Of a stretch of 64,000 nt of DNA, positions 1 through 64,000 are shown in pieces. Below the pieces are notes generated by a model. It worked only from the letters and a program-made list of their open reading frames with translations. It was not told the DNA's origin and did no database searches. The stretch is from Alopecurus myosuroides (taxonomy: Eukaryota; Streptophyta; Magnoliopsida; Poales; Poaceae): NCBI GenBank assembly GCA_028641055.1, contig CM054058.1:241848187-241912186 (forward strand). The letters are read 5' to 3'. The position numbers were made by a program, and so were the translations under genes. How positions within the stretch are numbered: the first letter of the stretch is position 1; the number at the start of each line of letters is the position of its first letter.

Positions 1-3000
1 ATTGCAAAGAAGCGGCAGCGGGCTGCACTAACTAACTACAGAGACACGCTACAACTTCCGGCTATTAGAGAGGGATAAGAGAGCACGACAAAACCAACTA
101 TAACTACTCACCAAACAATACCCATCCAGCGTTACCCCCTACTAAGGAAGCAACCCAAGGAAAACTCACACTGTTGATTAAGGTGACATTCATTTTTATG
201 GTGAAGGTAATACTATATTACTAGTCAAGTTATTATCATTAGGTGTAAGTTGTCTGAGTACTTGTTACCAGCACTTTCACCAAGTCGTCACATAACCGCG
301 GACAACACGGCTTCTCGAGAAGATTCATCCCTGCAGGGTGCGCTACAGTACCCGTACACACTCAAGCCACCAACTAAAACTCAGGTTGGCTCGACACGAC
401 CCAAACCGTCTCTACAACCCATCCTCGGAGCCACGGAGCTATAAGGTCCCGGCCAGTCCGACCTAACCTAAGCGCAAGGGTGAAAACCACACCCCCCGGC
501 ACCACAGGCCTCGCCCTATATGCATCATCATCATCATCAACAGTAACCATGGGGGGCCCACCCATTCATGCGTATGAGCAAATGGAACACCCGAACTAAG
601 TGTGGCTCTTCAGACAAGCTGCAAATCAGGTCTAAGTCGAGGGGGGTCCCATACTACCTCCCGGATGCGGTTAGCGCGCTCATCATGGATCAATGGACAA
701 GACCCTTTTCCTAGTTTCGACACTAGCAGGCTCCAAAACAACGTCGGGCCTCCTGCCGGTGCCTTATCATCAAATTATTATTACCCCAAACATTAACATG
801 TTGTTGATTAAATTGAAACCCAACTATCAAACTAAACAGGTGATAGGACAAAGGACAACATGATTCGAGCGCAAATAAATCTAAGCATTCGACTACGACA
901 CGAGGGCAACAAGGTAAACAAACAACAGTTAATAGGAAGGGGGAAGGAAGGCTATATCATGGCTGCAAGGTAAACATATGATAGGATCGAGACACAAGCA
1001 TCGAATCATAAGGCTAGCATAAGGACAACGGAAAGAATCGGTAACAAGTGATGAAAGACAACCATTAGGTAGCAAGTGAGTATACTTGCCTGAGATCCAG
1101 CAAGTAGAGGTACATCCGCAGAACTTGTCGTTGCTCACATCATCTCAACGTCCTATCCGCGAAGAAGCAACGAACTAGAACAAACACCGGATGCAACAAT
1201 TACTACTACGGCAAAATATCCAGCATGATCCTATTTTATATGCATGACAAGTTAAAGGGTGCATCAAAATAGATACAAGACATGATGAAACATTTTAAAT
1301 GGGCCCAAATGCAAAGATAAGGTTGCATTTGGAAAATCCCAGGTGCATGCATAGTTATTTAAGTGAATTACAAGCAAACATTAGGTTGAAGTGATTAAAT
1401 GGCATGGTGGATGATGAAAACAGAATGTATACTACATTAGCTTCAATGTGATATCTCATTTGCCAAATTTGGAATTTTAATTATTTAATTATGAATTTTT
1501 GCAATTTAAAAGGCATAATTAAATCATTGAATTATTGCACCATTTTTAATTAGGAAAAACATTAAACAAATTGTATATTTGAAAAGTACAGAGAATTTTG
1601 ATTGGAAAACATATTTTATATGTTGAATTTGGGTTTGAAATGAGCAAGTAATTAAATTGGCAATTTTAAATGTATTAAACAAAGAATTATTGTTTTCAGC
1701 AATTTACATTATTCAAAACAGAAAACAAAGTTTATATTTGGAAAGTTTATTTAATTCTGCATGGAAAACATGTTTTACTTTGTGAAATTGGAGTTAGGGT
1801 TTGAAAGTTATGAATTGAAACATTCTGCAAAAGAAAAAAAAAATAAAGAGCATTTATTTGTGATTACTAGGAATTGAACTTGGGTCTTAAGTGTAGCAGA
1901 CTAGGCTGTGAACCACTCGGCCAATGTGTTGCTAGTGATCTGTTCTGCAACTGATACAAGAAGATATGGATTTAAAGATTTTGCAAAAGAATAAAACAAA
2001 AGATGGGAAAACATGGGATTTTAATAGGCACTGCTGGGAATTGAACTCGGGATCTGCTGTGTGGTGGAGGAGGGCGCTAGCCACTGGGCTAGTTACGACT
2101 TGTGATGGAATATGACGTTGACAGTACCTGAACCAAGGAAGTGACAGTAACTGAATTTTACAAAGAAGCACGTTCAGAGATTTGCGCCTGCGTGAAACAA
2201 AAAAGGGAGGCTTTTATTCCGCCGGAGTGGGGGATCGAACTCGGGTCACCCACAGAACGGATCGGACCAAGGACCAACAGGCTAGCTCACGGTTCTTGTA
2301 CATATCCCGACCTGAGTTAATAAGAGGTGGAAACAACGCGCTGCGTATTGACAAAACTGAAGACATCGACCACAACGACACGGGTGGCGACAACCTCCAG
2401 GCGATGATACCGCTTGATGGCGGCACTCAGAGCAAGAGAGAGGTAGCGGGAAGGGTCCCTAAGGACGGAGGCTCAACTTGAGGCAGGCTGGTGGCGGCCG
2501 GAGTTGGTTGGAGGCGGACCACAACGTTGAGAGAGCCGCGCAGACGACACACGACCAGAGGAGGAAGACGCCCATGTCGACAACATCCTAGGCGGCTCTG
2601 GCTCCCGATCTTCAGCCTAGAGGAAGATGATGGAGAGGCGATTCCATTCCCTCAGCTAGCTTGGCTCTATGGCGAGCATGGTGATGGGCGTCGGAGAGAA
2701 CCTCCGGTGTTCTTTTCTTGGTTCAGAAAAATTCAGAGATGGTAGCAGAGGAGGAAGTAGGAGGGTGTCGGCGGCTAGAGGGGAGAGGAGAGAAGAGGGG
2801 AAGGCTAGGGTTAAGGTTCGGAGAGGAAGAGGGGTGGCTTTAAGGAGGGGAAAGGGAGCAGGTGGTGGTGGGGATCGATGGTGGACAGCGACATGTCCAC
2901 CCATCGTGCATGTTAGCTGTACGGAGAAGAAAGGAGAGGAGGTGGGCTGGGTTACAAGGGGAGGGATAGTGGGCTGGATGATGTTGGGCTTAAGGAGGAA

Positions 3001-3216
3001 AGGGAACAAAAGGTTTTCTCCCAGCCAAGAAAAAAAGATTTTTGGGAGTTTTCTCGATTGCTAGGAAGAATTTAGAGAATAAGAATTTTTTAAAAAAATT
3101 GCAATTCAATTATTTGGCAAGGTTTTTAAAAAAAGCATGCATGAGGATGTCATGATGATGATGAGAAGAAAGAGCAAACACAACTAACTAGGGCAAAAAA
3201 ATCCCCGGGTGTTACA
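1..3216 (-). mobile_element. Long LTR (partial), probable chromovirus-type Ty3/gypsy
   Basis: Read on the minus strand, an LTR starts at 3216 with TGTAACACCCGGGG, much like the TGTCACACCCCAG start of the Tekay-type LTR at the right end of the window. The sequence at 3217 onward is Tat reverse transcriptase that breaks off abruptly here, so this is an insertion boundary. The other LTR end and any coding region lie left of the window. Inside are a GC-rich block (about 2400-2950), an AT-rich block (about 1430-1860), a short CAT microsatellite near 521 and three tRNA-like modules. The small open frames here show no recognisable domain. The assignment to chromoviruses rests on the terminal sequence and overall layout, so it is tentative. 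Confidence 0.6.
1865..2295 (-). repeat. Three degenerate tRNA-like modules inside the LTR
   Basis: On the minus strand three segments (about 1930-1865, 2100-2031 and 2295-2226) each end in a B-box-like sequence (AGTTCAATTCC, AGTTCAATTCC, AGTTCGATCC). The first two are preceded 35-45 bases upstream by A-box-like sequences (TGGCCGAGTGGTTCA and TAGCCCAGTGGCTAG). None folds obviously into a full tRNA and none has a clear discriminator end. They may be tRNA-derived (SINE-like) relics or internal RNA polymerase III promoter-like elements. Confidence 0.45.
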
Positions 3217-3245
3217 GCCGCGAAGATTTGTCGGTTCTTTCATCG

Positions 3246-3850
3246 TCAAGATCGTTGTATTTTCTCCGGGTTGGCTTCAATTCCTCGGGCGGAGACCAGA
3301 TAGCCGAGGAGTTGTCCTGCAGGAACTCCGAAGATGCACTTTGTCGGGTTGAGTTTCATTTTGTACACGTTGAGAGCGTCGAATGTCTCCCTGATGTCCT
3401 CGAGGAGCGTGTCCTCCACTCGAGTCTTGATGACGATGTCGCCAACGTAAACTTGTACGTTCTTGCCAATGAGCTTGGCGAGACATTTTTGCATGCAACG
3501 CTGATATGTTGCGCCTGCATTTTTTAGCCCGAAGGGCATTGTCGTGTAGCAGTATATGGTGTGATGAATTCTGTCTTCTCCTCGTCCTCCTGCTTCATCC
3601 TGATTTGATTATAGCCCGAGTAGGCGTCCAGGAAGGAGAGGCGCTGACAGCCTACTGTGGAATCCACGATCTGGTCGATCCTTGGTAATGGGAAGTTATC
3701 CTTGGGGCAGTGTTTGTTTAGCGACGTGTAATCGATGCAAACGTGAAGGATGTCCGTGTTTTTCTTCGGGACTAACACCGGGTTCGCTAACCAGGTGGAA
3801 ATCTTAATTTCCCTGATGAACTTGGTAGCTAACTATATGTTCACCTCTTC
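3246..3850 (-). pseudogene. pol: Tat0 reverse transcriptase fragment
   Basis: This is the RNA-dependent DNA polymerase core of a Ty3/gypsy pol. Visible blocks in order are IDYTSLNKHCPKDNFPLPR, a DAYSGYNQI segment, MPFGLKNAGATYQRCM, and the active-site region written VYVGDIVIKT, where the normal YVDD has become YVGD. A frameshift near 3540 separates the DAYSGYNQI half from the NAGATYQ half. The frame ends in EANPEKI, just where the left-hand LTR is inserted, so connection and RNase H domains are missing. The active-site change, frameshift and truncation all mark it as dead. Confidence 0.85.
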
Positions 3851-4072
3851 TCCGAGTGCTCTCTGTTTCAGCTCGGAAAAACGTCGGGTGGTCTGCTTGA
3901 CTGGCTTTGCTTATTTAAACACTTCAAGTGAGTGCTCGGCAAACTCCCTGGGTATTCCTGTCATATCCGAGGGCTGCCACGCGAAAATCTCCCAGTACTC
4001 ACGGAGGACTTCGACGAGCGCGCTTTCCTATGCGGGTTATAGGGTCGTGGACACCATCGCCGTCTTCGCGGA

Positions 4073-4669
4073 TTATGTTGGGTGCACTTTATGTTTTCGA
4101 GTGTCGCTGCTTGGGCTGAACTCGAGTTCTGGTGCGTTCTTTTTGGTGAGCGGCATCACGGAGTGATCCGTAGTTTTTGACGGCTCCTCCAGCTCCTCTT
4201 GCATCCCAAAAGATTTCGCGATTTCGTTGAACTCACTGTCGCATTTGTCTGACTTTTGGAAGTCGCCGTTTATGGTGATTGTGCCGTATTCTCCTGGAAG
4301 TTTGAGCTTCAGGTATGCATAGTGGGGTACTGCCATGAATCTCGCGAACGCTGTTCGGCCGAGAATAGCGTGATACTGCGATGGCCAGTCGACCACCTCA
4401 AAGTCGAGGAATTCTCTCATGTAGTTCTTCAGGTCTACAAGTATCACCTCCAGGTTGATTGTTCCGAGTGGTCGGACGACTTTCCCTGGTACTATCCCGT
4501 GGAAGGATGTTTCTGATTCTGCGAGTCCGTCCAGGTTCTTGTTCATCTTGCAAAGAGTGTACGCGTATATGATGTTGATTCCGCTGCTACCATCCATGAA
4601 CACCCGAGCTATGTCGTAGTTGCCTATTTGCGCATGGATGATGAGTGCGGCGTGCCCTAGTCGATACAC
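4073..4669 (-). pseudogene. Tat0 aspartic protease region
   Basis: A retropepsin-like domain of the gag-pol polyprotein. The active-site region reads FMDGSSGINIIYA, an altered form of the Tat consensus with DGGSS. It is followed by FHGIVPG and the conserved FEVVDW...YHAILGRTAFARFMA block, then LKLPGEYGTITING. It lies between gag (higher coordinates) and reverse transcriptase (lower coordinates), as expected on the minus strand. Stops and frameshifts separate it from both neighbours, so no polyprotein can be made. Confidence 0.75.
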
Positions 4670-4783
4670 TCATGGAGGGTGGTCCTCTTTGGAGAAAGTT
4701 ATCGACTGCTCTGACATCTTCAGGTATTCAGTCTTGGACGGTGGGGCCGGTACTGCCATGTTGACTTGGCGTGTGTTCGTTTT

Positions 4784-6727
4784 CTAGACTCTGCATGACG
4801 GGCAAACCTTCTGTATCATTCCGAGGAGTCCTTGTGGATTCGGGTATCCGTTAGCTCCTTGGTTTGCGACGGGTGGCGCTGGTAGCGCGGCCAGCGCTGC
4901 GTTCTGGTGTGCTGCGGGTGGTGGCAGGGGTGGTGGCTCGTATCCTCCTGGCAATTTCGGATATCCCTGGTTAATGGCGGCCCTGTGCTTCTTCGTGTAT
5001 GCCTCGTGGATGTCCTGGAACTTTTGGCAGTCTTTGAGGAGGTGAGTAGCCTTGCTTTTGCCCGTGCGCTTATCTGTGAACAGATGCAGAGAGCAGTATC
5101 CGTCAAGGTCCTCCTTGACAGTTTTGTCATCTGGCTTTGGTTTCCAGTCGCGATTTGCGCGGGATCCGTTGTCGCGATCTCTCGTGAACTCCGCCGCCAC
5201 CAGTTCCGATTGGTCATCTTGGTCGTAGTGTTTTCTCTTCCTCCTCCGGGGATCGTCGTTGCGTCCTCCTCCGGTGCGGGTGATGAAGTTTTTTCGTTGC
5301 GTAGGGACTCCTCGCCATTAGCCCACCTGTTTGCTATCGCCATTAATTCTCCGATCTTATTGGGCGCAGATCGTCCTAGTTCTTCTCGAAAGAAGGCGCA
5401 CCGAGCACCCTTAGTGAAAGCCTCGACTGCGACTTCTTCTGATATGTTTCCAGCCGTGTTCTTGAGTGTGGTTCATCTCTGGATATACTCGCGGGTAGAA
5501 TCGCCGCTCTTCTGCCTGCATGCTCGCAGTTCCTCGATAGATGCTGGCCGTTTGTACGTCGCCTGGAAGTTCTTCTCGAAGTCACGGGTGAGATCGTCCT
5601 AGGATCTGTAATGCGCTCACGGTCTTCCTTCGAGCCAACTATGGGCAGCGCCTATGAGGTGCAGGTTTAGGTACTGCATGGCTGTTGTCTTGTTCCCGCA
5701 CTGGCACTTCACCGCGGTAAGATAGTATTGAAGCCACGACTTGGGTTCTTGCGAGCCTTCGTACTTTGGAACCTCCGTTGTGATCTTGAATCTTTTGGGC
5801 ATCGGAGCCTCGCGGATGCTGCGACTGAAGCACATCGTGCTGCAAGCTTCCTCGTCAGAGGAGGTAGATAGCGATCGGGCGCGGTTACTGCGAGCTTGAG
5901 CCCTGTCGACCTTGCTCTGCGTGATGTCCGCACGCACATCATGTTGAACACGGTCACGATTATCCTCCTCCGTGGTTATCTGCTGCGATATCGCGACCGA
6001 TTTCCATGGTGTCTTGGGCTGCTATCGCGGTCTCGCGGGCTGTCGTCATCGATGTGCGGGCTGTCGCCATGGCGCCTGGCTTCTTTTCCTCTGGAGTGAC
6101 GAGGCGATGCCTTATCTCCTCTCTTTGGCGACGTACTCTCGCGTCTGCGAGGTGTTTTGTCCACCCGAGGGGTTTTGTCAGCTTCCGGGGTCGTCGCGTG
6201 CTTGCGATTCTGGGCGGCTATCACTGCTCCGGCCATGCTTAGCCCCTTCTGGACTTATCGGTGTTGTTGTGCGCGGGGGTCATTTTCAGGCGCCTGGTTC
6301 GCCTGCAAGTACGTAGCGGCGGCCAGAATTGCGGCGGCTGGAGCTGTCGGGCATACGTTGCCTTCGTCATCGACGTGCATGAGGGAGGTCTCAGTGATTT
6401 GCTCACTTCGCTGAGAGACCCTTGGTCCAGGAGAGCAGTTTTCGAGACGTACTTTTTCTTCGGAGGCTGGTTCCCTGTCGAGTGACTCCTTGAGAGCGCC
6501 GTGCGGCGCGCACTCCAAGCTTTCGCCGCTTCCTTCCGTGCGTCTAGGTCCTTGCGGGCTTCTGCACTCAGTCGGCCTGTCCGCAGCAGGTGGTAGTGAT
6601 ACGCGGTCAGATCTTCTCGAGAGGCTCCGCTTTCTATTGGCTGGCCATACTGTATCGTTGCTTTTGCTTTGAGACAAGAGGCTCGCGAGACCTTGATGCG
6701 TTCCCGCTCCTCTCGACTAACCTCCAT
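4784..6727 (-). pseudogene. gag: Tat0 gag remnants
   Basis: Capsid-like protein of the Tat element, in several frames. The N-terminal part (about 6727-6255) holds an Arg/Lys-rich segment with YHYHLLRTGRLSAEARKDL. The capsid core (5937-5617) contains KITTEVPKYEG and NLHLIGAAHSWLEGRP, the usual start of the retrotransposon gag domain. The C-terminal part (5200-4784) is proline-rich after a DGYCSLH...HLLKDC segment, which resembles the Cys/His region of Tat gag. Frameshifts between these blocks show the gene is broken. Start and exact frame order cannot be fixed. Confidence 0.7.
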
Positions 6728-7201
6728 TTCTTCAGGTTTTTCGGTTTATCCTGCCATGCAGACTTGGGCCAGATATGGCTCGTGAGTCCTAGGCGCAGGC
6801 CGATGGCTTTCGCCGAATCTGGAGGGTTCCTCAGTCGCGATGGTGTGGAAGTCGCGCGTGTTGCGGTGGATGGAGCCACCGCTGGGCGCTGGGTCGCGAC
6901 CAACGTCATCAGATGGCGACTCAAGGGTTGCCGGACTTGAGACGTATTCAGAGTCCGATTCGCCGAGCCCGATCTAGTCAGGGAAGTGCGGGATTCCCGC
7001 CTTGCTGGCGTGGAAGTGGAAGCTACCGAACGTCAAGCTGACGCTTTTCTCGAGTCTGCTGAACACCGGCGCGATTCCGGCGAGTCGGCGCGTAGGTGAG
7101 CGACCCGAAGCGGATCGGCTCCATTGGAGTCGATGATCCTAGGCTCCAGTTGAAGCTTGGCGAAGATGAGGCCAAAGATGCCGTGGATCCATCGCCTGTC
7201 G

Positions 7202-7219
7202 TTCCCCCAGACGGCGCCA
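7202..7219 (-). other. Tat0 primer-binding site
   Basis: Two bases inside the LTR end (7222), the minus strand reads TGGCGCCGTCTGGGGGAA. TGGCGCC directly after an LTR is the standard position and start for a tRNA primer site in Tat elements. I do not assign the tRNA. Confidence 0.7.
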
Positions 7220-7221
7220 AT

Positions 7222-7708
7222 TGTCGATTAGTCATCTCGACAATTCCCTCGGATGATCCGGTAGGGTTTCGATTAAGAGAACGAATAGGCGCTGGTGACA
7301 ATCGTCGACTAATAGGGGGCATGATTTTACCCAGGTTCGGGCCCTCGTATAGGTAAAACCCTGACTTCTGCTCTTGAGATTTGTATTATGAGTAGATCGA
7401 TTACAAAAGGGGTGCGCAAGCCGAGAGATTGATCTCGAGCTTATGGCTATGGTGGTGAAAAGTAGATTGGATCCCCCTTGGTGGTTCTCCTAGCCTTTTA
7501 TAGGTGACTAGGTCTCAAACCGTGTCTGGGAGGGATACAAACCCTAGCTCTAGGTCGGTAGGAGTTTTCCTTCTTGACCCTTAGGTCCTGCGGGTGGGCT
7601 TATACTGGGCCTTCTAGAACAGCGGGATAGCGCCTTGCTTTGGGCCTTGGTCTTGGGCCTTGGACCGGGTAGGCTCATCCGATAGGTCCATAAGTCATCC
7701 CTATGTCA
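7222..7708 (-). repeat. Tat0 5' LTR (487 bp)
   Basis: On the minus strand it starts TGACATAGGG at 7708 and ends TAATCGACA at 7222, next to the primer site, so both ends fit TG...CA. A TATA-like TATAAAAGG lies at 7502-7494, suited to drive the element's transcript. Flanking sequence from 7709 belongs to the Athila element. The partner LTR is not in the window. Confidence 0.8.
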
Positions 7709-8788
7709 CCGCACTCCAAAGTAAATTGCTCATGTGTTGCCTTTAAAACTTTCAAAATTACTCATGTTTTGTGCTTCTGTTTTAGCTCACGAGGACGCAA
7801 ATAGAGAATCTTTATCTCACTTCTTGATTGGACTTTCATACCCGGGACTAGTGGCTTCATCCGCTTATCCAATTGATAGAAGAGGTGGCAGTGGGGTGCC
7901 CAGCCCCAAATTAATGACAACAAATTCTCTTCACTATTTTTGCCCCTGATTTATTAGTCAAAGCATAATTGTGTGAACAAAAGAGAAAGAGGAATGACCT
8001 TCTACCCAGATGTGTCCTTCTATGGGAGCCGCTCTTGTGAAGTCTAGTTGCCTTGTGACATACTTTATTTTCTGTTTACCATTCGTTGACATAAGCATAC
8101 ACCTCTCTAAAAAAATAGACACTCCTCCACGGTATGTGATTGTTGGTAGGAACACGAGGATTCGGTTAGCCATGGTTTGTGTAAGATGGATGGGAGGAGT
8201 GTCAAACATTTAATACCTTAGTTTAATAAAATAAAAAGCTCTAGCACATGAGTGATCCCTGCTTCCCTCTGCGAAGGGCCTTTCTTTTACTTTTATGTTG
8301 AGTCTCCATCTTCTAACTTTATGCACAGTTGACAGAGCATAGTTTCCATTCTGAGTTTAATGTGCATTTATCCGAGAAACATTATTAATTGATTCATGAT
8401 ATGTTATTGTTTGTTCTCTAATTATTTGTTCTAGTCTTCCTCATGAACTTTGAAGGTGTCCTGGCATTTATGTTTTGCCCCACTCTTAAGGACTAGCGAA
8501 ATATCACTTTGCCATGTTATCTCTATACTTGAAACAAAACGTATATCTTTCGATGCATTGTTATTCATGATCTTTTATTTGTGTTACTTCTCATGATCCA
8601 AGGTGATTGCTATGCTTTATTGTGAAACTTTTATTTATCATTCTTGTGTTGAAGTTCTATGATCTCAGCTTACTTATGCTTTTACATTTTTGATGATCAA
8701 GTTTATGTTGGTAGCATGTCACCTCAGATATTTTGTGTTTTCATCGTTTACCTACTCGAGGACGAGTATGAACTAAGCTTGGGGATGT
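7709..8788 (+). mobile_element. 3' internal end of an Athila-type element, with polypurine tract
   Basis: AT-rich sequence with no conserved coding domain. It ends in CGAGGACGAGTATGAACTAA followed by AAGCTTGGGGATG (about 8775-8787), the typical Athila-group 3' junction with its polypurine tract immediately before the LTR. The rest of the element is replaced on the left by Tat0. Nothing else is recognisable in this stretch. Confidence 0.65.
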
Positions 8789-10406
8789 TAATACGACATA
8801 AATGTATCCTTAATTTCTGATGGTCCATGTTGTTTTCATGTTGTTTCCTACATGTTTGCTTTACACTTTATGTCATTTTTATAGATTTTCCGGACTAACC
8901 TACTGACAAGATGTCATAGAGCCAATTCCCTGTTTTCTGATGTTTTTAGTTTCAGAAAAGTTTTTCTGGAAATATTCTCGGAATTGGAAAATTTGAAGCC
9001 CAGAAGTCTTAGAATTCCCGAAGGTTCCACGAAGTCCCGTAGAGGCCCGAAGGGGGCCACAGGGGGGTCACACCATAGGGCAGAGCGCCCCCTGGCCGCG
9101 CCTGGGTGTGGTGTGGGCCCCTCGGGCGTCCACCACCATCGCCCGTTCGCCTATTTATACCCCCCGACATATCAACACTAAAAATATACCACTTCGTCCC
9201 GAGAAACACCCGAGGCCGCCGTCATCATCATCCCGAGATCGGGAGGGTTCTGGAGCTCTCCCCGGCACCCTGCCGGGAGCGGAATTCATCATCGGAGGGA
9301 TCTACACCACCATGCCCTCCTCCAAAGTGATGCACGAGTAGTTCATCCCTGGACTACAGGTCCATAACAGTAGCTAGATGGTTGTCTTTTCCACTTTGTA
9401 CCTCATTTTTAGATCTCGTGAGCTGACCTACATGATCGAGATCATCTTTATGTAATGCTACATGTTGTGTTTGCTAGGATCTGATGAACGTTTAATGGTA
9501 TGTCTTCTGATTATGAATCTATCATGTTATCTTCATGCATATGTTATTTATGATCTTGCATGCTCTCCATTATTAGTAGATGTTGTGACCAAGTAGATGC
9601 TAGTAACTCCAAGAAGGAGTATTTATGCTCGATAGTGGGTTCATACCTCCTTTGCATATGTGCTCGAGTGACAGAAACGTAACGGATGGAGGATGTGTTG
9701 TTGCCATTAGGGAGGAAAAAAATGGTGTTTACTTAGTTTACATTACACACTTTGCTTACTGCGATAATATGTTGCTTGCAACTTAATACCCAACATTTGT
9801 TCAGATGATATTCCGAGGGTGGATTATTAGTCATAGATGCAGTTGGATGACGGTCTATGTATTTTGTTGTAATGACCGCATGAATCACATAATAATATTT
9901 ATGTCTTGCATATGCACTACGGTGCAACCTTCATTTCTGTCAATTGCCCAGCTGTAATTTGTTCACCACACATGTTATTTATCTTTCATGGAGAGACACC
10001 ACTAGTGAACTGTGGACCCCGGTCCATTTTATCATTATGATAATACACACACTATTTCCACTGCTTTCACATTGCTTCCACTGTTTTCATATTGTTTCTA
10101 CTGCTTTCATATTGTTCTCATACTGTTTTCTACACCATATGTTTAACCTCTTTGTGTTCAGCAAACCGGTGAGATTGACAACCTCACTGCTTCGTTGGGG
10201 CAAAGTGATTTGATTGTGTTGTGTAGGTTCCACGTTGCTTCTGAACCGGTAGTGCGCCCTGCCATCTCAGCTGCATCAACCTTCTGAAGTTACTCCTTCC
10301 TCCTACTGGTCGATTAAACCTTGGTTTCTTACTGAGGAAAACTGTTGTTGTTCTCATCATACCTTCCTCTTGGGGTTTCCCAACGAGTGCAAGATCTGCA
10401 CCATCA
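8789..10406 (+). repeat. Athila-type 3' LTR (about 1.62 kb)
   Basis: Starts at 8789 (TAATACGACATAAATG, probably a decayed TGATACG start) after the polypurine tract and ends ...GCACCATCA at 10406. The same family recurs at 50521, 52978, 54995 (reversed) and 57812. Shared blocks include GGAATTGGAAAATT, CTCCCCGGCACCC and GAGATTGACAACCTCAC. A TATA-like TATTTATA is at 9152-9159. On its right it abuts Sirevirus gag, so the element was inserted there. Confidence 0.85.
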
Positions 10407-11480
10407 GTCTCTCTATTTGAATCCCCGAATGAGAACGCTCCTATCCGACCTACATGTCTTATGGCAAAAGCCACTTCGGTAATTTCTTCCAGCTCCAAAA
10501 CTATTTCCTCTAATCCTTCCTCTCTATTGGATTGTGTTTGAAATATTTGTGAGGTGGATGATGAGTCAAAAGAGCTAGGCTCTTGGTTGTCTAGCCTTGA
10601 ATATGAAACCAAGGAAAAGGTGAATGCCCTTTTGAGGCAAGTTGATGATGCTAAGTCTCTTGTATATGAAAAGGAAGAGATCATCATGACTTTGGAAAGT
10701 TATGGTGGAGGTCATTCCAGCAATGACAAAGAGCTTGAAGAGGCTCTTCAGAAAGAGCGTTCCATTAGATCCTCTCTCGAGGAGAAACTTTCTAGTCTTG
10801 AAAAGACATATGCTCTTAGTGTTTCTAAGCTTAGGAAGGATAATGAACTATCTCTTACTCGTGCTAAAAGTCTTGAAAATGAAAAGATTGAGCTAGGAAT
10901 TGCTCATGATATACTTGTTGATAGTCATAAAAAACTAGAAAAAGAGTTCATGTCTCTTAAATAAATTCGTGACAAACTTACCAAGTTTCATGATAAACTT
11001 CTAGCTCAATGCTCTGATAAGCAAGTAGTACCTTCCTCTTCGAATTGCATCGTTATATCTTCTAGTAACTCTTGTACTACAAGTAACATTGTAGTGAGTG
11101 AGAAAGTTCTCAATGATGCTATCAACTCTCAAAGAGTTGCGCATGGAAAAGAGGGACTTGGCTCTATGGCTAAGTCAAATAAGAAGAATAAGAAGAACAA
11201 GAAGGTCACCCCTCCTCCAGAAAATATTATCTTTGTGAAAGAAGGAGAGGCGATCAAGGAAAAGGAGACCAACATTACTGTAGGTGGTGATACCTCTAGG
11301 GGGAGCACCACTTACAATGACTTTTCCGGAAAATATAACCCCTCTTATGTTCTTATGAGATATAGAGATGGTCGTGTTTATGCTACATATGTTAGTACTT
11401 CTTATGGTGATAATTATCATTGGACTATTTGGGTCCCAAAGACCCTTGTTACTAACAAAAGAGGACCGATACCTAAATAG
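10407..11480 (+). pseudogene. gag: Sirevirus gag, C-terminal part
   Basis: Starts inside gag at the Athila boundary. After a short segment reading CLMAKATS it enters a long acidic coiled coil (10554-10964, KEEIIM...EEALQKER...LEEKLSSLEKTYALS), which is typical of Sirevirus Gag. A stop near 10964 and a frame change precede the next piece (11094-11480), with a Lys/Asn-rich stretch (KSNKKNKKNKK). This piece ends in IWVPKTLVTNKRGPIPK, the usual Sirevirus gag-to-protease linker. Two breaks and the missing N-terminal half, including the zinc knuckle, make it non-functional. Confidence 0.8.
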
Positions 11481-11514
11481 AGAAATTTATTTCTTGTAGG
11501 GAAGTGCTTCTGGA

Positions 11515-12807
11515 TCGGGAAAATGGACGGTGGATAGTGCTGCATCCCAACATATGACCGGAAGCAAAGACGCAATGAGTGATCTTAATCCTCCTTAACC
11601 ATATCTCAATTGCGTCACTATTGGTGATAACTCCGAGCTAAAGATATTGGGACGAGGTAAGGTGGCTATCTAAAATGATTTATCAATTGAGAATGTTCTT
11701 CTTGTTGAGTCCCTTCGTTACAATATTATGTCGGTCCTTCAACTTTCAAATTGTGGCTTTATCACTTTCTTTAATAAGGAGAAGGTGATTTTCACTTGGT
11801 AAACGACTCTTAAAGTGGCCTTTGTTGGGCATGTCGAGAACGACAAGTATATAGTGTACTTCTCTAAAGGAGACACGTGTGCCGCGACATGTCTAATATA
11901 TAAAGTTGATGTGGGTTGGCTTTGGCATCGGCGACTATCCCACACCAATATGAGGATGTTGCATGACCTTCAAAGTTCCAATCATGTTCTAGGACTAACG
12001 AATGCTAAGTTTTCCAAAGATCGTGTGTGTAGATCTTGCGTGCTTGGAAAGAAACATGGAGAACCCCGCCCTAGCAATACCACCATCACCACCTCAATAA
12101 TTCTCGAGCTTATTCACTTGGACCTTTTTGGTCCACTATCCTATGATAGTTTCGGAGGAAAGAAGTATTGCTTGGTGATTATGGATGATTATTCAAGATA
12201 TTGTTGGGTGTATTTCTTCAAGAGGAAAAGTGAGACTCAAAAGAGAGTCATTGAGTTTATCACTTTGGTGGAGCGCCAACACAATGAAAGCATTATGGCC
12301 ATCCGGAGTGATAATGGTTCCGAGTTCAAGAACTATACCGTGGAGGGATTTCTTAGTGAAGAAGGGATTGATCATCAATATTCCACTCCCTATACCCCTA
12401 AATAAAATGGTGTAGCGGAGAGAAAGAACCACACGCTAATGGATGTGTCAAGGACAACGATTGTGGAGTTTTCTTCTCCATATAATTTTTGTGCCGAAGC
12501 CGTCTCCACCACTTGTCATGCTAGCAACCGGTTGTATCTCCGAAAGAACTTCAACAAGACCCCCCATGAGATTCTCACATTCACGAAGCCGGATGTATAT
12601 TTCTTCAAGGTCTTTGGTTGCAAATGCTTTATTCATAAGAAAGGTAAACGCTTGTCAAAATTCGAGACCATATCTTATGAGGGTATCTTTGTTGGATATG
12701 CCACAAATGCTCACGCCTATAGTGTCTACAACAAGTCCACCGGACAAGTTGAAGAATCTATAGACGTGGTGTTTGATGAGGATAATGGATCCCAAGGGGA
12801 CGCATAG
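11515..12807 (+). pseudogene. pol: Sirevirus protease and integrase
   Basis: The protease active site near 11530 reads TVDSAASQHMTG, where copia proteases normally have D-S-G, so the key glycine is lost. Integrase follows: the zinc-binding domain WHRRLSHTNMRML...CRSCVLGK (about 11925-12050), then the catalytic core with HLDLFGPL, MDDYSRY and IRSDNGSEF. A TAA stop at about 12403 sits just before NGVAERKN, which carries the catalytic glutamate. The core continues to 12807 with FGCKCFIHKKGKRLSKF. Stops and the changed protease site show decay. Confidence 0.85.
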
Positions 12808-12854
12808 ATCATGGTGTTGTAGGAGATGCAATTCCTCCCATCGTCATAAGAAGA

Positions 12855-14717
12855 ATGGTGATTGGTGAAATAATCTCTGTTGAGGGTTGCCATATGACGG
12901 AGGGAGAAGGACTATGCTCTACTCAAGTGGAGCCATTTACTACACCCATTGATACACAAGCTATCCAAGAATATGCACCAAGCCCTCAAGCTAATGAACA
13001 AGGCCAAGCTCAAGATCCTCCCATTGTTGAGAGAGCTCAACAAAGTGGTGATCCTTCATCCATTGGTGACCAAGGCCAAGTTCAAGATGGACATGACTCC
13101 AATGAAGAAGGTGATGTTCAAAATATATCCAAGGAAACTTGGGAGGATATGCTAGCTCGTAGAGAAAAGAGAGGGCTAAGAAATCTTGAGCGTGCGGGTC
13201 ACATGGAGGATAATATTCTTGGTCAAGTTCAAGGAAGGGTTGTGACTAGAAGGCAATTGGCAGATTTTAGCAAATCTCATGCTTTTGTGTCTTTCATTGA
13301 TCCCAAGAAAGTATATTAAGCTCTCGAAGCAAGATTGGCTTGAAGCCATGCATGATGAACTCAACAACTTCGAGCACCACAAAGTATGGAAGTTAGTGCC
13401 AAGACCCAATAATTGCAAGAATGTTGTTAGCACCAAGTGGGTGTTCAAGAACAAGCAAGAAAAAGATGGCATCGTCATTTGCAAGAATGCAATATTTGTG
13501 CCTCATGGTTTCTATCAAGTCGAAGGTGTTGATTTTGGTGAAACCTTTGCCCACCTAGCTCGTTTTCAATCCATTTTTATCTTGCTTGCATATGCATCTC
13601 ATCATAATTTCAGGTTACAACAAATGGATGTGAAAAGTGCATTCCTAAATGGCCCCATTAATGAGTTAGTATATTTTAAGCTACCTCCAGGTTTCGAAGA
13701 TCCCAACCACCCCGATCACGTCTAGAAACTTGATAAGGCGCTCTATGGACATAAACAAGCTCCACGTGCGTGGTACGAGCACCTTAAAAAGTTTCTAGTG
13801 GATCGCAGGTTTAATGTTGGTTTATTCAATCCCACCATCTTCACAAAGATGGTTGGAGGTGACTTGTTCATATGCCAACTCTATGTGGATGACATCATTT
13901 TTGGGTCTACTAACACCAAGTTCAATGAAGAGTTTTGTAAGCTTATGACCGATAGGTTTGAGATGTCCATGATGGGAGAATTGTAGTACATCCTTGGTTT
14001 TGAGATCAATCAATATCCCGAAGGACACTGCATCAAGCAAGCTAAATATACCCAATACATGCTCAAGCGGTTCAATATGCATGATGCCAAGCCTATGAAT
14101 ACTCCATGATTGGCTCTTTGATTTACCTTTGCGCATCTAGACCGTATATCATGTACAGCATCGGTAAATGTGTAAGGTTTCAAGCCTCTTCGAGGCAAAG
14201 TCATTTTGAAGCAGTTAAACGAATGTTTCGATATTTAGTTCATACCCCAAACTTTGGTCTTTGGTACCCCAAGGTTTCAAGCTTTCAGATAATTGGTTAT
14301 TCGGATGCGGATTATGCGGGAGAGAAGACAAATAGGAAGTACACATCCGTGGGTTGCCAATTCCTTGATCGCTCCTTGGCGTGTTGGTCTTCAAAGAACA
14401 AAAATTTCATAGCTCTCTCCGTCACCGAGGCCGAGTACATCCCCGTGGAAAGTTGTTGTGCTCAATTGCTTTGGATGAGGCAAACCTTGAGGGCTTATGG
14501 TGTAAATTTTGACAAAGTGCCTCTTCTATGTGACAATGAGAGTGCCATCAAGATAGCCTACAACCCCGTTCTTCACTCCAAGATGAAGTACATCGATATT
14601 CGTCATAATTTTATTCGGGATCATGTTGATAAGGGTGATATCGATCTCTCATATGTGTCAACCAAGGATCAACTTGCGGATATCTTCACAAAGGCCCTTG
14701 ATGAACCAAGATTTTGA
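12855..14717 (+). pseudogene. pol: Sirevirus reverse transcriptase and RNase H
   Basis: A hydrophilic linker (12855-13319) leads into copia reverse transcriptase with LSKQDWLEAMHDELNNFE, QQMDVKSAFLNG, LPPGFEDPNHPDHV, a TAG stop, and an intact LYVDDIIFGST active site near 13880. A second stop interrupts GEL-YILGFEI. A small deletion near 14105 joins the end of the polymerase to the RNase H lead (GSLIYLCASRPYIMYS). RNase H runs to 14717 with YSDADYAG, SVTEAEYI, LLCDNESAI and the terminal KDQLADIFTKALDEPRF, which is typical of copia elements. Overall the gene is not translatable. Confidence 0.85.
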
Positions 14718-15630
14718 GTTTTGAGGAATGAACTAAATTTCATTGATTCATATAACTTCACTTGATACCTTGAATAAGTACCTTCATTATTCGTGTTATT
14801 AGGTTTGGATGTAGCCATGGACATAGGGGTAGTGTCACTCAACTCATGAGTGAACACTCCTCTTATTATACGTAAATTAAGTCTTCATTGCAGATCTAGT
14901 CATTTTGTGACTTAGTGTGCTTCATTGTGAGTAGTACTTTTGGACCCAAGATATATCTTCGCGGTGCCAAGGTACACACTCAAACATGGTGGCTACAACC
15001 ACCGACCTCCTCTTTGAGGAGTTGGGTCTATTTAGTTCTTTCATTTTCCTATATTTACCTTCCTCACAGAATTGCACAAGTTTGGGTTTTCCTTTGTTGC
15101 ATCTTGCGAACTTGCGTCTATTGTCGTATCTCGTATGACAACTACATTTTTCTATCCCAAGCCTACTCTCCTAAAAAGCCCACTTCTATCTTAACTCCTG
15201 TTTTATGCTCGCATAAACTAGGTCCGGCGGTACCTCCGCTGCCTGGCATTTGCTGGGATGCGGTGGTTCTAGTGTTTTTCTTCGGAGTACCCCAGGCGCC
15301 GGTACTACCGGTGCTCCACCGGTACTACCGCTGGTGCGGATTTTCGCGCAGCGGGACAATACCATGTTGCCCCGCTAGTAGAGGGAGTGGTACTACCGCC
15401 AGATCCACAGGTAGTACCGCTCGCTGTGATTTTTGTGAGGATAACTAGGGACGAGCGGGGCAAGGGATCAATTAGATCTCACTTTTCCCCCACTCGACCT
15501 AGGCTCTCCCCCACCAAAACCGCCGCCGCCCCCACACTTTCCGCCGCCAGGACGAGCCCCTCCACCGTCGGGAGGCCCTCTCCTCGCCGTGGGAGTCTCT
15601 GTGCTTCTTGTCCCCTCGCCGATCCGCACC
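14718..15630 (+). other. Sirevirus spacer and 5' leader of the env-like gene
   Basis: There is no conserved coding domain. A cluster of GGTACTACCG-type near-palindromes lies at about 15220-15420. A C-rich leader (about 15480-15630) ends in ACCATGG at 15628-15634 and looks like the 5' untranslated leader of the env-like gene. Confidence 0.5.
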
Positions 15631-18275
15631 ATGGACCTCGGTATGTTGCTCCCTCTGTCGGGGGGTTACCCCCGAGTAGGGTAAAGACAGGTGGTAAAGG
15701 CAGCTTACAGAAGAGAGGTTTGGTCGAGTAGCCGACTACCTGGTACTCGCTACCCGGTCGACTGCTACTCGGTCTCACCTCAAGATGACCAGAAGGAGAT
15801 ATCAATCAAGTTCTACCCTGTCGAGTAGAAGGTTTGGCCCGAGTACAATTGGCGGGAACCATTGGCGGGAACCTACTCGGGCCAGAAAGTCAAAGGAGCC
15901 GTTCTGACACAGGATCCCGCATATCCTGGGTCCGTACTTGGCAGCATTCGAACTACTGTTCATATGGGACCGGTCTCCCTGACAGTGACAGCATGGAAGC
16001 AGGCGGTGGCAGGATAAGGGGGGCCTACTCTGTGCCTAGGTACAGTGATACCAGTCTGTCCCCTAGTTTTGCCCAACGACTTTACGGAAGCAGCCAAGAT
16101 TAGGAACCAAAGCTGTCAGCGGGTACCCGGAAGAAGGACGATGTGCACACTATGTCGACACTTGTCTAGATTTGGACGTATCCGGCTGGGCACCATGTAT
16201 ATAAGGTGCCCCGCCGCCTCCTGCGCGAGGCATGCTCTGGGATCTTGCTCCATGCTCATAGTGAACCCTAGAAACCCTAAGTTCTTGACCTAGCTCTACT
16301 CGGAGAAGAGAGAGAGGCTACTCGGAAGAGATACCATTTGTACTGTGGCTACTCGGAGAGACATCGTAATACATAGAGAAAGGCAGGAGTAGGGGTTTTA
16401 CCTCCTCACGAGGGCCCTGAACCTGGGTACATCGTGTTGTTTGTGTTGTGTGGATCTTACCTCACGCGGCTATTCGTCGCGTGATCCCTCCCCGGACACC
16501 TCCAGCGTCCATCGTCCCCACATCTTTAGCCATCCCATGGCATCTGCCGTGACACCACCACGACACCCTCTCTCTCCCATCTAGTTGGTAGATGGTGATA
16601 TGACCTAGGAGCTCCAGGTGCGTTGTTGTTCTTGCATTGAGGGTAGAGATACATCTTGTACAATCCCTAAGAATTTTGAATACGAATAGTAGGAACAATC
16701 TTCGTCGATTTGTAGGTTGGTCCCATGTTCATGTGCCCCTATTAGTCGATGATCCTTCTTACTACTCTCTTTATTGACTCCTTTGATTTGTGCGCATACA
16801 ACTTTTACATCACCTCTTCTTTATGATTTTCTCCCTATTTCCATTCACAACAGCTAGTGGCTCACGGGGAGGTCGTACCAACAAGTGTGTGGGTCGGAAG
16901 GCATCGAGAGTTGATGAGATTGAAGAGACACTTGATCCATCCTAGCCCAAGAGCAAGCCTAGTTTTCCTGCTTCTGAGAAGACCCTTACCGGAAAGGAGA
17001 AGACTGCATCTCAAGTATCTGATTCGGTGTTCCTTGCCACTCGTCGTGAAAATCCATATGTCATTGAGCGAGGTCGCTTGGTGCCTCAGTTAGAGGGAAG
17101 GATACCCGTATACACACCATCTTTCAAGCTCAAATCTACAAGGAGATTCTCATGAGGAAAGCTCGAGACAATGTGGCCACTCAACACGCCATTTTTCTTG
17201 ATCATATGGAGAGGAAGCCAGATTATTTTGGAGAGGCTCTTCTATTTGTGATGCCTTTGCACTTTGTCTTATCATGAAGTTGCAGCAGAATTATGACGAA
17301 GGGCTTGAGTGTGACTTCCTAGCTACCATCCACCTTGGAAATGAGACCGTGCGTCAAATCATTTGGATGACCAAGGGTGAGCAGTTCTCTCTAAAGTGGG
17401 CAGAAGTAGGTGATCTTCTTGGTCGCTATCCGGATCATGGTCCATTTGGTGATAGTCCGGAGTATGATCATGAGTGGTTCCGAGTTAACTCCGCCAACAA
17501 CACCATCAACAAGGATCAACTTGCACCACTTTACTCATGGAAGAAGTATGTAGTAGGGTTCTCAAAGGGGCTCTACCACACATATGACATCATGCTACGC
17601 ATCTATCGCGAAACCATCAATCCCAAGGTTGGCAATGTTGATGAGATCCAAGGCTACCTCAAGAATCTCATGCTCCTTACCCATGAGAAGCGGCTCCAAG
17701 GTTTAAATCAGAAACTTGATGTGATGGACTTCATATGGAATGAGTTGTGGTATGCCATTATGTTCAAGAAAAATGCTTGCTATGGGCCACTTATCATGAA
17801 GATCATCTTGCATGCTTGGGATGACAAGCACTCAAAGGATCCCCTTGATGACTGTTCGTGGGTCTCTCACAAGGTGTAGCGGCTACTTATCAAGGATCAC
17901 ACCGAGCCAGTAGAGCATTCTGGTCCTGCTAGCCGCAAGGGCAAGGCCAAGCCACAGGTTGTGGTGGATGAAGAAGTTGACATCGGGCCCTCTCGTCCTC
18001 CTCCTCCTTCTGAGGGCGCTTTCAAGTGGATGGCTCATTATCTCAAGAAAGTGTTCCGTATGAACAAGAAGATCGAGCAACATGAGTGGGAAGTGCATTA
18101 TGACAAGGAGCTCAAGCACCACAGGGCTGCTCAGGCCGCTAGGCAGCTTCGTCGTGATGACGGTGAGACGGCTGAGTCTCCTATTCAGGACAACGTCGCC
18201 ACTTGGGGAAGGTGGCAAGTCAGAGACTCGAAGGGACATATTATCACTTGGTGTGATGAGGAAGCCGAAAAATAA
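15631..18275 (+). pseudogene. Sirevirus env-like gene, copy A (spliced, interrupted)
   Basis: A first exon appears to be only ATG GAC CTC G (15631-15640), followed by the donor GTATGT. After an intron the acceptor TTCACAACAG at 16853 opens exon 2 (16854 on), in which a basic SGSRGGRTNKCVGRK segment starts in phase. Exon 2 has an in-frame TAG soon after, a frameshift near 17100, a long stretch at 17274-17876 and another TAG at 17877 before the end at 18275. The product (NYDEGLECDFLATIHLGN...) resembles the extra ORF downstream of pol in Sireviruses. Its role is unknown, and the term env-like refers to position. The Tat1 LTR lies in the intron. Copy A is the rearranged duplicate. Confidence 0.55.
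15656..16498 (+). repeat. Tat1 left LTR
   Basis: Starts TGTCGGGGGGTTACC and ends CCCTCCCCGGACA, which form imperfect inverted ends. A TATA-like TATATAAG is at 16198-16205. Many TACTCGG/CCGAGTA motifs occur in it and throughout the element. Confidence 0.9.
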
Positions 18276-18698
18276 GTCACTCTCTCTCATTGCCGTCCCC
18301 ATCCTCCAAGCTAGGACGATCTCCCCGATTGAGTCTTGGGATGTTAGCATCGACCTCTCTCCTTTTTGGTATCTTGATGCCAAAGGGGGAGGGATATCTA
18401 TTTAGGATGTGTTTGGGTATTTGCATTGGTTTTTCACAAGCTTTCTTATTCTGTGTTGTCTCTTCTAATCTTGTGAAATGGTTGTGTTGCTATTTGTGAA
18501 CCTTGTTGTGCATGGTGTAAGACATGTGAACCTCGTTTTAATTACCTTCTGTACTCCTTCGGTTCATTATTGTGTTTGTGAGCAAGATATCTATTTATTT
18601 ATATCCTATATATCTTGTTTGGTACATTCATCATGAAGGGAGCATAAGTCTAGGGGGATCTCCGTCCATGTTGTTTAGACCTTGTGTTGCAAATTTTT

Positions 18699-18769
18699 GT
18701 GTTGTCATCAATTACCAAAAAGGGGGAGATTAAACGATCATCTTCCGTTTTGATAATTGATGACATCAC
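18699..18769 (+). other. Sirevirus polypurine tract inside a 22-nt stem-loop (copy A)
   Basis: The tract AAAAAGGGGGAGATT (about 18717-18731) lies between arms 18699-18720 and 18748-18769. The arms pair at about 20 of 22 positions. Copy B is at 33763-33833, with arms 33763-33784 and 33812-33833 and one more mismatch. The tract marks the start of the 3' LTR. Confidence 0.7.
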
Positions 18770-18927
18770 AATTAGAGGACTAATGCCTTATAAAGTTTAT
18801 GAAGGATCTGTTTCCAACACTCGTACGATGCTCCCGCATTCCATATAATCATCTTTAAGGGGATCGTGGCGATGTTCCATCAACGGAGAGCTTGAAAGAT
18901 GAATGCAGGGCAGCTCTGTCCCAGGCA

Positions 18928-19852
18928 TGAAGCACAGGCCATCACTTGGTTTGCGCAGGGTTGCCGACATGGCAGCATGCTTTGGCAGAGATTGCAGAGA
19001 GAGATGCCGAACGCCCTGGCCGAGACCATCAAGATTGCGGATCAGTACGCACTCGGTGATCCTACTCAGCCACTGATGGACTCCTCTGAGCCGAGAAGAA
19101 ACTTCAACAGCAGCAAGCGCAACGAGTTCCGCAACAAGCGCCGAGTAGATACTCGGTATGATCCCGAAGAGGTGAATGCAGTGAATGTTGGAGGCGGTGG
19201 TGGCCAAAGGCAGAAACCTGCTGGAGCCTACGGGCAGAACCAGAACCAGGGCCAGGGCAACAAGAAACCGTTCCGTACTGCGCAGTCGGGTAGCGGGAAC
19301 TCCGAGCAGCCGAAGAAGTTTGTCTTCGATGACATGAAGGATGGCCCATGCAGCTTTCACACTCATCATCCCTCGAGGCCCGCTAACCACACTACCCGGC
19401 AGTGCGAGTGGTGGGATGTGATCAAGAGTGATGGCTTGCCTCCTCCTCCTCCCCTGCCGGCCGCCAATGCTACTGTTCAGCCTACTCGCGCGCCCGCAGC
19501 TCGGCCGCCAGTGTACCCGAGAAGAGAGAATGTCAACCAGGTGGCTTTAGGAGCCAACCAGAACTTCAACAATGAGAGATACCGCAACAAAAACAACAAC
19601 TACAACCGCAACAACAACAACAGAGGCAACAACAACTATCAGGGCAACAACAATGGCAACAACGGGGGCAATGGCTCCAACCAGTACCAAGAGCACCATG
19701 AGAGCTATATGATCTTCACTTCTGAGGCAGTCGACAAGCAATCACAGCACAGGCGGGCCATGGAGGTCAATGCAGTGATTCCGGCTGTTCCTCACTACAT
19801 GTATTGGTGTGACCAGGAGATCAGGTGGACCGAGCAGATCACCCCAAGGTGA
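18928..19852 (+). pseudogene. gag: Tat1 gag, 5'-truncated
   Basis: Capsid-type protein. The frame enters at the rearrangement junction and continues with AITWFAQGCRHGSMLWQRL and IADQYALGDP, which in Tat Gag lie in the C-terminal half of the capsid domain. A basic segment follows, then CSFHTHH...TTRQCEWW, a Cys/His pattern that may bind nucleic acid. After a proline run comes an asparagine-rich tract (about 19568-19690, AAC repeats). The start codon and N-terminal capsid are missing. The frame stops at 19852 and overlaps the protease frame by 28 bases in another phase, so one base has apparently been lost near 19825, or a frameshift is used. Confidence 0.85.
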
Positions 19853-20520
19853 TGCCCAATCCGGGTACCTATGCCTTGGTGCTGGATCCTACCTTCCTGG
19901 GCCCCGAGAAGAATGTGAGGTTCAGCAAGGTGCTAATCGACAACGGCAGCAGCATCAACATTGTGTACAAGGACACACTCGAGAAGCTTGGCCTGGCCGA
20001 GAACATGATGCTGCCCAGCAAGACCACCTTCCATGGCATTGTGCCCGGGATCTCGTGCAACCCGATTGGCCGAGTGTGGATTGATGTGCTATTCGGTACT
20101 CGGGAGAACTGCCGCACAGAGCGCCTGCAGTTTGAAGTGGTGGATCATCAGAGCCCCTATCATGCTCTACTCGGCAGGCCTGCTCTGAGCAAGTTCATGG
20201 CCTCTACACACGTGGCTTATCTGAAGATGAAGATCCCCGGTCCCAATGGCATCATCACCATCTCGGGAGATTACAAGAAGTCCATGGAGTGTGCCTCTGC
20301 TAGCTCCCAGCTGGCGGAATCAATGGTGATTGCTGCCGAGAAGAAGAAGATGTACGAGGTGGTGGCCATGGCTCAGTCCGCACAAGCTGGCGCACAAGGT
20401 GTGCCGAGTACCCAGCATGGTACTGCTTTCCAAGCTGCCAAGGAGACCAAGACAGTCCAGGTTGACCCCGAGTTCCCGGAGCGCGTGGCCATCATTGGTG
20501 CCGGGTTGGCGGAGAAATAG
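19825..20520 (+). CDS. Tat1 aspartic protease domain
   Basis: Retropepsin-like domain that would process the polyprotein. After ADHPKVMPNPGTYALVLDP, the active-site region is LIDNGSSINIVY (near 19935), a D-N-G form of the Tat motif. FHGIVPGISCNPIG and FEVVDHQSPYHALLGRPAL follow. The domain ends at a TAG at 20518, and the same frame then continues as reverse transcriptase. That stop could be a mutation or read through. There is no ATG of its own, because it is the middle of a polyprotein. Its neighbours are gag (different frame, upstream) and pol. Confidence 0.8.
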   Translation: MDRADHPKVMPNPGTYALVLDPTFLGPEKNVRFSKVLIDNGSSINIVYKDTLEKLGLAENMMLPSKTTFHGIVPGISCNPIGRVWIDVLFGTRENCRTERLQFEVVDHQSPYHALLGRPALSKFMASTHVAYLKMKIPGPNGIITISGDYKKSMECASASSQLAESMVIAAEKKKMYEVVAMAQSAQAGAQGVPSTQHGTAFQAAKETKTVQVDPEFPERVAIIGAGLAEK

Positions 20521-23500
20521 GAAAGCGCGCTCATCCACTTCCTCCGTGAGAATCGGGATGTGTTCGCCTGGACCAATGAAGATCTACCAGGAGTCCCGAG
20601 GGAGTTGGTTGAGCACTCTTTGCATGTGCGTCCTGACGCCAAGCCCGTAAAGCAGGCTTTGCGCCGTTTCGGAGATGAGAGAAGGAAGGCCATCGGTGAT
20701 CAGATCACCAAGCTGCTGATAAGTAACTTCATCATGGAAGTGCTGCATCCGGATTGGTTAGCCAACCCGGTCATGGTCGAGAAGAAAAAGGAAGATCCCA
20801 AGGCTGCCACTGCATGGCGCATGTGCGTCGACTACACCGACTTGAACAAGGCATGCCCCAAGGATCCTTTCCCGCTACCTCGCATCGATCAGGTGATCGA
20901 TTCCACTGCCGGCTGTGAACTGTTGTCTTTCATAGATGCCTACTCTGGTTTCCACCAGATTGCACTCAACCCTGCTGATCAAATAAAGACTGCTTTCATT
21001 ACCCCGTACGGGGCTTATTGCTATCGTGTCATGTGTTTTGGCCTGAGGAACGCGGGTGCAACCTATCAGAGATGCATGCAGAAATGCTTGCATGACCAGC
21101 TCGGCAAGAATGTGCAGGTGTACGTAGATGACATTGTCATCAAAACGAATAAAACACATACTCTGCTTGCCGACCTGGAGGAAACCTTTGCTAACCTACG
21201 CAGGTACAAAATGAAACTGAATCCGAGTAAGTGCACCTTTGGTGTACCAGCTGGAAAGCTACTCGGTTTTCTGGTTTCTAGTCGGGGCATTGAAGCCAAT
21301 CCTTCTAAGATAAAAGCTATTGAGAGCATGTCTTTGCCGAGATCATTGAAGGATGTGCAGAAGTTCACGGGTTGTCTGGCATCTCTGAGCCGTTTTCTGG
21401 GCCGAATGGGCGAGAAGGCTCTGCCTCTGTACCAGCTGATGAAGAAAAGCGACAAGTTTGTCTGGACTCCGCAAGCGGACGTGGCATTCAATGAGCTAAA
21501 AGCAATGCTGGCTAGCGCTCCCGTCTTGGCTAGTCCGCTACCCAAGGAGCCTATGCTGCTGTACATTGCTGCGACTAACCGAGTAGTCAGCGTGGTGATA
21601 GTGGTGGAGCGAGAAGAAGAAGGCAAGAGTGTGCAGCGCCCAGTCTATTATCTCAGTGAAGTGCTGTCCAGTTCGAAGCAAAACTATCCGCACTACCAGA
21701 AGATGACATATGGTGTGTACCTGGGCGCCAGGAAGCTGAAACATTACTTCCAGGAGCACCCCATCACGGTTGTCAGTTCTGCTCCCATCTCGGATATCAT
21801 GGGAAACAAGGAGGCGAGTGGCAGAGTAGCCAAGTGGGCGATTGAGCTAGCCGCGTACGCTCCCGCGTACGCGAGAAGAGAAGCAATCAAGTCTCAGGTC
21901 CTGGCGGAATTTCTTGTGGAATGGGCCGAGATGCAGTATGAACCTCCTGCTCCAGTTTCCAACTATTGGAAAATGCACTTTGATGGCTCAAAGGTGAAAG
22001 AAGGCCTTGGTGCTGGCGTCGTGCTCACGTCACCCAAGCGGGATCATCTCAAGTATGTGTTGCAGATTCATTTCAAGGCATCCAACAATGTAGCCGAGTA
22101 CGAGGCAGTGGTGCATGGTTTGCGAGTAGCAAAGGAGGTTGGTGTGCAGCGCATTATATGCTATGGCGATTCAGATCTGGTGGTGCAGCAAGTCTCAGGT
22201 ACCTGGGATGCTTTGGATGCCAACATGGCATCGTATCGCTTCCTGGTGCAGTCTATGACTGGATTCTTCGAAGGCTGTGAATTCCAGCACATTCACCGAG
22301 CAGAGAACGAAGCGGCCGACGAGCTATCCAAGTTGGGATCTTCTCGGCAGTCCATCCCGGCAGGGATTGCCTTGGAGCATTTGAGGAAGCCATCCATCAA
22401 GCCTTCCCCCAACTCGGAATCCATCTTTGTTCCTTCTCTGCCAAGTGAAGAATCTGACCCAATGGAGATTGACTGGGAGAGTGCTGCAGGGAACCCGGGG
22501 ACTGCCGTCCTCTACTCGGGGACTGCCGTTCCCTACTCGGGGACTGCCATTCCCTACTCGGGGACTGCCACTCCCTACTCGGGGACTGCCACTCCTTACT
22601 CGGGGACTGCCACTCCTTACTCGGGGACTGCCACTCCGTACTCGGGGACTGCCGCCCTCAACCCAGAAGCTGTTGCATTCATTGAAGAAGTTCTCGCCAA
22701 TCGGTCTGGGCTGCAAAGAAGCGCTCCTACTCCTCCTGTGCAACCACAAGAGCCTGCCCCAATGGAAATGGACGAACCAGTGTTTCCCATGCGAGAGACA
22801 CCGAGTTGGGCAATGCCCATATTCTCCTTTCTAAGGGACGGCACTTTACCTGAGGATGAGGTGACTGCGAGGCAGATTCAGAGAAGGTCCAAGGGCTACA
22901 CCATAGTCCGAGATGTGCTGCACAAGAGAAGTGCCACTGGTGTGCTGCAACGCTGTGTGAGCCCAGAGGAAGGAGAAGAAATCCTGGTGGAGATACATCA
23001 AGGGGAATGTGGGCATCACGCTTCATCTCGGGCTTTGGTCAAGAAAGCTTTTCGGCATGGTTTCTACTGGCTCACAGCACTACAGCAAGCTGAAGATATT
23101 GTGAGGAAGTGCACCGGCTGCCAGATGTTCGCAAGTAAGATTCACATGCCAGCTTCCGAGTTGAAAACAATTCCTATCACATGGCCATTTGCTGTTTGGT
23201 GCTTGGATATGGTTGGTCCTTTCAAGCCGGCTAAAGGCAATATGACACATATCTTGGTCATGGTGGACAAGTTCACCAAGTGGATCGAGGTGAAACCTAT
23301 TCGGAAGTGCGATGGGGTCACAGCTGTGAAGTTTGTGAAGGATGTGATCATGAGATATGGCTACCCGCACAGTATCATCACCGACAACGGCACCAACTTT
23401 GCAGAGGGGGCAATGGTGCGATTCTGCAGAGATAAGCATATCCGACTAGACGTTGCGTCAGTCGCGCACCCTGCCTCCAATGGGCAAGTTGAGAGAGCAA

Positions 23501-24072
23501 ATGGGATGGTACTGGCAGGCATAAAGCCAAGGCTGATTGAGCCATTGCTGAAAACACCTGGGTGTTGGCTAGAAGAGTTGCCAGCGGTGTTGTGGAGTCT
23601 AAGGACTACCCCCAACCGGTCAACCGGCTACACGCCATTCTTCTTGGTATACGGGGCTGAGGCCGTGTTGCCAATAGACTTAGAGCATGACTCCCCCCGA
23701 GTAGCCCTCTACACTGAGGTGGAGGCGAGAGAAGCTCGAGAAGACGACGTTGACCTGCTTGAAGAAGCAAGAGAGCTGACTCTGTCACGTTCGACTATCT
23801 ACCAGCAAAACCTGCGGCGTTATCATAGCCGAAAGGTGAACCCAAGGGTTTTCCGAGAAGGAGACATGGTCCTTAGGCTGGTGCAACGCACAGCCGGGAT
23901 GCACAAGTTGTCTCCTCCTTGGGAAGGGCCTTTCATTGTGAGCAAAGCGCTGCACAATGATGCGTACTATCTTGTAGATGTGCGCCCATCGCAGGCGAAC
24001 AGGGCAGATAAAGCTGGAGAGGAAACCAAGCGCCCTTGGAATGTAGCTCTACTTCGTCGTTTTCATTCGTGA
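20521..24072 (+). CDS. pol: Tat1 reverse transcriptase, RNase H, second RNase H and integrase
   Basis: One open frame of 1183 residues with no internal stop. Reverse transcriptase: CVDYTDLNKACPKDPFPLP, DAYSGFHQI, LRNAGATYQRCM and the intact YVDD at residues 201-204. The element's own RNase H follows (LLYIAATNRVVSVVIV...), then a second RNase H (HFDGSKVKEGLGAGVVL, Asp at about 488; YGDSDLVVQQVSG), the hallmark of the Tat lineage. A spacer with eight copies of a 7-residue repeat precedes integrase. Integrase has a zinc domain (HQGECGHHA...CTGCQ) and a complete catalytic triad near D896, D955 and E991, and ends at RRFHS. It begins in frame with the protease after one stop. All catalytic motifs look intact, so enzyme function is plausible if translated. 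Confidence 0.92.
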   Translation, partial: ESALIHFLRENRDVFAWTNEDLPGVPRELVEHSLHVRPDAKPVKQALRRFGDERRKAIGDQITKLLISNFIMEVLHPDWLANPVMVEKKKEDPKAATAWRMCVDYTDLNKACPKDPFPLPRIDQVIDSTAGCELLSFIDAYSGFHQIALNPADQIKTAFITPYGAYCYRVMCFGLRNAGATYQRCMQKCLHDQLGKNVQVYVDDIVIKTNKTHTLLADLEETFANLRRYKMKLNPSKCTFGVPAGKLLGFLVSSRGIEANPSKIKAIESMSLPRSLKDVQKFTGCLASLSRFLGRMGEKALPLYQLMKKSDKFVWTPQADVAFNELKAMLASAPVLASPLPKEPMLLYIAATNRVVSVVIVVEREEEGKSVQRPVYYLSEVLSSSKQNYPHYQKMTYGVYLGARKLKHYFQEHPITVVSSAPISDIMGNKEASGRVAKWAIELAAYAPAYARREAIKSQVLAEFLVEWAEMQYEPPAPVSNYWKMHFDGSKVKEGLGAGVVLTSPKRDHLKYVLQIHFKASNNVAEYEAVVHGLRVAKEVGVQRIICYGDSDLVVQQVSGTWDALDANMASYRFLVQSMTGFFEGCEFQHIHRAENEAADELSKLGSSRQSIPAGIALEHLRKPSIKPSPNSESIFVPSLPSEESDPMEIDWESAAGNPGTAVLYSGTAVPYSGTAIPYSGTATPYSGTATPYSGTATPYSGTATPYSGTAALNPEAVAFIEEVLANRSGLQRSAPTPPVQPQEPAPMEMDEPVFPMRETPSWAMPIFSFLRDGTLPEDEVTARQIQRRSKGYTIVRDVLHKRSATGVLQRCVSPEEGEEILVEIHQGECGHHASSRALVKKAFRHGFYWLTALQQAEDIVRKCTGCQMFASKIHMPASELKTIPITWPFAVWCLDMVGPFKPAKGNMTHILVMVDKFTKWIEVKPIRKCDGVTAVKFVKDVIMRYGYPHSIITDNGTNFAEGAMVRFCRDKHIRLDVASVAHPASNGQVERANGMVLAGIKPRLIEPLLKTPGCWLEELPAVLWSLRTTPNRSTGYTPFFLVYGAEAVLPIDLEHDSPRVALYTEVEAREAREDDVDLLEEARELTLSRSTIYQQNLRRYHSRKVNPRVFREGDMVLRLVQRTAGMHKLSPPWEGPFIVSKALHNDAYYLVDVRPSQANRADKAGEETKRPWNVALLRRFHS
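22497..22653 (+). repeat. In-frame 21-bp minisatellite between second RNase H and integrase
   Basis: GGGGACTGCC recurs at 22497, 22518, 22539, 22560, 22581, 22602, 22623 and 22644, exactly 21 bp apart, and encodes a repeated GTA-x-PYS heptad. The core CGGGGACTGC is the same as the sequence that immediately precedes the right LTR (30711-30719). A further copy lies just after pol at 24138. Confidence 0.95.
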
Positions 24073-24452
24073 GCAAAGATGTGTATGTACCCTCTTATCC
24101 GAGTTGAAATTCTACTCCGCAATCTGAAATTGTTCTCGGGGACTGCCCTCGTCCAAAATTGCTCTAAGTGTTTTTACTCGGCTTGATCCTTTGTCTATTC
24201 GGTTGCTCCACTTCAGAACTCATAAGTGCATTGAGTACTGTGTTTAAACCTATATGCCAACTCTTCGACTCTGCTGCTGTCCGAAACCCGGCTTCATGGC
24301 AAGCAAGAGAACAAGCAAAAGGTCAATGAGCACACGAAAATCGCTAAGGAAGAAAGAGTGCAGGAACCGAGTAGATTGTTTGTTGCTTTTGTTCCCTGTT
24401 CTCGTCTTCTCGGCTAAGTGGTGGGCTACGTTACCATGATTTTTTCTAGCGG
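24073..24452. other. Gap between convergent Tat1 pol and antisense gene
   Basis: About 380 bp separate the pol stop (24072) from the antisense stop (24453). It contains one CTCGGGGACTGCC motif at about 24136 and no coding domain. Both transcripts should terminate or overlap here. Confidence 0.6.
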
Positions 24453-27400
24453 CTAAGTATTTGCAGCCCTACTACTTGATTCTTGTGACTCGAATACCAA
24501 AAAAGCGACAAGTCGCGGGTAGAGCAGAGATGAAAAGATAGGGTGAATAAGAAATGCAACTCGGGGACTCGCATGGAAACGCAACTCGGCATTAAGCCAG
24601 CGTCGTTCAAATTGATTAATGTCGAAATAAACAGAGTGGGCATAAAAACTGAGTAGCAAGCAAAATAAAGATAGTCTATTACATCTGCTCCCGGCATCCC
24701 GGGGATCTGATAAGTTTTCGAGTAAAAGAGAGTGCAGGTGGCTTCGAGATGAGGAGGCAGTGTTCTCGGCGCTGGCCTTGGCTGCTGTTTCTTCGGCGGC
24801 GGTCTTAGCAGCAGCTTCTTCGGTGGCGGTCGTGGCAGCTGTTCCTTCGGTGCTGGCATGGGTGGCATCCGCTCCCGTCTGGACGGTGGCGGATTCCTTC
24901 ATCTCGGCATCATCCTGGGTGGCCGCCTGCTCAGAAGTGGCCGTGGCTACCGAGACGGGTCCTGGAGCCGAAGAGGAGCCTGAGGCTTGGCCAGGAGGGG
25001 GCACCGTGTCGTCGAGAGCAGCACCTGAGGAGGTGCCAAAGTCGAGTGCGGCGGTGTCGATGTGGGCGTACTCGTCCTCATCGCTACTCGCGACGGCGAC
25101 GTTCTTCCCCTTCCCGGCCTTGCCCTCAGGAGATTCGAAGAGGCCTTCCAAGTCGGACTCCACTTCGTCGTCCTCTTCCTCTTCCTCTTCGTACTCGGTG
25201 TCGGGCTCGGGGAGGCCATCGATGAAGGTCTCCGTCTCAGCGCACTCCGCGACCTCGTAGGCGATCTGCTTGCGTGTGGCCACGCAGTCGGGATCTACCT
25301 CCCACCTGGAATTGTTGCGCTTCCCGCGGATGAGCTGCATGTTGAGGTTTTCATACCAGGACGCTATGCAGAGAAGCATCACGTCTGCACCAGCACGGGC
25401 GCCCGAGGCACGCCACTTCTTCAACTCCTTCTTCACATTCTTCAGCTTGAAGGCTAGGCCCTTCATGGTGGTTGGCCGATCATCATGAGGCCAAAACAGC
25501 CTGTGGAGCTCAAAGCCCTCGTGCACCAAGTCAGTTCCGACGCCAGCCAGCTGTTCGAAATAGTCCTTGAGCACCAGCAAGCTGTCCTCGATCCCGGCTC
25601 TGGTATCTGCTGCCTCACCTTTTGCAAGGCGAGCTGCTTGGGCCTTGGCCACCTTAGGCGCAGAAGGGGAATCAAGATGAGGCCAGATCTCTGAAATAGC
25701 ATGTGGTAACTTCAGAACCGGGAAGAGAAGAACCGAGTAGAGGAAAACCGAGAAGAAATACGACCGAGAAGAAAAGAAGCAGCGAAGAAAAGACTTACCG
25801 GACAGTTCGTTGCGCAGCCGCTGCAGCTGGGTCCTCCAGGACTCCTCGTTGGAAATGTGCCTTTCTTGGATCAGGCGCAAGCTATCCATCTGAGCAAAGA
25901 GATCAGCGTTGGTCTTCTTTAAGGTTTCGCATTCCTGCTCAAGGGCCCTCTCCTTGGCTCTGAAAGTGGTCTCGGCCTTGGCCTTCTCGGCGATTGCTTT
26001 GTCCCTCTCGGCGCCAATCTTGACGGCATCCTGGAGTGCCTTTTGCAACTGGAGTTGCAGCTTCTCGGTCTCCGTGGTGTGGTCCTTCAACAGCTCAACG
26101 GCCTGGTCGGACAGCTGTTTCTGCACCTCTGCTGGCTTGACACAGTCTTGGTGTGCCTCAGCAAACAACTTGTAATCTTCTGCGAAGAGATAGATGAGGT
26201 TAGCAGAGGAGCAGAGAAGAAGCAAATTCAAAGTCAAACCGAGTAAACAACAAACTTACCTTCTAGCCTTTTGATGGTGGCCTCGGAGTTCTCCACGAAG
26301 CTGCGGCACTTCTCATGTTCGTCTGCTAAAGCCTTCAGTTTTTCTGCAGAGAAGGAAAGGTTAGCGCATAAGAAAGCAGAAGCGGGCGTACACATAAAAC
26401 GCAGAAACCGCGTAGCTAAAAGCGTACCTTGCGCTTCAGTCAGCTGCTGGGTGCTGTCCTTGGCGTTCTTGCTGGCTGCCTCCGCAGCTGCCTTTTCCTT
26501 CTCTAGAGCAGCAATTCGCCTCCTGGCGATGGAGTGGTTCCAGAGAAGAATGCGGTATAAGTGGGTCCGCTTAAGAACGCTATCCTGAGAAACGAGAAGA
26601 AAATGAGTTAGGCAAAGCAGAGAAGATTCAGCCCGAGTAGGAGGCTACTCGGAGAGTATCCGTCTACTCGACCCGAATCTCGGGGACTGGGGGTGATGGT
26701 AAGAAAGAGGGTGATGGTAAGAAAGAAGAAAGGCGAGTAGAAGAGAAGAAAATTCAACTCGGAAAAGGCAAGAAGGACTTACTGCATAGGACTGCTCGAT
26801 GTCTTCAGCGTTCTTGCGGTGCAGGAACATCTTGGCTTCGAGGGTTGCGGTCTCGGTGGAGACGGACATGGGCCTGTGTCCCAGATCGATCTTGTTCCAA
26901 TCCACGCGCATGTGGTCGATGCCGCCAAGGGTCAGGCCGTGCCATTTCTCCTCCCCGAGAACCCTGCTGTCCCACCTGGCGTTGATGTGGCCAACGGTGT
27001 CCAATACCTGTTCAAGACCCTTGGAAGTTATTGGTTTGTCTTGGACTCCACGAGAAGCGATGTTGACAGACTGGGGTTGGCTTGGATCTGGAGGAGGGGA
27101 GTTCATGGCTACAACCTTCCTTCCCCTCTGGATAGCTAAAGCTTTGTCCTTGGGAGGGAAGCCGATTGAGTGCTGATGGCTAACCTCGATCATGTACTCC
27201 GGGTAGCAAGGCTGGCCAGCAGCGCGAGCGTCTGCAGAGAGCGCAGCAGGAATCGGGCCGGACTCGTGGATCACGAGCGCTCCGCCTGAGGATGTACTCT
27301 GGTCTCTGGCCCGCTTTTTCGTTTGCTCCTTCTCAACCCTCTGCTTCTCGGGATCCTCAGTCTTCTTCCCGTCAGTCTTGGCCTTCGCCTTCTCGGCGAC

Positions 27401-27644
27401 TGCCTTCTCGGCAGCTTGCTTCTCGGCCTTCTTCTGCTCAGCACTGGCTTTCTTCTGCTCAGCCTTGGCCTTCTCAGCAGCTTCCTTATCAGCAGTTTCC
27501 TTCTCGGCCTTGGCCTTCTCAGCAGCTTCCTTCTCGGCTGCCCTTCTGTCAACCTCACCCCTCAGAGCATCCATGGCTCGTTGCCTGGTTACTCGCCCGG
27601 CAGGAGGGCTGGATGTATCCTTGGTTTTCGGCGGCGAGGAGGAG

Positions 27645-27750
27645 GTTGGCGGTGTAGGGCCTTGCGCAGTTGGCGGTGTAGGGCCTTGCGCAGTTGGAGG
27701 TGTAGGGCCTTGCGCAGTTGGTGGTGTAGGGCCTTGCGCAGTTTGTGGTG
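27645..27750 (-). repeat. 24-bp coding repeat in antisense exon 4
   Basis: Four full copies (27645, 27669, 27693, 27717) and a partial fifth. On the minus strand they encode AQGPTPPT repeats. The unit is a multiple of three, so copy number can change without loss of frame. Confidence 0.9.
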
Positions 27751-28800
27751 CCGCAGATCCGTCGCCCTGTGCAGCTCCTGGCTGGGCGCTACTCGGTGTC
27801 ACACCCGGTTGCACGCTGCGCAATGGGTAAGCGTCAGTCATGGTGGCATCCGCGGCGGTGGTGTCTTCTACTCGCTGCTCGGCAGCGAGGCTCTCTTGTG
27901 CAGCAGCCCCTGTGGCGGGCTGCTCTTGCTCTGCTTCAGGCCGCTCGGCGGCGGCGTTGTCTTGCATCTCTTGATCTTGGTTCTCCTCGGCATTGCTAGC
28001 CGGAGGAGAAGGGGGTCTCTCATCGTGGACGGCAGTGTCCTGTGCTGCTGGTTCTGACGCTGCTCCTTGTGCTGGATTGGCAGCAGCAGCATTGGCGGTG
28101 TGGTCCTCATCATCATCGTCCAGATTGACCAGAGGTACTGGTTTTTCCTTAGTAGGGTCAGACGCGAGAGCTGCGTTTGCGTCCATAGGAGGTCTGCAGA
28201 GAAAGGGAAACCAGAAATTAGAAGGAATTTGGGGAAAATAGTACCGCGCGAGAAGGGAAACGACCGAGAAGAGGGCTTACGCGGTGGTGCATTTGAGCTC
28301 TCGTCTGGATCTCTTCACGACCACTTTCTTCTCGGCGGGCTTCTTCCTCTTGGCAGGGGCGCTGGCGCTCCGCTACCAGCCCGTTTGCGGGTCTCAGGAG
28401 CAGCGACGGACAGGGGCTTGACGACTAGGGGCGCATCACCCTCGTTCTCATCTTCGTCCTCGTCGTCCTTGTCCGCGGCAACTTCATCTGGGAATCAAAG
28501 AGAAAAGAGGAAAGAATCAGAAACAGCAAATGAGGGATTGATGCTTCTCGGAAACAAACAGAATGAAAGTATAGTTACCATCAAAATCCTCGTCGGACCA
28601 GGTGCGGAGAGCGTCGCGCTTATCAGTGATGGGGGAGCAAGAGAGGTTGGGCTGCTCCGCGGCATCGAAGGAGGGCACATCGTCCTCCTCACGATCAGGA
28701 GACCAGTTGCCCTCAAAAACCTCGCAGCTCTCGATTATCTGGCGAGTGAGGACCTGAAAAACAGAGAAGGATCACAGACTAGCCGAGTACCAGGAAGGAA

Positions 28801-29040
28801 TTCTACTCGGATAGGCGTGCAGGTACAAAGCACACAAAGCCTAGGCAGTTTACTGAGCATTCTACCCGGATAGGCGTGCAAACACAAAGCATACTAGGCC
28901 TAAGCATGTTTGCCGAAAGGTATTACTCGGAAGGGCGTGCAGGTGTAAAGCACATCAGGCCTAAGAATCGTTCTCGAGTAGGCTATCCGGCAAGGCGTGC
29001 AAACACAAAGCATACTAAGCCTAAGGCGATTCGGCTAGAT
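28801..29040. repeat. 60-bp tandem repeat with a 120-bp higher-order period
   Basis: Four units start near 28801, 28861, 28921 and 28981, each with TACTCGG or a variant followed by GGCGTGCA...AAAGCA...GCCTA. Units 1 and 3 resemble each other (GCAGGT) and units 2 and 4 resemble each other (GCAAACACAAAGCATACTA), so the repeat unit is really a dimer. It fills most of antisense intron 1. Confidence 0.85.
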
Positions 29041-30193
29041 GTCCTACTCGGAACGCAAGGCAATTGCTAGTTAATGCAAGGAGGAGAAGTTATCTACTCG
29101 GAAAGTGTATGCAGAGAGCAAAGTAAGAAAGGCGTACCCGCTCAATTGGCTTTGTACGGCTATACGGGACGAACCCGTATTGCCAGTGGTCGCCAAGGCT
29201 TGTCGTCAAGATGTTCCTTGCGTGCCAGGGGACATCGATGTTGTCGATCTCGATGGTGGTTGTCCTGGTGCAGTCGCGAGGCCCTCCCATGTAACACATG
29301 AGATGGCAGCGCTCCTGCAAGGGCAGTACTCGGCGCTGGATCCAGCAGGCCACCGGGTCGTCGTTCTTGAGGCCCTCCGCCTTCAGCCAGCCGAGTCTAT
29401 GCTCCATCTCGATGGCGTCATCGTCATTGACGGGCTTGTCCTTCCAGTACATCCCGATTGGAGCGCGATTGCACCAAACGGGAAAGTTGATTCGATCATT
29501 CACCGGGGCTCCTTCCGCGGCGGCAACGTTCCTGACGTAGAGGAACGTCTTCTGCCACAGCTTGACGGAGTCCAGCCCCTTGATGCGGGGGTGGTTCGTC
29601 CCGGACCGCTGCACCATCATGGCGCAGCCGGTGTCGGTGGCGCGGGCGACGCCCGCGGAGTCCTTCTTCCCGGTAGATTGCTGGCGCAGGTGGAAGTACC
29701 TGAGCCACGTCTCCCACGTGGGCCGGATGCCGAGGAAGGCCTCGCAGACCACGGCGTGGTAGGCGAGGAAGACGACGGCGTTGGGCGGCAGATGGTGCAT
29801 CTGGATGCCGAAGTGGTTGAGGAATTTCCGCAGGAAATCGGAGGCGGGCAGTCCGAACCCGCGCTCGAAATGCGCCAGGAAGACGACGCGCTCCCCCTCC
29901 CGCGGGGACGGCACGATTTCACCGTCCGGCGCCCGGCACTCCACGCCGGGAGGGACTCGCCTGGTATTGACGAGCCAGGCGCAATCTTCCGCGGTAACGC
30001 AGGAGCCGGCCCAGCCGGATTTGGCCATTGTGGCGAGTTGGGAAGGTGGAAGAAATCGAAGGAATTGTTTGGTGGATTGAGTCCGCGGCGGCGCGAGAGC
30101 TTGCGCGGCGGCGGAGAGCTCGGTGGCGGAGAAGAGCAGGAGACGAAGAAGGAATAGTGCAAGGGAAGGGGAAAAGGAAGTTACCGGCGGGGG

Positions 30194-30201
30194 TATTTAT
30201 A
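30194..30201 (-). promoter_or_regulatory. TATA box of the Tat1 antisense gene
   Basis: Minus-strand TATAAATA, 166 bases upstream of the exon 1 ATG at 30028. A perfect plant-type TATA box at a similar place occurs in Tat2 and Tat3. Confidence 0.7.
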
Positions 30202-30710
30202 TCTCCTCCGCGAGTTTACCGTTACCGTCTTGGGAGTGGGATCGATTGTGGCGTGTGGTGGGTCCTGTGGCCGGCTAGAAACGCACACAAGCGCCGGTTG
30301 CGCGCGTAATGGCCACAGTTGATCCCACCACCGAATCGTGGCCTATAACTACACTTGATGGGACATGACGGCCGGTGGGCCCACTGCGTGAAAACTGGAC
30401 GCGTGGCAGGTCGTGTCCTGGGCAACGAAACGACAAGGTCGTGGATGCTTGACACGTGTGCAGTTGCTGCGCGAAGGGCTGGATTGTGCTCTGTGCTGCA
30501 GAGGCTCAATCTGAGAAATTTCTCTAAGTCTTTTTACTCGGTTACAGAGTAGAAAACAAGTGCTACTCGGAAGAGAGGAAACTCAAGGTACTTTCCAGAT
30601 AGCTACTCGGAGGACCTACTCGGCATCTTGAGGTTCAAGGGCTGAGATGCAAAGGCTGGTTTTAAGCTGGCAGAGCCTAGTGAACGAGTTCGCAAGACTC
30701 AACCAGCTTC
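30202..30710. other. Region between antisense promoter and right Tat1 LTR
   Basis: There is no coding domain. It would hold upstream promoter sequence of the antisense gene. Several TACTCGG motifs (30537-30620) precede the polypurine tract. Confidence 0.5.
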
Positions 30711-30719
30711 GGGGACTGC
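30711..30719 (+). other. Tat1 polypurine tract
   Basis: GGGGACTGC ends exactly at the first base of the right LTR (30720), the position where plus-strand priming is expected. Confidence 0.75.
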
Positions 30720-31562
30720 TGTCGGGGGGTTACCCCCGAGTAGGGTAAAGACAGGTGGTAAAGGCAGCTTACAGAAGAGAGGTTTGGTCGAGTAGCCGAC
30801 TACCTGGTACTCGCTACCCGGTCGACTGCTACTCGGTCTCACCTCAAGATGACCAGAAGGAGATATCAATCAAGTTCTACCCTGTCGAGTAGAAGGTTTG
30901 GCCCGAGTACAATTGGCGGGAACCATTGGCGGGAACCTACTCGGGCCAGAAAGTCAAAGGAGCCGTTCTGACACAGGATCCCGCGTATCCTGGGTCCGTA
31001 CTTGGCAGCATTCGAACTACTGTTCATATGGGACCGGTCTCCCTGACAGTGACAGCATGGAAGCAGGCGGTGGCAGGATAAGGGGGGCCTACTCTGTGCC
31101 TAGGTACAGTGATACCAGTCTGTCCCCTAGTTTTGCCCAACGACTTTACGGAAGCAGCCAAGATTAGGAACCAAAGCTGTCAGCGGGTACCCGGAAGAAG
31201 GACGATGTGCACACTATGTCGACACCTGTCTAGATTTGGACGTATCCGGCTGGGCACCATGTATATAAGGTGCCCCGCCGCCTCCTGCGCGAGGCATGCT
31301 CTGGGATCTTGCTCCATGCTCATAGTGAACCCTAGAAACCCTAAGTTCTTGACCTAGCTCTACTCGGAGAAGAGAGAGAGGCTACTCGGAAGAGATACCA
31401 TTTGTACTGTGGCTACTCGGAGAGACATCGTAATACATAGAGAAAGGCAGGAGTAGGGGTTTTACCTCCTCACGAGGGCCCTGAACCTGGGTACATCGTG
31501 TTGTTTGTGTTGTGTGGATCTTACCTCACGCGGCTATTCGTCGCGTGATCCCTCCCCAGACA
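30720..31562 (+). repeat. Tat1 right LTR
   Basis: It is the same length as the left LTR, with about three differences. The TATA-like TATATAAG is at 31262-31269. It is followed by the genuine right flank in the Sirevirus env-like intron. Confidence 0.92.
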
Positions 31563-31917
31563 CCTCCAGCGTCCATCGTCCCCACATCTTTAGCCATCCC
31601 ATGGCATCTGCCGTGACACCACCACGACACCCTCTCTCTCCCATCTAGTTGGTAGATGGTGATATTACCTAGGAGCTCCAGGTGCGTTGTTGTTCTTGCA
31701 TTGAGGGTAGAGATACATCTTGTACAATCCCTAAGAATTTTGAATACGAATAGTAGGAACAATCTTCGTCGATTTGTAGGTTGGTCCCATGTTCATGTGC
31801 CCCTATTAGTCGATGATCCTTCTTACTACTCTCTTTATTGACTCCTTTGATTTGTGCGCATACAACTTTTACATCACCTCTTCTTTATGATTTTCTCCCT
31901 ATTTCCATTCACAACAG

Positions 31918-33339
31918 CTAGTGGCTCACGGGGAGGTCGTACCAACAAGTGTGTGGGTCGGAAGGCATCGAGAGTTGATGAGATTGAAGAGACACTTGAT
32001 CCATCCTAGCCCAAGAGCAAGCCTAGTTTTCCTGCTTCTGAGAAGACCCTTACCGGAAAGGAGAAGACTGCATCTCAAGTATCTGATTCGGTGTTCCTTG
32101 CCACTCGTCGTGAAAATCCATATGTCATTGAGCGAGGTCGCTTGGTGCCTCAGTTAGAGGGAAGGATACCCGTATACACACCATCTTTCAAGCTCAAATC
32201 TACAAGGAGATTCTCATGAGGAAAGCTCGAGACAATGTGGCCACTCAACACGCCATTTGTCTTGATCATATGGAGAGGAAGCCAGATTATTTTGGAGAGG
32301 CTCTTCTATTTGTGATGCCTTTGCACTTTGTCTTATCATGAAGTTGCAGCAGAATTATGACGAAGGGCTTGAGTGTGACTTCCTAGCTACCATCCACCTT
32401 GGAAATGAGACCGTGCGTCAAATCATTTGGATGACCAAGGGTGAGCAGTTCTCTCTAAAGTGGGCAGAAGTAGGTGATCTTCTTGGTCGCTATCCGGATC
32501 ATGGTCCATTTGGTGATAGTCCGGAGTATGATCATGAGTGGTTCCGAGTTAACTCCGCCAACAACACCATCAACAAGGATCAACTTGCACCACTTTACTC
32601 ATGGAAGAAGTATGTAGTAGGGTTCTCAAAGGGGCTCTACCACACATATGACATCATGCTACGCATCTATCGCGAAACCATCAATCCCAAGGTTGGCAAT
32701 GTTGATGAGATCCAAGGCTACCTCAAGAATCTCATGCTCCTTACCCATGAGAAGCGGCTCCAAGGTTTAAATCAGAAACTTGATGTGATGGACTTCATAT
32801 GGAATGAGTTGTGGTATGCCATTATGTTCAAGAAAAATGCTTGCTATGGGCCACTTATCATGAAGATCATCTTGCATGCTTGGGATGACAAGCACTCAAA
32901 GGATCCCCTTGATGACTGTTCGTGGGTCTCTCACAAGGTGTAGCGGCTACTTATCAAGGATCACACCGAGCCAGTTGAGCATTCTGGTCCTGCTAGCCGC
33001 AAGGGCAAGGCCAAGCCACAGGTTGTGGTGGATGAAGAAGTTGACATCGGGCCCTCTCGTCCTCCTCCTCCTTCTGAGGGCGCTTTCAAGTGGATGGCTC
33101 ATTATCTCAAGAAAGTGTTCCGTATGAACAAGAAGATCGAGCAACATGAGTGGGAAGTGCATTATGACAAGGAGCTCAAGCACCACAGGGCTGCTCAGGC
33201 CGCTAGGCAGCTTCGTCGTGATGACGGTGAGACGGCTGAGTCTCCTATTCAGGACAACGTCGCCACTTGGGGAAGGTGGCAAGTCAGAGACTCGAAGGGA
33301 CATATTATCACTTGGTGTGATGAGGAAGCCGAAAAATAA
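31918..33339 (+). pseudogene. Sirevirus env-like gene exon 2, copy B
   Basis: The counterpart of 16854-18275, and the copy in original position relative to the 3' LTR. It carries the same early TAG, the same frameshift and the same TAG before the last 130 codons (long open pieces 32338-32943 and 33025-33339). It therefore decayed before the duplication. The tail is charged (KKIEQHEWEVHYDKELKHHR). No transmembrane segment is evident in the readable parts, so an envelope role is not supported by the sequence itself. Confidence 0.6.
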
Positions 33340-33794
33340 GTCACTCTCTCTCATTGCCGTCCCCATCCTCCAAGCTAGGACGATCTCCCCGGTTGAGTCT
33401 TGGGATGTTAGCATCGACCTCTCTCCTTTTTGGTATCTTGATGCCAAAGGGGGAGGGATATCTATTTAGGATGTGTTTGGGTATTTGCATTGGTTTTTCA
33501 CAAGCTTTCTTATTCTGTGTTGTCTCTTCTAATCTTGTGAAATGGTTGTGTTGCTATTTGTGAACCTTGTTGTGCATGGTGTAAGACATGTGAACCTCGT
33601 TTTAATTACCTTCTGTACTCCTTCGGTTCATTATTGTGTTTGTGAGCAAGATATCTATTTATTTATATCCTATATATCTTGTTTGGTACATTCATCATGA
33701 AGGGAGCATAAGTCTAGGGGGATCTCCGTCCATGTTGTTTAGACCTTGTGTTGCAAATTTTTGTGTTGTCATGAATTACCAAAAAGGGGGAGAT

Positions 33795-35324
33795 TAAACG
33801 ATCATCTTCCGTTTTGATAATTGATGACATCACAATTAGAGGACTAATGCCTTATAAAGTTTATGAAGGATATGTTTCCAACACTCGTACGATGCTCCCG
33901 CATTCCATATAATCATCTTTAAGGGGATCGTGGCGATGTTCCATCAACGGAGAGCTTGAAAGATGAATGCAGGGCAGCTCTGTCCCAGGCAGCGGTAGTA
34001 CCGGTGAAACCAGCGGTAGTACCGCCCTGGTACTTTCTACGCTTCTAGGTCCTTCTGCCAGGCCACTTTCGGTAGCGGTACCGGTGGTGGTGCTGCCATT
34101 TCTTTGTTCTGTTAGCACATCGCGGATGCAGCGGTGGAAGTCACCGGTAGTACCAGTGGCCACTACCGGTGGAGGTACCGGTGAAGCCTCCGCCCAATCA
34201 GTGCTATGTTAGCACATCGCGGAGGCAGCAACGGAGGTCACCGGTAGTACCGCTGGTACCACCGGTACCTCTGGCAGTTCTTCAGGCTCACAGGTACAGT
34301 CCACCACCGGTGGCAGTATCGGTGGTGGTACCGCCAAACAAGCGTTCTGTTGGTGCATCACGGAGGTAACGACGGAGGTCACCGGTTGTACCGGTCGGCG
34401 GTAGTACTGTTGTTTCCACCGTTACCTACGGTGATGCGGAATATGGTAGGCAGGAATAGAACCATTTGTGCGCTGGGCCACTAACCGCATCGGTAGTACT
34501 GAAGGTAACACCAGTAGTACCGCTGATGCGGGAAAGTGGTAACGGCTGGATTGGTAGGGGTGTATTTAGTGCACTCCATCTTCCCCCTCCAAGTTTTAAG
34601 CTTTAGACTCTCTCTCTTTGTCATTAATGCGAGCTTCAAACTCATAGATCTCCCTCTCCAACCACCCAAACACTCTGATTCTTTCTAGAGAGCTAGAGGA
34701 GACCTAGATCTGCGATTCCACCAAAGGAATTACAAATCCATTCACTCAACCCCCTGGATCTTGAGAGCTCTTGGGTGCCTTGTAACCATAGAGAAAACCC
34801 TAGTGCTTGTAGCTTCCACCTCGATTCAAGAAGTTTTGGATTGTTGAGAGCCTACATCTATCTTGTGGAGTAACCTCAACCTTGTGTAAAGGTTTGGTCA
34901 ACGCCTTCAAGTCGACCTCGTTGTGGAAACGAGAATCTCCCTCACCGGAGAAGTTCAAAGAGAACAAGGTGTGCACATCCGTGCTATTGGAGTGCCTAGG
35001 TGGCTCCACACCTCTCCAACATACACGTACTTCCCTTGGGAAGGAACTATGGGAATCATATCCTTGTCTTGTATCACATAGGCTGTTCACCTAGTTGCAC
35101 ACCTAGATAACCTTATGTTTACTATGGGAACTATTGGAGTGCATATGTTGTGCTTTACATATTGTTAACGTTGCGTACTTTGTTTCGTATCACATAGGCT
35201 GTTCACCTAGTTGCACACCTAGATAACCTTATGTTTACTTGTTTAGCCCAAACTAAAAAGGAAAAGAAGAAGAAAAAAATAGTCACCTATTCACCCCCCT
35301 CTAGTTGACCATACCGTAGTTTCA
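33795..35324 (+). repeat. Sirevirus 3' LTR (about 1.53 kb)
   Basis: Follows the polypurine tract at 33781-33794. It ends with CACCCCCCTCTAGTTGACC and GTAGTTTCA at 35324, the usual end of this LTR type. The first bases (TAAACG) suggest a mutated TG start, so the left boundary is approximate. A duplicated segment CACATAGGCTGTTCACCTAG occurs at about 35079 and 35193. The first 197 bases are also present at 18731-18927. Confidence 0.75.
33995..34520 (+). repeat. GGTAGTACCG near-palindrome cluster in the Sirevirus LTR
   Basis: More than ten irregular copies of GGTAGTACCG, its complement-like CGGTACTACC or GGTACCGGTGG variants. The same motif class occurs in the Sirevirus spacer at 15220-15420. 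Confidence 0.8.
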
Positions 35325-36602
35325 ACGCCCTCGTGGGGGAAGCCCATCTTCTACTACCTCATCAACAACCGCCTACCCCAAGACGAGGTCCTCAGCCAGC
35401 AAATACAACGTCGCTAGCGCGCCTACACCATCATCAACAACCAACTACACAAACATAGTATGTGCCGAATCTTCCAGCGCTGTGTTGACCAAGAAGAGGG
35501 CATCCTCGTGCCCCGGAGCATCCATAAGGGGGGGGAGAATGCGGCCACCATGCCTCGTCAAGGGCCATAGCCTCCAAGGCCGACCGGTATGGGTTCTTCT
35601 AGCCTACCGTCTTAGCCGAATCAGAAGACCTAGTGCGGGCTTGCAGCGGCTGCCAACGCTTTCGAGCGCAAAAGCATACGCCATACTCAGGCCTAAAGAC
35701 CAACCCCATCACTTGGCCATTCGCCGTCTGGTGTCTCGACATGGTCGTCCCGTTCGAACGGCACACAGCGGCATGATGCAGCTGCTGGTGGCAGTGGACA
35801 AGTTCACCAAGTGGATCGAGGCGAAGCCGCTCAAGCGGCTGGACGACCAAACGGTCATCAGTTTTTTCCAAGACATCATATATCGATATGTATACCCCCA
35901 CAACATCATTACCGACAACGGGACCAACTTCTACAAGGGGGCCTTTGCCAAGTTCTGCGGCAGAAAGGGCATCCAGATGGATCTTCCCTCTATGGAAAAT
36001 CCTTAGTCAAATGGCGAGGCGGAAAGACCAAACAGCCTAATCTTAGCTGGCATCAAGCCCGGCTGGTAGACCCGCTTGAGCGGGCACCCGGTTGCTGGAT
36101 CGAGGAGCTACCCTCCGTCCTATGCAGCCTGCGCACCACCCCCAACCGGTCAACTAGCTACACTTCGGTCTTCCTCGTCTATGGAGTGGAAGCAATCCTA
36201 TAGGCGGACATCGAGTTCGATTCTCCCCGAGTCGTCCTATACGTGGAAAAGGAGGCCCAAAAGGCGAACCAAGATGACATCGATCTGCTGGAGGAAGCAC
36301 GGGAGCTCGCGCTATCTAGGTCGGCCATATACCAGTAGAGTCTCCGCTGCTAGCATAGCCGGCGAGTTCGCCCACTCGCATTCCGCGAAGGCGATCTCGT
36401 CCTCCGGCTAATTCAAGACACCAAGGGCCTCCACAAGATTTCCTGTCCGTGGGAAGGACCCTTCGTCATCAACAAGACCCTCCACAAGAATGCCTACTAC
36501 CTCGTTGATGTACGTGAACCGCGAAGGAACCAGGCGGACACCTCCGGAGAAGGGACAGAGCGCCCCTAGAATGCTGAGCTCCTACGCGTATTCTACACCT
36601 AA
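35325..36602 (+). pseudogene. pol: Tat3 integrase and end of pol
   Basis: Starts within the spacer before integrase (FYYLINNRLPQDEVLSQQIQ in the first frame). The zinc domain is damaged and frameshifted. The catalytic core is readable at 35760-36003 (VAVDKFTKWIEAKPLKRLDD, IITDNGTNFYKG). A TAG stop at about 36004 precedes the SNGEAERPNSL segment with the catalytic glutamate. Frame changes and three or more stops follow before the C-terminal block (RRVRPLAFREGDLVLRLIQ-like) and the end at about 36602. The distribution of stops indicates a long-dead copy. Confidence 0.8.
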
Positions 36603-36959
36603 TGGCTGATGTAACACCCTGTATCCAGTTAATGAACGAGCCGATAGCCTAGAGCACAAACTCGGGGGCTATCGTCGAGTCGTGAGACATTTGTTTCCCT
36701 TTTTTTTCTTCAATCCGGCCTTGTCCGGCCGACTGCCACCCTAAGTTTGGATAACCCCAGGCCGTATGCCAAACGTTTCCTCTGCGGATCCGGCTACAGA
36801 CCACAACTCGGCTGAGCAGCCGGCCAGAGCGCAAGCGGGAGGACCACTCATGAAAAACCCCAAGCTAGTCGGCCTAAAAACGCATAAAAATTAACGACCT
36901 CACTCGCCCGAAATTCCCGTCCCCTAGGATGAAACAACCGTGCCCCCCGCCAGATGACC
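36603..36959 (+). other. Tat3 region after pol
   Basis: There is no coding domain. It contains ACTCGGGGGCT at about 36658, a polypurine-like motif that recurs in tandem at 47808-48120. The last five bases, TGACC, are the Tat2 target duplication. Confidence 0.55.
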
Positions 36960-37437
36960 TGTCGTGGGATAATCACGGCAGATGTTACCAGGGGTAACTG
37001 ATCTTGGGGCAAGTCGACACAGGCGTTCGGGAGAGGGTTTAGCTCAAAGGAAGACATGATGCAACTTGATATGACAGCCGGCAATCGAAGTCGCCGGATC
37101 TCTATTCTCGATACAATAACTCGATTAGGGTTTACACTGGATATTCGATACCACTCGATACTGCTAAGGTTCTCAAATCTCTGCCTCAAACTATACCCGG
37201 GGGTCGGTTTTATATAACACCTGTACCCCCTAGCTTTTTCTACAAGGCACACCCGGGTCCTACCCAGACACGGCGTGCTAACTCTAACTTTCCTTTACAG
37301 CATCCCTAATCCGGATCACTAGGCCCACGAACTTGGGCCTCCACAAACATCTTTATCATTAGTCAGATCCTGCACACCATCCTTTGGGCCGGGTTACTTC
37401 CCGGAGCCTGGCATACCGGGTTAGTATCCCCCCATCA
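36960..37437 (-). repeat. Tat2 3' LTR
   Basis: Plus-strand ends are TGTCGTGGGAT and CCCCCATCA. The minus-strand TATA-like TATATAAAA is at 37216-37208. Confidence 0.95.
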
Positions 37438-37814
37438 GTAGTCCCCAGAATAGCTTGGGCTTCACGGATCTCCTTGAAGCGCTTGCTATTCCCTGCAAAG
37501 ATACCGACCATACGGGCGTACGAAAACTGAGTTAAGATATCATGATATTCAGCTAGGCCTCACTCCATGGCGGCCATACAATAACCCGGACCTTTCCTCC
37601 GTATACTTGGATCCAAATCATTAAATCCAAACCACAACAAGAAATAGCAAGATCTCATGCTTGTTAACCAGTCCTGCCATTACGAACGAATCCCTTCCTT
37701 CCTCTGTCACGATGCCTTACCCAACACTTGACACACATCTCGTGAAATCTTCGTGGATAACCATCACTCCACAATTCCCGGCTCCTAGCCGTTAAGATAA
37801 GCTCTCCCTTGCCT

Positions 37815-37822
37815 TATAAATA
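37815..37822 (+). promoter_or_regulatory. TATA box of the Tat2 antisense gene
   Basis: Plus-strand TATAAATA in CCTTATAAATAGCGCC, 378 bases inside the 3' LTR. It is followed by a pyrimidine-rich leader (CTTCTCCTCTCTCTCA), typical of plant transcript starts. Confidence 0.75.
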
Positions 37823-38062
37823 GCGCCTAGAGGGTAACCCTAAGCCCATCACCACGCCACAACTTCTCCTCTCTCTCATTGCCCCAAACACCTTCGCAGC
37901 ACCATCGTGAAGAACTCGCGCCCGTTACTGACGCAAGATTAACAGCGGCCGCGCCTGCCCTCGAATCGCCTCGCGCCGCCGTCAAGCGCCACCTTGGTAC
38001 CTCCATTCCTCCCATCCGAGCCGCACCGCTCGTCGCCACCACATTAAGCCCCAATCTTCTCG

Positions 38063-38542
38063 GTAAGCTCTTCGCAATCAATCAATTCAGCCCCGCAGAT
38101 TTTAATCCATCCAAGGTCAGATCTAGGTCATCCCGCGAATTACTTGTCCGATTGCACCAGATTAGATTGATTCAATGCTCGCCAACCCCTTTAATTGCCT
38201 GCCTGATAGTCGCAAATGATCTTCCACCCATCACTGATCACCAATTTTACTTAAAAGCCATCCGCGAACCTCTCCATCTAGATCCGTTCCTCCGCTGTTT
38301 TCCGCTTATTGCATTAACACCCGGAAAAACCCTCCTTTTCCAGCTATTTCATTTGCGGTATAAATATGGGCAACCATCCGTCATCCCCAAATACCTTTTC
38401 CTACGTAAGTGACCAGCAATTTCCACAAGTGTGATCAATACCCGGACAGTTCTCAACTTCGTACCCTCTTGATACCTTATACTCGGATATTTCAACTTTC
38501 CCGGGTCTTATTTCATACATCTTTTTATTTTGTGTTTCGCAG
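38063..38542 (+). other. 5'-UTR intron of the Tat2 antisense gene
   Basis: Donor CTCG/GTAAGC at 38062/38063 and acceptor TTTCGCAG at 38542. The ATG follows ten bases into the next exon at 38552. No ATG is present between the TATA box and the donor. Confidence 0.65.
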
Positions 38543-38551
38543 GCTGACCCC

Positions 38552-41500
38552 ATGGCTCCCAAGCGACAAGGAAAACATCCGGCTCAAGCAAGGACCACCC
38601 AAGCCATATCCGCCAATTGGGGGCGCTCCACGACCACTAAGGCCAAATTGGACGAGCTAACCGAGTTAGGCACCCTCCCCTCTCAGAAAGATATCCGCTG
38701 GAGGGTGCCAGGTGGCGAAACTCATCCCACTCCCGCAGAAGACGAGGTAATCTGCTTTGTAGAGCACGTGACCCGAGGATTTCGCCCTCCGGGTCACCCT
38801 TTCTTTAGGGAGGTCTTAGATCACTACGGACTCCGGGTGTTCGACATAGGGCCTAACTCTATGTTGAACATCACCCACTTCATAGTTCTATCTGAATCAT
38901 ATTTGTGCATGCCACCAAACCTGACTCTTTTCACTGAGTTATTCCAATGCAAACCGTGCCGCGAAAGCGGCGACGGGGCGCTTCTTACTTGCGGCGGGGT
39001 ATCCATCCAACGCCGTAGGAATTCTTTAATGCCAACCCTCAACCTGCAATCCTGCGCCAAACATTGGCAATTATCCTTTTTTTACTGTCGCGATACCTCC
39101 CCCGACAGCGAGAAGAAGCTGCCGGGTTACTCAGAGACCCCCCTCCAACCCTCCGAGTCTTTCAGTGCCTTCGCACCAGACTCGGACAGGGAAGCAATCC
39201 TTCCTGCACTAGCCAAAATAGCCATTCTCTCGGCCCAAGGCCTCCTAGGGCTCAATTTGATAAAGACATGGGTCGACTTCCGAATCCAACCTAATTCCAT
39301 CCGCACCAAATTGATGTGCGAGTATTCGGGTCACACTACAGATGCACTTCGCTATTCCTCCAAAAGCTTTGCGACTGGTGACAATATCAAGACCATCAAG
39401 AGCCTCTTGGCAGAGAAGCTGGATGTGATAAAGGGCATCTCCGGGTTACCTCCGTTTACTCGGGAAAATCCGGCTCCGACGGTAATACCCGGCACCCATA
39501 ACTTGTCTCCACATTTCAACTCGATACCGCTTCTAAACATTAACTTTATCTTTTTACCTTAGGCTGATGACCCCTTCTGGAGAGTGGACCCCCTCCCCCC
39601 CTCCAGAGACCCGGAAGAGGAGGACGAGACGACTGACGACAGCGAAGGTACTTACCCAGGATCTACACACTTTTGCTTGTATCGCTCTCCTTTCGTCTGT
39701 CTTTTTCCCAATGAATACACATCTGGCTCGCGGGGCTGGAGGACGAAGGTGGAAACAACGAGGATGACCCGGAGAGAACCGAGTCTGACCCAGAGGCAAC
39801 AGCCGGAGCCAAGAGGAAAAGCAGGGGGACAGTATCCAAGGTTCCTTTTTCCTCACTATCTTCCGAATCTTACTCCTTTGACGCCATGCGAAGACTTAAT
39901 CATCAATTATCAAATTCGCCGTGCTTGAAGGAACCTTTCCCCGCCAAGCGCAGGGTAACTCGGAGCTCCCCGGGTGAAGATCCCCTTAACCCGGGCATCT
40001 CCACCCCTTTAGTCCCTCGTGGCAGTGCTCCTCCATCTCGTTCTTCCAACTCTCCTCAGCGCCACCCTTCTCCTAACCACCCACGTGCCGGGCAATTCCG
40101 GGTTCCATTAGTGGTTCCTGCGAACACCTCATCTACTTCAAGTGGCGAGCTCCCATCGGACTATACCGTAAATGCCGGGTAAGTTTTTGCCTTACTATCC
40201 CTTTTTGCCTCTAGCGAACTTTCATTCGAGCCACCGTCATCATCAATAACTGCCTTTTTTCATCTTTCTTTCAGTGCTCAGGTCACCGTCAGTGACCCGG
40301 AAAACACAAAAATGGTTAACATTCAGGTGGAGAAGCCGACTGACGATGCAGACGCCGCAACCGGAGGTGACGCAGCCACTAACCGGGAACAAGGCCCTCT
40401 GAACAATCCACTTTCCCAAACCGTCGGATCTCCTTCCTTATCGGAACCAGTAGACGAAGAGATAGAAATTCTAGATACGAAGATGCGCCCCCCAAACCCG
40501 GACACTCAGACTGTCCGGGTCTCCACTCCAAGTGCGAGGAAAACCCCCCTGCCTGATGACCAAGCTGCCGGCTCTTCCCGGACTCATTCCGATGGGTTAA
40601 CGTTTGCCCAGATGCTGGAAACCCTGCGCACCTTACGAGCTAACGAGGAAAACATCCTGGGAGCCTTAATAACCAAACATGAGGTAAGTTGAACTAATGT
40701 TGCTTGTACCTTTGCCCAGTCCCCAAGTTCCGAGTGAGTTCATTCATGACTTGCTCGGGACTTTATGATACCATTGACTGATAACCGTGCTCTTCTATCC
40801 GACTAACACTTTTTAACATCCATGCAGTCTTTCGTGACTCAATATGAAGAGAAACTTGCAAACGCCACCAAGCTCATTGAAAAAGAAATATCTTTACGCG
40901 AAGCGGCCGAGACTGAAGCCAGAAGGAATAGGCAATTAATGAAGAAGTACCGAAGAAGGGCTCACCGAGCCGAAGACGACCTGACAAGCCTTTCTGTCGA
41001 AATTTCTGATACCTATCGTTCTTTGCTTGGTATGCTTCCTTCTCCGAGTTTATCCCTTTGACCAACAGCAAAAAATGCTTAGCTGATATATTCATTTTAC
41101 TCCAGGCCCGGATGAAACCATGCCGGATGAGGATGATATTGCCAAGCTGAAGACCATGAAGAATGTTATCCGGCAGCTGTGTGCCGGAACCAGATGGATT
41201 TTGGAAGAGTTACGGTGGCCAGGTAGAGGACATGTTGACCTGAAGAGGATGCTGGACGCCTTTTCCACGATTCCTGAGTGGATTTGGCACTGGAAGCGCT
41301 CGTCCTGCCGGGTTGGAATGACCCGGGGGCTATCACTCGCCAAGGCTTACCTCCCCAAGCTCGATCTGGCAAAGCTCATGGGCGGCTTCCCCGAATTCAA
41401 GCTTGATGGTTCAAAATTCTCGCGGGAGGATTTTCAGGCTGTGCAGAAGGAGGTCCGTTACCCGGCTAGCGTGATCGCTGATGAACTGGATGTCAATATT

Positions 41501-41755
41501 CTTGTCCCTGCTTATGATGCTGCTGGTGTGGCAATTAAGTCAGATCTTCCCGAACCATATGACATGATGGCTCGGTGGAAGGAGGAAGCTGCTGCGATAA
41601 GGGCGGAGGCTGCCAAGAAACAAGCTGAAGCCGGCTCTGCTCCTGCTGCCTCAACATCAGTCGTTCCGCCTCCTGCTGGAGCTGGCGCCGCCGATCCGGG
41701 TGTTGCTGCTGCCACCAATGATGGCAAGGGTAAGGCCAAGATGAACGCCGATTGA
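38552..41755 (+). CDS. Tat2 antisense spliced gene (PF04195-like), apparently intact
   Basis: Coding exons: 38552-39481, 39563-39647, 39749-40178, 40275-40683, 40828-41029 and 41106-41755. All introns are GT-AG (81-144 bp), with phases 0,1,2,0,1. The sum is 2706 bases, exactly 902 codons with the stop. Exon 1 (310 codons) matches the PF04195-type domain: TRGFRPPGHPFFREVLDHYG and ESYLCMPPNLTLF, conserved with Tat1 and Tat3. Middle exons are acidic, Ser/Pro-rich and probably disordered. Exon 5 (40828) is a basic coiled coil (KLIEKEISLREAAETEARRN). The last exon has TRWILEELRWPGRGHVDLKR and KLMGGFPEFKLDGSKFSR, then an Ala-rich tail. It lies opposite to pol, with its own TATA box. The biochemical role is unknown. 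Confidence 0.8.
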
Positions 41756-42840
41756 TATATGGTTTCCGATGCCTCTTCTTAAGCGTCAGTTGGTCGACAT
41801 ACTTTTTGAAACAGTCATTTTTTAGGCGGTGCGCCTGTGCACCTTTGATATTTTTTCACCAGTATTTTGTAATGCACACTAAGGCCTTGATATACTCGAT
41901 GCCTGCTCCGACCTTTATAAGTTTAAGCTCATCTGTTCTCGATATCTGGTTTTATTTATTGCTTCTTGTGTGAACACTCGATTTCCGGGTCTCATGGGTA
42001 TTGACGAGCGGATTTTGCTTCAAAGTCCCCAAGTCCCCAAGACTCGGATTTTTGGACTGTTGCAACTATACAAGTAAGCCAGTTCTTTTCAAGATTTCAA
42101 GCTACCGGGCCCGGATTGCCGAGCCTAGGACACTTGATCTTGAAAAGGCAACAAAATGCTTATTGCTATTTTCACAAAGATCCATGAGTTGTTTCACATT
42201 GGTTTTGAAGTTATGCTTAATAGTCATTGAGTTTCCAGCTATTCAGCCTTGTACTCTGCATAACTTGTGGTTTAGATGACCCTTTTGACTGTCTTGTACT
42301 GTAAGCCGGCTTTCGCATGGATACCATGTTGTTACATCAATACGAAGACGTAGCCAGCCAATTCCCGTCGGGTTTCATGACTAACTGCCATCGTAAGCGA
42401 ACGAATCATGCCACTTCAATGCGAGTCACATCGAGCTTAAGTAAGAGTAGCCAAGAAATTTGGACTTCTTTGTCCGGTTATAAGATTGTAGCCGTACTCG
42501 TTTGCGAGTAATCGGCCCTTATAACTCATAGGCATCATGGCCGGGTCTTTGAGTTTGTAACTGTGCTATTTAAGCGATCAGCCCCCAAGACCTAGATATA
42601 CACATCGTACTGAGAATACATAACCTGATAACAACCATCTCTTTTCTTGATAACCATCTCTTTACTTGATATGAAAAACTGATAACAACCATCTCTTTAC
42701 TTGATATGAAAAATGTAGGTCAGCAAGCCGCCTCATTAAAAACCCGTCCAGTCCCCAAAGGTGCCCTGGATAGGAAAAGAGTACGTCAGAAACCTGCTGC
42801 CTATTACATCGTGCAATTCCACTTGCCAATATAGTCTTTA
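41756..42840. other. Gap between convergent Tat2 antisense gene and pol
   Basis: There is no coding domain. Several GTCCCCAAG motifs (about 42025, 42752; complement CTTGGGGAC) resemble the element's polypurine core. A short tandem duplication of ACCATCTCTTTACTTGATA lies at about 42650-42712. Confidence 0.6.
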
Positions 42841-45800
42841 CTAAGTATAATACGGACGCAGCTGAGCCACGTTCCATGGTCTATCTCTTTCTTGCATAGA
42901 TGAAGTGGTGTGTGCGGTGTCATTGACTGTAGCCGACTCTTCCCTTGCATCTATCAAGTAATATGATCCATTGTGCAGATTCCGGCTTACGATAAATGGT
43001 CCTTCCCATGGTGGTGATAGTTTGTGCTTTCCCTCATTTGACTGAACCAGGCGTAGAACCAAGTCTCCTTCCTGGAATACCCGGGTTTTCACGCGCCGGC
43101 TATGATACCTCCGTAGATCTTGCTGATATATAGCTGACCTCTCCAAGGCTTGTTCTCTTTGCTCTTCTAGCATATCGACGGCGTCCTGCCGGGTTTTTTC
43201 GTTCTCCACTTCGACGTAAGCTGATACTCGTGGTGAATCGTGGATAATGTCGCTCGGTAACACTGCCTCCGCACCATATACCATGAAAAAGGGCGTCATC
43301 TGGGTAGATCTGTTAGGTGTAGTATTGATACCCCAAACCACAGAAGGTAGTTCTTCGACCCATGCACCAGCAGCCCTAACACAGGGGACCCGCAACCGTG
43401 GTTTTAACCCACGAAGCAATTCTTGGTTTGCTCTCTCCACTTGCCCATTGGCCTGCGGGTGAGCCACTGATGCAACATCAAGCCGGATGCCATTGTTGCC
43501 ACAGAATTTCTCCATCTCGCCAAGAGACATGTTAGTTCCGTTGTCGGTGATTACGCTGTGGGGATACCCAAACCGGTAGATAATCCTTTTCAGGAACTTG
43601 ACCGCTGTAGCCGCTTCGCAATTAGTAACTGGCATAACCTCAACCCACTTGGTAAACTTGTCAATAGCCACCAACAGATGTGTCTTCTTGCATGGTGACA
43701 TATGGAAGGGACCAACCATGTCCATACCCCAGACGGCGAACGGCCAAGTTAATGGGATGGTCCGTAATTCCATAGCCGGTACGTGTGTTTGGCGAGCGTA
43801 CCTTTGACATCCGTCACATCTTGCTACCAAACGTTCTGCATCCGCTAGAGCCGTAAGCCAGAAAAATCCGTGTCGATAAGCTTTAGCCACCAGAGACCTT
43901 GTAGATGCATGATGCCCACAGTCGCCTTCGTGTATTTCCTTGAGAATCTGTCGGCCTTCTTCTGGCGCTACGCAGCGCAAGAAGACTCCTGTTGCGCTTC
44001 TCTTGTATAATTCTCCATTGATGATTGAATACCCCTTTGCTCGCCTCAGAATTTGTCTTGCTAGTACCTCCTGTTCTGGTAACTCGCCCCGTGATAGATA
44101 GGCCAGGTATGGCTCTGTCCACTCGGGGATGGCATGTACTGTGGCCACGTACTCCAAATCCGGGTCTTGGTTTGCCAGTTCTTCCTCAGACTCGGCTTTA
44201 ACTGATGGTCGCCGCAATTCATCCAGGAACACATTAGGTGGAACCGGTTCTCTACGCGAGCCGAGTCTAGCGAGTGCGTCTGCTGCCTCGTTTTTTCTTC
44301 TGTCTATGTGCTCCACCTCATACCCGGAAAAGCACCCGGCAACCCTGTCGACCTCCCTGCGATATGCTGCCATAGTTGCATCCTTTCTGTCCCAAGTTCC
44401 CGATACCTGTTGTACCACAAGATCCGAATCTCCGAAGCATCGTATCCTTCTAATGTTCATTTCCTTAGCTACCTTTAAACCATGCAACAGGGCCTCATAC
44501 TCGGCCACATTGTTTGAGCAATCAAAGTGAATTTGCAGTACGTAACTCAATTTGTCTCCCCTGGGCGATGTCAGCACTACTCCCGCTCCTGATCCCTCAT
44601 ATTGCTTTGACCCATCGAAGTGCATGGTCCATGACTCGGATTTTGGAACTGTGGTAACCATACCTGTATGTGTCCAATCGTTAACGAAATCAACTAAAGC
44701 TTGAGACTTGATTGCTGACCTGGGTTCGTAGTTGATATGATAATCTCCCATCTCTATTGCCCACTTGGCTATTCTTCCCGTCGCGTCCGAGTTTCTGATA
44801 ATATCCGACATTGGTATTGAGCTGACCACCGTTATAGGATGTTCTTGGAAATACGGCTTCAATTTCCTGCTGGCCATGAAGACTCCGAACACCAACTTTT
44901 GCCAATGTGGATAGCGCTGCTTTGCTTCTGATAATACTTCACTGACGTAGTAAACCGGCCTCTGAACCGGGTAACCTTTCCCGTCCTCTTTGCGTTCCAC
45001 GACAACCACTGCGCTAACGGCTCGGGGGCCAGCTGCCACGTATAGCAACATAGGCTCTTTAGGACCCGGCGCCGCTAGTACTGGTGCTTCAGATAATTGC
45101 TTCTTTAGTGCTTCAAACGCTTCATCTGCCTCTTCGTCCCATACGAATTTATCCGATTTTCGCAAGAGCCGATACAAGGGTATTGCTTTTTCTCCGAGTC
45201 TAGATATGAACCGACTCAAGGCTGCTACACAGCCCGTGAGCTTTTGAACATGCTTCAAGTTCTCCGGCTTTTTCAAGCTCTGGATTGCCTTGATCTTATC
45301 TGGATTTGCCTCAATTCCTCTCTCGGACACTATGAAGCCGAGTAATTTCCCAGCCGGAACTCCGAACACGCACTTCGTTGGATTAAGTTTCATCTGGTAC
45401 CTCCTCAGGTTTTTGAATGTCTCCTTTAGATCATCGATGAATGTCTCCGCCTTTCTGGTCTTGATGACCACGTCATCCACATAAGCATGGACGTTACGTC
45501 CGATTTGATCCTCGAAGCACTTTTGAATACACCGTTGGTAAGTTGCGCCAGCGTTCTTCAGCCCAAATGTCATAGTTTTGTAACAAAAGGCCCCAAACGG
45601 GGTTATGAATGATGTTTTCTCCCAATCCTCCCTTTTGAGCTTAATCTGATGATACCCGGAATATGCATCCAGGAAGCATAACAGATCGCTTCCAGCTACT
45701 GCGTCTATAATCTGATCTATCCCTGGGAGCGCAAACGGATCCTTTGGGCAATGCTTGTTAAGACTAGTGAAGTCAATGCACATCCTCCACTCGTTGGTCT

Positions 45801-47034
45801 TTTTCATCACCAGGACCGGGTTAGCCAACCAATCCGGGTGAAATACTTCCATGATAAAGCCGGCTGCCAGTAGCCGAGCGATTTCTTCGCCTATAGCTTT
45901 TCTTCTTTCCTCATTCATTTTCCTCAAACCTTGTTTCACGGGCCTAGACTTGGGATCCACATGCAAACTGTGCTCAGCCAATTCTGTAGGGATACCCGGC
46001 ATGTCGCTGGGGGTCCAGGCAAACACATCTGCATTCGAGCGAATGAACTCCACGAGCGCTCCCTCCTGCTCTTTTCCCAGGTTAGACCCTATGGTAAACT
46101 GCTTAGTGGAATCCCCTTCGACAAAATCTATCTTCTTGGTGTCTTGCGCTGCCTTGAATTTTGCTCTCTCATCCTCAGTATTCGGCTTTTTCAAGGCTGT
46201 TCTATCGTCCGGGTTTACTTGAGACCGGTAATATTCGAGCTCTTCCTTCCTGCATGCCTGCTCGGCCATAACTGAATCTCCTTCGTCGCACTCGGCCGCT
46301 ATATCCCGGTTCCCATATATAGTGATGGTCCGTTTAGGACCCGGGATCTTCAGCTGCAAATACACGTAGCATGGCCTAGCCAGGAATTGGGCATAAGCCG
46401 GCCTCCCCAACAGCGCATGGTAAGGACTGCGCAACTTGACTACCTCGAACGTGAGCCACTCCACTCGATAATTGTCCGTCGATTCTCCGAAAGCAACTTC
46501 CAAGGTGATCCTTCCCTCGGGGCTTGCCGAGTGACCCGGTACGATCCCGTGAAAGATTGTTGAACTTTTCTGCAGCTGGGACTCTTTGAGACTCATCCGT
46601 AAGAAGGTCTCCCAATAAAGGATGTTGATGCTACTTCCACCGTCCATCAGGACCTTCTTCAGCTCGTAACCATTAACCTGTGGAGCAACCACCAACGCCA
46701 AGACTCCTGGACGCTCCACTTTTTCCGGATGATCTCTTCTACTCCACGTTATCTCTTGTTCTGCCCATCTAAGATATCCCGGCGCGGCTGATGAAACCGA
46801 ACTTGCCGCTTGCTTTGATGCCTCTTTGTTCCTGCTAGAAGTTCCTGTAGTATGCACATGATATTGTCCCTTTAAGTTAGTTGTTCGTACCGTGTCGACG
46901 AAGATATTGATCCGGCCGATCTTCAATATAAATCCGGACTCGAGGTAATCCGATTCTGGCCCCCAGCCGAGATCGTCCGCCAACTTTTCTTCTTCGTGGT
47001 CGATGTAGGTTTCGCCAATGACAAGATCCTCCAT
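42841..47034 (-). CDS. pol: Tat2 protease, reverse transcriptase, two RNase H domains and integrase
   Basis: Uninterrupted frame of about 1397 residues from the ATG at 47034, which starts MEDLVIGETYIDHEEE. The frame stays open upstream into the LTR, so the start is a choice. After about 110 residues without a recognisable capsid domain comes PGYLRWAEQEITWSRRDHP and the protease motif VLMDGGSSINILY (about residue 128). Reverse transcriptase has YVDD at about 518-521. The second RNase H starts MHFDGSKQYEGSGAG (about 803). The integrase zinc domain (HEGDCGHHA...CDGCQ) precedes the catalytic motifs DMVGPF, ITDNGTN and GQVERAN. All catalytic residues look intact. The missing gag means particle protein must come from elsewhere. 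Confidence 0.92.
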   Translation of the reverse strand: MEDLVIGETYIDHEEEKLADDLGWGPESDYLESGFILKIGRINIFVDTVRTTNLKGQYHVHTTGTSSRNKEASKQAASSVSSAAPGYLRWAEQEITWSRRDHPEKVERPGVLALVVAPQVNGYELKKVLMDGGSSINILYWETFLRMSLKESQLQKSSTIFHGIVPGHSASPEGRITLEVAFGESTDNYRVEWLTFEVVKLRSPYHALLGRPAYAQFLARPCYVYLQLKIPGPKRTITIYGNRDIAAECDEGDSVMAEQACRKEELEYYRSQVNPDDRTALKKPNTEDERAKFKAAQDTKKIDFVEGDSTKQFTIGSNLGKEQEGALVEFIRSNADVFAWTPSDMPGIPTELAEHSLHVDPKSRPVKQGLRKMNEERRKAIGEEIARLLAAGFIMEVFHPDWLANPVLVMKKTNEWRMCIDFTSLNKHCPKDPFALPGIDQIIDAVAGSDLLCFLDAYSGYHQIKLKREDWEKTSFITPFGAFCYKTMTFGLKNAGATYQRCIQKCFEDQIGRNVHAYVDDVVIKTRKAETFIDDLKETFKNLRRYQMKLNPTKCVFGVPAGKLLGFIVSERGIEANPDKIKAIQSLKKPENLKHVQKLTGCVAALSRFISRLGEKAIPLYRLLRKSDKFVWDEEADEAFEALKKQLSEAPVLAAPGPKEPMLLYVAAGPRAVSAVVVVERKEDGKGYPVQRPVYYVSEVLSEAKQRYPHWQKLVFGVFMASRKLKPYFQEHPITVVSSIPMSDIIRNSDATGRIAKWAIEMGDYHINYEPRSAIKSQALVDFVNDWTHTGMVTTVPKSESWTMHFDGSKQYEGSGAGVVLTSPRGDKLSYVLQIHFDCSNNVAEYEALLHGLKVAKEMNIRRIRCFGDSDLVVQQVSGTWDRKDATMAAYRREVDRVAGCFSGYEVEHIDRRKNEAADALARLGSRREPVPPNVFLDELRRPSVKAESEEELANQDPDLEYVATVHAIPEWTEPYLAYLSRGELPEQEVLARQILRRAKGYSIINGELYKRSATGVFLRCVAPEEGRQILKEIHEGDCGHHASTRSLVAKAYRHGFFWLTALADAERLVARCDGCQRYARQTHVPAMELRTIPLTWPFAVWGMDMVGPFHMSPCKKTHLLVAIDKFTKWVEVMPVTNCEAATAVKFLKRIIYRFGYPHSVITDNGTNMSLGEMEKFCGNNGIRLDVASVAHPQANGQVERANQELLRGLKPRLRVPCVRAAGAWVEELPSVVWGINTTPNRSTQMTPFFMVYGAEAVLPSDIIHDSPRVSAYVEVENEKTRQDAVDMLEEQREQALERSAIYQQDLRRYHSRRVKTRVFQEGDLVLRLVQSNEGKHKLSPPWEGPFIVSRNLHNGSYYLIDAREESATVNDTAHTTSSMQERDRPWNVAQLRPYYT

Positions 47035-47077
47035 GCCCTTCCGAGCTTCTCCCGTGATGTAGACACCTTTGGACGCA

Positions 47078-47096
47078 GGCCCCACGGTGGGCGCCA
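47078..47096 (-). other. Tat2 primer-binding site
   Basis: Minus strand TGGCGCCCACCGTGGGGCC, two bases inside the 5' LTR. It has the same TGGCGCC start as Tat0. The tRNA is not assigned. Confidence 0.7.
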
Positions 47097-47098
47097 AC

Positions 47099-47576
47099 TG
47101 TCGTGGGATAATCACGGCAGATGTTACCAGGGGTAACTGATCTTGGGGCAAGTCGACACAGGCGTTCGGGAGAGGGTTTAGCTCAAAGGAAGACATGATG
47201 CAACTTGATATGACAGCCGGCAATCGAAGTCGCCGGATCTCTATTCTCGATACAATAACTCGATTAGGGTTTACACTGGATATTCGATACCACTCGATAC
47301 TGCTAAGGTTCTCAAATCTCTGCCTCAAACTATACCCGGGGGTCGGTTTTATATAACACCCGTACCCCCTAGCTTTTTCTACAAGGCACACCCGGGTCCT
47401 ACCCAGACACGGCGTGCTAACTCTAACTTTCCTTTACAGCATCCCTACTCCGGATCACTAGGCCCACGAACTTGGGCCTCCACAAACATCTTTATCATTA
47501 GTCAGATCCTGCACACCATCCTTTGGGCCGGGTTACTTCCCGGAGCCTGGCATACCGGGTTAGTATCCCCCCATCA
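47099..47576 (-). repeat. Tat2 5' LTR
   Basis: Differs from the 3' LTR at about two positions (ACACCC/ACACCT near 47360 and CCCTACTCC/CCCTAATCC near 47448). The minus-strand TATA-like TATATAAAA is at 47355-47347. Confidence 0.95.
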
Positions 47577-47581
47577 TGACC

Positions 47582-48680
47582 CTCCTCTTCGGATCCGACT
47601 GCAGACCGCAACCCGACTGACACACAGGCCAGATCAGGGGTCGAGAGGTGGGGCGTACAAAGGGCATTCGGGGGACATGGACAGAGCGAGCAGAGTCCTA
47701 ATCAAACGTGAACCAAAAACTAAAAAATGCAATCCAACCAAGCTGTGTATTTTATTTCACGGGCGCTAACCATCTACAGAAAGAGAACAAGAAAAGCGAG
47801 CCGGCCGCCTAAACTTTGGGGCTCGGACAGGCGAAGTCATCACGGCATCTAGGCGGCCGACAGCCACCCGGCCGCCCAAACTCGGAGGCTCGGACGGGCG
47901 AAGTCCTCGCGGCATCTAGGCGGCCAACAGCAAGCCGGTCGCCCAAACTCGGGGGCTCGAACAGGAGAAGTCCTCACGGCATCTAGGCGGCCAACGGCCA
48001 GCCGGCCGCCCAAACTCGGAGGCTCGAACAGGCGAACTCCTCGCGGCATCTAGGCGTCCAACGGCCAGCCGTCCGCCCAAACTCGGGGGCTCGAACGACA
48101 AAGTCCCCACCTCAAAATGGATCATACGCGAGCATCCGGCTATCCTAACCACAAGGGAGAAACAGCAGCCGGTCCCTCTGGAAACTAGGACCTGCCGGCT
48201 AACAAAAAGGCTCCTATGTGAGGAGCCGGCTACCCTAACCACGGGGGCAAAACGACGGTTGGTCCCTCTGGAAACAAGGACCTAACAGCTAAGAAAATGG
48301 CTCCTACGCGAGCAAACGGATACTCTAACCATGGGGGCAAAACGGCAGCCGATCCCTCTGGACACAAGGACCTAACAGCTAAAAAGAAAGGTCCCTCTGG
48401 AAATAAGTACCCAGACGGCTAAAAACACACACCCTTGTATGAGCTTCCCCTCGCCTGCTCTAGCAGCAGCCGACCCAAACCTCGAGTGCTACACCCGGTG
48501 GATAACATGTACCACCGGAGGAAAAGCATAAAATTAAGAAGACAAAAGTTAAACCCAGGAGAACATCATTCGAACTAAAAGGAGACGATGCTCCACGGGA
48601 CAAAGTATACGACACGGCAAGAGGTTTGATACATTAAACCACCCGGTATCCCGGGGGCAGCAAGTAGGAGCAGAAGTTTA
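47582..48680 (+). repeat. Tat3 3' region with two tandem arrays
   Basis: Five units of about 66 bp (starting near 47808, 47870, 47936, 48003, 48069) share CGCCCAAACTCGGGGGCTCG and CATCTAGGCGGCCAAC. A second array of about 90-bp units (48130-48420) shares GGTCCCTCTGGAAAC and CTAACCAC. No coding domain is seen. The ACTCGGGGGCT core matches the polypurine-like motif at about 36658 just after pol. Confidence 0.8.
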
Positions 48681-50520
48681 TACAGTTCCACCTGGCATCC
48701 CACGATCTTCAAGGGTCGGCTTCACGCGGAGGAGGAGCGGCAGTCCGCTTGGTGTCGGCAACCTCCTTGAAGTAGGTGAGCTGGGCATCGGTAAGCTTTT
48801 GTAGCTCATCACGGGGGCAATCCTCGCCGAAGATGGCCAAGTCGTCATCTTATTCCTCGTATTCCTCGTCGGCTGGCGGCCTGGACAGTCTGGCATGAAG
48901 ATGTCAAAGTCGATGAAATCCGCGATATGGCAGGCGGCATCCCGAAGCCCTGACTCCTCCTTGAGCGACTCGTAGGTGGTACCGGATGGCGGGACGGCGG
49001 TAAGATCTGCCAAGTCGACCTCTGGTTACCAGGAGCGAAGGAAACACAAGGTCCACTCCCCCCCACCGCGGCCGACTCCTGCAGCCGGGTGCCTCATCTG
49101 CACCCCACGGGAGGGCGGCCAACTTGTAGATACAGACGGGAACCTCTTCGCCTTTCTAGAGCTTCTCGAACAGCCCGACGGCCGCATCCACTAGCATCCT
49201 GGACTCCTCGCCAAAGGTTCGCACCATCCAAACGGTGCTGATCTTGAGTCCGGCCATGGTGGTGAGGGTCGCCTCCATGCCCGCGTCAGCAAGCTTCTGT
49301 TGCTTGGCCTGTGACGGCAGCAACGGATAGTACTCCGCACCGAGAAAATAAGTCTAAGTCCTTAGCCGGATGGAATAAAAAGAAAGCCAGGCGGGAGGAG
49401 AACAAGACTTACTCTGCAGCTCAACCCCTATCCTCGCCAGCTCCGCCCGGAGCTTCTCGGTGGTATGGGTGAACTCCTTAGCCTCCTCGACGTGCTTCTC
49501 CGCGTCGGCTTTGCCGGCCTTCTCTAGGGCTTCGAAGGACTTCTTCTGTGATCAGTTGACTGCATAAAAATCTTTATTGGCCGCCTCCAGCTCGGAGTTC
49601 ACCTTCGGCACTCGGTTCAACTCTTGCTGCTGCTGCTGGCTTATTTAGGCTAGCCGCCTTACCTCGGCTTCCAGCATGGCGACGGAAGAGGCCTCCTTCA
49701 GGCCACCCCCCAGATCCTAGATCTCCTCTGTGCCCCCAAGACCACCCATTAGAGTAAAGAAATGCACTAGACGAAGGAGGCAAACCAAGTGAGCAAACTT
49801 ACTTTGCGCGGTCTCTAGGGCCTCCCGCAGCCTCTTGATCTCCCTAGCGGTGGACTGGTCCTTGTACTGCACGCAAAGGCGAGAGAACGTCAAGAAAAAG
49901 CCAGGCGGAAAAAAGAAGAAGACGCAAATAACACGATCTCACCTCGACGAGCTCACCGAAGCACCCGATGTCCTTCAGGTGGGACTTCAGGTCCCTTTCC
50001 TAATCACGCGCGAAAGGGACCACCTCCACCGGCTGCCAAAATCATCCGGCCAAGGGAGCGCTCCGCCGCGCCTTGACCAAGGCGGCCAGGGAACCGGGTA
50101 CCACAAAAGACGTCATGGGCGACCCAGCCTGCCCGGGGACGCTCGGCCCTCTCGCCGCCTGGGGTGTAGGCGGCATGGACGGAAATGGCGGAGTGGCTAA
50201 GGACTCGGCCTGGACTTCCGCCTGGGGCTCCTTCGCTGCCTCCAATGCCACGTATGTGGCCTTCGGGTCGCCACCACCGGTCTCCTGTTGGACGCCCGCC
50301 TCCACGCCTGCCACCTCCTTGCCTGCCTCTGGCCGGTCGATGAGGTAGTCCTCCACGGTGAGGGGGGCTTCCCCCGTCACGCCACAGTCAACCACCACGC
50401 TGGGCACCGCCTCCACACCAACGCCGCATGCCACCTGGCCCGCCGCCTGGGCCAGCACAAACGCCTCCTCGAGGGACGACATCGGGAACATCTCCCCCAC
50501 GGCTCTGCCGCCTGTATCCT

Positions 50521-53500
50521 TGATACGTCATTATTTCTGATGTTCCATGTTGTTTTCATGCCTTATGCTACATGTTTTCCTTACACTTCATGTCATTTTT
50601 ATCGATTTCCCGGGACTAGCCTATTGACAAGATGCCACATAGCCAGTTCCCTATTTTCTTCTAGTTTTAGTTTCACAAAAGATGTTATGGAAATATTCTC
50701 GGAATTGGAAAATTCGAAGACCGGAAGTCTTAGAATTCCCGAAGGTTCCACGGAGTCCCGAAGAGGCCCGGAGGGGGGCCACGGGGGGGGGGCACACCAT
50801 AGGGCTGCACGCCCCCTGGCCGCACCTGGGGGTGGTGTGGGCCCCTCGGGCGTCCACTGCCATCGCCCTTTCACCTATTTATTCCCCCGATACGTGAACC
50901 CTAAAAATATACCACTTTATCCTCAGAAACACCCGAGGCCGCCGTCATCGTCAACCCGGGATCAGGAGGGTTATGGAGCTCTCCCCGGCACCCATGCCCG
51001 CCTCCGGAGTGATGCGTGAGTAGTTCATCCCTAGACTACGGGTCCATAGCAGTAGCTAGATGGTTGTACTCTCCACTTTATAACCCATGTTTAGATCTTG
51101 TGAGCTGCCTCACATGATCGAGATCATTTATTTGTAATGCTACATGTTGTGTTTGCTGGGATCCGATGATTATTGAATGTTGTGTCTTTTGATTATCAAT
51201 CTATCATGTTGTCTTCATGTGTATGTTATTTATGATCTTGCATGCTCTCCGTTGTTAGTAGATGCTCTGTCCAAGTAGATGCTAGTGACTCCAAGAGGGA
51301 GTATTTATGCTCGATAGCGGTTTCATGCCTCCTTTGCATATGTGATCGAGTGATAGAAACGTGACGGATGGAGGATGTGATGCTGCCATTAGGGAGAAAA
51401 CAACAATGTTTAGTTTGTTACACACTTTGCTTACTGCGATAATTTGTTGCTTGCAACTTAATACCCAACGTTTGTTCGGATGATATTTGAAGGGTGGATT
51501 ATTAGTCATAGATGCAGTTGGACGACGATCTATGTATTTTGTTGTAATGCCCGCATGAATCTCATAGTAATCTTTATGTCATGCATGTTTCTTTATTTGT
51601 CAATTGTCCAGATGTAATTTGTTCACCACGCATGTTAGTTATGTTTTATGGAGAGACACCTCTAGTGAACTGTGGACCCCGGTCTATTTTCTCATTCTAA
51701 TAATACACACACTGCTTCCACTGTTTTCACACTGCTACTGCTATTTTCATTTTTTTCCATACTGTTTTCCACACCATACATTTAACCTCTTTGTTATCAG
51801 CAAAACCGGTGAGATTGACAATCTCACTGCTTTGTTGGGGCAAAGTGAATTGTTTGTGTTGTGTAGGTTCCACGTTGTTGCTGAACCTGTAGTGCGCCCT
51901 GCCATCTTACCTGCTACTAGTTGATTCAACCTTGGTTTCTTTCTGAAGGAAACTTGCTACTGTGCTCTTCATACCTTCCTCTTGTGGTCTCCCAACGTAC
52001 ATGTGTTACACACGCATCAAGCTAATTTCTGGCGCCGTTACCAGGGAGGAAGTGAATTTCTGCAAGGGGAGTCTCTCATTTCCAATCATTTTTTACTTTG
52101 TTATTGTTTTGCTTGTTACTTGCTTTATCATGCTTGCTAGCAATGTTTGATGTCTTTGCAACTAGATCTTATTGACAAGGTGGGTTCATGGATGAACAAC
52201 AAAAATATTATAAGGAACACCGCTTGTCACAAAAAGGGATACACTTATGGGAGCAAATTAATAAATTGCATGACTATGCTAAAAACTTGTGCTCTACTTA
52301 TAATGTTACTTATTAATTTGATAAATCTTGTTGCTATAGGAGGTATAAACACCTCCCTTTTGAATATGAGTATAATGATAATGTTACCATATCTTCTTAT
52401 GTTAAGGGAATTATGACTTTTATGATGTAGAACAAATTGAAGAATTTATTTCTTGGAAGGGTGCATTCAAAATTGCCTATTTGCTTGAAAGTATTGATGA
52501 TGCACCTTATAAATATGAGATTTATGCTATACTTGAGTATTTCTTTGATAATTACAAGGATTGTAATTAGTACATACTTAAATATCGTAATAGATGTTCT
52601 CCCCCAAAGGAGGAGACTAATGCCTTGCAGGAACCTATGGAAGAAGAAATTGCTGAATCTGGAAGCTCATTGGATGAAAAAGAGGAGGAGAGTGATGATC
52701 AAGAGGAGGAAGAATGGAGTAGCTACCCATGTATACCTCCCAATGATAGTAAATCTTTAACTCATACCTTTTTTGTTACAATCCATCCTACTTCGATAAA
52801 TCTTAATATAATCCTCTATTTATTCCAACTATTGATATGCATGATAATGAGGAAGTTTGTTTAGAAAATTTATATGATAATGCTCTAGATGATGGTCCTA
52901 TCTTACTTGATTTTATAAATTATAATGTTACTGAAAGTAGGATTGCTATAATGTGTCCCATACCTTTTATGAAAGTAGGAAATATTCTCGGAATTGGAAA
53001 ATTCGAAGCTCGGAAGTCTTAGAATCCCCGGAGGTTCTACAGAGTCCCCAAAAGGCCCTGAGGGAGGCCACACCATAGGGTGGCGCGCCCCCTGGCCGCG
53101 GCTGGGGGTGGTGTGGGCCTCTCGGGCTTCCACCGCCATCTCCCTTTCGCCTATTTATTCCCCCCCAATACGTCAACCCTAAAAATATACACTTTTTCCC
53201 GAGAAATACCCGAGCCCGCCGTCATCGTCAACACGAGATCGGGAGGGTTCTGGAGCTCTCCCCGGCACCCTGCCGGGAGGGAAATTCATCACCGGAGGGG
53301 TCTACACCACCATGCCTGCCTCCGGAGTGATGTGTGAGCAGTTCATCCCTGGACTACGGGTCCATAACAGTAGCTAGATGGTTGTACTCTCCACTTTATG
53401 CCACATGTTTAGATTCGTGAGCTGCCTCACATGATCGAGATCATCTATTTGTAATGATACATGTTGTGTTTGCCGGGATCCGATGATTATTGAATGTTAT

Positions 53501-54372
53501 GTCTTTTGATTATCAATCTATCATGTTGTCTTCATGTGTATGTTATTTATGATCTTGCATGCTCTCTGTTATTATTAGATGCTCTGGCCTAGTAGATGCT
53601 AGTGACTCCAAGAGGGAGTATTTATGCTCGATAGTGGGTTCATGCCTCCTTTGCATCTGTGCTCGAGTGACAAAAACGTGACGGATGGAGGATGTGTTGT
53701 TTCCATTAGGGAGAAAACAACGATGTTTACTTCGTTTACATTACCCACTTTTCTTACTGCGAGAATTTGTTGCTTGCAACTTAATACCCAACGTTTGTTC
53801 GGATGATATTCGGAGGGTGGATTATTAGTCATAGATGCAGTTCGACAATGATCTATGTATTTTGTTGTAATTCCCGCATGACTATCATAGTAATGTTTAT
53901 GTCATGCATGTTTCTTTATCTGTCAATTGCCCAGCTATAATTTGTTCACCACGCATGTTAGTTATATTTTGTGGAGAGACACCTCTAGTGAACCGTGGAC
54001 CCCGGTCCATTTTCTCATTCTGATAATACGCACATTGCTTCCACTGTTTTCATACTGCTAATGCTATTTTCATATTGTTTTCATACTGTTTTTCACACCA
54101 TACATTTAACCTCTTTGTTATCAGCAAAACCGGTGAGATTGACAACCTCATTGCTTCGTTGGGGCAAAGTGAATTGTTTGTGTTGTGTAGGTTCCACGTT
54201 GTTGCTGAACCGGTAGTGCGCCCTGCCATCTCAGCTGCATCAACCTTCTAAAGTTACTCCTTTCTCCTACTGATCGATTCAACCTTGGTTTCTTTCTAAG
54301 GGAAACTTGCTATTGTGCTCTTCATACCTTCCTCTTGGGTTCTCCCAACGAACATGTGTTACACGCGCATCA
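50521..54372 (+). mobile_element. Internally deleted Athila-type element
   Basis: The left LTR 50521-52019 (TGATACGTCA...CGCATCA) is followed by a primer site at 52030-52047 (TGGCGCCGTTACCAGGGA, close to the tRNA-Asp complement). Then come about 930 bp of decayed gag-derived sequence (FISWKGAFKIAYLLESIDDA, ETNALQEPMEEE) and a right LTR 52978-54372 that lacks its first 180 or so bases. One deletion has removed everything from gag to the start of the right LTR. A perfect target duplication ATCCT (50516-50520, 54373-54377) shows it inserted as a whole. It splits exon 4 of the Tat3 antisense gene. Confidence 0.88.
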
Positions 54373-54994
54373 ATCCTCTCCAACGCGTACTTCCGACACC
54401 AAGGGTGGTGCCGGAGCTACAGACTTCGCTCACCCCAATGACTTGGGCGAGGTGCACCACAAAATCAAGAAACGAGTAAGGAAATGAACCCCCCAGCCAG
54501 GCGGTGACAACTAAGAAACACTTACCCTTCAACATAATGAGGCACTACCGGCCTCTTCTTCTTCTTCTTCCTCGACGACTCCGCGTCGAGGTCACCGGCC
54601 CCCTCCTTCGACTCTGAAGGCTGGGCTTGCTTGAGGGGCCGGGCCGATGTGGATCTTACGGATAATGGTTCGTCAGAGTCTACTATCACGATGACTTGGC
54701 GAGAGGAAGACGGTTCGCCCCGATCTTCGGGATTACCCGGATGGAGCGGCCCATCGCGAGATGCGCCGCCTACGTCACCCTCCTCCTCCGGATCCTACTC
54801 CTTCTCCTCGCCAGCCTGGTTGGTCCCCTGCTCCTGCGCCCGCCCTGTCGCCTCGGCGGCATCCGGGGCCTCATCCTCTGTCCCGCGACACAGAGGGTGG
54901 GGAAGGTCAGGCAAAAGTCAAGGCCATTTGGCCCATCCTCGAGGTCCTGCACCACGAACATCTGCGCGAATCCACAGCCGCCATGAGGCGTCGG

Positions 54995-56567
54995 TGATGG
55001 AGTGTAGACACACGCTCATTGGGAGACCCAAGCGCAAGGTGTGAAGAGTGCAGCCGCAAGTTTTCCCTCAGAAAAGAAACCAAGGTTGAATCGACCAGTA
55101 TGAGGAAGAAGCACTTCTGAAGGTTGATGCAGCTGAGATGGCAGGGCGCACTACCGGTTCAGCAGCAACGTGGAACCTACACAACACAATCAAATCACTT
55201 TGCCCCAACGAAGGAGTGAGGTTGTCAATCTCACCGGTTTTGCTGAACACAAAGATGTTAAACGTATGGTGTGGAAAACAGTAGGAATAGTATGAGAGCA
55301 GTATGAAAGCACTAGGTGTTTTATCAGTATGAGGAAAATGGACCGGGGTTCACAGTTCACTAGTGGTGTCTCTCTGTGAAAGATAAATAACATGTGTGGT
55401 AAACAAATTACCGATGGGCAATTGATAGAAATGAAGGATGCACCGTAGTGCATATGCAAGACACAAATATTACTATGTGATTCATGCGGGCATTACAAAA
55501 AAATACATAGACCGTCATCCAAATGCATCTATGACTAATAATCCACCCTCCGAATATCATCTGAACAAACGTTGGGTATTAAGTTGCAAGCAACAGATTA
55601 TCGCCGTAAGCAAAGTGTGTAATGTAAACAATGTAAACTAGGTAAACACCGTTGTTTTCTCCCTAATGGCAACAACACATCCTCCATCCTTCACGTTTCT
55701 GTCACTCGAGCACAGATGAAAATGAGGCATGAATCCACTATCGAGCATAAATACTCCCTCTTGGAGTTACTAGCATCTACTTGGCCAGAGCATCTACTAA
55801 TAACGAAGAGCATGCAAGATCATAAATAACATAAGCATGAAGATAACATGATAGATTGATAATCAGAAGACATAGCATTCAACATTCATCAGATCCCAGA
55901 AAACACAACATGTAGCATTACATAAAGATGATCTTGATCATGATAGGTAGCTCACAAGATCTAAACATGAGTTACAAAGTGGAGAGAACGACCATCTAGG
56001 TACTTCTATGGACCCGTAGTCCAGGGATGAACTACTCATGCATCACTTCAGAGGAGGGCATGGTGGTATAGACCCCTCCGGCAGGGTGCCGGGGAGAGCT
56101 CCAGAACCCTCCCGATCTCGGGATGACGGTGACGGCGGCCTCGGGTGTTTCTCGCGGAAAAGTGGGATCCTCCTAGGGTTTATGTCTCGGGGGGTTAAAT
56201 AGGCGAAAGGGTAGAGGCAGTGGAGGCCTGGGGGCCCCCACACCACCCCCTGACGCGGCCAAGGGGGGCGCCGCCCTATGGTGTGGCCCCCCTGAGGCCT
56301 CCCCTCCGGGTCTCTTTGGGACTCCGTGGAACCTTCGGGAATTCTAAGACTTCCGGGCTTTGAATTTTCCAATTCCGAGAATATTTCCAGAACAAATTTT
56401 CTGAAACTAAAAACAGCAGAAAACAGGGAACTGGCTCTGTGGCATCTTGTCAATAGGTTAGTCCGGAAAATCGATAAAAATAACATAAAGTGTATAGAAA
56501 ACATGTGGGAAACAATAAGAAACCAACATGGAACATCAGAAATTAAGGATACATTTATGATGTACCA
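54995..56567 (-). mobile_element. Solo Athila-type LTR (1573 bp)
   Basis: On the minus strand it starts TGGTACATCATAAATG at 56567 and ends ACACTCCATCA at 54995. The perfect target duplication GTCGG is at 54990-54994 and 56568-56572. There is no internal sequence, so the two LTRs recombined after insertion. It lies in intron 1 of the Tat3 antisense gene. Confidence 0.9.
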
Positions 56568-57700
56568 GTCGGCAAAATGAACTCGAGACGACTACAATAG
56601 AAAGCTCAAGGGTGACACAGGAAACTCACCCGGGGAGGCAGCCGGTCGCGGGAGTATGGCACCCATTCCCAAGACCAGCCGGAGATGGCCTTCTCCTTCA
56701 TGATCAGCCAGAGCCAGTCGTTTAGGCTCTCCTTCTTGAGGACACGACCGACAGTCAGGCTAGGTCAAACCGGCCGGAGTAATGGCACAACTTGTGCGAC
56801 CTCGCTTGGAGCGGCCACACCTGGCGCGCCAACCAGCTGAGCGTGAGGTCACGCCCAGTCATGCCCTTGCCCGTTAGCGCCGTCAGCCGGGTGCACATCT
56901 TGGCGAGGTCGTTGATGTCCTCCCCAATCTTCACCTCCCCCAGCTCTCTGACGGCGATCCGGACACGTACTGGAAGAGGTTGATGCGGTTAGCCGGCGCT
57001 TCACCGTCCTCACACGCCGCGTTGCGGACGTACAAGAATGACCGCTACCAGTCATTGGCGCTCTCCAGCATCACGAACTCCGGCATGTCATTGCCGAAGC
57101 GCTTGTAGACGATGGCGCCGCTGTAGGGAACTTGCCGGACCCAGAAGTAGAATTGCCGGCTCGAGAGGGCCGCGTTTGGCCTCACCCCTAGGTAGGACTC
57201 AAAGCCGGCTGCGAATGCCGAGAGCTGTGAACTGGAGTTTACTCCCAGATGGTGCGGCTCGAGGCCGTACTCATCCAGGAGCTCGCGAATGAATGGGCTC
57301 ACAGGCAGCGCCAGCCCGCGGTCCAAGTCCTCGGATAACAAAACGAACTCCCCTTGGTGGGGCATTGGCTCCAACTCCCTGCCGGCTGCGCACGCCTCGA
57401 CATTGTCGGGCCTCCCAAGATAGCCCTCCCCCGCGAGGCGAACGAGGTTAGCGGAAGTGGCGGTGGATCCCCGTCATGTTCCCTCAGAACGGTGCGCCAT
57501 CTCTGTGGCTTCGGCAGGCGGGGTGTCGTGCGTGTCCGCGAAGAAGGGCGACGGGGTCTTGGATACGCGACCACCTATGGCGATGAAGGGCGAGCGCACA
57601 AGACCAGCGGCGGCGGTGGGCGAGTGCAGAAGATGAAAGGCAAGCAGACGGGGAGATGGGAGTAGAGTGCGGAACCTCCCCACCAAAGGGCCGTTCCCCC

Positions 57701-57707
57701 TTTTATA
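57701..57707 (-). promoter_or_regulatory. TATA box of the Tat3 antisense gene
   Basis: Minus strand TATAAAA in CTGCTATAAAAGGGGG, about 200 bases upstream of the ATG at 57500. The spacing is like that in Tat1. Confidence 0.65.
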
Positions 57708-57811
57708 GCAGGGAACCCCCGCTAGACCTCCCTCCACTAAAAACTGCCACATTGCGGGCCGCGAAAATTCTGGAAATCGCCGTGACGTGGGCTACAAAGG
57801 ATCCGGTAACT

Positions 57812-58894
57812 TCCACTGTTTTCACATTCCTTCTACTGTTTTCATATTGTTCTCATATTGTTTTCCACACCATACATTTAACCTCTTTGTTATCAGCAAA
57901 ACCGGTGAGATTGACAACCTCACTGCTTCGTTGGGGCAAAGTGAATTGTTTGTGTTGTGTAGGTTCCACGTTGCTGTTGAACCGGTGGTGCGCCCTGGCA
58001 TCTCAGCTGCAACAACCTTCCTCCTACTGGTCAATTCAACCTTGGTTTCTTTACTGAGGGAAACTTACTGTTGTGCTCATCAAACCTTCCTCTTGGGGTT
58101 TCCCAACGAGTGCAAGTCATGCACCATCAAAGCATTTTCTGGTGCCGTTGCCGAGGAGGAAGAAAATTTCTCCAAGGGGAGTATCTCACTTCCAATCTCT
58201 TTACTTTGTTTAAGTTTTGCTTAGTTTACTTTATTTTGTCTTGTTTGCTTCTCTTTATCAAAAACACAAAAAAATAGTCCTTATTTTAGCTGTATTTTTT
58301 ATCCTGTATTTAGTCTTGCTAAAATGACTACTCCTGAGAACACTAAGTTGTGTGACTTTACTAGCACCAACAACAAAGATTTCATTAGCACACCTATTGC
58401 TCCACCAGCTCCTACTGCTGATTTTTATGAGATAAAGCCTTCCTTGTTAAACTTTTTTATGAGAGAGCAATTTTCTGGTGTTAGCACTGATGATGTTACT
58501 GCCCATCTTAATAATTTTGTTGAACTATGTGAGATGCAAAAATATAAAGATGTAGATGGAGATATTATTAAACTGAAATTGTTTCCTTTCTCTTTGAGAG
58601 GAAGAGCTAAAGAATGATTGCTATCTTTGCCTAGAAATAGTATTGATTCTTGGACTAAGTGTAAATATGTTTTCATTGGAAAATATTATCCTCCTGCTAA
58701 GATTATATCTTTAAGAAGTAGCATTATGAATTTTAAGCAACTTGATAACGAGCATGTTGCTAAAGCTTGGGAAAGAATGAAATCTTTAGTAAAGAATTGT
58801 CCCACTCATGGACTGACTACTTGAATGATCATCCAAACCTTTTATGCAGGTCTGAATTTTTCTTCAAGAAATCTTCTGAATTCAGCTGCTGGAG
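57812..58894 (+). mobile_element. Athila-type element fragment: truncated 5' LTR, primer site and gag start
   Basis: The LTR begins abruptly within the family sequence at about 57812 (ACTTCCACTGTTTTCAC) and ends GCACCATCA at 58129. A primer site follows at 58140-58157 (TGGTGCCGTTGCCGAGGA, two mismatches to the tRNA-Asp complement). The rest is gag, cut at 58894 by the Tekay-type LTR. Confidence 0.8.
58324..58894 (+). pseudogene. gag: Athila gag N-terminal part
   Basis: Starts ATG ACT ACT at 58324. It contains NFFMREQFSGVSTDDVTAHL and LKLFPFSLRGRAKE, typical of Athila Gag. A TGA at 58615 replaces the tryptophan normally found after RAKE. LLSLPRNSIDSWTKCKYVFI continues until another stop near 58822, and the readable sequence ends in IIQTFYAGLNFSSRNLLNSA at the Tekay insertion. 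The capsid protein cannot be made from this copy. Confidence 0.8.
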
Positions 58895-61863
58895 TGTAGA
58901 GGCCCCAAACCGGATGGTCCAGAACCCCTCATAGGCATATATTCACGATCCCAGGAATTCAGTCGTGAACAACATACGAAGTTGGTACACAGATACATTA
59001 TCCATTACACGAATAATAGAGTCTTACAAGCAATGGTCACATGACCAAGTCTTAACAACTGCCACGCAAGACAGGCAAATGTCTCACAAACACACATCGG
59101 AAACTTAGCAAACATATAACATAGATAGACCATGTCACGCCTTCACCAACAGACTGCTGACCGGGAGCCGGGCCTAATTCGCATAGTCGTCAAAAAAGTA
59201 CTCCTCCTCATACTCCTCCTCATTCGGCGGTTCCTCAAAGTCTGACCAACTAAATAGCCAGGGACAAAACCAATATGAGTACATTTGAATGTACTCTGCA
59301 AGACATCCTTTAAAAACTTACAAATGCAAGTATGCTTGTATGGTGGATAGGTAGGCTATAAATAGGGTTCACTACCCATGGTGTATGTAAGATAACATCA
59401 TGGTTGCTTAAAACATCTCTATATCTTTGTTGAAGAAGATACTTCAAAATAAAATATTATAGTTTTCTTTCTCTTGTATATATCACATGTACAAGAGGTT
59501 TTATAAAACTTGTTTTATAAAAGAAAGTTTTACTTTGCAAAACTTCTTGTAATCAACTCCAGCTTCCTTCATCGGTACCTCCACGGGACAAGTCTTTTCT
59601 TTCAAAAACAACCTTTTTGAAAACTGACACAATGCTAGCTACATGGCCATTCAACTGCCCATATCCGAGGTCTTGGCTATTCAGAATAGTTTTACTCTGC
59701 AGAGGTGTACACAATCCACAAGATCCAATTACCTGCCATGAACCACCCATGGATCGACACAGCGATATGCAAGCATCAGTTAAATGGTCCTAACTGTCCA
59801 CTCTGATCAAGCTAGTATATGCTTAGCCCTTCAGTTGGGTGTAATCTCCCCGTCACCAGGTCCCACCCCTCCACGGCAGGAGACCCAACTGTCGCAACCG
59901 GAGGAGAAATTAATCCCACAATTTGCATGTCTCGTTTCTCCCTCCTGGCGACAGTTCAGTTCAAGAAATAGTCCTCTCTATAGCATTTTGGGATAGAACA
60001 CACACTAACAAGAACAAGCATCTAGGTAGGCCTCGTACCCATGTTGAGGTAGAGTGGCAGTACTTCTTGGTTGTCCAGCGAAGACTAGGTTATGTGTCTT
60101 TTATAAACCATTTTGAAAACAATCCTCTTTTTACCTCCCTCGATGAACAAGGTCCCGCCTTTCCACCGTGGACTTTTCATAAGAACGTTGGTTTGCAAAA
60201 GCACATTTATAAAGTGTCCATTTAGGGACTCAAGATTATTATCTTTGGTTGTATTTATATACCATATGGTGGCTAAAGGATTGGTAACACCAAGTTGACT
60301 AATGGCAATGTGATAGATACCTATATAGTATTAGTTCTAATAATAGCCACTCAAAAATAGTTTTGGTAATCAAGTTTTTTTGTAAAACTTCAGAAGTAAG
60401 ACATGCATGATAGATAATGATGAGTAATATAACAGAAAGCTTTAGGATGGCTTGCCTTGGTTGGTGTTAGGGTCTTGCTCGTGGTATCAACAGGAGTGAT
60501 AGTAATATCCTCCGGCACCAACTACCTCTTCCTCGTTTTCTATCGTCGCAAAATAAAATAAGGACACACAATCAGAACCAAACTAAGAAAACAATGGTAC
60601 TAAGTCAAACATACAGCAAGAAATGCATAAAACAAAGTAACACTAAAGTTTGCAAAACAACACTCCACATGTACACACAAAAATAACAATAATTAATACT
60701 ACTACTACTATGGTTGAGAAAATGTTATTTATCACCAAAATTAAATGGAACCAGTGGGTGTCCCGCTAGGTTTCCATGCCATTTAAGAGGTCCAATGCCT
60801 CCGGTTCAACTTGTGGAAAACAATTTTTTCACCAAACAAAAATACACTTATTCATACTAGTGAAAATAACAACACTATTAATAGAAAACAAGAAATGCTA
60901 CTCATGCTTCTCTATGGACTTAAGTATAAACTAACAGAGGTGAAAACATAATATAACAGTACCAAAATGGTACTGGACTCAACAAAACAATACTAAGAAC
61001 TTAGGTAATAAATCTATCTATACTTTGCTCACAAAATTTAAAATAAAGACTAGAAAAACAATACTAGACATATCCTATTTCCATTTGTTTTCCAATCATG
61101 CACACACTTTCTAACATACTAGTACTGTGAGTAAACAATTTCTTAACAGCAAGCAAATCATCTAAACATGCTAGAAAACAATATTTCAACTAGCAAGCAA
61201 TTATTCCAAAGTAAATAAACAAAATCTATTTCTAAGAGAGAAGGTGTTGTATCTCAATATACATGCCAAAAATAATCTAGAGCTCTAAAAATTACACAAA
61301 GCTAGGATAACATAGATCTATGCATACACAAACAGATCCAATTGGATTCACATCAAAAAGTATTTTTAAACTCCTTCTAAAAATCCTAGAATATGCTAAT
61401 GGACAAATACCAAAATGGATGGAATTTCCAAATGGTAGCTCCCCTTTATGTGAGGTCAAGACCTAATGATAGATCTACTCATTAGATACTCACATAATTT
61501 TAGTTTGATCAATTTGAACACACATACAAAAAGTTATGCACTTTTTACTCTAACAGACAGTGTGTACCAAAACAAATGCTACACGCAAAATAATGTTCCG
61601 AAACTAGATCTACAAGTTGCATCTGTTTAAGAAAATGTAGATATACTGTTAGGAATTTTGGTGGATTTTATTCTCAAGTCTTATATTTTTCACAGGATTA
61701 AAGTGAAACAGTAGTTTCTGGCATTTTCTAAAAAGAAAAACAAACGCACTGGCGGGCTGGGGTTCTTCTCTGCGCGTGGCCTGTTAGCCGAAAGTGGCCC
61801 AGCTCGCTTGCGCGAGCGCGCGAACGCGCGTACCGGTTTGCGGTTTAAACATGGTCGTTGATC

Positions 61864-61952
61864 GTGAGATGCTCGATTAGCTCACCTAGGGGACACGTGA
61901 GATGGAGAAGCAACCGGTGAGATGCTCGATTAGCTCACCTAGGGGACACGTG
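61864..61952. repeat. 36-bp direct duplication in the Tekay LTR
   Basis: GTGAGATGCTCGATTAGCTC continuing through ACCTAGGGGACACGTG occurs identically at 61864-61899 and 61917-61952, separated by 17 bases. Confidence 0.95.
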
Positions 61953-62326
61953 GGGCAGTGGTAAGAAGTCGGTGAGGTCGCACGAGGTTGATGCGGTGCA
62001 GGGGAGTGGTCGTAGGGAGTCGGGCAGCTCCAAACGGCGGCGCACGGCTGCGGGTCCGCGATGGCTCCGGCGAGTCCCACGGGTTCCCTGCAAACGAACG
62101 GCCACAACGATGGGTCAGGGATGTTCTACGGAGGGAGGCGAGTTCAACGGAGGTGGAAATGAGGGGTGGGGTGGCGCGAGGCATGCTCCACCTCTGTCTC
62201 TCCTCCACGGTGGCCGGGTGCAAAATCGAGCTCGCTGAGCTCGATGAGGGTACGGGGCGTGCATGGTCTGCGTTAGGGGGGTGGAGTGGGGTGGTGTGAA
62301 CTTGGTGGCGCAGTGAGGGCGTGCAT

Positions 62327-62342
62327 GTGGCTTTATAGCCAC
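62327..62342 (-). promoter_or_regulatory. Probable Tekay LTR TATA box within a palindrome
   Basis: GTGGCT-TTAT-AGCCAC is a perfect inverted repeat around a minus-strand TATAAAGC (62337-62330), about 1.19 kb from the LTR start and inside the GC-rich block. This would make U3 about 1.2 kb and leave a leader of more than 3 kb. Confidence 0.5.
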
Positions 62343-63437
62343 GGTTCCATGGTCATGCGCACGGGGGCGTTCTCGGGGTGGCAGTGGCGAGCTCAGGGCC
62401 GCGCTCTGAGCGCCAATGTCGCGCCTCTTGGCTCTTGGGCGTGTCTAGGGGGCGTGTGCACGTGTGGTCAAGTCCAGGGCATCGAGGGTGAGGTGAAAAC
62501 GGCATGGGCGCGGTGACAGTGCGTGAACATAGTGGCACCTCTGTCAGTCAGCCATGCCGCTCCCCTCCCTTCTCTGCCCTGTTCCCACTCCTCCTCTCCT
62601 CTTTGGTCAACCAAGGAAGAACCCAAAGCTAGCTATTCGTTGAGGGATGTCAGGGCTTCTAGAAGAACCAAGTGGCTATGCCTAATCCGCTCTAAATCAA
62701 AATTAATGAGCAATCAAAGTAGTGTCAACTTCACTGATTCAGAAAATTAAGAAATTAAGAAAAATGACTTTGTCATTTTGGCTAAGTGTCAAAAAGACAT
62801 AAAATCAACCAAATGTCCTCTTTGTTTTCTAGGTCTAAAATTTTCCAAAATTTGTTTTCGAAGTATGTGGTTGTTAAACATGATGTGTACTTTCATAACC
62901 ATCCATTGAAAACAAATTTGAAATCTTGGAAGGCACTGAAAACAAGGTGGGAAAACAGCTACTTTCTGTTTTTCTCTGTTTTTCAAAAATTCTCTTTTTC
63001 GGTCTTATTTTTCTTCCACAAAAACCATCAAGAATTTGACTGTTTTCTCACTCCAATTTTCAAACCAATCTTACATATTTGTAGTCCATATACGAGAGAA
63101 CACATTCATGCCAAGAAAACATAAAATGTGATTCCCTATCATATAGATAACATGTGCTAAATAGTGCTACTTGGCTAGTTTTTCAGAAACAAGTTTATAT
63201 AGAAAACTCAAAGGAAAACATCCAAATATTCTTTTACCATTTTGTTTTCTTGATTCAAACAAAGCAAAATATTATTGTTGGTTTTAAAACAACATGGTTA
63301 CCAAAACTTTGGATAAAAATTATTCAAATCCTCATATAGAAAACATCACAAAAACAATAAGGAAAATTTATAATTGATTTTAAACAAGGGCTTGCTTGCA
63401 TTGCATAGATACTCATGGTCTCTTACATAATGTTGGA

Positions 63438-64000
63438 TTACACAAGTGTATTAAAAAGTTTTTGTTGTCTCACAAAAATAGCTTCTCTCACTTTGTTACA
63501 TGTGATCAAAAATCTGGGGTGTGACAAATCTCCCCCCCTCCTTAAAAGAATCTCGCCCCGAGATTCACGGGTCTGGTCCTTAAGGAAACCAGGGAACTCC
63601 TTCCTGATATAATCTTCACGCTCCCAGGTTGATTCCTCCTCTGAATGATACGTCCACTGAATCTTAAGGAACTTGAAAGCATTTCTCCTGGTAGCACGAA
63701 CATTCTCCTCAAGTATACGTAGGGGTCGATCACGGTAGGTCAAGTCATCATTTATGTCAATTGTCTTGAATTCCACGTCTTGGTAAGTCATATTCTTCTC
63801 AGGTACATGAAGACACTTCCGGAGCAATGACACATGAAAAACATTGTGAAAGGCTGACAACTCTTTTGGCAGTTCTAGCTGGTAAGATACCTCTCCACGA
63901 CGGGCTAGTATCTTAAATGGGCCAATATATCGGAGTGCAAGCTTCCCTTTGACATGGAAACGTTGCATCCCTTTGAGCGGCGTAACACGCAGATACACCA
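63438..64000 (-). CDS. pol: Tekay/Del-type integrase C-terminus with chromodomain (partial)
   Basis: The open frame continues beyond the window. It holds the integrase C-terminal GPF module (LALRYIGPFKILARRGEVSY, then FHNVFHVSLLRKC) and a chromodomain-like end (RPLRILEENVRATRRNAFKF, IQWTYHSEEESTWERED). Such chromodomains direct integration to heterochromatin in the Tekay/Del lineage. The frame runs through the polypurine tract (63545-63527, AAGGAGGGGGGGAGATT) into the LTR before stopping at 63438, so the last residues are encoded by LTR sequence. No stop or frameshift is visible in this part. Confidence 0.85.
   Translation of the reverse strand, partial: VYLRVTPLKGMQRFHVKGKLALRYIGPFKILARRGEVSYQLELPKELSAFHNVFHVSLLRKCLHVPEKNMTYQDVEFKTIDINDDLTYRDRPLRILEENVRATRRNAFKFLKIQWTYHSEEESTWEREDYIRKEFPGFLKDQTRESRGEILLRRGGDLSHPRFLITCNKVREAIFVRQQKLFNTLV

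Follow-up and report, generated by a model that had tools for sequence, protein, structure and literature searches.

Our analysis of a 64,000-nucleotide stretch of the Alopecurus myosuroides genome (the window) indicated that a 10.6-kb LTR retrotransposon without gag likely belongs to a Retand-lineage family carrying an antisense accessory gene of the TRP28/PF04195 type. This gene would have the build of an ordinary RNA polymerase II gene, with introns and an internal promoter of its own. Its six-exon frame is coding, and purifying selection has acted on it in transposing lineages.

The element is oriented along the - strand, between a 3′ LTR at 36960-37437 (-) and a 5′ LTR at 47099-47576 (-), both placed by eye from their TG...CA ends, which gives an LTR length of 478 bp. 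The corresponding repeat blocks (36959-37437 and 47098-47576) differ by 2 mismatches in 479, and the flanking letters, also read by eye, form a TGACC target-site duplication at 36955-36959 and 47577-47581. The near-identical LTRs and the duplication identify an intact LTR insertion and a young element. Translation and Pfam matches revealed pol as a single open frame of 1418 codons (47097-42844, - strand) with reverse transcriptase, RNase H, second RNase H-like, and integrase domains (RT_RNaseH at 679-786, RVT_3 at 827-944, and rve at 1119-1214 for the last three). The RVT_3 match is presumably the extra RNase H of Tat elements. No gag match was returned by Pfam in the pol frame, and the - strand between the LTRs held, besides pol, zero frames of at least 120 codons. 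The Retand/Tat group is defined by an extra RNase H located after RH and before INT (PMC6317226); Pfam placed such a domain there in our pol, and the long region from pol to the 3′ LTR carries the antisense TRP28 sequence. The claim of the earlier note that the gene lies antisense to pol, within a young Tat element devoid of gag, was borne out.

The antisense gene lies on the + strand. Two TATA boxes with the sequence TATAAATA precede its coding region: box 1 at 37815-37822, which 38 of the 39 other copies carry unchanged, and box 2 at 38359-38366, unchanged in 36 of 37. The proposed leader exon (37846-38062), whose start was assumed to lie about 25-30 bp after box 1, is followed by a proposed leader intron with GT...AG borders (38063-38542). 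The leader exon contained no ATG in the window copy (from 37850) or in any of 37 copies, which is weak evidence alone since 30% of shuffles were likewise without ATG. Box 2 is situated 185 bp upstream of the ATG, with a GTAAGT donor downstream of it at 38405; it could be the real promoter or an alternative one. The coding exons are exon 1 (38552-39481), containing the PF04195 (TRP28) domain; exon 2 (39563-39647); exon 3 (39749-40178), with an alternative start at 39794; exon 4 (40275-40683); exon 5 (40828-41029), coiled-coil-like by eye; and exon 6 (41106-41755), with a conserved C-terminal region and the stop. They are separated by intron 1 (39482-39562, phase 0), intron 2 (39648-39748, phase 1), intron 3 (40179-40274, phase 2), intron 4 (40684-40827, phase 0), and intron 5 (41030-41105, phase 1), all with GT-AG borders. 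The acceptor of intron 2 at 39748 is weak, having no pyrimidine tract, and an in-frame rival acceptor at 39793 would yield 887 codons. The exons total 2706 nt, that is, 902 codons including the stop, or 901 amino acids. The TATA box, leader intron, six exons, and codon sum of the earlier reading were confirmed. The resemblance of the first exon to PF04195 also held, with a Pfam match on the strand opposite pol (E 1.3e-20; 73.8 bits versus a curated cut-off of 26.2). A second, diverged Tat element within the window, represented at 24456-30028, has an antisense gene of the same layout.

Selection was traced among copies from the window's own genome, which were picked by similarity to 38000-38600, a choice that biases variant densities in that stretch; for this reason, the scarcity of variants in the leader intron was given no weight. 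Intactness was counted in 39 other copies, including the truncated L029 and L030, whereas codon positions were analyzed in 37 near-full-length further copies without these two. All variants were scored against the window copy and are unpolarised, and the copies are mutually related members of a single family. The spliced frame was open end to end in 21 of the 39 copies and not open in 18, 2 of them the truncated ones; all 12 splice dinucleotides were kept in 36. Variants shared by at least two of the 37 copies were distributed over the codon positions as 47/38/149 (p 6.9e-22), whereas those in introns showed no periodicity (25/24/22; p 0.91). The third-position excess was found in the predicted frame for all six exons, spanning two changes of genomic frame, and the variant density at third positions (315/kb) was similar to that in introns (299/kb). 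None of the 234 shared variants was a stop (6.7 expected), whereas single-copy variants included stops at the neutral rate (8 versus 8.4 expected), showing that the spliced frame is filtered in transposing lineages and decays after insertion. The dN/dS among copies, which had been proposed as a test, was not neutral: it was 0.17-0.25 in five diverged pairs, with an omega-like value of 0.23 on shared variants. Constraint on the antisense gene was weaker than that on pol (0.03-0.10 in seven pairs). Among the first 20 copies, the four nearest ones, which offer few changes, gave pairwise omegas of 0.69-1.57.

The antisense RNA itself could be the active agent, pairing with genomic RNA and triggering or tuning silencing while the protein is secondary. 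The transcript would be complementary to about 3 kb of the genomic RNA, and a possible or additional role of this kind is suggested in a review (PMC7264820). However, a pure RNA role predicts neither a third-position excess in every exon with frame changes at the introns nor the complete lack of stops among shared variants, and we consider it unlikely; an RNA role may exist alongside that of the protein.

The surveyed description of TRP28 as an ORF (PMC11963269) and the fact that exon 1 can be read unspliced for 336 codons would fit a situation in which exon 1 encodes the only functional protein, the downstream open stretches being separate or meaningless. The codon-position data make this improbable. 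In addition to exon 1 (p 8.2e-9), the third-position excess was pronounced in exon 3 (p 1.3e-5), exon 5 (p 0.0084), and exon 6 (p 1.1e-7), whose frames are joined by splicing alone, and marginal in exons 2 (p 0.054) and 4 (p 0.041). Moreover, an annotated Alopecurus aequalis protein (P0001) unites exon 1 with exon 2 sequence and exon 5 with exon 6 sequence, aligning without gaps over both junctions.

Relatives in other families were consistent with the spliced arrangement at the end of exon 1. Protein searches recovered 2 relatives among 7990 candidates scored with the whole predicted protein and 7 among 1450 with exon 1; exon 6 alone found no relative among 1425 candidates, and a scan of viral contigs found none either. 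The conserved block stops at NxAP and is followed by a GT donor in all four proteins from other families that reach that point, and the same arrangement was observed in 17 of 18 parsed loci (20 loci taken). The C-terminal region gave a less uniform picture. Profile comparison with the second element and a rice protein showed no homology between families, and shuffle tests were mixed as to C-terminal homology: 5/500 for the window gene and the second element, 14/500 for P0001 and the second element, and 1/500 for P0001 and rice, versus 101/500 and 66/500 for rice with the window gene and the second element, respectively. For a third family, joining L055 with L075 gave an uncertain gene model, which was set aside.

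These distributions bear on whether a host gene was recently captured by this single element, as its promoter and several introns, typical of host genes, might suggest. Such an origin is very improbable: the gene was found in 39 other copies, it has relatives in several families as well as in the window's second Tat element, and Vicient 2025 found TRP28 to resemble nothing other than transposable-element sequences (PMC11963269).

Chance chaining of open frames through free choice of GT and AG, which in shuffled sequence can reach 627 codons, is regarded as refuted by the spliced-ORF shuffles together with the selection data. In searches allowing at most five introns, with 300 dinucleotide shuffles as the null, the best spliced ORF had 887 codons with strict splice sites (shuffle median, 136; maximum, 373) and 916 codons with any GT-AG (shuffle median, 445; maximum, 627). 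The strict search found the same five introns, with one acceptor differing. Among 242 scanned 3.5-kb windows, the 24 best reached at least 605 codons, and every one of them overlaps one of the two antisense genes (that described here or its counterpart in the second Tat element) or either large pol frame.

The spliced antisense gene would, as its conservation implies, produce an mRNA for a 901-amino-acid protein in which the TRP28 domain would form the N-terminus, followed by an acidic linker containing basic clusters, then by a segment resembling a coiled coil, and finally by the conserved C-terminal region. Structure predictions were of low quality for exon 1 (mean pLDDT, 52.5) and exon 6 (48.8); a fold search gave three matches, none with E of 0.001 or better, and solved structures gave chance-level matches only. 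Of features that might point to DNA binding or nuclear localization, basic clusters were the only ones observed. The protein would be a nuclear, DNA-associated regulator: it would enter the nucleus and target the DNA or RNA of its own element, with higher element expression or relief from silencing as the most likely effect. The genomic RNA would hold the introns as their reverse complement, in which they cannot be spliced, and reverse transcription would restore them intact, which may be why the introns survive. Since source copies retain their own gene although Gag would be supplied in trans from elsewhere, the antisense product is probably mainly cis-acting or family-specific.

Extending this, we tentatively propose, as a scenario that is plausible but rather less probable than not, that the several antisense ORFs on record for Retand elements of flowering plants all belong, as exons, to a single ancient gene with multiple introns, antisense being the sole orientation that spares introns when the element is copied via RNA. 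In gag-less families, this gene would be selected while gag is dispensable, marking a cis-preferring regulator of its own copy's expression or escape from silencing. The retroelement lineage that harbours antisense TRP28 genes is widespread among flowering plants. If these genes form one spliced, selected gene, the unit for cloning and testing is the whole protein, not the exon-1 ORF, and their backward orientation has a reason. A family that lacks gag yet retains the antisense gene makes the gene's use to the element directly testable.

This kind of gene is already known, and the view of the earlier note that it is under-described stood only in part. Antisense TRP28 (PF04195) ORFs are described as a hallmark of Retand elements, and they have been published for gag-less clusters of blackgrass (Vicient 2025, PMC11963269). 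Maize Grande gene23 similarly lies antisense between pol and the 3′ LTR; it is reported to be driven by a promoter of its own and to encode a product located in the nucleus, and a regulatory role has been suggested for it (PMC7264820). What was not found in print, within the open-access literature, is the multi-exon structure: no paper describing introns in Retand antisense genes was retrieved there. The ORFs of Vicient 2025 were obtained with ORF Finder and its main text does not use the word intron, in contrast to the six-exon gene here (PMC11963269). Introns in a plant Tat-group LTR retrotransposon are also known from Ogre of pea and Medicago (PMC6317226); the Ogre intron, however, interrupts the sense gag-pol transcript and is spliced from a subset only, whereas ours are five coding introns on the opposite strand. 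An antisense accessory gene with a nuclear product is likewise found in human T-cell leukaemia viruses (HBZ and APH-2; PMC11963269), an analogy with no claim of sequence relation, and the promoter of these genes lies within the 3′ LTR (PMC7264820), whereas the putative promoter of our gene is set inward from the LTR by at least some 380 bp. Close published counterparts are the A. myosuroides clusters 7a-7c of Vicient 2025, which are gag-less with antisense TRP28 as here. Compared by dimensions only, they have LTRs of 477-481 bp (478 here), internal regions of 9671-9685 bp (9661 here), and pol-to-3′ LTR regions of 5427-5433 bp (about 5400 here) (PMC11963269).

The LTR retrotransposon at 36960-47576 (- strand; ends read by eye from the LTR blocks) carries a gene opposite to pol. 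Its LTR blocks differ at only 2 of 479 positions, which agrees with the near-identical LTRs described in the earlier note, and reading of the flanks by eye gave termini of TG...CA and, as the target-site duplication, TGACC. At a substitution rate of 1.3e-8 per site per year, the LTR divergence places the insertion roughly 0.16 million years ago. The element's pol is a single frame of 1418 codons whose domains are RT, RNase H, another RNase H-like domain, and integrase; a domain search of this frame found no match to gag. This order agrees with that given for angiosperm Tat clades (RH, extra RNase H, INT; PMC6317226). Integrase-like pieces of another Tat pol (35313-36599, + strand) were observed directly outside the LTR.

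The antisense gene, on the + strand, lies in the region that separates the 3' end of pol from the 3' LTR. Its previously claimed TATA box, leader-intron borders, and six coding exons were borne out: the TATA box TATAAATA matched at 37815-37822, followed by the proposed leader intron (38063-38542), the start ATG at 38552, and exons at 38552-39481, 39563-39647, 39749-40178, 40275-40683, 40828-41029, and 41106-41755, totaling 902 codons with the stop included. The likeness of the first exon to PF04195 (TRP28) was also confirmed, with the domain at residues 67-134 of the predicted protein (E 1.3e-20; 73.8 bits, cut-off 26.2). Of the five coding introns, four combine a GT donor with an acceptor passing a pyrimidine-tract rule; the exception is intron 2 (39648-39748), whose acceptor at 39748 is weak, and for which the strict search picked an in-frame acceptor at 39793. 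Alignment to an A. aequalis protein favored 39748 over 39793 (score, 438 vs 417). The proposed leader intron itself contains another TATAAATA (conserved in 36/37 copies) and a GTAAGT donor (37/37) at 38359-38410, a possible alternative promoter.

Since long frames can arise from free exon chaining, the chance level was measured by a spliced-ORF search allowing at most five introns, with either any GT-AG or strict splice sites and 300 shuffles as the null. With any GT-AG, the antisense-gene stretch yielded 916 codons, whereas the shuffles reached 627 at most (median, 445; n = 300); with strict sites, it yielded 887 codons and the shuffles no more than 373 (median, 136; n = 300). When 242 windows of 3.5 kb were scanned on both strands (overall median, 213 codons), the best 24 (at least 605 codons) all overlapped the antisense gene, one or other of two large pol frames, or the antisense gene of a second Tat element in the window.

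Copies of the element were sought in its own genome (3.57 Gb, 3227 contigs) with 38000-38600 as the query; 40 were scored among 2765 first-look candidates, the window included, and the other 39, picked by similarity to this query, were retrieved for comparison. The whole spliced frame was open in 21 of these 39, all 12 splice dinucleotides were intact in 36, and TATA box 1 was present in 38; two copies (L029 and L030) are truncated, and one (L033) is without the leader acceptor. For the first 20 copies, omega was calculated pairwise between each spliced frame and that of the window copy; it was 0.17 and 0.18 in two copies at about 95% identity, 0.16-0.44 in 14 more, and 0.69, 0.77, 1.26, and 1.57 in four close copies with few changes. 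A 2.5-kb pol piece gave 0.03-0.10 in 7/7 copies; therefore, the antisense gene is constrained, yet less than pol. Variants in 37 copies, with L029 and L030 left out, were split by sharing, which gave the clearest outcome, and the comparison of dN/dS among copies suggested in the earlier note proved not neutral. Variants shared by at least two copies fell on codon positions as 47/38/149 (omega-like value, 0.23) with no stops among 234 (6.7 expected), and single-copy variants as 85/76/135 (omega-like value, 0.53) with 8 stops (8.4 expected), all counted against the window copy, and thus without direction of change, in related copies whose variants are not independent events. Introns in these copies exhibited no significant periodicity (25/24/22 shared, 33/26/19 single). 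A third-position excess in the predicted frame was found in all six exons (p from 8e-9 in exon 1 to 0.054 in exon 2), and third-position variant density (315/kb) was similar to that of introns (299/kb). Inherited changes are filtered for the spliced protein, and post-insertion changes are not, or less so. Collectively, our findings demonstrated multi-exon coding constraint in transposing lineages.

The exon-1 protein search returned seven proteins, four of which (P0003, P0005, P0006, and P0007) reach the exon-1 end in unspliced DNA; their likeness ends at NPAP or a variant, with a valine within a codon or two. Judged from these sequences, the valine after NPAP is the GT donor read through. Among 20 genomic loci matching P0006, 18 were parsed, with GTAAG at the NPAP end in 17 and ATAAG in one. 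P0001, an annotated A. aequalis protein that is missing most of exons 3-4 as well as the central part of TRP28, aligned gap-free over junctions 1-2 and 5-6 and spanned junction 2-3 with a gap; the published A. aequalis annotation drew on RNA-seq and Iso-Seq (PMC11655881).

A second young Tat-like element (15655-33991; LTRs 15655-18927 and 30719-33991, 3.27 kb, 99.7% identical) has its own multi-exon antisense TRP28 gene, traced by frame reading on the - strand from 30028 down to about 24456. TATAAATA at 30194-30201 precedes the ATG (30028), and the gene has a PF04195 exon (E 2.6e-19) and seven GT-AG introns found by eye and then checked; a frameshift in exon 3 breaks this copy. Introns 1 and 2 are in phases 0 and 1, matching the gene under study, and the last is in phase 1 if the flanking open frames are read (by eye). 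Because exon-1 identity between the two genes is only 24%, the layout common to both elements looks old. Inspection by eye showed many repeated ggtagtaccg-like words at 33960-34560, close to where the right LTR of this second element ends.

Antisense TRP28 ORFs have been reported in 97% of recent Retand clusters (Vicient 2025, PMC11963269), and the gag-less A. myosuroides clusters 7a-7c of that survey (LTR, 477-481 bp; internal, 9671-9685 bp; pol-3'LTR, 5427-5433 bp) compare with 478, 9661, and about 5400 bp here. PF04195 tops the domain tables of blackgrass extrachromosomal circular DNA (416 and 361 circles; PMC10606437), and a review calls for examination of antisense and spliced transcripts (PMC7264820). 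The description of the gene as under-described therefore stood in part: the antisense TRP28 family had already been surveyed, and introns in such genes were not found described in the open-access literature searched. The intact multi-intron structure with measured selection goes beyond routine, though the family is surveyed, as does the reading of recorded antisense ORFs as exons of one gene.

Introns would outlast RNA-based replication only when the genomic RNA holds them in antisense, a logic that engineered retrotransposition reporters follow in mirror image (PMC12786077). Transcription may start at the internal promoter, with the antisense transcript being spliced and then presumably translated. 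Basic clusters in the predicted protein at residues 360, 405, and 657, by analogy with the nuclear antisense product of maize Grande (PMC7264820), suggest that it could enter the nucleus and might act there on the element's expression; DNA binding has been predicted for TRP28 by Vicient (PMC11963269). The family is without gag, yet both the antisense gene and pol are under selection, which suggests that the family would borrow Gag in trans and that the copy producing the antisense product would be the one it mainly serves.

Elsewhere in the window, a PF04195 stretch at 57048-57473 (- strand, E 1.6e-12) is probably a remnant of another element. RT-like fragments occur at 3255-4726 (- strand), and repeats several hundred bp long, both direct and inverted (about 80-94% identity), form a mosaic at 50533-58249 that is partly common to 8813-10406.
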